This document shows positions 1 to 41,620 of a stretch of 41,620 nucleotides of DNA, piece by piece. Source of the DNA: a virus; the IMG/VR virus record IMGVR_UViG_3300044858_004093, positions 1-41,620 of that record. The stretch is one strand, 5' to 3'. A model generated the notes under the pieces. It was given only the letters and a program-made list of their open reading frames with translations. It made no database searches and was not told the origin of the DNA. The position numbers were made by a program, and so were the translations under genes. Position 1 is the first letter of the stretch, and each line of letters starts with the position of its first letter.

Positions 1-152
1 CCGCCTACCTTGCTATTCCATTGCGACACAGCGCCGCTGACTGTCGTGATCGTGGAGGCGTCAGCCCCGTCAAGCCATAGTTGCAGGCTGCCGATCGACG
101 ACGGGTTGAAGCCCGTGGCCCGTGGCCGCAGTAGCCGTCCGCTCATGCCCAT
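1..152 (-). CDS. LamG/concanavalin A-like fibre or adhesion protein (N-terminal part only)
   Basis: The reading frame starts at ATG 152, which overlaps the TAA stop of the upstream gene (TAATG), and leaves the window at base 1, so only about 50 residues are visible. The segment reading LQLWLDGADASTITTVSGAV followed by QWNSKVG is the typical opening of phage proteins with a LamG/concanavalin A-like jelly-roll, in which LWLDAxDxSTIT precedes the first strands. Such proteins usually sit at the tail tip or fibre and bind glycans on the host. Its place at the distal end of the late operon fits that role. The assignment rests on one motif, and the fold call is inference. Confidence 0.6.
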   Translation of the reverse strand, partial: MGMSGRLLRPRATGFNPSSIGSLQLWLDGADASTITTVSGAVSQWNSKVG

Positions 153-382
153 TACTTCGTCTCCCGTGGCTGGAGTGCGTACAGCAGCCGCGTCTGCTCG
201 CCAACGGCCTGACTGATCTCGCGCTGCGTCTCGGCGATTTCTTTCAAGAATGCCTTGTGCGACTCGACCATTGGCAAGATTACATCCTGCCGGCCGACGT
301 AGCCCAAAAAACACGCGACCAGCGTGGCGAATCCGTACTCGCGGAGCAGTTGGAAAATAGTTTCCTTGGCTGCGTCGGTCAT
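152..382 (-). CDS. Small membrane protein, holin candidate (BhlA/UviB-like architecture)
   Basis: A 76-residue protein with a short amphipathic N-terminus, one hydrophobic segment at about residues 14-30 (YGFATLVACFLGYVG) and a charged helical tail that looks like a coiled coil (residues 38-68). This layout matches BhlA/UviB-type holin-like phage proteins, which insert in the inner membrane to time lysis. A GAGG ribosome site lies eight bases before ATG 382. It lies between two virion-type genes at the end of the late operon, a common place for a holin. No endolysin is adjacent, so it could instead be a membrane-anchored tail or assembly protein. Confidence 0.45.
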   Translation of the reverse strand: MTDAAKETIFQLLREYGFATLVACFLGYVGRQDVILPMVESHKAFLKEIAETQREISQAVGEQTRLLYALQPRETK

Positions 383-391
383 GGTGCAGCC

Positions 392-745
392 TCAAGTCTT
401 GAGCATGACGATGCAGGACGCAGCAGTCGAGTTCGTCGAGGCCGCCACGAACTTCAGCGCCCCGACGCCGTAGGCGGCGTCCGGCAGGGCATACGTCCGG
501 CTCTCAGTCAGCGACGGGACGAGCGTGATGTCGGCGGCGCTGCCGTCGGCGTTGTAGAGGCGGCCGAACGAGCCGTCGGTCGTGCCGCTGCACCACAACT
601 GGATCGACTGGGACGCCGTGACGGCAGTCCCCATGAGCAGACACCCGCCGGCAACGTCGTCCCAACGGATCGTGGTCGCAGACGCGGTCGCCGTGGACAG
701 CGTGACGGGCAGCGACTTGAACTTACGGCGAATCTTCGGTTCCAC
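392..745 (-). CDS. Beta-rich virion-associated protein, unknown function
   Basis: About 117 residues, rich in Ser, Thr, Ala and Gly, with alternating hydrophobic strands and no membrane segment or catalytic motif. The two GTG codons at 751 and 745 are both possible starts. An AAGGAGG sequence sits five bases before the GTG at 745 but touches the one at 751, so 745 is preferred. The pattern (short N-terminus, strand-rich core, G-x-L-Y and A-S-x-x-S segments, hydrophobic last strand IVMLK) resembles the small beta-sandwich proteins encoded at 7990, 15309 and 15771 in this window. A minor head or tail decoration role is inferred from position only. Confidence 0.55.
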   Translation of the reverse strand: MEPKIRRKFKSLPVTLSTATASATTIRWDDVAGGCLLMGTAVTASQSIQLWCSGTTDGSFGRLYNADGSAADITLVPSLTESRTYALPDAAYGVGALKFVAASTNSTAASCIVMLKT

Positions 746-802
746 AGGCACCTCCTTGTGCGTTGCGGGCCTCGACGGGCCTCACGGGGCGTGCCACAGG
801 GG

Positions 803-1360
803 CTATGCCTCTATTGTAGCGGCCTGTAGGCTTCCGATGGCGGCGTCCACGGCACGCCACAGCGACTCCACGCTGCCATCGTTGGCGAGTTCCAGGTCGA
901 TGTACCTGTCGGGGATGCCAGCCTCGCTGGCATGGGCCGCCGCAGCGGCGTCCAGGCCGGCGCCGCCCGCCCGCGTCACCCGCCAGACAACGCCGCCGCG
1001 GGCCTTTATGGCCTCGGCCTCGTTGGGGAATCGGACATCCGTCAGGCAGTAGTTGAACTCCGGGTGGGCCTCGATCCGACGCATCGTGGACATCACCCAT
1101 ATCTCCGGGTGGATCATCTGCCGGCCCCAGTCCGTCCCCAGCGTCTGGAGCAGCCGCCTCGGCGAGCAGGAAATCCAGCCGAGGGTGCGCTCCTTCTGCG
1201 TCCGGTCCTGCAACTCGTCCACCGTCAGGCCGGTGATGACTGACACTGCCTCGTAGAGCGGGTCGGCGAACGCCAGCGGCACGCACTGGTGGGCCACCAG
1301 CAGCCGCTCCGCGACCGTGTTCTTCCCCGCCCCAGCCGCCCCCGCCAAGCCAATGATCAC
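803..1360 (-). CDS. Deoxynucleoside monophosphate kinase
   Basis: A 185-residue P-loop kinase starting at GTG 1360, which overlaps the TGA of the deaminase gene upstream (GTGA), so the two are translationally coupled. The Walker A loop GAAGAGKNT lies at residues 7-15. It is followed by LAFADPLYEAV, the GTDWGR segment and DVRFPNEAEAI, all typical of phage dNMP kinases of the T4 gene 1 type. These convert dNMPs to dNDPs with ATP in the cytoplasm. The pairing with dCMP deaminase indicates that the phage adjusts the dNTP pool during infection. The family call is solid; substrate preference cannot be read from sequence. Confidence 0.85.
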   Translation of the reverse strand: MIIGLAGAAGAGKNTVAERLLVAHQCVPLAFADPLYEAVSVITGLTVDELQDRTQKERTLGWISCSPRRLLQTLGTDWGRQMIHPEIWVMSTMRRIEAHPEFNYCLTDVRFPNEAEAIKARGGVVWRVTRAGGAGLDAAAAAHASEAGIPDRYIDLELANDGSVESLWRAVDAAIGSLQAATIEA

Positions 1361-1851
1361 AGTGGCATCTCCTCTTCGTTGAACCGAATCGTCACCCCCA
1401 GCGGATCGGCGATCCACCGCATCCCTACCCCGGCCTCGTCCAGCATCGCCTCGGCCTTCTGGATGCTCTCCAGCCACCGCTCCGGCGTGGCCGCACGGGT
1501 CCGAACGTGGCCGACCACCTGCCGGATGCCGGAGAGGATGATCCCCCTGGCGCAGTCAACGCAGGCGAACCACGGGCAGAACATCGTCGCCCCTTTGGTG
1601 GTCATGCCGTACCGGCAGGCGCTGTAGATCGCCGCCCGCTCCGCGTGCTCGACGTACTCGTACTTCTCTGGCCTCACGAGCCTTGTCGGCAGTGGGTACA
1701 CGCCGCCCGGCACCTTGTTGATCCCGACCGCCACGAGGCTGTCAAGCGTGACGATGATCGCTGCGTTCTGCGTAGACGGGTCATGGCTTCGGGCGGCCTC
1801 GAGGCAGGCGGCTCTTAACCACTCCGCGTCTGTCCTGCGGTGTGCAATCAC
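1357..1851 (-). CDS. dCMP deaminase family protein
   Basis: A 164-residue cytidine/deoxycytidylate deaminase-fold protein. It has the entry motif SHDPSTQNAAIIV, the catalytic HAE (HAERAAI) that gives one zinc ligand and the proton-shuttling Glu, and the second zinc site CPWFACVDCARGII (Cys-x2-Cys). It should convert dCMP to dUMP, feeding thymidylate synthesis. The GTG at 1851 was chosen because the upstream phosphoesterase ends at 1854 and a GGAG lies eight bases before it; a longer reading would run through that gene. It is coupled to the dNMP kinase downstream by a GTGA overlap. dCMP is the most likely substrate; activity on another cytosine nucleotide is possible. Confidence 0.85.
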   Translation of the reverse strand: MIAHRRTDAEWLRAACLEAARSHDPSTQNAAIIVTLDSLVAVGINKVPGGVYPLPTRLVRPEKYEYVEHAERAAIYSACRYGMTTKGATMFCPWFACVDCARGIILSGIRQVVGHVRTRAATPERWLESIQKAEAMLDEAGVGMRWIADPLGVTIRFNEEEMPL

Positions 1852-1853
1852 AA

Positions 1854-3035
1854 CTAGACTCCTGCAACGTGCATGGACATGAGGCCGCCGTCGGGGTGGT
1901 ACAGAAACGTCTCCATGCACTGTCTGGCCCCAATGAAGCCTCCGGTCGAGTGCCAGTCGTCCGGCGGAACCACCGTCGGCGCCGTCCTGACGATGACGCC
2001 GTCCAGCGTGTCCAGCGGCTTGTTGTGGTCGGCCGCCTGGTGGTGCAGGTGGCCCGTGTGCCACTCGCGGTAGGTGCTCGCGCTCCATGCCGCCGACTGC
2101 TCCAGCGCCATGATCTGCGGCAACCGCTTCTTCGCCTTGTGGCCGTGGGCGAACCCCAGCAGGTTCTTCCCCCTGGCGACGTACTGCCTGCCGGTGAACT
2201 GCGGCATGACGGTGACGTCCTTCGCCCCGCGGAACCGCTCGAGCAGAATCCGCTGAAACGCCCAGGTGAGGACTTCGTCATGGTTTCCGTTGACCGTCAG
2301 CACCTCGGTCTTCGCCGTCGCGGCCGACCGCTCCACGATGCCCAGCAGGACGTCGCTGGCGACGTTCACGACCTTCTGGAGCCTCCCGTCCCGCTCGAGC
2401 GGCGTGCCGCTGGTGGTCGTCCCCGCCGGGGTGTCGAAGTGAAACAGGTCGCCCAGGAAGGCGATTGTCCTGACCGCCGGCTCGTAGCCGTCGCCGGCCT
2501 CGAGGAGTTTCTGCGTGGCGGCGGTGACGCGGCCCTCGGCGACGTTGAGATCGTAGTCGCCCCCGCCCGTCGTCTTCCCCCAGGCGTAGGCGCCGAAGTG
2601 CGTGTCGGCGACGACGACGACCTGCCAGAGGCCGGCGGGGGCCGGCTTCCGTCGCTTCGCCGCTGGCGGCCTGTGCTGGCGGATGCCACGGCTGGCGGCG
2701 GCGATCAGCCCCTCGACGACCTCGCGAGTCGTCGGCCCCGCCTTCGGCTTGAGTCGGACGAACACCCGGTGGAGCTGCGTCACGGTGACGTCACCGTCCG
2801 CGTCCGTCGAGCCGACGTCCCAGGTCGTGGCCTCGCTCGCCGCCACCTCGTAGCGGGTCATATCCGCTTCGATGTGCCGGAGGAGGTCTTCGACAGTCTT
2901 GATCCGCCGGCTCGTCGAGCGAGCCTCAATATCGGCGCCTTCGTGCCGGGTCGTGACCTGCTCCGCGTCGGCGCGTGGCGTCGGCGGCGGCAGCTTGTCC
3001 CCGACGGCGTCGGCTACCGACCGCGACTTAGCCAT
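1854..3035 (-). CDS. Calcineurin-like metallophosphoesterase, Mre11/SbcD-like
   Basis: A 393-residue protein. The C-terminal two thirds carry the full metallophosphoesterase motif set: DTHFG (about residues 144-148), GDLFHFD (195-201), GNHDE (250-254), AHGHK (296-300) and GHLHH (328-332). This predicts a two-metal (Mn-type) phosphodiesterase or nuclease. The first 130 residues are charged and mostly helical, and may bind DNA. Related phage proteins usually travel with recombination or packaging functions; here it follows the terminase-to-tail operon and precedes dCMP deaminase. No Rad50/SbcC-like ATPase is present in the window, so it may act alone. The start at ATG 3035 overlaps the end of the gene upstream by 22 bases. 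Confidence 0.8.
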   Translation of the reverse strand: MAKSRSVADAVGDKLPPPTPRADAEQVTTRHEGADIEARSTSRRIKTVEDLLRHIEADMTRYEVAASEATTWDVGSTDADGDVTVTQLHRVFVRLKPKAGPTTREVVEGLIAAASRGIRQHRPPAAKRRKPAPAGLWQVVVVADTHFGAYAWGKTTGGGDYDLNVAEGRVTAATQKLLEAGDGYEPAVRTIAFLGDLFHFDTPAGTTTSGTPLERDGRLQKVVNVASDVLLGIVERSAATAKTEVLTVNGNHDEVLTWAFQRILLERFRGAKDVTVMPQFTGRQYVARGKNLLGFAHGHKAKKRLPQIMALEQSAAWSASTYREWHTGHLHHQAADHNKPLDTLDGVIVRTAPTVVPPDDWHSTGGFIGARQCMETFLYHPDGGLMSMHVAGV

Positions 3036-3223
3036 TCGATCACCCTATTCTCGCCGGCAATTTCGATCCCGCGATCCTTCGCCACCTGGATGATGGCGCG
3101 GGCGTAGGCCGACTTCTGGTGGATGTTGCGATCGAAGCGGCGACGGGCCTCCTCGAACTCCGGCTTGATGTGTTCAGGCAGTTTGTCGAACCAGCAGGCG
3201 TAGCCGGGCCGCGAGTTCGTCAC
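3014..3223 (-). CDS. Small helical protein, unknown function
   Basis: About 69 residues if GTG 3223 is the start. The frame stays open to ATG 3370, but that would overlap the upstream metallopeptidase-like gene by 131 bases, so a start just after that gene's stop (3240) is more likely. The product is charged and mainly helical (CWFDKLPEHIKPEFEEA, then SAYARAIIQVAKDRGI and VIEWLSRG), without membrane segment or Cys pairs. The last helix-turn-helix-like stretch suggests, but does not prove, DNA binding. Its 3' end overlaps the start of the phosphoesterase gene, which implies coupled translation. Confidence 0.55.
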   Translation of the reverse strand: MTNSRPGYACWFDKLPEHIKPEFEEARRRFDRNIHQKSAYARAIIQVAKDRGIEIAGENRVIEWLSRGR

Positions 3224-3239
3224 GCGAGAGGCGACGGCG

Positions 3240-3551
3240 TCAGCGAGGCTCTGCGGCCTTGCCGGCGTCGATCCGGTAGCCGAGGGTCCAGAGGACTCTG
3301 GCGATGTCTCTGGCGCACTCGGTAACGTGCTCTTCACTCGCCGACGGGAACGAGACATGGACGCACTCATGCACGATCGTCTCCAAGAGGGGGCGATTTT
3401 TCAGCCGGTCGTCGATGAGAATCTTCCGCTCCTGCTGCGGCTTCAGCGGGTTCGGGAGGTAGGCCCAGCCGGCGGCGCTGCCCCGGAGCCTCGTGAACCG
3501 GAAGAGCCAGCGGAGGCCGTGGAGTTTGAAGTGGTGGTCTTTGGCGGCCAT
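3240..3551 (-). CDS. SprT-like HExxH metalloprotein
   Basis: A 103-residue protein with the zincin motif HECVH at residues 61-65 and a possible third ligand Glu about ten residues later (ASEEHVTECA). The surrounding pattern (LRGxAxGWAYLPNP, then KILIDDRL, then LETIVHECVH, then ARVLWTLGY) is one I recognise from small phage-encoded putative metallopeptidases of unknown role. It lacks the long C-terminal zinc ribbon of SprT. Possible jobs are processing of virion proteins or removal of protein-DNA crosslinks; neither can be decided. It sits between two small hypothetical genes in the accessory tail of the late operon. Confidence 0.65.
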   Translation of the reverse strand: MAAKDHHFKLHGLRWLFRFTRLRGSAAGWAYLPNPLKPQQERKILIDDRLKNRPLLETIVHECVHVSFPSASEEHVTECARDIARVLWTLGYRIDAGKAAEPR

Positions 3552-3578
3552 CTTGATGTCTTGCCTTGTAGCATGATG

Positions 3579-3995
3579 CTACCCGGGCGGCTGCTGGCGG
3601 GCAACAGCGGAAGCCTGTGACTTCTTGGCGTTCTTGATGGCCCGCTTGACCAGCATGGCGCCGGCGGCGTCGAGGAACGGCAGGCCGCGTTTCGTCGCCT
3701 CCTCGCGGAGCCAGCCGACGATCAGCGGCACGTTGGCATCGCACCAGTCGCACCCCATGCGGTCCATCGTCTCCGCTCGCTGGAGGCATTTGCACCCCGC
3801 CGTGGCACGAAACCCAAGCCGATGCAGAATCGCCATCAGTTCTGAACCCGGGCCGGAAACCTCACGCTCCACGACGATCCGCACTACGCCCTTCCCTGGC
3901 CGATCCCCGAGGAGCGTGCGAACCGCAGACGCGACGGCGTCGGCCGGCACGGTGCCGCGAAACGGGACGGAAACGGGAACGCTGCGGGAAATCAC
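3579..3995 (-). CDS. Phage protein with CxC...MdxxGxxwC motif, unknown function
   Basis: A 138-residue protein. The N-terminal half is strand-rich (PVSVPFRGTVPADAV, then VVRIVVEREV). The C-terminal half carries GFRATAGCKCLQRAETMDRM followed by GCDWCDANVPLIVGWLREEA, i.e. two close Cys, a Met-Asp, another two Cys, then a helical IVxWL segment. This Cys pattern recurs in phage proteins, often near glycosyltransferase-like genes, and could bind a metal. The tail (MLVKRAIKNAKK) is basic. It lies directly after the 857-residue repeat protein. No function is assigned. Confidence 0.55.
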   Translation of the reverse strand: MISRSVPVSVPFRGTVPADAVASAVRTLLGDRPGKGVVRIVVEREVSGPGSELMAILHRLGFRATAGCKCLQRAETMDRMGCDWCDANVPLIVGWLREEATKRGLPFLDAAGAMLVKRAIKNAKKSQASAVARQQPPG

Positions 3996-3998
3996 TGG

Positions 3999-6572
3999 TC
4001 ACTCCGCGTCTGGGAACTCTGTGTCTGCGGCATAACCCCAACAGCAGGTAAACTTGAGGCTTTCCTCGTCCCCTTCTCCATAGAACTGCCAGAGCGTTCC
4101 GGCGCAAAGGGCGTCGGTGCGGAGGTTCTGGCTTTCGCAGTCCCCTTGACTCTCGTAGGGGCGGAACGACAAGGAGTTTTCAATCAGGTCGTTCGTAACG
4201 TCGGTCAGCGTCGAGGTTGCGTGGTCAAGCCGTCTGATAACGTAATCGCTAATATACGGCCCGGCACTGCCTGCTGGCGGAATGTCGTCTCGCGGGCTGC
4301 AAGGCCGGAACGTCACGCCAACGTACCACGTTTGCACCGGCGTTCCGCCGGCACTCTTCGTGATCTCAATCGTGATGCTTTTTTCGCCAGACGTTAGAGC
4401 GTTGCCAATCGTAACGTCGCCGGTGTACCTGTCGTCGCAGTTGTCACGGTCGCTGAAGGTGACTGTCTTTGCGTAATTGGCTACTGGGTCAACGCCCTTG
4501 GTTCCCGCCTCAATAAAGTCATCTACCACGGCATCTCCAGTCGATGCCTTGAGTGTGATCGACCTCACCGGCGGGATGTCGTCGTTGGAAAAGATGGCCG
4601 TACCCCACGACGTAAATACTGCCGGGTACTCCTCGTCCGGCTGGTACTTCCACGGCAGCCCGCCGGCACACAAGGCGGCCACGACGGCGGGCGTCAGCGG
4701 TGAGCCTTTGCGGTAGGGCGTACTCCAGCCGAGCATGTGCTCGGTGCCGTCGCTCTTCAGTAGCGTTCTGGCCGAACAATACCCTGCGTACAGTTTGGCA
4801 GCGTCCATCGGACCGCCGGCTCCATACAGTTCGGCTATTTTCTCCTCGACCTCCGCGGCATCTGCGAACGTCACTGGCTCGTGGCTGGTCAGTGGCTCCC
4901 AGAATCCATCGAAGCCAGCTGGTGGTGTCGGCAGACTGTGGGGGCAGAACATCGTCAACATGCTTTGCCGCTCTTCCGGCGTCAGCGACGACGTAGGAGT
5001 GGGCAGGAGTTCTCCCCCACCAAATCCAGTCCAATCCCTTGTGACTGACAACACCTTGCCAAACGTCGGGCTTCCGGTGTCTTCGTCAATCGTGCCTTGA
5101 TACTCGGCCGCAGCGCCAGCGCCACGCTTGTCGTAGATCGTGAGCGTGGCAACCTCTGGTGGCGCGCTGGCGTCCTCTCTGTAATACTGGCCGCCGTTGG
5201 TGACGGTGACGGCGCTGGCGGCACCGATCTTGTTGTGGTACTCGGTCTGCTGGCCGTAGTTCACTGATTCGATGACACCGGCCAGCCTCCAGCCGTAAAG
5301 CCCGTCAAGCGGCACGCCCCACCCGCTTACACTAGCGATTGCGCCGCCGGAGACGGTGTATTCCAAAATGATCGGCCCGGGGAATTGTCCCTCGGCATCT
5401 GACCATTCAAGTGTGTTGCCGGTTGCCGTGGTGTCGGCGGATTTGTTGAGGACGACCGTGCCGCCCGTGCTGTAGCCGCTGCCGCCGTTGGTCACGGTAA
5501 TCGCGGTCAGTTCGTAGTCGTTGTAAAGCGAGTCGTAGGCGTAGGAAAACGAGAACGTCGCCCCGGTTCCGCCTGCACCGCTGGCGTCCACAGAGAACTC
5601 TGGCTCCGTTCGTTCGTCGCTGACGACAACACTGGCAGACGTGCTGCCAGAAACCACTACGTCGCTGCTGTAACCAAGCGTCACCGGGTCGCCGGCCTTG
5701 TAGCCCGTCCCGCCGGCGGTGACTGAGATAGCGGAGATGTTCCAGGTCTTTGGTGTCTTACCAGTCTCGGCCACAGATACGCTCAGAGTCGCGCCAGTGC
5801 CGCTGCCGCCGGCCGTGGCCGTGATCGACGGCTGACTGCGTGCCGTGACTGTGGCCGCCGCCTTGGTGACTGTCGTGTCGCCGATCGCGGCCGTGATGGT
5901 CAGACTCTCTCCATCGACGTAACCGCTGCCGCCGCTGGCCGTGGCGCTGGAGAGCGCCCAGACCGCAGGCGAGCCGCTACTCGAGAGCGTCGGCGTGAAC
6001 GTGGCCCCCGCGCCGCTGCCGCCTGAGATCGTCAGCGTCGGTGCAATGCGGCCAAGGCGGGCGTACCCAGACCCGCCGTCTGTCACGGTGATTTCAGAGA
6101 TCGTGCAGTCGTCTTGCTTGGAAATCTCTGCCTTGGCCCCGCTGCCAAACGTCGCGTCAATCGTGATTGAGTCGCCGACCTTTGTCGGAATGCGGCACCA
6201 GCCGTACCACGGGTCATAGGTGTAGGGCTCGCCGGCGGCGATGATGGTGGCCACCTCAGAAGCGATGAGTGCATCCACGCACTCACTCTGTGAGTCCCAG
6301 CGGCGACTGATCTGGCAGTCTGGCAGCAACGCGACAAGCCGGTCGTAACTCTCGGATGTGGCGAACCGTTCGTAGGCGGTGAGAGAGGCACAAGGAAAAT
6401 CAGCCTCAAGATCGTCGTGTGCGCTGCTCGATAGTTTGCCCGACATGAACCGAGCCCAGCGTGCGGTTGGCGTCGCCGCCGTGTCGCCAGGGATCGTGCC
6501 GTCGCATTCGCAGCAAATGCAACTCTGGCAAGCGCACTTGTCGCAGCACTTGCCGCACGGCATTAGCACCAT
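3999..6572 (-). CDS. Large repeat-rich distal tail or fibre protein with Cys-cluster N-terminus
   Basis: An 857-residue protein starting at ATG 6572, overlapping the TGA of the upstream gene (TGATG). Residues 6-23 hold nine cysteines in a metallothionein-like spacing (CGKCCDKCACQSCICCEC). A mixed region follows to about residue 170. Then at least five strand repeats with the signature VTxGGxGY are spread over about residues 170-470 (TDGGSGY, ASGGSGY, TAGGTGY, TNGGSGY, TNGGQYY), a pattern common in phage tail fibres and baseplate proteins. The C-terminal third has no repeat and ends in a Cys pair (FTCCWGY). Its place behind the tape measure and distal tail genes supports a tail-tip or receptor-binding role. 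That role is inferred, not shown by a catalytic motif. Confidence 0.7.
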   Translation of the reverse strand: MVLMPCGKCCDKCACQSCICCECDGTIPGDTAATPTARWARFMSGKLSSSAHDDLEADFPCASLTAYERFATSESYDRLVALLPDCQISRRWDSQSECVDALIASEVATIIAAGEPYTYDPWYGWCRIPTKVGDSITIDATFGSGAKAEISKQDDCTISEITVTDGGSGYARLGRIAPTLTISGGSGAGATFTPTLSSSGSPAVWALSSATASGGSGYVDGESLTITAAIGDTTVTKAAATVTARSQPSITATAGGSGTGATLSVSVAETGKTPKTWNISAISVTAGGTGYKAGDPVTLGYSSDVVVSGSTSASVVVSDERTEPEFSVDASGAGGTGATFSFSYAYDSLYNDYELTAITVTNGGSGYSTGGTVVLNKSADTTATGNTLEWSDAEGQFPGPIILEYTVSGGAIASVSGWGVPLDGLYGWRLAGVIESVNYGQQTEYHNKIGAASAVTVTNGGQYYREDASAPPEVATLTIYDKRGAGAAAEYQGTIDEDTGSPTFGKVLSVTRDWTGFGGGELLPTPTSSLTPEERQSMLTMFCPHSLPTPPAGFDGFWEPLTSHEPVTFADAAEVEEKIAELYGAGGPMDAAKLYAGYCSARTLLKSDGTEHMLGWSTPYRKGSPLTPAVVAALCAGGLPWKYQPDEEYPAVFTSWGTAIFSNDDIPPVRSITLKASTGDAVVDDFIEAGTKGVDPVANYAKTVTFSDRDNCDDRYTGDVTIGNALTSGEKSITIEITKSAGGTPVQTWYVGVTFRPCSPRDDIPPAGSAGPYISDYVIRRLDHATSTLTDVTNDLIENSLSFRPYESQGDCESQNLRTDALCAGTLWQFYGEGDEESLKFTCCWGYAADTEFPDAE

Positions 6573-6901
6573 CACTCGCACTCCGCGGAAATGAGATACC
6601 AGGCCGTGCCTTCGGCGTGAATTGCGCAGTGAGCCGTTGACGCCGGGGCCGAAAGGTTCGCGAACAGGTTCGTCGCGACGACCGTCCCGCCGCCGCCGTG
6701 CTTGAACGTGATCGTCTTGTCTTGGTTCTTCGACCAAGCGCCGGTGAAGGTGCAGATGCGGAAGGTGACGGGGCGGGCAACGTCCTCGAACCGGCCCGTG
6801 ACGCTGAAGAACTGCCCGCCATCGGGCGTGTTCTCCACCTTTTGCACGACCCGGATCAGGGCGTCCGTCAGGTTGTCACCGAGGCGGTTGCCTTTAGTCA
6901 T
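6572..6901 (-). CDS. Small tail-region protein, unknown function
   Basis: A 109-residue protein starting at ATG 6901 (ATGA overlap with the gene upstream) and ending in the TGATG overlap with the 857-residue protein. It has an N-terminal helix (LTDALIRVVQKVENT) followed by short strands (FFSVTGRFEDV, TFRICTF, KTITFKHGGGGTVVATN). No Cys motif, membrane span or enzyme signature is seen. The tight coupling on both sides suggests a structural partner or chaperone for the distal tail proteins. Confidence 0.6.
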   Translation of the reverse strand: MTKGNRLGDNLTDALIRVVQKVENTPDGGQFFSVTGRFEDVARPVTFRICTFTGAWSKNQDKTITFKHGGGGTVVATNLFANLSAPASTAHCAIHAEGTAWYLISAECE

Positions 6902-7986
6902 CAGATGATGTCCCGTATGCGGACGCCGAGGTTCTGGAAGTTGCGGCCGAATTCAAACGGCTCGTTGGTGATGTATTTCTTAGTCAGAACCTTTGGGGCG
7001 GCGACGTTTACGTTTCGTGGTGTTCCGTCCTCGTTCAGCGCGACCGGCAGGCCAGACGGCCGCTGGCACCAACTGTCCGCGCCTCCCTTATTTTGTGCCG
7101 CGATCTTGACACTTGCCCGTACCTTTTGGCCGGCCGGCGTTGCCAGTTCAAGTGGCTTGACAACGACAAACAGGTCGTGCTTGAGAGACAGCGCCCCCTC
7201 ATCAACGGCGTTAGCGCCGCCGATGCCGAGGCCGTCGTTTTTGCAGTTCCATCCTTCAAGGATTTGTTCGTGGACCCACCCGCCCTGCATCTTGACGGCG
7301 AACTCAAACGTCCGAGTGAATCCGCGATAGGTGAGGTCGCCGAACTTCTCGACTACGGGCCGGATGTTGATACTCCGCAGCATACAGTGGTACTTATTTA
7401 TTGACCACCCGAGAAAAGAAATGCTATCGCTGTTGATGTATCCTGAGCGGTCAAGGTTCGATGTCGGGTAGTTGTCGAATTGCTCGATGGTAATCGTTAT
7501 GATCGGTACGGTCTTCGCGACTCCCTCGTACCTGTCGCCTACTGGGTTGGTCGTGTCCTCCTCCTGCCCAAGAACAATCTGTGGGTTTCCTATGCCAAAC
7601 GGCGCCTGAATAACCTTGTCAACTTCTCGCCACTTATTCGCCGGAACCTCGATCAGCGTCGAAGAAATCGAAAACGTCGCCGGCCGAATGTCCGGCGGCT
7701 CTGGCTGCTGACCCTGCCCGTCGATCGTCTTGTATGTCGCCGTGATCTCGCGAGCGACCCGCGAGTCGCCGCTGGCCCGCTCGCTGATGGACGAGCAGGT
7801 CATCGTGATGTCGCCGGGGTACAGGTCGCCGACCCTGACCCCGATGGCCCCTTCGACAGAGTACTGCTCGCCCGGGGCGTTCAGGATGACACGCCACGCG
7901 CGGACCCGCGTCCCCGACGCCTGCCCCTGCTGGACGGTCAGTTCGTTCGACTGGCCCGACGTTACTTCGCTGATGAGCTTCGGCAC
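6901..7986 (-). CDS. Putative distal tail/minor tail protein
   Basis: A 361-residue strand-rich protein with no enzymatic motif. It lies three genes after the tail tube and directly between the tape-measure neighbourhood and the tail-tip protein, where siphophages encode distal tail or hub components. Notable segments are YPGDITMTCSSIS, PIITITIEQFDNYP, the Cys-containing HCMLRSINIRPVV and a Gly-rich GGANAVDEGAL loop. No T4 gp27 or Dit homology could be recognised by eye. Start ATG 7986; the stop overlaps the next start by ATGA. Confidence 0.6.
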   Translation of the reverse strand: MPKLISEVTSGQSNELTVQQGQASGTRVRAWRVILNAPGEQYSVEGAIGVRVGDLYPGDITMTCSSISERASGDSRVAREITATYKTIDGQGQQPEPPDIRPATFSISSTLIEVPANKWREVDKVIQAPFGIGNPQIVLGQEEDTTNPVGDRYEGVAKTVPIITITIEQFDNYPTSNLDRSGYINSDSISFLGWSINKYHCMLRSINIRPVVEKFGDLTYRGFTRTFEFAVKMQGGWVHEQILEGWNCKNDGLGIGGANAVDEGALSLKHDLFVVVKPLELATPAGQKVRASVKIAAQNKGGADSWCQRPSGLPVALNEDGTPRNVNVAAPKVLTKKYITNEPFEFGRNFQNLGVRIRDII

Positions 7987-7989
7987 AGG

Positions 7990-8358
7990 TTAACCCTCGA
8001 TGATGTCCACGCGGAGCCGGGCGCCGGCCGCACCGATTGCGGCGTACTCCGTCCCGGCCGACAGGCGAAAGACCGCCGGCTCGCCGGCCCGTAGGGTGCA
8101 GGCCGACGCGAACGACCCGCCGGCTGCGATGCCGAACTGGGCCGTGGCAGCGGTGGCCGTCGACAGGTTTCTCAAGAATGCCAGCCCGACGGCCGTCAGG
8201 TTCGCCGTCGAGATGGACACGGCGGTCGTCGTGAGCGTGTAGGTCACGCTCTTGAGGCCGGCGTTGTTCATCGTCGCCGTCACGCTGGACGCCGAGATGT
8301 TGTTGCTCAGGTTGTCCTTGTTCACCGCGACGGTGACGCTGTAAGAAATGTCTGCCAT
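7990..8358 (-). CDS. Small beta-sandwich virion protein (paralogue group)
   Basis: A 122-residue Ser/Thr/Ala-rich protein predicted to be almost all beta strand. The ordered pattern (strand start MADISYSVTV, a middle segment AVGLAFLRNLSTATAATAQF, then LRAGEPAVFRLSAGT and a last strand LRVDIIEG) matches a family seen in phage head-tail regions, in which an LKNL-like strand, a PGE-like turn and a final IxVxIxEG strand recur. The proteins encoded at 15771 and 15309, and more weakly 392, follow the same plan. It probably contributes to the virion, for example as a tail or connector accessory. Confidence 0.6.
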   Translation of the reverse strand: MADISYSVTVAVNKDNLSNNISASSVTATMNNAGLKSVTYTLTTTAVSISTANLTAVGLAFLRNLSTATAATAQFGIAAGGSFASACTLRAGEPAVFRLSAGTEYAAIGAAGARLRVDIIEG

Positions 8359-8363
8359 TGTTT

Positions 8364-11300
8364 CTATCCTCTGATTTCCACGGTGGCGCCTTGATCCTGC
8401 TGCTTGATGGCGTCGATGACGCCCTGAAGCAGTTCCGTCTGCTTCTGCATTTCGACGAGGTTCACATCCTTGTTGGGGTCGTCTCCTCGCAGGAGGCGGT
8501 TCAGTTCCCGCTGCCCTTCCATCGTGTTGGTGTCGGCGGCGTTCAGGGCGGCGCGGGACGGCCCCTGGAGGAGGGCGTTCATTCGCTCGTCGCGGAAGCC
8601 CATGAGCATCGGGGCGACTTGCATCGCCTGGGCGAGCGCCTCTCGGCTGAAGGCGGCGTCTCTTTGGGCGCGGTTGGCGCCCTGCTCGTCGAGTGCATTT
8701 TTGAGGTCGAAAGCCCTCTGCCCAGCCTCTTCCCTTGCCCTCTCAAGCGGGGTCTTGAGGAGTTCGCGACCGCGGAGGATGGACTCATCAAGTGACCTCG
8801 CTTGCTGCGCCCTGACAACTGCCTCATTCGCCCGTTCTCGTGGCTTGTCTCCCCGCATGTCCAGTTCGCGATCTATGGCTCTGTTCGCCGCTTCGCGCTG
8901 CTGCTCCGCTTCCTGCTTCTGCTTAACGGAAGCAGTCTCCGAGTCAAGGACACGCTGCGCTTCGTCGCGTTGTCTGATTAAGTCCTTTATTTCGGGTCCA
9001 AGCGTGCCTGCTGCTGCTGCCCTCTCAAAGTCTTGTCTGGATGCCGTGTTTCTTGCGCGCACTTCTTCGCGGTCGGCCTCGGCTCGCTGCGCCTCGGCCT
9101 CTAGTCTGGCGGCTCTCCTTTGCTCAAACTCTAAGTCCACGCCCGGCCTGTTCCGGTCGGCTTGGGCGCGGTTTGCGGTCCTGCGGGCCTGATCGGACGC
9201 CGACCTCGCCTCCTGGGCGACGGTATCGACGAGTTGGTTGCTTAGTCTGTCAAGGGCTTCGGCAACGGCCTTGGTTGTGTTTGCGAGTGATTCTTGTTCT
9301 GCAACAAGATTCCTGACGGCTTCGATCTCCTTCTTCGCCGCTTCGGCGGCATCAACGTCGCCCCCCTCCTGGGCCGTCTTGAGTTGCTTTTCCGCCTTGA
9401 CGAGACGCTCATTCAGAGCGCTCAACTCACGCTCGATCTGGGACGCCCCGCCATTGAGTGCGTTCGCCAGAGTCTCCTGCGCGCGGCCGATCTGGTTAGC
9501 GGCGTCGATGGCGGCTTTTGTCGCCTCGATGGCGACCTTGTTCGTCGCGTCGCGGAAGATATCCTTCTCGAGGTTTAGCTTCTGCCTCTCAAGGTCTTCC
9601 AACTGCCTTCGACGCTCGGCGTTCGCGGTCGTGTCGCCCGGCCGGATGCTTGCCTCAATGCGTCGCTGCTCTCCCTCGATAAGGCTCCTGGCCGCCGCAG
9701 CCTGCTCGCGGGGGCCGCCGGCATTGCGAACGGCCTCTGACTGCCGGTTGCGGAAGTCCGCTATTTCGGCTTCCGCCTCAAGGAGTCGCTGCTGTCGCTG
9801 CTGGAGGAATCGTTGTGCGTCTTCTGGGTTTGCGTTTATGAGCGACTGCGTCTGCGCCTCGATCTCAGCAGACCTGACTGCAAGCCTGGCCTGTGCGACC
9901 CCATCGACGGCTTGCTCTGCCGAAATCCCCGGCCTTGCGACGGCAGCATCCGCCGCCCTTCGCTCTGCCTCCTGCGAGTCGCGGATTGCACGCTGAAGGC
10001 GAACGCGCTCGCCGGGGTCGGTTGCATTCTCAAGCTCGCGCTGCCGGGCCGCCTGGATGCCGCGCTCTCGCTGCACAGTGGGGTCAAGGGCAGCGATTTG
10101 CTCCCTCCGCTGTGCATCCTGCTGCCTGCGCAGGTCGGCCAGCGTCCTGTCCCTTTCTCGTAACTGCTGCGTGGCTCTGCTTCCGCCGGCCCTCTCGATC
10201 GACTCTGCCACAGCGTCGTAGGCCGCCGCCAGCGACTCCACAAGTGACTTCTGCCGCCCCAGAGTCTGGTTCAAAGACTTCAACTGGTCGTCAGTCTGGA
10301 CGCCCGTGCTGTACCACTTGATCAGCGCAGCGACCAACTGAGCAGTGATTGATGTGCTGATTCCGACTATCAGCCCCGTCGTCCCGCCGAGAATGAAACC
10401 AAGTTGCGAGAGGTTGTTGCCGGCCGCCCGAATCCGTTGATCCAGACCCCCCGTGACGCTAAAGAAGTCGTCGAGGGCAAATGCGGCCTGCTGGATTGCG
10501 AGGCCAGCGTTTCCGAATGCGCCCCGGGCAACGTCGCCGACGCGGGCGAGGTCACGCCCGAAGCCGCCCTCGCCGACCCCAGCGGCGGCGGCGGCGGTGC
10601 GTATCAACTCCTGTCGCAGTCTCGCCAGTTCTGCCGCAGCCTCCTCGACGTTTTCCTCAAGGCCGCTGTACGCCCGAAACGCAGCGATCCGGTACGCCTC
10701 GAGCGCGGCAATTGCCGGCCCCCGCTGTTGGGCAGTCAGCCCAGCAAGACGCCCCTGGACGAACTCGATCTGCGCGCCGACGGCGTTCAGCGACCTCGTG
10801 TCGACGCCGAGGTTCAGGCCCGCGGCGCCAGCGCCGCCGAAGTTGCGGAGGAACTGCTGGCCTATGTCACCGCGGCTGGTGATCGCTGCCTGGATGGCCT
10901 GAATCTCGTTTCGGACTCCTTGCAACTGCTCGGCCGTCGTGCCGACGCCCTGGCGTGCGAGGTTCTGGAACCGTGTCGTGAGGTTGTCCACCGGGGGGCC
11001 GAGGGTGGCCGCAAGACCCGGGAGTTCCTCTATCTGGCGACGAACCGAGCCGATTTCGCCACCGATCCTGCCAGTGAAAGCGCGAAATGGGTCGCCAGAG
11101 CGCGAGGCCCGCCCTTCATTGTCGAGGAGCGTAGTTGTCTGTTGGTCGATGACAAGCAAGCGGGAGGCGTCAGCCGCTCGCTGCCTCGCGGCTGCCTGCT
11201 GGTCAAGCTGCTCGTTTGCTCTCCTGATGGACTCTGCGAGGCGGTCATTCGATGCAGCGAACGTGTCGATTCCGGCGGAACCCGCCGCTGCGGCGTTCGC

Positions 11301-12416
11301 GACGACGTCGAATCGCCTCTTCTGCTCCTCCAACTGCTGCTGGGCTTCCGCGGGAAGCGATCGGAACTGTTCCTGCAAAGCCCTGGCGCGAGCGAGTTCC
11401 GACTCCATCGTGCGGACGACAGGCCCGAATCCGCTCACCGCCGGCCTCTGCCGCTCCATGACGCCGGCCGTCGCGTCCTCGAAGGCGTTTGCGTTCCTGC
11501 GGGCGGTCGCACCGCTACGCCTGTCTCGCTCTACGCCATCGAATCTATTCTGCGCGTCGGCGAGTTGCTGCGCTGCCGCCGCAGCCTGTCTTGACAGTGT
11601 GATCTCCTGCTCCAACTGATCGTTGATCTCTCGCAACCCGGCCACCTGGCGGTTGTACGCCGCCTCTGCCGCCTGGGCGTCGCCGTTTCGTGTGATGCGG
11701 ATACGCTCGAGCGTGGAGAGGAGGCTCTGCGCCTCCTGGGCCGCCTGCCGCTGCTGGCCGACGAGCGCCGCCACGCCGCCGCCCTGTATCTGGTCCGGCG
11801 ACAGCGACGCCGCCTGCTGCTGAAGTGCCGCGGCGCGGGCGGCTTGCTGGACGAATCCCGGCTGCTGGAAACGGAGTTCCTGCCCCGACGCCAGGCTGCC
11901 GGCCGTCTGGCCCGCCTCTCGCAGGCGAGTCGCGGCCTGTGCGACGCGGTTGATCCTCGCCTCGAGGTTGGCAAAGTCACGCTCGCTCACCCTGGCGCCG
12001 CTGCCGAGAGATACGCGGAGCTGCTCGGCGGCCTTCTGCGCTGACTCGAGGGCTGGGGCGAAGTTCCTCTGCACCTGCGCCGACAGGCCGGCGAAGTCCT
12101 TCGCGGCCTGCGACACCGGCTTGGCGATCCGTTCGGCGGCCTCGACAAACTGCCGGATCGCCTGAACTTCCTGCTGGTTGACGAGTTTGAGATTCTGCCC
12201 GACGCCCAGCTTGAGCGCCCGCTGCAACTTCTGCAACGGCGTCAAGATGTTGTCGAACTCTTTGCCAGCGCGGCTCGTGGCGCCGGAGATGGTGCTCTGA
12301 ATCTTCCTCGCGAACTGGGTGACGTCCTTGGCGCCGTTACTCAGGCCGCGGGACAACCCCTTGGAGTCTGACGTCAGGATCGCCGAGATTTTGCCGAGAT
12401 ACCCGCGACGGCTCAT
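8364..12416 (-). CDS. Tape measure protein
   Basis: A 1350-residue protein, the longest in the window, located directly after the tail assembly chaperone pair as in lambda-like and HK97-like phages. It is dominated by long Arg/Ala/Gln/Glu-rich coiled-coil stretches (residues 1-600 and 740-1300) with one hydrophobic region at about residues 670-700 (GFILGGTTGLIVGISTSITA), typical of tape measure proteins. The length would predict a tail of roughly 200 nm by the usual 0.15 nm per residue rule. No lysozyme or peptidase motif is seen inside it. Start ATG 12416, six bases after the T-ORF stop. Confidence 0.92.
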   Translation of the reverse strand: MSRRGYLGKISAILTSDSKGLSRGLSNGAKDVTQFARKIQSTISGATSRAGKEFDNILTPLQKLQRALKLGVGQNLKLVNQQEVQAIRQFVEAAERIAKPVSQAAKDFAGLSAQVQRNFAPALESAQKAAEQLRVSLGSGARVSERDFANLEARINRVAQAATRLREAGQTAGSLASGQELRFQQPGFVQQAARAAALQQQAASLSPDQIQGGGVAALVGQQRQAAQEAQSLLSTLERIRITRNGDAQAAEAAYNRQVAGLREINDQLEQEITLSRQAAAAAQQLADAQNRFDGVERDRRSGATARRNANAFEDATAGVMERQRPAVSGFGPVVRTMESELARARALQEQFRSLPAEAQQQLEEQKRRFDVVANAAAAGSAGIDTFAASNDRLAESIRRANEQLDQQAAARQRAADASRLLVIDQQTTTLLDNEGRASRSGDPFRAFTGRIGGEIGSVRRQIEELPGLAATLGPPVDNLTTRFQNLARQGVGTTAEQLQGVRNEIQAIQAAITSRGDIGQQFLRNFGGAGAAGLNLGVDTRSLNAVGAQIEFVQGRLAGLTAQQRGPAIAALEAYRIAAFRAYSGLEENVEEAAAELARLRQELIRTAAAAAGVGEGGFGRDLARVGDVARGAFGNAGLAIQQAAFALDDFFSVTGGLDQRIRAAGNNLSQLGFILGGTTGLIVGISTSITAQLVAALIKWYSTGVQTDDQLKSLNQTLGRQKSLVESLAAAYDAVAESIERAGGSRATQQLRERDRTLADLRRQQDAQRREQIAALDPTVQRERGIQAARQRELENATDPGERVRLQRAIRDSQEAERRAADAAVARPGISAEQAVDGVAQARLAVRSAEIEAQTQSLINANPEDAQRFLQQRQQRLLEAEAEIADFRNRQSEAVRNAGGPREQAAAARSLIEGEQRRIEASIRPGDTTANAERRRQLEDLERQKLNLEKDIFRDATNKVAIEATKAAIDAANQIGRAQETLANALNGGASQIERELSALNERLVKAEKQLKTAQEGGDVDAAEAAKKEIEAVRNLVAEQESLANTTKAVAEALDRLSNQLVDTVAQEARSASDQARRTANRAQADRNRPGVDLEFEQRRAARLEAEAQRAEADREEVRARNTASRQDFERAAAAGTLGPEIKDLIRQRDEAQRVLDSETASVKQKQEAEQQREAANRAIDRELDMRGDKPRERANEAVVRAQQARSLDESILRGRELLKTPLERAREEAGQRAFDLKNALDEQGANRAQRDAAFSREALAQAMQVAPMLMGFRDERMNALLQGPSRAALNAADTNTMEGQRELNRLLRGDDPNKDVNLVEMQKQTELLQGVIDAIKQQDQGATVEIRG

Positions 12417-12420
12417 CGTC

Positions 12421-13061
12421 TCATCCTTGAGGCTGCTTTAACTTCATCAGTTCCGTCAGCATCGACTCATGCGATTGCTTCGGTCGCTTCTGTGCCGGGA
12501 TGAACACATCCTCGTCAGGCACTCGCTTGTAGTTGCCCGACGCGGCCATGATCGTCCTGCATATCCTCGCCGTCTGCTGCCAACCGTTCCCCAGCGGCCA
12601 CCGCTGCTGGTACGCGAACCACTCCGACAACTCCTGCGAGTCGACCGTCTCGAGCAACTCTCGCACCGACCGGCCCAGCGCCAAGGCTAGGTCGAAGTAG
12701 AACTTTCGCTCGGGGCGGTCGGTGAATCGTTTCCCAGCGTCTCCACCGCGCTGTCGGTGAAGGCGTTGTGCTGCCACGCCTTGTCGAACAGGCGGTTGAT
12801 CACGACGCTGGACTTGTCGCCAAGGGCGTCGATGTCGGCGTCACCGAAGAGCCGCTCGCCGTTGTCGTCGGCCAGCGTCATCACGAGGAAGCGAACGCGG
12901 AACGCCTTCATCTTCTGCTCGCTGTACGCCTCCTCGAAGCGATCACGCTCCGTCCCGCTGATGGTGCGGATATGGACGTCGCCGCCCCACTCGGGGACCG
13001 GAACCGCCTCAGACAACTTGACGTCCTTCGCCGCCAGAATCTTCGCCTTGCTCAGAGCCAT
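12421..13061 (-). CDS. Tail assembly chaperone, extended form made by -1 frameshift (gpG-T type)
   Basis: Ribosomes that slip at 12735-12729 leave the 124-residue frame after residue 111 and continue in the -1 frame to the stop at 12421. That gives a product of about 213 residues. The appended 102-residue domain is helical (FYFDLALALGRSVRELLETV, then SEWFAYQQRWP) and ends in a Lys/Gln-rich tail. This is the lambda gpG/gpGT arrangement, in which the long form recruits the tape measure and the short form coats it before tail tube polymerisation. The T part has no convincing independent start: the nearest in-frame ATG (12777) lies inside the G gene. Confidence 0.85.
12687..13061 (-). CDS. Tail assembly chaperone, short form (gpG type)
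   Basis: A 124-residue protein starting at ATG 13061 with VPEWGGDVHIRTISGTERDR near the N-terminus and a helical core (AYSEQKMKAFRVRFLVMTLA, then DIDALGDKSSVVINRLFDKA). This layout is typical of siphophage tail assembly chaperones encoded between tail tube and tape measure. The last 13 residues (from Asp112, Ser/Thr-rich) are read only when no frameshift happens. It acts in the cytoplasm on nascent tape measure protein and is absent from the mature virion in well-studied relatives. Confidence 0.85.
   Translation of the reverse strand: MALSKAKILAAKDVKLSEAVPVPEWGGDVHIRTISGTERDRFEEAYSEQKMKAFRVRFLVMTLADDNGERLFGDADIDALGDKSSVVINRLFDKAWQHNAFTDSAVETLGNDSPTAPSESSTST
12729..12735 (-). promoter_or_regulatory. 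-1 programmed ribosomal frameshift slippery site
   Basis: On the coding strand the heptamer reads G GGA AAC in the zero frame (codons CTG GGA AAC). A -1 slip re-pairs both tRNAs on GGG AAA and enters exactly the frame that encodes the T extension. It has the X XXY YYZ form of the lambda site (G GGA AAG). It sits 13 codons before the short-form stop. Confidence 0.88.
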
Positions 13062-13064
13062 GAA

Positions 13065-13445
13065 TCACGTTCCTTGGTAATCAGTGACACGAAACTTCGC
13101 AGAACCACGAACAACATCGCCAACGCGAGCCTCCACGTTGGCAGACTCAAGAATCACTCGCGCAGCCACGCTCCATCGCGGGGACGCAAATACCAGGGGT
13201 CCGACGCCGCGAACCGCCTGCGTGATGTCGGAGGACGACGTCACGATGAAGTCGACGGAGATGCTGGCGCCGCTCCATTCGCCAGTCGGGACGAGCACGC
13301 TTGCGCCGGGAGCGTCAACCACAGAGGTCATATCCACGACCTCTGCGGTTGGCGTCTCGACATTGACTCCGACGACCGCACCTGAGAATGTGGCGCGGGA
13401 GCCAATGAACGTAAATGTCGCCCCGTGGGCTGCGAATCCCGCCAT
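13065..13445 (-). CDS. Tail tube protein paralogue 2
   Basis: A 126-residue strand-rich protein opening with MAGFAAHGATFTFIGSRATF. The gene immediately upstream (13449) starts with the similar MAGVSAQGLTFSFGGSNLTV, and the two also share a VxVN segment and a closing GSAxFRV. They are therefore tandem duplicates that have diverged. The position, directly upstream of the tail assembly chaperone, is where siphophages encode the major tail tube protein. One copy may form the tube and the other a terminator or decorated variant. Start ATG 13445. Confidence 0.65.
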   Translation of the reverse strand: MAGFAAHGATFTFIGSRATFSGAVVGVNVETPTAEVVDMTSVVDAPGASVLVPTGEWSGASISVDFIVTSSSDITQAVRGVGPLVFASPRWSVAARVILESANVEARVGDVVRGSAKFRVTDYQGT

Positions 13446-13448
13446 CGC

Positions 13449-13784
13449 TTACGCGACTCGGAACGTCGCACTCCCGCTGACAAGGGCGCCGACGGAGCCG
13501 CCGATCGAGGACGACGCGATCGTCGCGTTGCCGCTGAACGAGAGCGGGCCGGAGATCGACAGGCTGCCCGACACGCCGGCGGTGAGGATCGTCGTCGAGA
13601 TGTAGTCGATCTGCACCTCACGGTCGGTGGCAAAGCCGCCGACGTACTCCCGGCGGCCGTTCGGGGCGATGCCCAGGTGGCTGCCGTCGATGAGGTCTTG
13701 CGTGTCATTGACCTGGACCGAGGTGACGGTGAGGTTCGAGCCGCCGAACGAGAACGTCAGTCCCTGTGCCGAAACGCCTGCCAT
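13449..13784 (-). CDS. Tail tube protein paralogue 1
   Basis: A 111-residue beta protein with an N-terminal MAGVSAQGLTFSFGGS, a central NGRREYVGGFATDREVQIDY segment and a C-terminal Ser/Gly-rich strand region ending in GSATFRVA. It is paralogous to the gene that follows at 13065. Head-to-tail order (completion protein, tube, tube, chaperone, tape measure) supports the tail tube call. Which of the two copies is the abundant tube protein cannot be told from sequence. Confidence 0.65.
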   Translation of the reverse strand: MAGVSAQGLTFSFGGSNLTVTSVQVNDTQDLIDGSHLGIAPNGRREYVGGFATDREVQIDYISTTILTAGVSGSLSISGPLSFSGNATIASSSIGGSVGALVSGSATFRVA

Positions 13785-13823
13785 GAGTCGCGCCTCCTTG
13801 CGCCGATGTCGTGACCTGTAGGG

Positions 13824-14249
13824 TTAGTCGGCGGCTTCCTGCCACCTGATCTGGTACAACTGCCGGACCTCGTAAGCCGGCGGGAGTTGTGCTCCCACGG
13901 CCGTCGGGTCCAAGAAGTCGTCAGTCTCGCTGACGAGCCTCATATCTTGGATTGTAGCCCCGGCAGCGGTGCCGGTGTTGCCATCCAGCGCAAGCCGGAC
14001 GGCGTCCCCCAACTCCCTGGCGGCGTCGTGGGTGAGCGCCCAGGAGGCGATCTGGATCGAGAGGAGGGGCATGAAGATCGGCCCGGCCAGGCTGGCCTCG
14101 CGGATGATGTTCTGCCGCTTGTAGACCACGAACGGGAAGCCGGCCGACTTCGGTACGGCGATCGGGTAGACGTTGAACCCGACGAGCCTGGCGACCTGCG
14201 GGGAGGTCGTCAGCCGGTAGTAGACGTAGTCCTCTGGCTTCGTGATCAC
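13824..14249 (-). CDS. Tail completion/terminator protein (DUF3168-like)
   Basis: A 141-residue protein with the usual pattern of this family: an N-terminal helix (PEDYVYYRLTTSPQVARLVG), NVYPIAVPKSAGFPFVVYKR, then a helix with AARELGDAVRLAL and a C-terminal strand ending in YQIRW. Such proteins cap the tail tube at the head-proximal end. It starts with GTG 14249, which overlaps the stop of the gene upstream (GTGA). It is followed by the tail tube genes, as in HK97-like genomes. Confidence 0.78.
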   Translation of the reverse strand: MITKPEDYVYYRLTTSPQVARLVGFNVYPIAVPKSAGFPFVVYKRQNIIREASLAGPIFMPLLSIQIASWALTHDAARELGDAVRLALDGNTGTAAGATIQDMRLVSETDDFLDPTAVGAQLPPAYEVRQLYQIRWQEAAD

Positions 14250-14995
14250 TGAAGCTCCTCGATGTAGTTCCGCATGTTCGCGATCAGCGCGGCCAGGACG
14301 GCCGAGGAGTTCTCGGAGATCGTCCTCTCCATCGGGTGCTTCGCCGGCATCGGGCGGTACGTCTCGCCAGGATGAAGCGTGACCGGCCGCTGCTTTCCGC
14401 CGCCCTTCGGCGTCCAGAAGTCATGGTCGCCGCCGCTGCCGGCCTTCGCCTGCCTGGTCCGCTCGTTCTTCGACCCCATGAGGAAGTAGTATCCGCGGCT
14501 CATGCTGGCGAACTGCTTGTCGTTGAACGTGCCGGCCCGGTTCATCTTCCCATTGATCATCTGGTGGACGTTGATGTAGGTGCGACGGCCCTGCGTGCCG
14601 GGGCGGCGGGGGCCAGTCCCGAACTCGACCAGCCAGGCATGGTTGCCGCTCCCCATATCTGGGTCGGCCCCGACCGCGCCGGTGACTCGCGGGCCGGTGA
14701 TGGCGACCGTCGCCCCGTCGTACTGCCGGATTCGCGTCGCGATGGACTTGGAGAGGTTGTCGGTGACGTTGTTGATCTTGGAGCGGTAGCCCTTGACCAG
14801 AATCTCCGACGCCCTCTTGACGGCCTTCGCGCGGAGTTGCCCCGGGTCGCGCTGCGCCCGCAGGGCCATCAGTTCCAGCTCCTTGGCGATCTCTCGAGCG
14901 CCGGCGGTCTGGATGCTGACGAATCCCTCGACGATCTGCCGGGCCGACCGGCCGCCGAAGTCGCGCGGCTGCGTTGCGTCGATCTGGATTGCCAT
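14246..14995 (-). CDS. HK97 gp10-like head-tail/tail component
   Basis: A 249-residue protein starting at ATG 14995 (TGATG overlap with the head closure gene). The N-terminal part has the gp10-like signature of small helices and basic residues (ARQIVEGFVSIQTAGAREIA, then LRAKAVKRASEIL), then GNHAWLVEFGTGPRRPGTQG, in which the AxxxEFGT segment is characteristic. The C-terminal part is Gly/Lys-rich (KAGSGGDHDFWTPKGGGKQR) and longer than the roughly 140 residues usual for the family. It ends in HPMERTISENSSAVLAALI, a helix seen in many gp10-type proteins. It probably takes part in head-tail joining. Confidence 0.75.
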   Translation of the reverse strand: MAIQIDATQPRDFGGRSARQIVEGFVSIQTAGAREIAKELELMALRAQRDPGQLRAKAVKRASEILVKGYRSKINNVTDNLSKSIATRIRQYDGATVAITGPRVTGAVGADPDMGSGNHAWLVEFGTGPRRPGTQGRRTYINVHQMINGKMNRAGTFNDKQFASMSRGYYFLMGSKNERTRQAKAGSGGDHDFWTPKGGGKQRPVTLHPGETYRPMPAKHPMERTISENSSAVLAALIANMRNYIEELQ

Positions 14996-15312
14996 CACTG
15001 CACCTCGCGGGCCAGGATTTCCAGGGCCGTGCGGTTGTCTCGCTCCACGACCGCCGCAATCTCCATAGTACGGCCGCGCCACACCAGCCTGTTCAGGTGC
15101 GTGACGTCGCTCCGGTAGCGGATGCGGAGTCGGTGCGTCGCGATCACGTTCGCCTGCTGGGCCTGGAGGATGTCCCGGCTCGACAGGCCGTTGACGCTGC
15201 CCCAGACAGTCGCGACAGTCGTGCTCCAGTCCATGACCGTCTCGCCGGAGGGCTTTCGCACCTCCGTCTGGGCCTTGATCGCCACGCGCTCCCGCATCTG
15301 GCCGATGATCAC
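14995..15312 (-). CDS. Head closure/head-tail joining protein (SPP1 gp16-like)
   Basis: A 105-residue all-beta protein with the standard family sequence order: MIIGQMRERVAIKAQTEVRK, VMDWSTTVATVWGSVNGLSS, THRLRIRYRSDVTHLNRLVW and GRTMEIAAVVERDNRTALEI. These proteins seal the connector after DNA packaging and form the docking surface for the tail. It is coupled by ATGA to the gene upstream and by TGATG to the gp10-like gene downstream. Confidence 0.85.
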   Translation of the reverse strand: MIIGQMRERVAIKAQTEVRKPSGETVMDWSTTVATVWGSVNGLSSRDILQAQQANVIATHRLRIRYRSDVTHLNRLVWRGRTMEIAAVVERDNRTALEILAREVQ

Positions 15313-15767
15313 GCCACGGTCCCTTCGCCCACGAGGACGATGTCGTAGGCCGCGCCGCTCGAGCCGGCGACCGTCACGCCGGCCGCCGTCATCCCGGCCG
15401 ACGACGGGTCACACTGGGCCGCAGCCGCCCCGGGGGCCACCGACACCCCTCCAGCCGGAAACGGGCCGCCAGCGAACGACAGGGTCGCGGTTCCCGAATT
15501 GCGAACAAACCAGCCCTTCACGGCCGTCATCGTCACCGTCGCCGGCGAGCCGCCGCGCGAGTCGGCGAGGGCCGACAAGAGCAGCGTCTCGGAAGACCCG
15601 GCCAGCGTGCGTCGGCCGCTCCAAGCCACCTGGGCCCGGTTGGCGGCCGTGCCGTCGGATAGCGTCACCGAGTACGTCGCCGGCGTCACCCGGATGGACC
15701 GGGAGATGTCGGCGTCGGCCGTTTCGTGGGCCACAATCGACAGGTTGATCTGTGCGGAGAGTGCCAT
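15309..15767 (-). CDS. Beta-sandwich virion protein, unknown function (paralogue group)
   Basis: A 152-residue Ala/Thr/Ser/Gly-rich protein of alternating strands. After the N-terminal MALSAQINLSIVAHETADAD comes a segment with VAWSGRRTLAGSSETLLLSA, then VKGWFVRNSGTATLSFAGGP, AGGVSVAPGAAA and the closing AAYDIVLVGEG. The same order (SDRRTFxSG, then LKNLSSTSQIALSA, then REGGAFLLS, then YEIYVMG) appears in the adjacent gene 15771, so the two are diverged duplicates. Their place between connector genes suggests they decorate the head-tail interface or capsid. Confidence 0.62.
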   Translation of the reverse strand: MALSAQINLSIVAHETADADISRSIRVTPATYSVTLSDGTAANRAQVAWSGRRTLAGSSETLLLSALADSRGGSPATVTMTAVKGWFVRNSGTATLSFAGGPFPAGGVSVAPGAAAAQCDPSSAGMTAAGVTVAGSSGAAYDIVLVGEGTVA

Positions 15768-15770
15768 CGG

Positions 15771-16256
15771 TCAGGTTCCCATGACGTAGATTTCGTACTG
15801 CTGCCCGGCCGTGCCGCCGACCCGAAGGATGCTCCCGCCGGACGTCGTGGCGAAGCCGGCCGAGTTCGGGCAGGAGAGAAGGAACGCCCCGCCCTCGCGG
15901 ATCGGGTAGCCGCGGAGCGTCAACGCCCCAAGGTTGATCAGCGGCGAGAAGTTCCACGACGTAACGTCCTGCCGGAAGACGCTGAACTGGCTCCCCGTCC
16001 AGCCGGCCGACAGGGCGATCTGGCTAGTGGACGACAGGTTCTTCAAGCAGAGCAGCTTCACCGTCCCGACGCCGATCGCTGAGAAGTCGATCTCGTCGAT
16101 TCCAGAGGTGAACGTCCGGCGGTCGCTCCACACCGTCGCGCAGTCGCCGACATCGAAGAAGAATGACAGCGGGTGGTCGTCGATGGACGCAGTCAGGCCG
16201 CTCGTCGTCGCCGACCTAGCCTTCACCCGTGCCTCCACCGTCGCCGTCAGGCTCAT
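15771..16256 (-). CDS. Beta-sandwich virion protein, unknown function (paralogue group)
   Basis: A 161-residue protein. ATG 16256 was chosen because it forms an ATGA overlap with the connector gene upstream. Strand-rich, with DRRTFTSGIDEIDFSA, CLKNLSSTSQIALSAGWTGS, FSVFRQDVTSWNF, then LTLRGYPIREGGAFLLS and a last strand YEIYVMG. The LKNLS strand and the EGG-AFLL turn are the hallmark of the small virion family also seen at 7990. No catalytic residue pattern is evident. Confidence 0.62.
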   Translation of the reverse strand: MSLTATVEARVKARSATTSGLTASIDDHPLSFFFDVGDCATVWSDRRTFTSGIDEIDFSAIGVGTVKLLCLKNLSSTSQIALSAGWTGSQFSVFRQDVTSWNFSPLINLGALTLRGYPIREGGAFLLSCPNSAGFATTSGGSILRVGGTAGQQYEIYVMGT

Positions 16257-24561: not shown

Positions 24562-24867
24562 GACACCAGCGTAGAGGACTGGGGGTCGCCGCCGCAAAGG
24601 GGTCCAGAACACGCCGAAAACACGGCGAATAGCCGTGTTTTCCAGATTCGCGAGTCAAGAAAGTCGGCGGCCAGCGAATGAGCCATACCGCCGCGAATAC
24701 GCGGGGCTGGGGACAGGCGGTCTGCCGTCTTTGGCTGGACGGGCGTACACCCCCCCTCCCCCCGGGGGGGCATGTTCTGCGGCGCGGCGCGGCGCGGGGC
24801 GATTCTCATCTGCTAAGTGTCCGACCACGACGATTGAATTCCCGCGGCGGCGCCGCCGATACTACAC
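24562..24867. other. Divergent control region between late and early operons
   Basis: No gene. It holds an 11-bp perfect inverted repeat (24616-24642), a tract of seven C, T, six C and seven G (24750-24770), a GCGGC-rich tract (24779-24799) and a 14-base palindrome CGGCGGCGCCGCCG (24845-24858), just before the early promoter at 24868. The mix of palindromes suggests operator, packaging or origin functions, but none is proven. Confidence 0.5.
24616..24642. promoter_or_regulatory. Palindrome upstream of the terminase gene
   Basis: GAAAACACGGC and GCCGTGTTTTC pair over 11 bp around the loop GAATA. On either strand a short T-run lies in the 3' arm. Its position 55 bases upstream of terS suggests an operator for a dimeric regulator or a bidirectional terminator. 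Confidence 0.5.
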
Positions 24868-24895
24868 TTGACACTTCCGCGGACCGTGCTATCCT
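24868..24895 (+). promoter_or_regulatory. Early promoter P1
   Basis: TTGACA (24868-24873), 16 bases, TATCCT (24890-24895) preceded by TGC (extended -10). The predicted start, about 24902, coincides with the palindrome that follows. P2 (28771) has the same spacing and a near-identical -10 context. Confidence 0.7.
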
Positions 24896-24903
24896 TTTGG
24901 CGT

Positions 24904-24923
24904 GCGGCCGGGCGCCCGGCCGC
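24904..24923 (+). other. 20-base perfect palindrome at the predicted 5' end of the P1 transcript
   Basis: GCGGCCGGGCGCCCGGCCGC is fully self-complementary. Placed at about +1 of P1 it would form a 5'-terminal hairpin in the mRNA, as also seen after P2. It is followed by a GAAACGGAGACTCAAGA leader and ATG. Confidence 0.6.
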
Positions 24924-24953
24924 GGCCGATACCTTGAAACGGAGACTCAAGAT

Positions 24954-25088
24954 ATGATCATGCACAGAATCGGAAGCGTAATTTCTGGCACGTTGAACCC
25001 GCGGGAACTGGCAAACGAGTTTTTTCTCGAAGCCGACGGCCGCGGCGGGGCCGGACAATTGAACCGAAAGAAACGGAGACTCAAGACA
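24954..25088 (+). pseudogene. Remnant of a small gene, in frame with the next gene
   Basis: From ATG 24954, behind a GGAGA ribosome site, the frame reads MIMHRIGSVISGTLNPRELA then NEFFLE and continues without stop through the translated leader (LNRKKRRLKT) into the gene at 25089. The first 25 residues resemble the start of phage small proteins with a GTLRxEDLIPAF-like segment. It looks like a gene whose body has been lost by deletion between leader copies. It could also be a true 132-residue long form of the next protein. Confidence 0.35.
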
Positions 25089-25098
25089 ATGGAAACCG
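25047..25098 (+). repeat. 52-bp leader repeat, copy 1
   Basis: Identical over 52 bases to 25391-25442. It covers the untranslated leader, the GGAGA ribosome site, the ATG and the first codons (ATGGAAACCG), so two consecutive genes share one start cassette. Confidence 0.85.
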
Positions 25099-25352
25099 GA
25101 ACTATCGCGGTGGAAACCGCCGCTATCATCACTACCCGCTATATCGGCCCGACGAACTACAAGCCGGGCCGGGTAAAGGCGACGACGGGTAGCGGCAAAA
25201 CCGCTACATACTCGTGGGATCACGCGGCCGGAATTTTTGAGAATCACGCCGGCGCCGCGAAAGCGCTTGCAGGGAAACTGGGAATCGTCGGCCGTCGGAT
25301 TGTGGGCGGGGGCGTTCACGGAAGCGGGTACGCTTTCGCCTTCCTTCCATAG
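25089..25352 (+). CDS. Conserved small phage protein (IGPTN family), unknown function
   Basis: An 87-residue protein. The stretch AIITTRYIGPTNYKPGRVKA, then TYSWDHAAGIFENHAGAAKA, LAGKLG and a closing GSGYAFAF is a widely spread small protein of phages, where it usually reads AIxTKYLGPTNxRGSRIKA. Role unknown. ATG 25089 is chosen because the repeated leader places the same ribosome site before it and before the next gene at 25433; the upstream ATG at 24954 would give a longer form. It is the first intact early gene after P1. Confidence 0.75.
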   Translation: METGTIAVETAAIITTRYIGPTNYKPGRVKATTGSGKTATYSWDHAAGIFENHAGAAKALAGKLGIVGRRIVGGGVHGSGYAFAFLP

Positions 25353-25371
25353 GCTACTGTGCACGACAACG

Positions 25372-25394
25372 CCCCGCGGCGCGTTGCCGCGGGG
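25372..25394 (+). other. Intercistronic hairpin before the 25433 gene
   Basis: CCCCGCGGC (25372-25380) and GCCGCGGGG (25386-25394) pair over 9 bp around a GCGTT loop. It follows a GGCTAC box at the previous stop and precedes the shared leader. Confidence 0.6.
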
Positions 25395-25442
25395 CCGGAC
25401 AATTGAACCGAAAGAAACGGAGACTCAAGACAATGGAAACCG
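25391..25442 (+). repeat. 52-bp leader repeat, copy 2
   Basis: Exact copy of 25047-25098. Its first bases also form the 3' arm of the hairpin at 25372-25394, so the hairpin is specific to this copy. Confidence 0.85.
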
Positions 25443-25936
25443 CAACCTATACCCCCGAATTCCTGAAGCGCTGGAAACTCCCGAGAGACTACGCCGGCGC
25501 AGACTGGCCGGAACACTACGTCTCTGCCGGTCGTCACCGGGATTCCGATTGTCTGACGGAATCGAATTTCTACGCTACCCTGCGCGCCGTCGGTGGAGAA
25601 TCGGAAACCGTCCAGATTGTGCGCGAGTCGCATTGGGCGGTCGGTTGGGTTGAATGGATTGCCATTCATGAAGACGATACGGCCGCATTGCGCGCGGCCG
25701 ATAGGTGTGCCGAACGTCTCAAGAGTTACCCGATTCTGGACGACGACGACTTTTCACGGCGAGAAGATGAGCAATGCGCCGAAGTGTGGGAGAACTGCTA
25801 TCGGCCCCGCGACCGGGCCGAGTATTTCCGACGACACAGTTATTCCGGCGGATTCCGCGAACTAATGGCAGCGGTCCGGGGCGATTGGAGTGAGGCCGCG
25901 GCAATCCTTCACAGTCCGTCCGACTTGCTTTCTTGA
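25433..25936 (+). CDS. Conserved early phage protein, unknown function
   Basis: A 167-residue acidic protein. The section ESHWAVGWVEWIAIHEDDTA, ALRAADRCAERLKSYPILDD and DDFSRREDEQCAEVWENCYR followed by RAEYFRRHS is a conserved block I recognise from hypothetical proteins of many phages. The N-terminal 60 residues hold Asp/Tyr-rich segments without known fold. It has no Cys cluster or membrane segment. ATG 25433 follows a GGAGA site nine bases upstream; the shared leader also encodes LNRKKRRLKT in frame before it, but that is probably not translated. Confidence 0.72.
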   Translation: METATYTPEFLKRWKLPRDYAGADWPEHYVSAGRHRDSDCLTESNFYATLRAVGGESETVQIVRESHWAVGWVEWIAIHEDDTAALRAADRCAERLKSYPILDDDDFSRREDEQCAEVWENCYRPRDRAEYFRRHSYSGGFRELMAAVRGDWSEAAAILHSPSDLLS

Positions 25937-25945
25937 CGCCTGACC

Positions 25946-25986
25946 CCCCCGCAATCGGCGCCGCCCGCGGGCGCCGACGACGGGGG
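25946..25986 (+). other. Compound stem-loop, class A element 1
   Basis: CCCCCG (25946-25951) pairs with CGGGGG (25981-25986); inside, CGGCGCC (25956-25962) pairs with GGCGCCG (25970-25976) around a 7-base loop. It begins ten bases after the stop. Its last three bases are shared with the next hairpin, so both cannot form fully at once. Confidence 0.6.
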
Positions 25987-26013
25987 CGCCGCGCGGCGCC
26001 CGATTGTGGAAAC
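25984..26013 (+). promoter_or_regulatory. Hairpin plus GTGGAAAC box before the 26028 gene
   Basis: GGGCGCC and GGCGCCC form a perfect 7-bp stem with a GCGC loop, followed by GATT and GTGGAAAC (26006-26013). GGGAGGG then serves as the ribosome site. It is one of more than twenty boxes in this module. Confidence 0.62.
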
Positions 26014-26027
26014 GGGAGGGAATGACG

Positions 26028-26384
26028 ATGGAAACGGAAACGGTACATTGTGAAGGATGCGGCGCGGCTTGCACAACCGGATACGGGCGAACGGCCGACG
26101 GGCGGCGGTTGTGTTTTTCATGCTGCGACGCGAGGGAACGGGCGGATTTTGCAGCGGCGGAAACATATTGCGCGTACGTTTCGGGCGACGGCCGGAATAT
26201 TTCAACGTGGCCGGGGGGCAAGCTGGCAACCGTAACCCACTCCCGCCGCCACCGTGGCGGTTTCGGTGGGGAGTATTTCACGGTTGATGCCACGTCGCCC
26301 GATGGTAGCCGATGGTACGGGCGCGGCGGCGGCCCGGGTATGTTCGTGCGGCTGAAACGGCGCAAGGCTACAGACCGCGCGTAA
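26028..26384 (+). CDS. Zinc-ribbon-like conserved phage protein
   Basis: A 118-residue protein. CEGCGAACTTGYGRTADGRR followed by LCFSCC gives a CxxC-x16-CxxC set for one zinc. Then come an ARERADF helix, NISTWPGGKL and a SPDGSRWYGRG segment. This order (GYxRxxDGxxxCxxCC, then ER, then NWPG, then RWxG) is that of a widespread phage family of unknown function. ATG 26028 is chosen over 26022 because GGGAGGG lies seven bases upstream and ACG-ATG is the usual start context here. A GGCTACAGAC motif lies at the end of the coding region. Confidence 0.72.
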   Translation: METETVHCEGCGAACTTGYGRTADGRRLCFSCCDARERADFAAAETYCAYVSGDGRNISTWPGGKLATVTHSRRHRGGFGGEYFTVDATSPDGSRWYGRGGGPGMFVRLKRRKATDRA

Positions 26385-26393
26385 ACGGCCCCG

Positions 26394-26439
26394 CGGCGCC
26401 CCCCGACGGTGGAAACCGGCGGGGGCAACCGCGGCGCCG
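26394..26439 (+). other. Compound stem-loop, class A element 2
   Basis: CCCCCG (26400-26405) pairs with CGGGGG (26420-26425). The tip is CGGT/ACCG with a GGAA loop, itself part of a GGTGGAAACC box. A lower stem GGCGCC/GGCGCC (26395-26400 and 26433-26438) can extend it. Confidence 0.6.
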
Positions 26440-26441
26440 TC

Positions 26442-26465
26442 AACGGGCGGCCCGTTCGTGGAAAC
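26442..26465 (+). promoter_or_regulatory. Hairpin plus GTGGAAAC box before the 26519 gene
   Basis: AACGGGC and GCCCGTT pair perfectly around a single G, followed by C and GTGGAAAC (26458-26465). A similar block (AACG...CGTTCGTGGAAACC) recurs at 26861-26887, showing duplication of the whole unit. Confidence 0.62.
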
Positions 26466-26518
26466 CGGCACGCGCCGGCACGGGGAGAATCTAAACACTG
26501 GAAACGGAGAGTATTCAT

Positions 26519-26803
26519 ATGCGCGGCTGGACCGTGAAACACTATCGCAACCTTGCCGGAGACGGCGCGACACGGGCGGAATATACCCGCGGGGATTTTG
26601 TCGTGACGGCGGCGGATGATTGTGACCCGGAGACGGGGCGGTATACGCGGCGGTGGATTTTGCTTTACCGCGGGTTTCAGCAAGGCGGGCGGGTCGATGC
26701 CAGCGGCGCCGGGGACGCAACATACCGCACGGCCGCGGAAGCCGCGGGGGAAGCCGATCGGATGGCGGCTGCGCTTGCCAAGAATATAGCGGCGGCCCGC
26801 TAA
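26519..26803 (+). CDS. Small early protein, unknown function
   Basis: A 94-residue protein (MRGWTVKHYRNLAGDGATRA, DFVVTAADDCDPETGRYTRR, WILLYRGFQQGGRVDASGAG, then a helical C-terminus EAAGEADRMAAALAKNIAAA). The N-terminal half is strand-rich and the end is one helix. No known family was recognised. A second diverged box, CTGGAAACGGAGAG, lies just before ATG and contains the GGAGAG ribosome site. The stop is followed two bases later by the large stem-loop at 26805. Confidence 0.65.
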   Translation: MRGWTVKHYRNLAGDGATRAEYTRGDFVVTAADDCDPETGRYTRRWILLYRGFQQGGRVDASGAGDATYRTAAEAAGEADRMAAALAKNIAAAR

Positions 26804-26804
26804 C

Positions 26805-26858
26805 CGCCCCGCCCGCAACCCCCGTCCGGCGAAACCGGCGGGGGCGACGGGCGGGGCG
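26805..26858 (+). other. Long stem-loop, class A element 3
   Basis: An 11-bp stem (CGCCCCGCCCG/CGGGCGGGGCG), an internal loop CAA/CGA, a 6-bp stem (CCCCCG/CGGGGG) and a tip CCGG-CGAAA-CCGG. It starts two bases after the stop codon. The element at 32385 has the same plan with different bases in the variable stems. Confidence 0.75.
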
Positions 26859-26901
26859 TCAACGTGGCGCCCCCGTTCGTGGAAACCGTGAGGGTTATAC
26901 A

Positions 26902-27273
26902 GTGCATTTCAATTGCAATTCGGAATATCGTGCCGTTGACATTTCATGCACCGGTGCCGAGTTCTTTCGGGCATGGAAACGGCGCCACGGCCGGCGCGTG
27001 AAAATGAAGCTATGCCCGCAAAGGCAGGGCGGATGGACACTGACGGCGGTTGTACCGCACCAACGGCTAGAGCACGGCCCCGCCGACGTTGAACTGTTCA
27101 TCTTGGTGGGCGACTACCGTACAGAATCATTCAACGACCAACCGACAGAGCACGCGGCGCGACGGGCCGCCCGTCGCGCCGCCGGTTACGATTCTGAAAT
27201 GGAACCGGAGACGGTTGCGGCTGCCGTGGCGCGTCTGGAAAAAGTCTGCCCGACAATGCGGGCGCCATGCTAA
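26902..27273 (+). CDS. Small early protein, unknown function
   Basis: A 123-residue protein starting at GTG 26902, chosen because GAGGG lies seven bases upstream and the frame otherwise runs back into the hairpin region. It reads MHFNCNSEYRAVDISCTGAE and FFRAWKRRHGRRVKMKLCPQ, then VELFILVGDYRTESF and a helical end PETVAAAVARLEKVCPTMRA. It has four scattered Cys but no zinc pattern. Nothing matches a known family by eye. The GTGGAAAC box at 26879 sits only 23 bases before the start, closer than usual. Confidence 0.6.
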   Translation: MHFNCNSEYRAVDISCTGAEFFRAWKRRHGRRVKMKLCPQRQGGWTLTAVVPHQRLEHGPADVELFILVGDYRTESFNDQPTEHAARRAARRAAGYDSEMEPETVAAAVARLEKVCPTMRAPC

Positions 27274-27468
27274 AACCCCGGCCGTGGAAACCGAAAGTAA
27301 CCCCGTCCTTAACAACCCCGAGGCCCGTTGCCCCGGCGCTCGCGGCTATCGGCAGGATATGGGATCGGTTGAAACGTGGGCGTAGGCTACAGACGGAGCA
27401 ACAAGGCCGGGCGGCACGTTGCCCCCGGCCGTGGAAACGAGTGGACCCCTAGAAAGAGGAAAACGACG
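27274..27468 (+). promoter_or_regulatory. Gap with two boxes and a hairpin
   Basis: No gene. It contains GTGGAAAC at 27284-27291, GGCTACAGAC at 27385-27394, a GGCCGGG...CCCGGCC inverted repeat (27405-27430) and GTGGAAAC at 27431-27438, followed by AGAGGAAAACGACG before ATG 27469. This is the complete standard order of the module. Confidence 0.6.
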
Positions 27469-27939
27469 ATGGACATTCTCAACACTCTTGGCATCACAAT
27501 CGACGCGACATTCATTCCCCGCGATACCCCGGCCGGCGAAACGCCGACGCTGCGGTGGCGGGTGTCCGTCCGGCGAAACGGGCGGGAGTTTCACGCGACG
27601 GACTATTCGGCCGGCTGCGCTCATGCCCCGGAATACAAGAAAGCGAAGGCGCTCACGGCGGCCGTGAAGGCCGAGTGCGAGACGGGCATCCTTTACGGGA
27701 ATCGTCTCGGCCGCCCCGTGCCGCCGCCGCCCGTGGCCGACGTTGTGCATAGCTTGCTCATGGATGCCAGCGGGACAGACGACCGTTTTGAGGATTGGGC
27801 GGCGAACTACGGGTATGCCCCAGACAGTCGCACGGCCGAGCGTATGTTCAACGCCTGCCGCGAGACGGCGGCGGCCCTGCGCCGGACGTTCACGGCCGAC
27901 GAATTGACGGCGGTGGAGACGGCTTTCGTAGACTACTGA
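27469..27939 (+). CDS. Conserved phage protein (ADVxxSLxxDA family), unknown function
   Basis: A 156-residue protein. The N-terminal half reads TLRWRVSVRRNGREFHATDY and SAGCAHAPEYKKAK. The C-terminal half reads VADVVHSLLMDASGTDDRFE, DWAANYGYAPDSRTAERMFN and ACRETAAALRR. This combination is familiar from many phage genomes, where the second half is written LADVLYSLxxDAxxLDxGTFEDWA. No biochemical role is known to me. It starts at ATG 27469 after AGAGGAAAACGACG. Confidence 0.75.
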   Translation: MDILNTLGITIDATFIPRDTPAGETPTLRWRVSVRRNGREFHATDYSAGCAHAPEYKKAKALTAAVKAECETGILYGNRLGRPVPPPPVADVVHSLLMDASGTDDRFEDWAANYGYAPDSRTAERMFNACRETAAALRRTFTADELTAVETAFVDY

Positions 27940-27950
27940 CCAAGACGATA

Positions 27951-27977
27951 CGGGGGCAGGCCAGTTGCCTGCCCCCG
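27951..27977 (+). other. Perfect 11-bp hairpin after the 27939 stop
   Basis: CGGGGGCAGGC and GCCTGCCCCCG pair fully around the loop CAGTT, 12 bases after the stop. There is no U-run; a variant box ATGGAAAC follows at 27981. Confidence 0.65.
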
Positions 27978-28001
27978 TGGATGGAAACGCGACGGCCACA
28001 A

Positions 28002-28028
28002 CCCCCGGCCGTGGAAACACGACGGGGG
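28002..28028 (+). other. Stem-loop with GAAA tetraloop, class A element 4
   Basis: CCCCCG (28002-28007) pairs with CGGGGG (28023-28028), and CGTG/CACG closes a GAAA loop. The GTGGAAAC box is therefore the tip of the hairpin. The flanking ACAA and CGACGG match elements 3 and 5. Confidence 0.68.
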
Positions 28029-28094
28029 CGACGGATGGGCCGGCAGCGTGCCGACCCGGAACGTGAGAACGATAGCAACAAAGGAACCTTGACG

Positions 28095-28373
28095 ATGCAA
28101 AAGACATTCTTAGCCAGAGTCGACTACGCGGCAAAGTGGATAACCAGCGGGCGCCCCACAACAAGAAGTTTCGATTCGTGTTTTGAGTGCTATGACGGGG
28201 ACGCCGTTGTGCTGGCTCTGTGCAGGCGGGCAGAGAAAAACGATCGTTTGCGGCAAGGACTGCCGCGGTACATAGCCGAAACGAGTATCCGCGACGTACC
28301 CGCTCGCTATGAAGGCAGGCGGCCGTCCGACGTCTCTCGCGAGCTGGTTGCTAAAGCCGACAGACGAGGCTAG
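28095..28373 (+). CDS. Small early protein, unknown function
   Basis: A 92-residue protein: MQKTFLARVDYAAKWITSGR, PTTRSFDSCFECYDGDAVVL, ALCRRAEKNDRLRQGLPRYI, then AETSIRDVPARYEGRRPSDV and a basic end. CFEC is a single Cys pair without partner. No family was recognised. A degenerate box, GTGAGAAC, sits 32 bases before ATG, and AAGGAACC just before it may be a weak ribosome site. The region after the stop is rich in repeats. Confidence 0.6.
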   Translation: MQKTFLARVDYAAKWITSGRPTTRSFDSCFECYDGDAVVLALCRRAEKNDRLRQGLPRYIAETSIRDVPARYEGRRPSDVSRELVAKADRRG

Positions 28374-28463
28374 CGAGGGGGGTGCCGGCAACGAGCCTGC
28401 CCCGAGCGTGGAAACCCGGAGGACTCGAGGATGCCCCCGAGCGTGGAAACCAAGGGTATCCAA

Positions 28464-28581
28464 GGTCGGCCACCTGGGCGACCGCTGCCGCCGTCCAGCC
28501 GCAGGCCACGACCTCATCGAGGTGGTCGGCCACCTGGGCGACCGCTGCCGCCGTCCAGCCGCAGGCCACGACCTCATCGAG
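28464..28581. repeat. Tandem duplication, two 58-bp copies, period 60
   Basis: Bases 28464-28521 are repeated exactly at 28524-28581 with a GT spacer. On the minus strand it reads as a 20-residue repeat around DEVVACGWTAAAVAQVADH, with no start or ribosome site. It probably arose by recent slippage or unequal recombination. Confidence 0.85.
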
Positions 28582-28609
28582 CGCCGGCCTGCCGGCTCGT
28601 CCCCCGACC

Positions 28610-28739
28610 GTGGCAACCCGCCCCCCGGATCGTAGAAACCCGAACCCCGACCATAGAAACCCCGACCGTGGAAACCCCGACCGTGGCAACCCGAATTCTC
28701 ACGATCCCAAGTGTCCACCGAACCCCGGATCGCAGAAAC
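28610..28739 (+). repeat. Array of GTGGAAAC box variants
   Basis: Boxes start at 28610 (GTGGCAAC), 28632 (GTAGAAAC), 28653 (ATAGAAAC), 28668 (GTGGAAAC), 28683 (GTGGCAAC) and 28732 (GCAGAAAC), each preceded by CCCCGAYC or CCCGGATC. Spacing is 22, 21, 15, 15 and 49 bases. Confidence 0.75.
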
Positions 28740-28770
28740 CCTCGCGAAAACCGATGGAAATATTTTAGGC

Positions 28771-28798
28771 TTGACCCGCCCCGTGACGATGCTATCTT
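28771..28798 (+). promoter_or_regulatory. Early promoter P2
   Basis: TTGACC (28771-28776), 16 bases, TATCTT (28793-28798) with TGC before it. An A/T-rich stretch (GGAAATATTTTAGG) lies upstream like an UP element. The predicted start is about 28805, at the foot of the hairpin 28806-28824 (GGCCGGGA/TCCCGGCC, loop CGA). Confidence 0.7.
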
Positions 28799-28805
28799 CA
28801 TGCGT

Positions 28806-28832
28806 GGCCGGGACGATCCCGGCCGTGGAAAC
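28806..28832 (+). promoter_or_regulatory. 5'-end hairpin plus GTGGAAAC box after P2
   Basis: A perfect 8-bp stem with a three-base loop, directly followed by GTGGAAAC (28825-28832) and then ACCCCGATAGAGGAAACGCG before ATG 28860. It is the cleanest example of the modular leader. Confidence 0.7.
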
Positions 28833-28859
28833 CGTGACCCCGATAGAGGAAACGCGACG

Positions 28860-29207
28860 ATGAAAATGATCCACTTCCCTGAACCGATGGGGCTGCGGCC
28901 GCGGCCGGCGAGCGATTACGATCTGCTCTGCCTGCGGTTCTACCGGGCGGGCGTGGCCCGCAATGCGGCCGTGGCAATGGTGCTGGCCCGTGAGCTGGCG
29001 CAGCGTTTCGGCGACGACGTCGCCGACGATGCCTACGGTCACGGGCAGATGCTCAATTCATGCGAGGTGCGTGATGCCCGGGTGCGGTGCAGCATCGAGT
29101 ACGCGACCGCCGGCCTGGATGCCGCCTCCGAGATCGACGGATTCGACAGCATGACCGCAGCCGAGCTGGCCGACGAGGTAACCTACCTCGCTGACCATCA
29201 AGGCTAG
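28860..29207 (+). CDS. Small early protein, unknown function
   Basis: A 115-residue acidic protein: MKMIHFPEPMGLRPRPASDY, DLLCLRFYRAGVARNAAVAM and VLARELAQRFGDDVADDAYG, then CSIEYATAGLDAASEI and AAELADEVTYLADHQG. It is mostly helical, with no Cys pattern or membrane span. It is the first gene behind P2. GAGGAAACGCGACG precedes the ATG, giving a strong ribosome site. It could be a small regulator, but no DNA-binding motif is evident. Confidence 0.65.
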   Translation: MKMIHFPEPMGLRPRPASDYDLLCLRFYRAGVARNAAVAMVLARELAQRFGDDVADDAYGHGQMLNSCEVRDARVRCSIEYATAGLDAASEIDGFDSMTAAELADEVTYLADHQG

Positions 29208-29225
29208 GCTCCAGACCGACACACT

Positions 29226-29250
29226 CGCGGCCGGCGTGTTGCCAGCCGCG
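29226..29250 (+). other. Intercistronic hairpin before the clamp gene
   Basis: CGCGGC-C-GGC and GCC-A-GCCGCG pair with one mismatch around GTGTT. It lies ten bases after the GGCTCCAGAC box (29207-29216). Here the GTGGAAAC box is missing and only CCCCGAACGAGGAAACG precedes ATG 29285. Confidence 0.55.
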
Positions 29251-29284
29251 GCGGATCGATGACCCCGAACGAGGAAACGCGACG

Positions 29285-30382
29285 ATGAACACGACCGAAA
29301 CCCTCCCGACGATCGCAGCTTTGAAGACCGCCCGCGGCCGGAAGACCGGCGCGGTGATCCAGCGCACCGCCACCCGGATGACCACCACCACCACCGATGG
29401 CGACGTCTGGGTGACGATCGCCAGCCCCGACGACGGCGGCGCCGAGGGCTATGAGGTCTTCCAGCCGGGGAACGTGGCCGACGCCCCGACGATGAGCGAC
29501 CGCCGGACGTTCGCGGCGGCGCTCAACTGGCGACAGGTCGAGCAGATCGTCGGCGCCGTCGTGCCGGCGACCGACACCGAGACGAGCCGCTATGCTCTCG
29601 GCGGGACGCTCATCGAATGCCGCGAGGGATCGATGCTCGCGGTCGTGGCGACCGATGGTCGCCGCCTCCACGCGGCGCACCTCCAGCCGTCCAGCATCGC
29701 GGGCGGGACGCCCGAGCATTGCGTCGTGCCGGCGGATGCCTGGAGGCGGCTGGCGGCCGTCACGCGGGCCGCGGTGAAGGCTGTGCGCGGCCTGGCCGGC
29801 AAGGCGCTCGCCGCCGCCCTCCTGCGGGGCGCGGTGACCGTCGAGACGGACGGGACGGTCGTCCGGCTCGTCTGGGGGCATGGCGACCTGTCGGTGATGA
29901 TCTCCACCCGGCTCATCCAAGGCCGGTTTCCGCGGTGGCGGGACGTCGTCGAGCCGGCGACCGCCGACGTCGGCGGGATCGTCGTGGACGTCGATACGAT
30001 GACGGCCGAGGTGGCCGAGTTCTCCCGCCGGCACCGGGCCGAGGTGGCGACCGCGAAGGCCGCCTGGACCGCCGCGGCGGCCGTGGCGAAGCAGCAGCGA
30101 AAGTATCACGCCCCGTTCAAGCATGATCGCGGGTTGTGGGTTGGCCCCGAGGGGATGGAGGGCCGCGGGGCGACGTTCGTGAATCAGGTGCGGTCGGCCC
30201 CGGCCCGCGTCTGCCTGGACCATGCCTTCCTGGCCGACGCGCTGGCGGCGGTTGAGCTGTTCAGCCCGTCCGGCACCGCGGTGGTGCAGGCCGCCGATGC
30301 CCTGTCGGCCGTGGCGATCGGGAAGGGCATCGAGGCCGGTGAGCGTGTGGTCGCCGTGATGATGCCTCTGGCGATCGACTGA
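29285..30382 (+). CDS. DnaN-like sliding clamp
   Basis: A 365-residue protein, about the length of bacterial beta clamps (366 in E. coli). The middle domain has SRYALGGTLIECREGSMLAV and VATDGRRLHAA (residues 101-131), the hallmark of DnaN domain 2, then STRLIQGRFPRWRDVV (207-222), equivalent to the grip GRFPdY motif. The protein ends VVAVMMPLAID, like the VMPMRL terminus of DnaN. The first 80 residues are diverged. A dimeric ring should tether a polymerase to DNA, yet no polymerase or clamp loader lies in this window, so it may serve a host enzyme or act in late transcription or repair. Confidence 0.78.
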   Translation: MNTTETLPTIAALKTARGRKTGAVIQRTATRMTTTTTDGDVWVTIASPDDGGAEGYEVFQPGNVADAPTMSDRRTFAAALNWRQVEQIVGAVVPATDTETSRYALGGTLIECREGSMLAVVATDGRRLHAAHLQPSSIAGGTPEHCVVPADAWRRLAAVTRAAVKAVRGLAGKALAAALLRGAVTVETDGTVVRLVWGHGDLSVMISTRLIQGRFPRWRDVVEPATADVGGIVVDVDTMTAEVAEFSRRHRAEVATAKAAWTAAAAVAKQQRKYHAPFKHDRGLWVGPEGMEGRGATFVNQVRSAPARVCLDHAFLADALAAVELFSPSGTAVVQAADALSAVAIGKGIEAGERVVAVMMPLAID

Positions 30383-30401
30383 GGCTACCAGACGAGACTA
30401 C

Positions 30402-30441
30402 GGGGGCCGGCGCGTGACCGGCCCCCCTGGAACGTGGAAAC
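30402..30441 (+). promoter_or_regulatory. Hairpin plus GTGGAAAC box before the 30470 gene
   Basis: GGGGGCCGG (30402-30410) and CCGGCCCCC (30418-30426) pair over 9 bp; CTGGAAC and then GTGGAAAC (30434-30441) follow. A GGCTACCAGAC box lies at 30383-30393. ATG is 36 bases from the start of the box. Confidence 0.65.
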
Positions 30442-30469
30442 GAGTGACCACCGAGCGAGGAAACGAGAG

Positions 30470-30670
30470 ATGAGCACCTACCGCATCGTCCGCTGCTACA
30501 CGAACGACGGCCACCGGCCGCGCACCATCAAGCGCGGCTTGACCCTGGAGCAGGCGCAGGCCCACTGCCGCAGCCCCGAGACGTCGAGCCGGACGGCGAC
30601 CAGCGCCGCCGCTCGCCGGCGCACCAAGGCGCGCGGTCCCTGGTTCGATGCCTACGACGAGGACCGTTGA
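30470..30670 (+). CDS. Conserved small phage protein, unknown function
   Basis: A 66-residue protein: MSTYRIVRCYTNDGHRPRTI, KRGLTLEQAQAHCRSPETSS, then a basic stretch and a closing GPWFDAYDED. This pattern (TYRIVRF, RxIxxGLTLEEAQxHCxxPxTSS, WFDGYEE) belongs to a very common small phage protein of unknown role. ATG 30470 is chosen behind GAGGAAACGAGAG. Confidence 0.78.
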   Translation: MSTYRIVRCYTNDGHRPRTIKRGLTLEQAQAHCRSPETSSRTATSAAARRRTKARGPWFDAYDEDR

Positions 30671-30759
30671 CCCGGCCGCCTGCGGCCGGCGGCGAGGGGG
30701 ATGCCGGCGATCGACGCCTGCCCCGAATGTGGAAACCCGAGAGACGAGGAACCCGGATC

Positions 30760-31002
30760 ATGGCAACGAAGCAGAAGACCCGCACCTACCGTATCCGCCG
30801 CGAGTGGACGGTCGTCATGGAGTCGTGGATCGAGGTCGAGGCCGAGAACGTCGAAGCCGCGTGTGCGGCGGCCATAGAAGACGACGACTACGACGATCAA
30901 GAGATCGCGCCCGACAGCGACGGGCCGACCTACATCGGAGCCGTCGAGCGTGACGGCGATGCCCTGGAAGTGCCGTACCACTGGACGGAGGAGTCGCTCT
31001 GA
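30760..31002 (+). CDS. Small acidic protein, DpnD/PcfM-like
   Basis: An 80-residue acidic protein: TRTYRIRREWTVVMESWIEV, EAENVEAACAAAIEDDDYDD and PTYIGAVERDGDALEVPYHW. The strand WTVVMESWIEVEA followed by a helix NVEAACAAAIED resembles the DpnD/PcfM-like family of small phage and plasmid proteins. Its role is unknown. It follows a hairpin (CCGGCCG/CGGCCGG near 30663) and a GTGGAAAC box (30729). The stop overlaps the next ATG (TGATG). Confidence 0.65.
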   Translation: MATKQKTRTYRIRREWTVVMESWIEVEAENVEAACAAAIEDDDYDDQEIAPDSDGPTYIGAVERDGDALEVPYHWTEESL

Positions 31003-31334
31003 TGACCCCGACCATCGAAACCGGCGGCTACCGGCTCTCCCCTCGCGTGACGCTCCAACCGGGCGACACGTTCCGGGTGGCCGGCGGCCCCTACTACAGG
31101 CTCGCGGACGGGCGGCGGGTGCCGATGGCGGCCCGCGGCGTGTTCCGGCTCTCTGAGGTCGTCAGGCAGCGGAGCCGCGTCTATCTGCTCGCCTACGGGC
31201 CTGGCGGATGGGCGCTGCTCCACGTTGAGGGCCGGCGGCGGTCGGCGGTCGCGGGCCTGGTCGCCCGGCCGTATCGGGTGCGGCGGGCCGGGCGGAAATG
31301 TTGCAGGGTTGACCCTAGCAGGGTCGATGCTTAG
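31002..31334 (+). CDS. Small basic protein, unknown function
   Basis: A 110-residue protein starting at the TGATG overlap, so translation is coupled. PGDTFRVAGGPYYRLADGRR and VPMAARGVFRLSEVVRQRSR suggest a small SH3-like or OB-like barrel. The end is very basic (RPYRVRRAGRKCCRVDPSR). The C-terminal codons overlap promoter P3, so part of the tail may have been shaped by regulatory sequence. No family was recognised. Confidence 0.6.
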   Translation: MTPTIETGGYRLSPRVTLQPGDTFRVAGGPYYRLADGRRVPMAARGVFRLSEVVRQRSRVYLLAYGPGGWALLHVEGRRRSAVAGLVARPYRVRRAGRKCCRVDPSRVDA

Positions 31335-31337
31335 GAT
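31309..31337 (+). promoter_or_regulatory. Early promoter P3
   Basis: TTGACC (31309-31314), 17 bases, TAGGAT (31332-31337), overlapping the end of the 31002 gene. The predicted start is about 31344. A perfect hairpin (31359-31374) and a GTGGAAAC box follow, as at P2. The -10 fit is weaker than for P1 and P2. Confidence 0.55.
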
Positions 31338-31358
31338 ACTGACGCAGACATTACGGCA

Positions 31359-31386
31359 GGGGCCGCGTGGCCCCGAACGTGGAAAC
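31359..31386 (+). promoter_or_regulatory. Hairpin plus GTGGAAAC box after P3
   Basis: GGGGCC and GGCCCC form a 6-bp stem with loop GCGT, then GAAC and GTGGAAAC (31379-31386), ACCCCGAGCGGAGGAACGAG and ATG 31415, 36 bases from the box start. Confidence 0.65.
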
Positions 31387-31414
31387 GGGAACCCCGAGCG
31401 GAGGAACGAGAATC

Positions 31415-31690
31415 ATGGGAGCGATGAAGCGATTTTACGAAGAGTGCGCTGAGGCAGGCCGATGCCCGCTGACGCGGGAGACGTTCGATTGGCTGGACGA
31501 CGTCGAGTGCCAGCACCAGCTCGACTGGATCGGCTACTGCGAGCACGACCTGTTCGACGCCTCTGGCCGGATGATCGGCTACGAGGACTGCATCGAGATG
31601 GCGTCGGCCCGCCGGCTCGTTGCCGAGGGGCTGGCGAACGACGAGATCAAGTTTTTCGTGGAGTGCTTCGGGGACTACTGCCCGGCCTGA
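31415..31690 (+). CDS. Small acidic Cys-rich protein, unknown function
   Basis: A 91-residue protein: MGAMKRFYEECAEAGRCPLT, RETFDWLDDVECQHQLDWIG and YCEHDLFDASGRMIGYEDCI, then a helix ASARRLVAEGLANDEIK and FFVECFGDYCPA. Seven cysteines are spread over the length without a classical zinc spacing. The fold is probably helical. ATG 31415 is used because GGAGG lies ten bases before it; ATG 31424 is an alternative. It is first behind P3. Confidence 0.62.
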   Translation: MGAMKRFYEECAEAGRCPLTRETFDWLDDVECQHQLDWIGYCEHDLFDASGRMIGYEDCIEMASARRLVAEGLANDEIKFFVECFGDYCPA

Positions 31691-31696
31691 CCGGCC

Positions 31697-31762
31697 AGCC
31701 GCCCCGGCTCGTTGCCTGGGCGGCTCGATTGATGGATGATTCACCAGACCCCCGGACGGGGG
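31697..31762 (+). other. Two hairpins before the 31785 gene
   Basis: AGCCGCCC (31697-31704) pairs with GGGCGGCT (31718-31725). CCCCCG and CGGGGG (31749-31762) form a short second stem with loop GA, followed by AACGAGAGGAGAGGG as ribosome site. Here the fixed arms of class A are used without a GTGGAAAC box. Confidence 0.55.
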
Positions 31763-31784
31763 AACGAGAGGAGAGGGAATAATC

Positions 31785-32381
31785 ATGGCAGACATCATTG
31801 CGACCGTGGCCTGGAATTGCGGGGAGCACGACTGCCCCGTCGGATGGCATAAGTCCAGTTACTGGCTGGACGATGACGGCACCTACACCGTGGACAACTA
31901 CAGCGACGGCGACCATGAAGAGGTCGGTGCGGATGATCTCCCGACCGCCGACGAGATCGACAGGTCGTGGCTTGACTACTCGCGGGACGTTGCCTCGACC
32001 GGCTGCGACCCGCTGGGCGAGTTCTTCGTACCCCGCACGACGAAACGGAAGGAGCGGTACACCGCGGCCTTCCGGCCGTCGATCCTGGGCGGCCTCCTTG
32101 TCGCCGTGAGGCGAGGCGGCAAGGTCGTGCCGCTGCGTGATCTCCCGCAGCGAGTGATCGACTACCTTGACTGCGAGCGGATGCCTGGTGCGGCTGGCAA
32201 TCTCCGGTTCCGCGGCGGGTGGCAGGAGTTGACCGGCCTGGACTGCGCGAAGCTCTACCGCGGCACGGCCCGCGTCACGTTCACGCTCGACCATGAGGAA
32301 CCGAGGCCCGAGGCGGCCGTCGAGGCCGATCTGCGGCGGGCGGCTCGCCGGCACCTGCGAGAGAACAAGGCGACGGCCTGA
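31785..32381 (+). CDS. Early protein of 198 residues, unknown function
   Basis: MADIIATVAWNCGEHDCPVG and WHKSSYWLDDDGTYTVDNYS form a strand-rich, His/Cys-containing N-terminal part that might bind metal. The middle (DEIDRSWLDYSRDVASTGCD, PLGEFFVPRTTKRKERYTAA) and the C-terminal part (LPQRVIDYLDCERMPG, TARVTFTLDHE, then LRRAARRHLRENKATA) look like mixed strands and helices. No recognised family. The stop is followed four bases later by a class A stem-loop. Confidence 0.65.
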   Translation: MADIIATVAWNCGEHDCPVGWHKSSYWLDDDGTYTVDNYSDGDHEEVGADDLPTADEIDRSWLDYSRDVASTGCDPLGEFFVPRTTKRKERYTAAFRPSILGGLLVAVRRGGKVVPLRDLPQRVIDYLDCERMPGAAGNLRFRGGWQELTGLDCAKLYRGTARVTFTLDHEEPRPEAAVEADLRRAARRHLRENKATA

Positions 32382-32384
32382 CGA

Positions 32385-32436
32385 CCCGCCCGCAACCCCC
32401 GGCCGGCGAAACGCTGGCACGGGGGCGACGGGCGGG
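32385..32436 (+). other. Long stem-loop, class A element 5
   Basis: CCCGCCCG/CGGGCGGG (8 bp), internal loop CAA/CGA, CCCCCG/CGGGGG (6 bp) and a tip GCCGGC-GAAAC-GCTGGC with one G.T wobble. It matches the plan of element 3 (26805) with compensating changes in the tip. Its right arm overlaps the next hairpin. Confidence 0.75.
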
Positions 32437-32461
32437 CCGACGCGGCCCGGAGCGTGGAAAC
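32433..32461 (+). promoter_or_regulatory. Hairpin plus GTGGAAAC box before the 32491 gene
   Basis: CGGGCCG (32433-32439) and CGGCCCG (32443-32449) pair over 7 bp; GAGC and GTGGAAAC (32454-32461) follow. The 5' arm shares four bases with the 3' arm of element 5, so the two folds exclude each other. Confidence 0.62.
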
Positions 32462-32490
32462 CCATAACCCTAGAGACGAGGAGAGCGAAG

Positions 32491-32919
32491 ATGACGACCA
32501 AGACACTGACCCACCAGCAAATCGCCGCCATGCGAGACGAGGCCGCGGCGGCTCGCGACTACGCGATGGTCGATACCTGCACCCGAGCGATCGGCGGCGA
32601 CGAGGCCGCGGTGGAGGTCGTGGCAACGGCGATTGCCGATGCGGCCGCGATGGATGACGAGGCGCCAGCGGCGGCGACCGAATACGGGCTGGCACTGTAC
32701 GAGCATGACGAGACCTACGCGGCCGTGATCGACCGCGACGGCGTGGCGCTCGACCGTCACGATGCGCCGGAGTGCGACGCGCACGGATGGGGCTACTCGG
32801 TCGGCGACACGATCGAGATCGACGGCAGGCAGTGCAGGCTGACCCAGGTGTCTGGCGACATCCAGACCGGCGACACTCGCGGACACTACGTCGAGGCGAT
32901 TGCCCGCGTGATCGGCTGA
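32491..32919 (+). CDS. Conserved early phage protein, unknown function
   Basis: A 142-residue acidic protein. The N-terminus LTHQQIAAMRDEAAAARDYA, MVDTCTRAIGGDEAAVEV and VATAIADAAAMDDE is a helical block often seen in phage hypothetical proteins (typically IRALRxEAAxAGDxxMVxICxRAL). The C-terminal half is strand-rich (GYSVGDTIEIDGRQCRLTQV, TRGHYVEAIARVIG). Role unknown. GACGAGGAGAGCGAAG precedes the ATG. Confidence 0.7.
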   Translation: MTTKTLTHQQIAAMRDEAAAARDYAMVDTCTRAIGGDEAAVEVVATAIADAAAMDDEAPAAATEYGLALYEHDETYAAVIDRDGVALDRHDAPECDAHGWGYSVGDTIEIDGRQCRLTQVSGDIQTGDTRGHYVEAIARVIG

Positions 32920-32930
32920 CCAATCACCCC

Positions 32931-32955
32931 GCCCGCCGGCACGGGGCCGGCGGGC
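32931..32955 (+). other. Perfect 10-bp hairpin before the 32984 gene
   Basis: GCCCGCCGGC and GCCGGCGGGC pair around ACGGG. It is followed by GCAAACCACAGAGACGAGGAG, in which the usual GTGGAAACC is reduced to GCGCAAACC. Confidence 0.65.
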
Positions 32956-32983
32956 GCAAACCACAGAGACGAGGAGACGAGCG

Positions 32984-33535
32984 ATGCGACCCTACGACGA
33001 GATGACCGACGAGCGGCGGTGCGAAGCCGGAGCCGGCCTGCACTACAAGAGCCGCGAGTGGGGCGAGATTTTCAATACTGGCGGATGGGATGGTGCCTGG
33101 CCGGAGATCGACCGGCACGGCAAGCTGACCGGCCGTATCGTTGGCGACGAGGACGGCTACTTGAACGTGAACGACGAGGCGATGATCTCCGAAGCCGAGG
33201 CTCGCGCCGGTGGCTGGAGTCGTCCTGACGATGGATACGCCGAGCCGCCAGCTGGTGTGATGCCGATGGTCGAGGTGCTCGTCTGCCACCGTTCCGGTAT
33301 CGCTGGCGCGCGATGGTGCCGGCCGGTCGGCTGGACGCCGCGGAACAGGATCGCAGACGCCGACTGGGTGGAGTCCGATGGCTCATGGTGGGGCGAGGCT
33401 GGGGAGGAGGCCGGCATCGTGATATTCGGACACGACGAGGAGGGCGACACGGTGACCGTTGGCCTTGACGACCTCCGCGTGGCGTCGTGCGGCGAGTGCC
33501 GCGTTATCGCAGATGTTCAAGTCGATTTTGCCTGA
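32984..33535 (+). CDS. Early protein of 183 residues, unknown function
   Basis: MRPYDEMTDERRCEAGAGLH opens a Trp-rich N-terminal half (REWGEIFNTGGWDGAWPEID, then GWSRPDD). The second half carries VEVLVCHRSGIAGARWCRPV, DWVESDGSWWGEAGEEAGIV and GDTVTVGLDDLRVASCGECR. The Trp/Gly-rich strands suggest a small beta domain. Cys are not in zinc spacing. No family was recognised. GAGGAGACGAGCG precedes ATG 32984. Confidence 0.65.
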   Translation: MRPYDEMTDERRCEAGAGLHYKSREWGEIFNTGGWDGAWPEIDRHGKLTGRIVGDEDGYLNVNDEAMISEAEARAGGWSRPDDGYAEPPAGVMPMVEVLVCHRSGIAGARWCRPVGWTPRNRIADADWVESDGSWWGEAGEEAGIVIFGHDEEGDTVTVGLDDLRVASCGECRVIADVQVDFA

Positions 33536-33563
33536 CCCCGGCCCGCAGCAACCAGTGTTCGAT

Positions 33564-33598
33564 TTACCCCTGCCGCCCCGTGCGGCGAAACCAGAGGA
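33564..33598 (+). repeat. Leader cassette repeat, copy 1
   Basis: TTACCCC plus a 28-base block TGCCGCCCCG...CCAGAGGA is repeated at 33804-33839 with one extra C. The block contains a 5-bp hairpin (GCCGC/GCGGC, loop CCCGT), a GAAACC box and the AGAGGA ribosome site. Confidence 0.8.
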
Positions 33599-33606
33599 GA
33601 GAGACG

Positions 33607-33801
33607 ATGAAGCGTGAATATGTGGCGGTGATGGACGGCGAAGGCCGCGCACCCGACGAGATCGTGAAATCCTGCGTGGCGTCGAGCCGGCAGGTTGCCG
33701 AGCGCAAGCTCAACGGCGATCTCTACCTCGTGATGACCCGCCGGCAGGCCGAGGCCCGCGGCATCCAAGACCTTCGCGAGCAGACGCGGTTCTGCCGGTG
33801 A
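33607..33801 (+). CDS. Small basic protein, unknown function
   Basis: A 64-residue protein: MKREYVAVMDGEGRAPDEIV, KSCVASSRQVAERKLNGDLY and LVMTRRQAEARGIQDLREQT. It has one N-terminal strand and two helices. The helix pair SSRQVAERKLN and TRRQAEARG is compatible with nucleic acid binding but not diagnostic. It is preceded by the first copy of a repeated leader cassette. Confidence 0.62.
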   Translation: MKREYVAVMDGEGRAPDEIVKSCVASSRQVAERKLNGDLYLVMTRRQAEARGIQDLREQTRFCR

Positions 33802-33803
33802 AA

Positions 33804-33839
33804 TTACCCCCTGCCGCCCCGTGCGGCGAAACCAGAGGA
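33804..33839 (+). repeat. Leader cassette repeat, copy 2
   Basis: Second copy of the 33564 cassette, starting right after the previous stop. Hairpin arms are 33813-33817 and 33823-33827. Two neighbouring genes thus share one start signal, as at 25047/25391. Confidence 0.8.
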
Positions 33840-33849
33840 CCGAAATACG

Positions 33850-34122
33850 ATGGACAAGCAGAAACTGGAAGACGCCGTGAAAACCGTCGTCGCGCTGGAG
33901 GGGCGACCGCTGCCGCTGCTGTCGGCAGACGAGCGAGCCATCTGCGACCTGCTATCAGAGCAGCGAGAGTGGCACGCCTCGGCGGTCGGCCTGACGCGGT
34001 GGATACGGAAAGACAAGGACGCGAGGAAAGCGGACAGGGCGATCGCGGAGGCCGCAGAGCGTCTGTGGGCCGGGATGCTCATCGGCAAGGATACGGACGG
34101 CAACTACTACTACACCGGCTAA
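33850..34122 (+). CDS. Small helical protein, unknown function
   Basis: A 90-residue protein: MDKQKLEDAVKTVVALEGRP, LPLLSADERAICDLLSEQRE, WHASAVGLTRWIRKDKDARK and ADRAIAEAAERLWAGMLIGK, ending in DGNYYYTG. It is almost all helix with a mixed charge pattern and no Cys. It could be a small DNA-binding or inhibitor protein, but nothing specific can be read. It is followed closely by the next gene (15-base gap with AAAGGCGAGGCG as ribosome site). Confidence 0.62.
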   Translation: MDKQKLEDAVKTVVALEGRPLPLLSADERAICDLLSEQREWHASAVGLTRWIRKDKDARKADRAIAEAAERLWAGMLIGKDTDGNYYYTG

Positions 34123-34137
34123 CAGAAAGGCGAGGCG

Positions 34138-34323
34138 ATGAACAACAGAGTGTCACCCTACGAAGCCGGCTGGCTCACGTTCCTGGTCGAGCACGGCCTG
34201 GCGACGGCGGCGGCGGCCCGCGAGGCACAGAATCGCGTGGCACAGGAGGCCGTCCGCGAACTGGAGGAGCGGAGGAAGCGGCGGCGGGCCGAACGCCGCC
34301 GCAAAAACCGCGAGGAGGACTAG
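34138..34323 (+). CDS. Small Arg-rich helical protein, unknown function
   Basis: A 61-residue protein: MNNRVSPYEAGWLTFLVEHG, LATAAAAREAQNRVAQEAVR, then an extended basic helix with RKRRRAERRRKNREED. The strongly charged C-terminal helix suggests nucleic acid or acidic-protein binding. Start ATG 34138 overlaps nothing. The stop is followed by duplicated TAGGCTACYGGCCGA sequences. Confidence 0.6.
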   Translation: MNNRVSPYEAGWLTFLVEHGLATAAAAREAQNRVAQEAVRELEERRKRRRAERRRKNREED

Positions 34324-34365
34324 GCTACTGGCCGATAGTCTGTGTAGGCTACCGGCCGAGATAGT
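34321..34365 (+). repeat. Direct repeat TAGGCTACYGGCCGA...ATAGT
   Basis: TAGGCTACTGGCCGATAGT (34321-34339) is repeated with two extra bases and one change at 34345-34365, period 24. It is a duplicated form of the GGCTAC box that follows stop codons elsewhere in the module. Confidence 0.7.
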
Positions 34366-34394
34366 GGACTGTGGCAACCCAGAGGAGCAGAGCG

Positions 34395-34700
34395 ATGAAG
34401 AGGATCGAGGGATTCAATACAGGTGACCAAGCGTGGTCGGCATGGGTGTCGATCTCGCAGCACAGGCCGATCGCCGCCGCGGCGGCATCGGTGTGCCTGG
34501 AGCTGGTCGAGGTCGTCATGCCCGAGGGGGGCATTGTCCGGCCCCACGGCCAGTCGCCGCGAGTCCTCTACTACCATGAGCGTTTGTTCCCGACCCAAGC
34601 GGAGGCACGCCAGTGGGTGGCCGCGCAGGTGGCAGCCGGTGCGGCAAGCCTCGCCAAGCAGGCCGCCGACCTGGCCGATCCGGTCGTGGTGACCGTATGA
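34395..34700 (+). CDS. Small early protein, unknown function
   Basis: A 101-residue protein: MKRIEGFNTGDQAWSAWVSI, SQHRPIAAAAASVCLELVEV and VMPEGGIVRPHGQSPRVLYY, then HERLFPTQAEARQWVAAQVA and a helical end. The second half (FPTQAEARQWVAAQV) looks like a strand followed by a long helix. No known domain. GAGGAGCAGAGCG precedes ATG 34395 and a GTGGCAAC box lies at 34371. The TGA overlaps the next ATG. Confidence 0.62.
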   Translation: MKRIEGFNTGDQAWSAWVSISQHRPIAAAAASVCLELVEVVMPEGGIVRPHGQSPRVLYYHERLFPTQAEARQWVAAQVAAGAASLAKQAADLADPVVVTV

Positions 34701-34966
34701 TCGGCATCGTCCGCGATACCTGGCGGGCTGTGCTCGTCCTGGTCGTCGCCGTGCTCCTCCGCGGCATCGTCGCGGAGGAGCCGACGCCGGCCGTGCCGCC
34801 CCCGTGGCAACCGGCACCCGTTCAGTGGCAACCCCCGCCCGTGGCAACCGGGGCGTGGCAACCAGCGGCGGCACCGCCCCCGGCCGTGGAAACCAAAGGT
34901 CCGATTCGACGGGTCGCCCGCGAACTCGTAGACTTGTCCGAGGCTGTCATAGGAGTACTGCGATGA
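34697..34966 (+). CDS. Small membrane or secreted protein with Pro/Trp-rich linker encoded by box repeats
   Basis: An 89-residue protein. Residues 1-25 form a signal or anchor (MIGIVRDTWRAVLVLVVAVL then LRGIVAEE). Residues 30-67 are PPWQPAPVQWQPPPVATGAW followed by QPAAAPPPAVETKG. This section is the direct translation of at least five GTGGCAACC/GTGGAAACC boxes with their C-rich spacers, read in different frames (WQP, VAT, VET). The end is a helix ARELVDLSEAVIGVLR. Function unknown. It is coupled to both neighbours by overlaps. Confidence 0.65.
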   Translation: MIGIVRDTWRAVLVLVVAVLLRGIVAEEPTPAVPPPWQPAPVQWQPPPVATGAWQPAAAPPPAVETKGPIRRVARELVDLSEAVIGVLR

Positions 34967-35262
34967 ACCTGGAAGACCTCGTCACACCGGCCGACGCCGC
35001 GGCGGCGATCGGCGCACCGAACAAGCGTGCCGTCTACCGCGCAATCGCTCGAGCCGAGGCGGCCGGCGAGGACGTCACATACACCGCCTTCGGCCGCCGG
35101 CTGATCCGGCGCGACCGGCTCGACGTCGTCAAGAAGTACTACTTCCCCTACTACTCCGACGCTCATCAGGCCAGCGTGCGGAAGTGGGGGGCCGCCGGGG
35201 GCGCAGCCTCCGGCGTCACAAAACGCCTGCGGAAGGCGGCCAAGGAGAAGGGGGCCGGCTAA
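34963..35262 (+). CDS. Winged-helix/HTH DNA-binding protein, conserved in phages
   Basis: A 99-residue protein starting at ATG 34963 (ATGA overlap). LVTPADAAAAIGAPNKRAVY and RAIARAEAAGEDVTYTAFGR followed by RLIRRDRLDVVKKYYFPYYS is a phage-type helix-turn-helix with wing, of a family often written LTPAEAAREIGAxNRRAVYR. The C-terminus is a basic Gly/Ala-rich tail (KWGAAGGAASGVTKRLRKAA). It is probably a transcription regulator or site-specific DNA binder. It ends the early module and overlaps the HNH gene's stop by four bases. Confidence 0.72.
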   Translation: MNLEDLVTPADAAAAIGAPNKRAVYRAIARAEAAGEDVTYTAFGRRLIRRDRLDVVKKYYFPYYSDAHQASVRKWGAAGGAASGVTKRLRKAAKEKGAG

Positions 35263-35567
35263 CGGCCCTCGCTGGCCGTCTTCAAGCCGTGGCAGCGTCG
35301 GCAGAGCAGTTGCAGCCCCGACAGCGGCGTGGCCTCTGCGGCCTCGTGGAGGGGCTTGGCGGTGATGTGATCGACCTGGCTGTCCCCAGGGCGGTGGCAG
35401 ACCTTCCCGCAGGCGGCGCAGCACCCCCCGGCACGGGCGATCACGGCCTTCCGAACCCGCTGCCACGCCGGCGAACCGTACCCCCGTGCGTTGGAACTCG
35501 GGCGGGCCTCCTCCGTCCGGCGAAACGAGCCGAAGCGCGGCCTATACGTTGGGATTCTGCGCGGCAC
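35259..35567 (-). CDS. HNH endonuclease
   Basis: About 102 residues from GTG 35567 (ATG 35591 is the alternative). The core reads WQRVRKAVIARAGGCCAACG, VDHITAKPLHEAAEATPL and LQLLCRRCHGLKTASEG. It gives the CxxC...VDHI...CxxCH pattern of HNH nucleases with structural zinc. Such proteins either aid terminase (packaging) or act as free-standing homing endonucleases. It lies 11 kb from terL, at the tail-to-tail junction with the early operon, so the packaging role is not implied by context. Confidence 0.82.
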   Translation of the reverse strand: MPRRIPTYRPRFGSFRRTEEARPSSNARGYGSPAWQRVRKAVIARAGGCCAACGKVCHRPGDSQVDHITAKPLHEAAEATPLSGLQLLCRRCHGLKTASEGR

Positions 35568-35895
35568 TGGACCACCCGTGCATGAGAACACGGTGGCTCT
35601 GCCGGGAGAACCACCACTCGATCACCAGCTTGATGACCACCTGCGCGATCATCGACAGCAGGAACATCGCCACGACGCCCCCGTACTGCTGCCGCAGCCG
35701 AACGCTCACTCTGGCACGCACCACTTCCTCGAGCCGGTCTGGCGGGCAGTCGGTCGGCCAGTCCTCGACGATCTGCTCGACGAGACGGTCGCGGAGCGAT
35801 GCCCGCATCGCCAGCCGCAGGCCGCCGTTGGCCGCAACGTAAGACTTCAGCGGCCTGTAGACCGCATCGCTGGCCGGCACGTTCCCGTGACGCAT
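35542..35895 (-). CDS. Small protein with C-terminal membrane segment
   Basis: A 117-residue protein from ATG 35895: helical N-terminal part with RLAMRASLRDRLVEQIVEDW, PPDRLEEVVRARVSVRLRQQ, then a hydrophobic segment YGGVVAMFLLSMIAQVVIKL and an aromatic WWFS boundary near residue 95. It overlaps the lipoprotein gene by 49 bases. Membrane protein plus lipoprotein in overlapping frames is the layout of two-component spanins, but the order and the C-terminal position of the span differ, so spanin is only one option; a holin is another. Confidence 0.55.
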   Translation of the reverse strand: MRHGNVPASDAVYRPLKSYVAANGGLRLAMRASLRDRLVEQIVEDWPTDCPPDRLEEVVRARVSVRLRQQYGGVVAMFLLSMIAQVVIKLVIEWWFSRQSHRVLMHGWSSAAQNPNV

Positions 35896-36200
35896 GGCGC
35901 CTCCGATTTGGTCTTGGCCTTCCCCGTCCCGCCGCAGGCTGAGCAGGTGATGTACACCTTGAGGTCGGGCTTGTCTGGACGCTCGAGCACCTTGCCCGTC
36001 CCCTTGCAGGCGCTGCACACGCCGGGTGGGGCCGGTGGCTTCGGCTCATCGACGGCGCCGGCCCACACGCCGTAGTTTCCAGTCACCGCCACCATCGGCT
36101 GTAGGTTGTCGCGGACGCTGCGCTCCACGCAGCCTGCAACGCTCGCTACGCCGACACACAGAAGCGCCGCGCCGACGATGTCGATGACCAAGTTCCTCAT
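35847..36200 (-). CDS. Lipoprotein with DnaJ-type CxxCxGTG zinc motif
   Basis: A 117-residue protein from ATG 36200 (ATGA overlap). Residues 1-24 form a lipoprotein signal (MRNLVIDIVGAALLCVGVAS with lipobox VAGC). After a short linker two CxxCxGTGK units (CSACKGTGKV and CSACGGTGKA), 25 residues apart, provide four cysteines for one zinc, as in half of the DnaJ zinc domain. Such a zinc unit in a small phage lipoprotein is unusual. The likely place is the inner leaflet of the outer membrane or the outer leaflet of the inner membrane. A spanin-like or envelope-chaperone role is conceivable. Confidence 0.68.
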   Translation of the reverse strand: MRNLVIDIVGAALLCVGVASVAGCVERSVRDNLQPMVAVTGNYGVWAGAVDEPKPPAPPGVCSACKGTGKVLERPDKPDLKVYITCSACGGTGKAKTKSEAPCVTGTCRPAMRSTGR

Positions 36201-37204
36201 ACGTTCCCCTTCGCACCGTAGGTCGTGTGCTTCCGACGCGGCCAGCCGGCCACGCTGGAGAGGGCGATGTTCTGGGCGCGGTCGATGGTGTTCGCCAGCG
36301 CCCAGAACGCACCCTCTGGAATCTCGAGGCCCGGCACGCCACGCACGCCACGCGGCCCCTTGTTCCACACGTTCCAACTGTTGAGCCAGGCCACGAGCGC
36401 CTGCCCGTACTTCTGGTGCGTCTCAGGGCGATCGTCGTACCCGATGTAGACCTGGCTGTGCGCCCAACTGCCGATCTGTCGGCTGACCCCATCCTCATTT
36501 CTGGTCCGCTCGAAGCCCATCGACGAGCAGTTGAAGATTCCATAGCCCCGGAACAGGAAGTCGCGGACCTGCTCGCGGCCCTTCAAGAACGTGGCCGTCC
36601 TGGCAACGTGCTTGCTCGACTCGGCGAGCCACTTGTCGCCGGGGAGCTTCCTGCCGCCAAGGCGGATCGTCTGCTCGGTGTAGCGGGTGAGGTCGAAGCC
36701 GAGTTCCGGGTATGGCTTCCGAACCAGGAAGCCCTTCTTCGTCGCCGTCTCGGCGGCGGCAGAACAAAACCACCCGTCGCCGTCAAACCCCCTCCACGCG
36801 AACAGGCTCTCGCTCGCGATCGGGACATTGAGGACGCCTTCTCGCGGCAACTCCGGCGCGACCTCAACGTGACCAGTAACCTCGTCTGGCCTGCCGTCGT
36901 TGATCTCGAGCGAGAGGCTCGTCAGCAGGGCAGACGCGCAGCCTTTGCCGACGCAATCTCCAAAGAGCTGCGTCGGGCCGGGCCAGCAGCCAGGGAACAC
37001 CTTGTCCACGACAGGGGACAGAAGGGTGAGTTTGCCCTTGCCGGCGTCCGCGAACTCCCACTCGTGAGCGACTTCGCCGCCGTCGGGGTTGCCGCCCCTG
37101 CGGATGATCGAATCGGCGAACCGTTCGTCGGCCAGTGGATTCGGCCGGCAGCCGGCGAAACCGCGCGAGTAGGCGTCGAGAGGGTCGAACACGGCGTCAC
37201 TCAT
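36197..37204 (-). CDS. Papain-like (C1-type) cysteine peptidase
   Basis: A 335-residue protein from ATG 37204, which overlaps the upstream stop by 8 bases. The catalytic set of papain-fold peptidases can be followed: oxyanion Gln and nucleophile Cys in GPTQLFGDCVGKGCASALLT (Q79, C84), His in GSWAHSQVYIGYDDRPE (H249) and Asn in LVAWLNSWNVWNKG (N275), the last resembling the NSWGxxWG block. No signal peptide is visible. It could cleave host envelope proteins during lysis, process virion proteins, or act at entry as a virion enzyme. Neighbouring small membrane proteins favour lysis. The family call is by motif only. Confidence 0.68.
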   Translation of the reverse strand: MSDAVFDPLDAYSRGFAGCRPNPLADERFADSIIRRGGNPDGGEVAHEWEFADAGKGKLTLLSPVVDKVFPGCWPGPTQLFGDCVGKGCASALLTSLSLEINDGRPDEVTGHVEVAPELPREGVLNVPIASESLFAWRGFDGDGWFCSAAAETATKKGFLVRKPYPELGFDLTRYTEQTIRLGGRKLPGDKWLAESSKHVARTATFLKGREQVRDFLFRGYGIFNCSSMGFERTRNEDGVSRQIGSWAHSQVYIGYDDRPETHQKYGQALVAWLNSWNVWNKGPRGVRGVPGLEIPEGAFWALANTIDRAQNIALSSVAGWPRRKHTTYGAKGNV

Positions 37205-37682
37205 CGGTGCCGACAACCAGCGTCCACGCGAGGGCAGCACACGCCGCCACAGCCCGAGATCGCAGCTTTGCGTCCACCTTCTGCGGGTCGGCCCCACAGG
37301 CGTTGACGAACGTCTGGTCGATGGCCTCGGCCAGCCCTGGGTACTTGCCGATGTTCGCCTTGTCGACCGTCAACCGCAGAGAGCTGGCGTGAAAGTCGAC
37401 TAGTTGCTCCGTCGTGGCGATGATCGGCGACTCCCGCTCGCCGTCACGGGCAAGGACGAACGCCATCGCGTCGTACATCGCCGCCAGGTACTGCCGGTCG
37501 TGCGGCAGCATCTTCGGGAGGATCGCCGCGAGGGGGGCGGCGAGCTTGATCGACTCCGCGTCGGGGCGAGGGGTCTGGAGAGTCGTCGCGGGCGGGTGCG
37601 GCCAGTACATGGACAGGTCCGCGCCTTTCCAGGCAAAGAACAAGAGGGCGGCGACCACGATCCACCTCGCTTCGAGTTTCAT
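37197..37682 (-). CDS. Membrane-anchored or secreted protein, unknown function
   Basis: A 161-residue protein whose first 22 residues (MKLEARWIVVAALLFFAWKG) form a signal anchor. The rest is helical (APLAAILPKMLPHDRQYLAA, YDAMAFVLARDGERE, then FHASSLRLTVDKAN and AIDQTFVNACGADPQKVDAK). No enzymatic motif is seen. It is coupled by ATGA to the small membrane gene upstream and overlaps the peptidase start. An envelope-associated partner of the peptidase is plausible. Confidence 0.6.
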   Translation of the reverse strand: MKLEARWIVVAALLFFAWKGADLSMYWPHPPATTLQTPRPDAESIKLAAPLAAILPKMLPHDRQYLAAMYDAMAFVLARDGERESPIIATTEQLVDFHASSLRLTVDKANIGKYPGLAEAIDQTFVNACGADPQKVDAKLRSRAVAACAALAWTLVVGTDE

Positions 37683-37960
37683 ACGTCGCTCCCGTCGACG
37701 AGCGCCAGCGTCAGCACATCGACCGCCTTCCGCTGCTCCTCGCCCAGACGCTCAGTCGCGCGCAGGCGAAACCGCACCGCCGCCAGATTGGCGATGGCGC
37801 TCTGATACGACGGGGCGATGGCCTCCTCGAGCGGCTTGGGCAGCGGGACGGTGTGGTCGTCCTGCCAGAGGCCGATCGCCCATCGAACAGCCGACGGCGT
37901 CTGCGGGCCGAAGGCGGCCACGGCCGCGCCGATCACGGCGAGAATCTGCATGGTTGTCAT
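37679..37960 (-). CDS. Small membrane protein, holin candidate
   Basis: A 93-residue protein: MTTMQILAVIGAAVAAFGPQ is a short hydrophobic N-terminal segment, followed by an amphipathic section (AVRWAIGLWQDD) and a helical tail (SYQSAIANLAAVRFRLRATE). One weak transmembrane helix plus a charged tail is compatible with a holin or pinholin but not specific. ATGA overlaps link it to both neighbours. It should be read together with the lipoprotein and peptidase as a possible lysis cluster. Confidence 0.5.
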   Translation of the reverse strand: MTTMQILAVIGAAVAAFGPQTPSAVRWAIGLWQDDHTVPLPKPLEEAIAPSYQSAIANLAAVRFRLRATERLGEEQRKAVDVLTLALVDGSDV

Positions 37961-38241
37961 GCCGACACCTTCGCGACGACCCAGCCGAAGAACGCCTGCC
38001 CCTCTGGAGTCTTGAGCAGCGCCTCCAGGTGAAACAGTGCCTCGTCATCCAGGGCGGTCGAGGACTTACCAGCGGCCCACTGGAGCGTCTTGACGATGGC
38101 CGTCGCCTGCTCATAGGGGGTCTTGGCGTCCAGAACCGACTGGACCCGACCAATCACCGGCGCCCATTCGGCAAGCAGCTTGAGCTTGTCGAGGATCGGC
38201 ATCCCGGCGCCGTAGATTTCCTCATCGTTTGGCATCGACAT
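37957..38241 (-). CDS. Small helical protein, unknown function
   Basis: A 94-residue protein: MPNDEEIYGAGMPILDKLKL, LAEWAPVIGRVQSVLDAKTP, YEQATAIVKTLQWAAGKSST and FHLEALLKTPEGQAFFGWVV. It is entirely helical, with alternating hydrophobic faces but no clear membrane span. It overlaps the next gene's start by ATGA and the upstream gene's end by 20 bases. It may be a cytoplasmic partner of the membrane proteins encoded downstream. Confidence 0.58.
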   Translation of the reverse strand: MSMPNDEEIYGAGMPILDKLKLLAEWAPVIGRVQSVLDAKTPYEQATAIVKTLQWAAGKSSTALDDEALFHLEALLKTPEGQAFFGWVVAKVSA

Positions 38242-38428
38242 CTCGCACCTCCTTGTGTCTCTTCAGAAACCGAATGTATTGCGGCGAGAGCGTCCTGCTC
38301 TGGCTCGTCATCGTCCCCCAGTGACTCGGCGGCGGCTCTGGCACCAGCGACATCAGCGGCGGCGTGTCGTCGCCATGCGACGCCTGCCGCAACTCCTTTA
38401 CGTCTACGATCCTGCCGTCACTCGTCAC
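38222..38428 (-). CDS. Small protein, unknown function
   Basis: A 68-residue protein: MTSDGRIVDVKELRQASHGD, DTPPLMSLVPEPPPSHWGTM and SQSRTLSPQYIRFLKRHKEV. It is Pro-rich in the middle and basic at the end. The start overlaps the upstream gene by 11 bases, and a GGAGGTGCG sequence near its end provides the ribosome site of the next gene. No family was recognised. Confidence 0.5.
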   Translation of the reverse strand: MTSDGRIVDVKELRQASHGDDTPPLMSLVPEPPPSHWGTMTSQSRTLSPQYIRFLKRHKEVRDVDAKR

Positions 38429-38636
38429 CGTTCACCGCGTAGTTCAAAAAGTCGTAGGTCGAGTCGAAGACCACGCGAACCGTCTGCTGCTGCTCCGTCC
38501 GGCTCAGTTTTCCAGGCAGCGTCCACACCTCGCGTTCGACCTGCTTGCCGTCGAACGTCAATGTGAGCGTCGCCTCGCCACCGACGACCGTCAGATGTAC
38601 CTCCGCGGCCGGCATGGTGTCGTGTCCTGTAGCCAT
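38418..38636 (-). CDS. Small beta protein, unknown function
   Basis: A 72-residue protein: MPAAEVHLTVVGGEATLTLT, FDGKQVEREVWTLPGKLSRT, EQQQTVRVVFDSTYDFLNYA. It is a compact strand-rich protein with a Gly/Thr pattern typical of small beta sandwiches. ATG 38636 is used; ATG 38615 is possible. No known function. Confidence 0.55.
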   Translation of the reverse strand: MATGHDTMPAAEVHLTVVGGEATLTLTFDGKQVEREVWTLPGKLSRTEQQQTVRVVFDSTYDFLNYAVNGDE

Positions 38637-38643
38637 TTTGATT

Positions 38644-38955
38644 CTACACTGGCGTTCGGCCCCCGAGGCGTGATTGGCGCTCGGTTTCCGTCCAGCCGGC
38701 CCTGAATTTGGCGCAGGCCAGGAGGATTTCCTCCCGGGTCGGCAGATAGCAGCCCGGGGGGTCGCGGCCGACGATGCCGATGCCAGCGGCGTAGGCCATC
38801 AGCGCGTCCTCGTCCATGCCGAATTCGCCGCACAGTTCCTCAATGGTGGCGTCGGACGACCACCGCCGGCGGAACCGCCGCTTCGCGCTCGCTCGCTCCT
38901 TTGAAACCGCCAACTCCTCTGGGGTCATCCGACGTCGAGGATTTGGCTGTGTCAT
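38644..38955 (-). CDS. Small HTH-like protein with REEIxxxCxxxRxGW motif
   Basis: A 103-residue basic protein from ATG 38955 (ATGA overlap). After MTPEELAVSKERASAKRRFR comes SSDATIEELCGEFGMDEDAL (a helix-turn-helix candidate). It ends in LPTREEILLACAKFRAGWTE followed by TERQSRLGG, a segment recurring in phage and environmental bacterial proteins, where it reads EEIxxxCxxIRxxWSxxExxxR. DNA binding is likely and may serve regulation. It lies between the glycosyltransferase genes and the small lysis-like genes. Confidence 0.6.
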   Translation of the reverse strand: MTQPNPRRRMTPEELAVSKERASAKRRFRRRWSSDATIEELCGEFGMDEDALMAYAAGIGIVGRDPPGCYLPTREEILLACAKFRAGWTETERQSRLGGRTPV

Positions 38956-39791
38956 GGGTTCCAGATGGCGATGTAGCGGCTGCCGGGGTTGAGAAACACC
39001 TGCCAGCCGGCCTCGGCCATCCGACGGTGGTGCGGAACGTGCTCGCAGTCCTCTCCAGAATACCCGCCGGAGAGGTATGCCTCGGTCCAGTACAGCGCAA
39101 GGCCGCCGAACGCGGAGTTCATGGCGATCGGCGGCGAGCCGACAGGCGGCATGAACGCGGAGAACCATGTGAATCCAATCTCGTTCTTCCGGTCCCGCCA
39201 CCAATTCGCCCGCGCCGCCCAGGCGTCGTAGTGGAACACGCCACGCTCAGTCCGGCCCAGGCTGAATGAGGCCATGCAGCCGGCCTGCTGGGGGCAGGAT
39301 CGCGACCGCAAATGGGCCAGCCAGGCGACGCTGTTGAAGACTCCGTCCACGCTGAAGCCGTGGTGCGGGTCGGTGTCCACGACGAGCGTGAACGTCGAGT
39401 CGGCGGCGTTCTCTCGCACCCACTGGAGGCATCGGTTCCGGCAGGCTGCCAGCCGCACCGTCCGCTCCGGCTCGAAACCGCGGGCGTCGATGCCGCCGAG
39501 GGTGTCGTGGTCGACGTTCATCCACGGGTACACCATCTGGAGGCGATCCAATTCTTCCGCCGTCCCGTCGGTCGAGTCGTTTTCGTAGACGTAGCCCGTC
39601 CACTCCTTGAACCCGCGGGCGACCTCGTCCAGCAGGCTGAACGTGTTCGTCAGGTGCGGCATGGAGTTGCGGGCGATCGCCACGATGGCGAGTTTCATCT
39701 CGGCGGCCACGGCCCGGCCGTCCGCGACCTTGCTCGCGTAGAGTTCCTCGTAGTCATGGTCGATTGACCATACCTGTTCGGGTCTAGTCAT
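38952..39791 (-). CDS. GT-A-type glycosyltransferase
   Basis: A 279-residue protein from ATG 39791 (8-base overlap with the gene upstream). It opens its core with MKLAIVAIARNSMPHLTNTF and GYVYENDSTDGTAEELDRL, the family 2-like start. TLVVDTDPHHGFSVDGVF provides the DxD (Asp139, Asp141), and GGYSGEDCEHVPHHRRMAEA is the catalytic acidic block followed by VFLNPGSRY. It should transfer a sugar from a nucleotide donor in the cytoplasm. The adjacent gene is a second glycosyltransferase, so the two may act in sequence on one acceptor. The acceptor is unknown. Confidence 0.8.
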   Translation of the reverse strand: MTRPEQVWSIDHDYEELYASKVADGRAVAAEMKLAIVAIARNSMPHLTNTFSLLDEVARGFKEWTGYVYENDSTDGTAEELDRLQMVYPWMNVDHDTLGGIDARGFEPERTVRLAACRNRCLQWVRENAADSTFTLVVDTDPHHGFSVDGVFNSVAWLAHLRSRSCPQQAGCMASFSLGRTERGVFHYDAWAARANWWRDRKNEIGFTWFSAFMPPVGSPPIAMNSAFGGLALYWTEAYLSGGYSGEDCEHVPHHRRMAEAGWQVFLNPGSRYIAIWNP

Positions 39792-40521
39792 TGTTGAAGT
39801 TCCACAGTTCCACGGGCTGGACAACAGGCACCGTCGGGTCGCACCAGACCTCGCCGCCCAGCCGGCGTATGTCGTCGCAGAGGCCGACGAGGCCGTTGCC
39901 GTGCATGCGGGCGCCGCGTCGGATGTAGGAGGCGTCGATCAGAACGACGCTGCCGACGCTGTCGAGGCGAAACGGCTGGTCGGGCGTGTGGCACTCGTGA
40001 TGTGGTGGCTGGTTGCCAAAGCGGACGCCGTCTTTTCTGTACCCCCAGGTGTCGTAGAACATCGGCGGGTTCAACAAAACGTGGTGCGGCGTCTTGATGC
40101 CGAGGCCGGGGTGGTGGGGGCAATGCGACAGCCACGGCCAGCCACCGATGGCACCGATGGACCCTGCCCCGACGCAACCGGCGTCGCCGAGGCGCACGGC
40201 GATGTCAGGCGGCGAGAACAGGTCGCTCTCGTGCCACAGAACGTAGTCATCCGATTCTCGCACGAACTCGAGGGCGGCGTCGCCAGCCGCCGAAAGCCTC
40301 GGCAGGCGGTCGGCGAGTTGCTCTTCAGGCTCGACGAACAGTTCGCACTCAACGCCCACGCGGTCGGCAATGGCAGACAGCATGAACTGTGTGGAGTCAT
40401 TCGACGGTCGGATGGAGAACACCCAGCGATCGACGTTCACCTTCCGAAACAGGTGCATCACGCGGTCAGCCAGGTGCTTTCCCGCGTCGGCGTACCACAT
40501 CGAGATGCCTACGATGCTCAT
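39784..40521 (-). CDS. Glycosyltransferase-like protein (Anp1/mannan polymerase-like fold)
   Basis: A 245-residue protein. It opens with VGISMWYADAGKHLADRVMH and WVFSIRPSNDSTQFML, then DDYVLWHESDLFSPPDIAVR, where the acidic ESD replaces DxD, then FYDTWGYRKDGVRF and LDSVGSVVLIDASYIRRGAR. The VGSVVLID strand resembles the Anp1-type GT-A group. It ends in GGEVWCDPTVPVVQPVELW. Lack of a classical DxD leaves activity open. It overlaps the next glycosyltransferase gene, which supports a joint pathway. Confidence 0.68.
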   Translation of the reverse strand: MSIVGISMWYADAGKHLADRVMHLFRKVNVDRWVFSIRPSNDSTQFMLSAIADRVGVECELFVEPEEQLADRLPRLSAAGDAALEFVRESDDYVLWHESDLFSPPDIAVRLGDAGCVGAGSIGAIGGWPWLSHCPHHPGLGIKTPHHVLLNPPMFYDTWGYRKDGVRFGNQPPHHECHTPDQPFRLDSVGSVVLIDASYIRRGARMHGNGLVGLCDDIRRLGGEVWCDPTVPVVQPVELWNFNND

Positions 40522-40665
40522 GCTGTCATGCCTCAGTCTCGGTTGCTTATCGAGGGCCGCATAGCGCCGGCCTCTGCCGTCTCGCGGCCGCGCGGCGTGG
40601 GTTGCGCGCCGCGTTATCCGGCGGGGGCTGCGCTATACGGGTCTGGATAATGACAAGTTCTGTGG
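40522..40665 (-). other. Gap with GC-rich hairpin between genes
   Basis: No gene. In the minus-strand direction a GCGGCG/CGCCGC stem (around 40595-40610) lies in a very GC-rich stretch. It could slow or stop transcription, but has no U-run. The plus-strand GTGGAAAC-type boxes are absent here. Confidence 0.35.
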
Positions 40666-40941
40666 CTACTCTGCCTTCCAGCCATTGTTGATGTACGCCA
40701 GCACGGCCTGAAATGCCGCCACCTCGCCGGCCGTCTTGGCGGCATCTGCGGTCAACGGCTCGCCGCCCGCCTTGGCGATGAGCCCAATGGTTTCCAGCCG
40801 CGTCTCCCGCTTCTCAATCTGCCACCGCATCCAGTCGATGAGGCTGCCATGCTGCCTGTTCATGGCATTGCAAAAAAACTCCTGCGAGTCGCGCAGACCT
40901 GAGATAAGGTTGTCTCGCCGCTTGATTGCGTTGTAGAGCAT
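40666..40941 (-). CDS. Small helical protein, unknown function
   Basis: A 91-residue protein: MLYNAIKRRDNLISGLRDSQ, EFFCNAMNRQHGSLIDWMRW, QIEKRETRLETIGLIAKAGG, then TAGEVAAFQAVLAYINNGWK. It is entirely helical with a probable coiled-coil region. No membrane span. Start ATG 40941 is preceded by AGGAGAAG. It might be a small virion or regulatory protein. Confidence 0.6.
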   Translation of the reverse strand: MLYNAIKRRDNLISGLRDSQEFFCNAMNRQHGSLIDWMRWQIEKRETRLETIGLIAKAGGEPLTADAAKTAGEVAAFQAVLAYINNGWKAE

Positions 40942-41026
40942 TCGTCTTCTCCTGTTGTGTCGCCCAACAAACCACAGAACCAGCGGATGAAGCGGACGGC
41001 GGGGCCGCCGCTTATCCTGTGCGTTC

Positions 41027-41359
41027 TCACTTCCCGATCACCTTGCGCAGCGTGTCGGCATCCCGTCGCCGCTCGCCCTCCAGTTGCTCAAGCCTTTGCC
41101 GCAGTACCGAGTTCTGCCCACGCAGCCGCCATATCTCGTCTACCAGCGGGTCGGCTCCTGTTGCCCAGTGCATCAACCAAGCCGACCCAAAGAACGACGC
41201 CGGGATGAGTACGGCCAGAGAAAACCACGCATACCAAGGCATTTCGTTAGGCATTTTTCGTATCACATACGGCATGGTGTAGGTCGGCCCCGCCCCGCCT
41301 ACGTCAGCGACCCTGGTGGCACCAAGGCGTTCGACGGGAGCAGGGCCGACTCTTTTCAC
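41027..41359 (-). CDS. Membrane protein with coiled-coil tail
   Basis: A 110-residue protein from GTG 41359, overlapping the upstream TGA (GTGA). Residues 37-62 form one transmembrane helix (WYAWFSLAVLIPASFFGSAW), followed by a coiled-coil tail LVDEIWRLRGQNSVLRQRLE then QLEGERRRDADTLRKVIG. An anchor plus periplasmic or cytoplasmic coiled coil resembles i-spanins of the Rz type. The lipoprotein encoded at 35847 could be its partner, though they are not adjacent. Holin-like or anchor functions are also possible. Confidence 0.55.
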   Translation of the reverse strand: MKRVGPAPVERLGATRVADVGGAGPTYTMPYVIRKMPNEMPWYAWFSLAVLIPASFFGSAWLMHWATGADPLVDEIWRLRGQNSVLRQRLEQLEGERRRDADTLRKVIGK

Positions 41360-41595
41360 TTCGTCCGCTCCAGCAACCCGCTTATCGAAGCAGAAATCAT
41401 CCCGCAAACCTCGTCGTCGTCCTGCATCGCATAGGTGTCTCGCACCATCCGCAGGAACGTCCGCTCCTCGTCGGTGAGCGTGGGCTGCGGCTTGCGGTCG
41501 CTCTCTAGTCGGTTTCCGCGCCGACCGCACAAGCGGCCGTCCTTGCACATTGGGCCGTGAGCCACTCCATTGGGACCGATGATGCACTTCGGCAT
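41356..41595 (-). CDS. Small protein, unknown function, first gene of the right-hand minus operon
   Basis: A 79-residue protein: MPKCIIGPNGVAHGPMCKDG, RLCGRRGNRLESDRKPQPTL, TDEERTFLRMVRDTYAMQDD and DEVCGMISASISGLLERTK. The N-terminal third has three cysteines (C4, C17, C23) and basic residues; the rest is helical. A strong GGAAGAGGAG ribosome site lies about ten bases before the ATG. It is coupled by GTGA to the membrane protein gene. Confidence 0.58.
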   Translation of the reverse strand: MPKCIIGPNGVAHGPMCKDGRLCGRRGNRLESDRKPQPTLTDEERTFLRMVRDTYAMQDDDEVCGMISASISGLLERTK

Positions 41596-41620
41596 TTCAC
41601 TGCTCCTCTTCCTGTGAGAA

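Follow-up and report, generated by a model that had tools for sequence, protein, structure and literature searches.

Many early genes in a group of uncultivated phages are separated by a conserved non-coding cassette whose first hairpin, H1, is one structured element absent from Rfam. The window (the whole stretch of DNA analyzed, 41,620 nucleotides of IMG/VR virus record IMGVR_UViG_3300044858_004093) carries packaging and head genes on the minus strand (TerL at 22584-24095, portal, protease, and capsid) and, on the plus strand at ~24.95-35.26 kb, an early module formed by a run of small genes, most without assigned function. All five compound stem-loops pointed out in an earlier note on this DNA lie in this module. 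At a junction, the elements follow in the order stop codon, H1, a second hairpin (H2), a short motif (M), RBS, and start codon, over ~110 nt of non-coding DNA. Its probable role is to keep the messages of neighboring genes apart and to prepare each of them; quite possibly, it is a mobile intercistronic RNA that would end or protect one mRNA and set up the next. The earlier note did not mention H2, the motif common to the downstream side, or the fact that the cassette is independent of the genes around it.

The five stem-loops are real: all fold as described there, and a covariance model recovers each of them on the plus strand with E values from 1.6e-12 to 6.9e-5. Copy 1 (25941-25991; E = 4.3e-8, and by folding) starts 4 nt past the stop codon of gene 25433-25936. 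It has a CCCCCG/CGGGGG lower stem, a CAA/CGA internal loop, and a TCGGCGCC/GGCGCCGA upper stem, and is followed by H2 and then by GTGGAAAC at 26006. Copy 2 (26386-26439; E = 6.9e-5), 1 nt past the stop of 26022-26384, has a CGC/CAA internal loop and a CGGT-GGAA-ACCG tip. Copy 3 (26805-26858; E = 1.6e-12), 1 nt past the stop of 26519-26803, combines an 11-bp lower stem, CAA/CGA, and a CCCCCG upper stem, with motif M (CCCCGTTCGTGGAAACC) behind it at 26871-26887. Copy 4 (27990-28042; E = 2.1e-7) lies ~50 nt past the stop of 27469-27939 with another hairpin in front; its lower stem is degenerate, its internal loop CAA/CGA, and its tip CGTG-GAAA-CACG. Copy 5 (32382-32439; E = 2.3e-12), with CAA/CGA and a GCCGGC-GAAAC-GCTGGC tip, abuts the stop of 31785-32381. 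It opens a 109-nt cassette (32382-32490, plus strand) composed of H1, H2, GTGGAAACC, and the RBS GAGGAG, and ending just before the ATG at 32491. The H2 of this cassette (CGGGCCGACGCGGCCCG, 32433-32449) has 7 nt in common with the 3' arm of H1, and its motif M (CCCGGAGCGTGGAAACC, 32446-32462) is found 14 nt after H1.

The covariance model, seeded with 19 aligned H1 copies, gave 47 copies at E < 0.0005 in related IMG/VR phages, 41 of them distinct and all 47 on the coding (sense) strand. Copies 2 and 4 of the window were outside the seed and were nevertheless recovered. In the 19-copy alignment, 94% of cells are paired and 9 of 17 pairs have changed on both sides; none of 500 shuffles reaches any of the covariation measures, a statistic that ignores the relatedness of the copies. 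Among the 41 distinct copies, 92.9% of cells are paired and 13 of the 17 stem pairs show two-sided changes, against at most 7 in slid controls. Most seeds were chosen with fixed inner arms, and the alignment was fitted to the model. Yet the lower stem, except for its closing pair, lay outside this selection, and a structure-only scan retrieved copies with other upper stems (CCGGCGCC, CCCCACGGC, CCGCACGGC, and CGGGCG), so that the conclusion of covariation is independent of seed selection. The compensating differences seen in the window therefore do reflect selection on structure, as had been proposed, with covariation above every one of the 500 shuffles and every slid control, and relatives do not show random substitutions in these stems. 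Counted to compare the two strands as the folding one, the wobble asymmetry, as G-U versus A-C, is 11 versus 31, and 11 versus 8 without the basal column.

The CCCCCG/CGGGGG arms, previously regarded as fixed, are not: in relatives they are replaced with compensation and covary around a conserved 3x3 internal loop. The 5' side of this loop is CAA in 29 of the 41 copies and the 3' side CGA in 33. CAA/CGA is also the commonest 3x3 loop in 21 M-bearing phage regions, with 13 of 46 sense matches (the next has 2); in a first-order Markov control, such 3x3-loop hairpins numbered 7 in total. The earlier note had recognized CAA/CGA in the elements at 26805 and 32385; it is equally present in those at 25946 and 28002, and the element at 26394 carries the CGC/CAA variant. 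The GNRA-like tips described there are found by MFE folding in 17 of the 41 distinct copies; an A-rich triloop is seen in ~13, and a GCCCGCG-type loop in at least 7.

An Rfam scan of 24800-35300 gave no match at the gathering threshold; relaxing the cutoff to E = 5 added only a gabT match below threshold at 27657-27725, outside the H1 elements. A strict pattern scan of viral contigs detected many more H1 copies in other phages, together with a few chance matches inside genes; a longer strict pattern had no match in a bacterial and archaeal genome collection of 257 billion bases. Cassette or early-region DNA had no match among INPHARED phages and PLSDB plasmids, and the early regions of relatives lacking M gave no significant match to the H1 model. 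These copies constitute a family of structured RNAs in uncultivated phages that had not been recorded before.

The position of H1 is tightly constrained. Its start lies within 4 nt of a stop codon in 41 of the 43 testable copies (those with an identifiable upstream gene) and at 6 nt in one; the remaining copy is the one at 27990, ~50 nt past the stop. The closeness to stop codons that had been remarked on thus holds, but the distances of 2-18 bases given for four elements do not, the true starts being at 0-4 nt. In most copies, GTGGAAAC or a near variant is found 12-22 nt past H1, followed by an RBS and a start codon. On either side of this constant block the genes differ: by blastp, H1 copies are flanked by 24 upstream and 31 downstream gene clusters. 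The cassette at 32382-32490 matches 49 loci at 69-95% identity, some of these loci being overlapping pieces of one contig, whereas 5 loci, from two distinct phages, match the last 300 nt of its upstream gene and no locus matches the first 300 nt of its downstream gene. The junction is therefore better conserved than either gene, the pattern of a mobile regulatory cassette. What stands out is a non-coding junction that outlasts its genes, whose structure covaries and whose spacing to the stop and start codons is constant.

The second hairpin sits between H1 and M and overlaps H1 in all 44 copies examined, and in 30 of 30 distinct copies in a second count. Its 5' strand is the end of the H1 3' strand, 4-9 nt of the H1 3' arm being used, so that the base of H1 and H2 are mutually exclusive. 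A partition-function model of the free RNA predicts that the H1 base dominates. When the 12 nt past the stop were masked, mimicking a terminating ribosome, copies forming H2 rose from 8 to 34 of 37; as this shift follows at least partly from the overlap itself, the argument for a switch lies in the conserved overlap rather than in the calculation.

The placement (a 3' hairpin for one gene, followed by the leader of the next), the size, and the internal loop, together with the lack of U-runs, lead us to favor an intercistronic processing or insulating element. Intercistronic RNase III hairpins of ~60 nt occur in T7 early transcripts. One such substrate, T7 R1.1, is cut once into 47 and 13 nt (PMC4858673). 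H1, which consists of two helices flanking an internal loop, matches R1.1 in size at 51-60 nt and likewise forms an intercistronic double strand of ~20 bp interrupted by an internal loop. It differs in that the loop is symmetric and conserved in sequence (3x3, CAA/CGA), and in the linked H2 and M. We infer that R1.1 is the nearest mechanistic model, with the role of RNase III in the cassette an analogy. In a polycistronic early transcript, the cassette would then act as an insulating processing site, H1 being the double-stranded signal, most likely for an RNase III-type cut at the internal loop or the base. Such a cut would leave the upstream mRNA with a protected 3' hairpin and provide the downstream gene with a leader made of H2, M, and the RBS. 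Since the stop codon marks the start of H1, and H1 and H2 have a strand in common, a terminating ribosome should open the H1 base and let H2 form; translation of the upstream gene would thereby be coupled to the leader of the downstream one. Being a repeated homologous block, the cassette would also allow genes to be swapped at the junctions; the data support gene shuffling as an evolutionary consequence.

A stronger version, in which many early-gene junctions carry the cassette as a portable RNA switch and the terminating ribosome decides which hairpin stands before the next gene, is rather doubtful. If it is true, unrelated new genes could be plugged into a uniform, termination-sensing control with no need of their own. 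The conserved, covarying junction makes the idea of a plug-in expression cassette directly testable, and it bears on the open question of how small genes of unrelated origin are acquired by phages and become expressed immediately.

Motif M (CCCCGNNCGTGGAAAC) is strongly oriented, with 326 sense and no antisense copies conforming to CCCCGNNN in the 21 regions. In the window, CCCCGNNCGTGGAAACC with up to three mismatches occurs 38 times against 3.06 expected, 37 times on the plus strand. M is found after H2, in arrays with a preferred spacing of 21 and 23 nt, near RBSs as GAGGAAAC, and inside one coding region; six copies form an array at 28600-28740 on the plus strand, upstream of the promoter at 28771. 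About two thirds of the H1 tips (28 of 41) are themselves M-like. These features would also fit a protein binding site, an RNA operator or a stoperator-like DNA site, in which a regulator recognizes M and the M-like tip. The candidate regulator is a small HTH-like protein encoded at 34963-35262, which tblastn aligns in 17 phages of the M-bearing group, the window phage included. A DNA site, though, needs no covarying stems of changing sequence. The AlphaFold model of the protein (pLDDT 78) has no confident match in the PDB (best E 0.41), a viral-contig search with it gave no confirmed relatives, and its tie to M is one of co-occurrence. We consider binding by such a regulator a rather unlikely account of the cassette as a whole. 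M may nonetheless have a separate role at the DNA level, since it is also present in arrays and in a coding region without H1.

We rejected three other interpretations of M. It is not a small hairpin of its own, as pairing is not favored between its flanking bases (C/C 79, C/G 72). In general, the 45-nt stretch ahead of M is not unusually structured, and hairpins do not as a rule precede M; together with the flanking bases, this indicates that M and the hairpins are separate modules. A CRISPR-repeat mimic and an ECF -35 box were suggested by resemblance only, and the contexts of M are too varied and followed by RBSs. At 34796-34894, within gene 34697-34966 encoding a small membrane-type protein, tandem sense copies of M run through a Pro-rich linker in more than one reading frame, and these linker copies recur in relatives.

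The alternative pairing in 44 of 44 copies and the location of H1 at the stop codon would also suit a transcription attenuator or factor-dependent terminator, in which H1 or H2 pauses or stops the polymerase according to translation of the upstream gene. It would recall the PeSLs of T4-like phages, in which an early promoter is coupled to a terminator stem-loop. Yet no T-run follows any of the five window copies. H1 thus lacks the U-run that accompanies the GC hairpin of an intrinsic terminator, and is, as had been noted, no ordinary terminator. Terminator-like sites are no commoner than chance (7 against 7.3), and if many early junctions carried terminators but no internal promoters, the distal genes would be starved. 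Sigma70-like sites on the plus strand are limited to 24868, 24934, 28771, and 31309, none inside an H1 cassette. We regard attenuation as unlikely.

The third possibility is a purely recombinational cassette, whose homologous blocks would promote shuffling with no role in expression. It would account for the many different gene pairs around H1 and for the identity kept across 49 loci between unrelated genes. But compensatory changes preserve structure over sequence identity, which a recombination substrate would not need, and the placement is fixed relative to stop, M, and RBS. This makes recombination improbable as the sole function. Chance palindromes, although favored by the high GC of the genome, are already refuted by the covariation, the locked position, the excess of M, and the count of compound 3x3-loop hairpins, four in 25901-32500 where a dinucleotide shuffle gives 0.18 (100 shuffles, maximum 4 in one).

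The cassette resembles several known systems of other phages. The PeSL cassettes of T4-like phages combine a stem-loop and regulatory sequence at early-gene junctions and are tied to gene shuffling (as cited in PMC4503421). To that extent H1, a stem-loop at early-gene junctions in shuffling regions, resembles them; it differs by the absence of a U-run and of a recognizable promoter, and by stems covarying around a fixed internal loop with an overlapping second hairpin. The SAS/ESAS of cluster K mycobacteriophages are short asymmetric sequences in one orientation before the starts of many gene families, in wide gaps; they are absent from the host, and about half have an upstream inverted repeat (PMC3203893). 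M shares the single orientation and the placement before starts, but mostly lies ~15-70 nt before the start, whereas SAS overlaps the RBS; the inverted repeats of H1 vary with compensation and are tied to the preceding stop. The 13-bp SAS GGGATAGGAGCCC has no match with up to two mismatches. Like the stoperators of cluster A mycobacteriophages, M is a short asymmetric intergenic site with one orientation relative to transcription; the stoperator consensus GGTGGMTGTCAAG gave 2 matches at two mismatches against 1.5 expected, and M is distinguished by its link to covarying RNA hairpins and RBSs and by having only a candidate regulator. The cassette would work like a mix of such systems and resembles PeSL, SAS/ESAS, and T7 RNase III sites, but by sequence it belongs to none of them.

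Several other features of the early region were observed. The sigma70-like promoters at 24868-24895 and 28771-28798 are each directly followed by a GC hairpin, then by a GAAAC motif and an RBS, with M also present behind the hairpin at 28771; this layout matches the cassette leader. The second of these promoters lies in a 486-nt non-coding stretch (28374-28859). Besides the M array and a shared ATTCTCACGATCCCAAGTGTCCACC block, this stretch has ~62 nt duplicated in tandem almost exactly (28460-28580). The contigs of several relatives start or end near its equivalent, which may mark a genome end or an origin. Relatives with a related TerL (loci L171-L177) have early regions without M or H1; in at least one of them (L171), the early module is of another kind and contains a repeated GTAGGCTTTC motif of its own as well as long tandem repeats. 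Host searches with TerL, portal, clamp, and early proteins gave distant mixed hosts or no match, and genome contigs searched with TerL and the strict H1 pattern revealed no host or prophage. The clamp, encoded at 29285-30382, resembles DNA polymerase sliding clamps but is divergent (PHROG 947, E = 7e-9), and a tblastn search of isolate phages gave no match to it. A GGCTAC motif, possibly a further junction element, recurs soon after stops or in intergenic gaps at 25353, 27388, 30384, 34324, and 34345. Finally, a DUF3800-VIII RNA (Rfam RF03075; 58.3 bits, E = 1.6e-8) is encoded on the minus strand at 41284-41349.

Follow-up and report, generated by a model that had tools for sequence, protein, structure and literature searches.

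Stoperators of the temperate Cluster A mycobacteriophages are recognized by the immunity repressor, a phage-encoded protein with an HTH and a Stoperator domain, and block elongation. In L5 and TipsytheTRex, this short asymmetric site occurs in more than 20 copies, close to promoters or within short intergenic gaps, with all copies oriented with transcription (PMC9283540). Cluster K phages carry SAS/ESAS, a one-orientation sequence (consensus GGGATAGGAGCCC) located just before many start codons; about half of the copies adjoin an inverted repeat, and the authors see little support for mRNA hairpins (PMC3203893). BldC, a small MerR-like winged-HTH protein, binds same-direction repeats head-to-tail; its repeats are short, contiguous, and of the form AATTXXXX(C) (PMC5859096).

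We analyzed an entire IMG/VR virus record of 41,620 bp (the window), which contains 41 forward copies of a 16-mer, here called a box. Like Cluster A stoperators, the boxes have one orientation (41:1) and lie mostly outside genes; they differ in length (16-mer versus 13-mer), in sequence, in forming a clustered array accompanied by a tandem-repeat block, and in having RNA hairpins and a Shine-Dalgarno form at single sites. The position of SAS/ESAS just before start codons is matched by the single boxes in leaders, but not by the window array. The consensus also differs (CCCCGNNCGNNGAAAC here), the stems here vary in a compensated way, and tandem repeats accompany the array, whereas the available sections on Cluster K mention none (PMC3203893). 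Stoperators and start-associated sequences thus appear nearest in kind, by likeness only; we claim membership in neither. We found no published description of this arrangement: a literature text search for GTGGAAAC plus phage returned an unrelated match only. A CRISPR array was rejected because the array linkers are variable, not near-constant unrelated spacers.

The six variants that the preliminary description had reported in one stretch are all present as written, all on the + strand between 28602 and 28739: CCCCGACCGTGGCAAC (box 1, 28602 to 28617), CCCGGATCGTAGAAAC (box 2, 28624 to 28639), CCCCGACCATAGAAAC (box 3, 28645 to 28660), CCCCGACCGTGGAAAC (box 4, 28660 to 28675), CCCCGACCGTGGCAAC again (box 5, 28675 to 28690), and CCCGGATCGCAGAAAC (box 6, 28724 to 28739), where relatives have a CCCCGGATCGTAACAAC-like sequence. 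The recurring unit is longer than the 8-mer described earlier; it is the 16-mer CCCCGNNC-GNNGAAAC, with information highest in CCCCG, in C and G at positions 8 and 9, and in GAAAC, the last positions being fixed by construction because our search demanded G-x-AAC. Box spacings are 14 to 26 bp and more, without helical phasing, and linkers are variable, mostly −1 to about 10 bp. Since a different conserved element (28697 to 28716) parts box 6 from boxes 1 to 5, the stretch comprises two different things: boxes 1 to 5, then the element followed by box 6.

When the window was shuffled 100 times with its dinucleotides preserved, + strand 16-mers averaged 1.5 and never exceeded 7, compared to the 41 observed (1 on the − strand); no shuffle had more than two boxes in any 146-bp stretch, compared to six in the array. 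Allowing one mismatch, GTGGAAAC occurs 63 times (27 expected; shuffle maximum, 40). With one exception at 11857, the + strand 16-mers are confined to the early region, 25998 to 35511, and box positions lie mostly outside called genes, though 63 to 86% of the regions is coding. A second cluster of box-like sequences (34796 to 34893) falls within a proline-rich reading frame (34613 to 34966), so some of these sites may simply belong to a coding region.

Late genes (terminase, portal, and head) occupy the − strand from 24.6 kb leftwards, and early genes the + strand from 24.9 to 35.3 kb. A strict σ70 pattern yielded three promoters in the window, all on the + strand: P1 (TTGACA-N16-TATCCT, 24868 to 24895), P2 (TTGACC-N16-TATCTT, 28771 to 28798), and P3 (31309 to 31337). 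P1 opens a transcription unit that ends at the array, which lies upstream of P2. The conserved element between boxes 5 and 6 is operator-like, 20 bp long, and separate from the box array: one + strand copy (TCTCACGATCCCAAGTGTCC, 28697 to 28716) precedes the P2 −35 by 74 bp, another (TCTCATCTGCTAAGTGTCC, 24804 to 24822, + strand) precedes P1 by 64 bp, the window has no further copy, and box-type relatives retain it. Control of P2 through the array alone is not supported: P1 and P2 have this TCTCA...AAGTGTCC element (24804 and 28697) in common, and P1 has no array. P3 has a hairpin-box leader and lacks the TCTCA element.

In the window, and in the related records G005, G011, and G012, the start of the box nearest upstream of the conserved element is 96 to 99 bp before the −35, with no gene between; several relatives have a gene between array and P2. 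The statement that the array lacks a gene start holds for the window and fails in several relatives, where the array runs directly into a small gene. The P2 leader, all on the + strand, consists of a hairpin (GGCCGGGACGATCCCGGCC, 28806 to 28824), a distal single box (TCCCGGCCGTGGAAAC, 28817 to 28832), and a proximal box with a Shine-Dalgarno sequence (CCCCGATAGAGGAAAC, 28838 to 28853) 6 nt before the ATG of the first gene behind P2 (28860 to 29207, + strand; 115 amino acids, no family match).

Single-box leaders generally follow this order (hairpin, box, Shine-Dalgarno box, ATG) and are intercistronic: most lie between neighboring genes, and a σ70-type promoter pattern precedes just 17 of 170. 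The Shine-Dalgarno form, GAGGAAAC, lies 5 to 9 nt before the ATG, and GTGGAAAC or GGCGAAAC mostly 10 to 29 nt before it; within a leader the two forms are mostly 21 to 23 nt apart, which are also the commonest array spacings. A perfect stem of at least four pairs closing a CGT triloop was found at 41 of 161 distal single boxes (2.1 in shuffles), and C-G and G-C exchange at pair levels 5 to 8 of these stems; that is, the changes are compensatory. Only 1 of 119 array boxes has a stem, which bears out the earlier remark that array boxes have no hairpins. The hairpins, spacing, and intercistronic location argue for an mRNA role for single boxes, which may act in mRNA, and leave the role of the array undecided. 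Rfam gave only a sub-threshold gabT match (E = 0.15). As separate candidates, a CsrA-type (GGA) decoy was rejected because many box variants lack GGA, and an ECF-σ −35 because no −10-like element lies at a fixed distance. A 61-nt repeat, 97% identical (25042 to 25102 and 25386 to 25446), spans the leader and start of neighboring early genes.

In one rival reading the array is a transcribed decoy: the tandem repeat and array would form the 3′ untranslated end of the P1 transcript and sequester an RNA-binding factor that acts on the hairpin-box leaders of the early genes. Leaders and array do share the same box, always in sense orientation; the leaders are intercistronic and hairpin-linked; and the array is codirectional with the P1 unit, with no intrinsic terminator found between array and P2 and no terminator-like site found in 28050 to 29300. 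Such a transcribed decoy nevertheless seems unlikely to us, given that array boxes lack the hairpin and that the relatives with σ54-type promoters described below keep an array, at a near-fixed distance upstream of a promoter, and have leaders that lack matching boxes (just 13 of 139 contain ACCCG).

Two pattern scans found exact single or paired boxes in 17 records besides the window, and a third scan added more; most of these records have an array of at least three boxes. The preliminary description had suggested comparing array length among related phages and held that absence of an array from relatives would refute its proposal; arrays of 3 to 7 boxes are present in at least 22 related viral records, although G004, G006, and G007 are near-duplicates, so these counts overstate independence. 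In relatives checked on both strands, the box keeps to a single strand and concentrates in the early module, with 20 to 37 forward and 0 to 2 reverse copies in many of them; G002 has a single copy, probably by chance. A tyrosine recombinase is encoded in 27 of 28 records, which makes a temperate lifestyle probable for these phages; only the window has none, as it lacks the integrase region and may be incomplete. A conserved late protein of the A2 family, encoded in G009 (72,419 bp; locus L058, 9922 to 11844, − strand), has an apparent intein-like interruption with a homing-endonuclease-like part; L158 and L159 also have a longer match to this protein.

Between the array and two further + strand boxes upstream, both CCCCGAGCGTGGAAAC (28400 to 28415 and 28435 to 28450), stands a perfect 60-bp tandem repeat, present as two copies in the assembly (28464 to 28583), although the true copy number may be higher. 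In most relatives a noncoding tandem-repeat block likewise lies directly before the array: this is the case for 22 of 33 arrays (at least three boxes), compared to 2 of the 548 sites that have one or two boxes and 0.65% of positions picked at random. The repeat unit ranges from 13 to 76 bp and its sequence differs from phage to phage. Many relatives' contigs start or stop inside the block and are unrelated at the other end, the pattern expected of an assembly break; the block accounts for many of these contigs breaking here. The sequence GGGTATCyAmGGTCGGCCACCTGG lies beside the tandem repeat (window 28435 to 28490), recurs next to the array of G013 (L063), and is found in diverged form beside the tandem repeats of both L104 and L106; a short peptide, KGI-GRPPG, may be encoded by it. 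A GP88-family gene (PF17338) lies ahead of the tandem repeat in L012 (12828 to 13556), L016 (2173 to 3030), L058 (475 to 1434), and L095 (4467 to 5294).

The earlier proposal of a site where the repeat multiplies gains some support from the block, the varying copy number, and the 20 to 40 copies per early region. Another rival reading makes the array functionless: short repeats derived from leaders would multiply, together with the tandem repeat, through recombination or slippage at a junction that tolerates such growth. The variation among phages in array copy number and tandem-repeat sequence fits such passive expansion, as does the likeness of array units to leader units in sequence and spacing. 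We consider it improbable all the same, since box positions are as conserved in arrays as in leaders and the place of the array is kept across deep divergence, change of box dialect, and change of promoter.

Promoter change became apparent among 69 loci gathered by a search with a neighboring late gene (A2): 37 have at least five boxes (box type), 14 have at least four σ54-type promoters on the early strand (σ54 type), none has both, and 18, many of them short or distant, have neither. Boxes and σ54-type promoters thus never co-occur at these loci (Fisher P = 3e-6, with thresholds set after the data were seen). In σ54-type loci, a start codon follows within 60 nt at 40 of 44 unique sites; many early genes in L104 to L108, L111, L112, L115, L116, L136 to L138, and L152 have their own such promoter (TGGCACG-N4-TTGCA). 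The early region of the window has no σ54-type site. No σ54 activator (PF00158) scored above the cutoff in 28 records, so a host activator would be needed.

Relatives without GTGGAAAC have a diverged, GACCCGTCCGTGATAAG-like array, usually after a tandem repeat. In 13 σ54-type loci, it comprises 3 to 7 units with a period of 17 to 23 bp, and its last unit lies either 8 or 26 to 31 bp before the next σ54-type promoter, a near-constant placement that suits control at the DNA level. The unit ACCCGTCCGTGATAAG is identical to CCCCGTCCGTGGAAAC at 12 of 16 positions, which suggests that diverged and box arrays are homologous. A separate idea, that σ54-type arrays are copies of their own leaders, was rejected because ACCCG is too weakly enriched there (9% of leaders versus 2% of coding sequence). 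Being directly upstream of a GG-N10-GC promoter, these arrays resemble σ54 upstream activator sites; their units, however, are direct, nonpalindromic, and very close to the promoter, and the window promoter is σ70 type, the downstream σ54 promoter being absent in the window and present in 13 relatives. The array layout is kept by dozens of related, probably temperate phages even after the promoter type has changed.

The late-gene tree requires at least three switches between the two systems and the trees of two early genes require only one (all built by a quick method, some rows being short); early modules therefore appear to be exchanged as blocks. Tentatively, and with rather less than even confidence, we suggest a swappable early-control module, composed of a tandem-repeat block, a dialect-specific array, and a matched winged-HTH protein, that is exchanged between phages with the same late genes. 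It would work either with σ54-type promoters before many early genes or with a σ70 promoter and hairpin-box leaders.

The candidate array binder in the window is a 99-amino-acid winged-HTH protein (34963 to 35262, + strand). Its family is represented in all 51 classified loci (37 of 37 of box type, 14 of 14 of σ54 type), and in G003, G008, and G017 a family member is the gene immediately after the array. Another early gene cosegregates with the system as cleanly, so cosegregation does not single out the HTH protein. Its AlphaFold model (pLDDT 81, pTM 0.60) predicts a small winged-HTH fold whose C-terminal helix is long; the best alignments are to the ParA2 N-domain, pSK1 Par on centromere DNA, Pukovnik Xis, RacA, and BldC, all winged-HTH DNA binders, with Z scores (5.4 to 7.7) that the tool describes as common between unrelated folds and that are too low to prove kinship. 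Foldseek with this model gave no match at E < 0.5. The modeled fold would resemble that of BldC- and Xis-type proteins; unlike BldC repeats, the array units here are 14 to 26 bp apart and GC-rich.

Direct repeats beside a tandem-repeat block could instead be bound by a replication initiator, making the locus an iteron-type origin. The 3 to 7 repeats of 16 to 17 bp have one orientation, like the same-direction repeats of about 17 to 22 bp in iteron origins, and adjoin a promoter, and a gene that follows in the window has weak sliding-clamp matches. No initiator was recognized beside the array, where several neighboring genes are GP88 (PF17338) or have no assignment; moreover, the cumulative GC-skew minimum lies near 16 to 18 kb, away from the array, with skew following gene direction, and the box recurs ahead of many early genes. 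On this balance, we think an origin improbable.

We favor the reading that a phage regulator binds the direct repeats of the array as DNA, where two early transcription units meet, and put its probability at about 0.5; the decoy, origin, and passive-expansion readings each retain appreciable weight. The array survives change of leaders, box dialect, and promoter class, and in one whole group it has a near-fixed place upstream of a promoter; both argue for action at the DNA level. The boxes would be asymmetric, same-direction, cis-acting sites at the junction of the P1 and P2 units. A sequence-specific phage protein, most likely the winged-HTH protein, would occupy neighboring 16-bp sites on the DNA, and the bound protein would set the activity of the promoter behind the array, stop read-through from P1, or both. 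In this clade, the 16-mer also became part of the leaders of individual early genes, after the hairpin and in one form with a Shine-Dalgarno sequence. The binding array for a regulator that the preliminary description had suggested is thus our preferred explanation as well, strengthened by the conservation of arrays in relatives; what we infer is protein binding, the identity of the binder, its action at the DNA level, and whether the effect is positive or negative. Against this reading stand the lack of an array at P1, the unphased spacings, and the gene between array and P2 in several relatives, as well as the RNA-level features of single boxes, which lie 25 to 29 nt before the ATG and adjoin compensatory hairpins.

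The host is possibly a member of the Planctomycetota. This assignment is weak because bacterial matches to the double-box pattern were few, coding, or in a binned phage contig: Streptomyces and Xanthobacter genomes, rejected as a host sign, had no more than two or three copies; the first match in a planctomycete, also rejected, was a coding PVVET repeat; and L070, which drew the same phylum sample as the Planctomycetota genome, is a contig of phage origin that had been binned into a MAG. Late-protein homologues matched in 6 of 392 planctomycete genomes; around distant homologues in four planctomycete genomes, neither boxes nor σ54 sites were found in number.

Should a phage regulator bind the array, these uncultured, apparently temperate phages would have their own stoperator-like control system, and the box dialects would provide a natural test of co-change between a regulator and dozens of its sites. 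Because homologous early genes are expressed via σ54-type promoters or via hairpin-box leaders, never both, these phages also allow a direct comparison of the two strategies.
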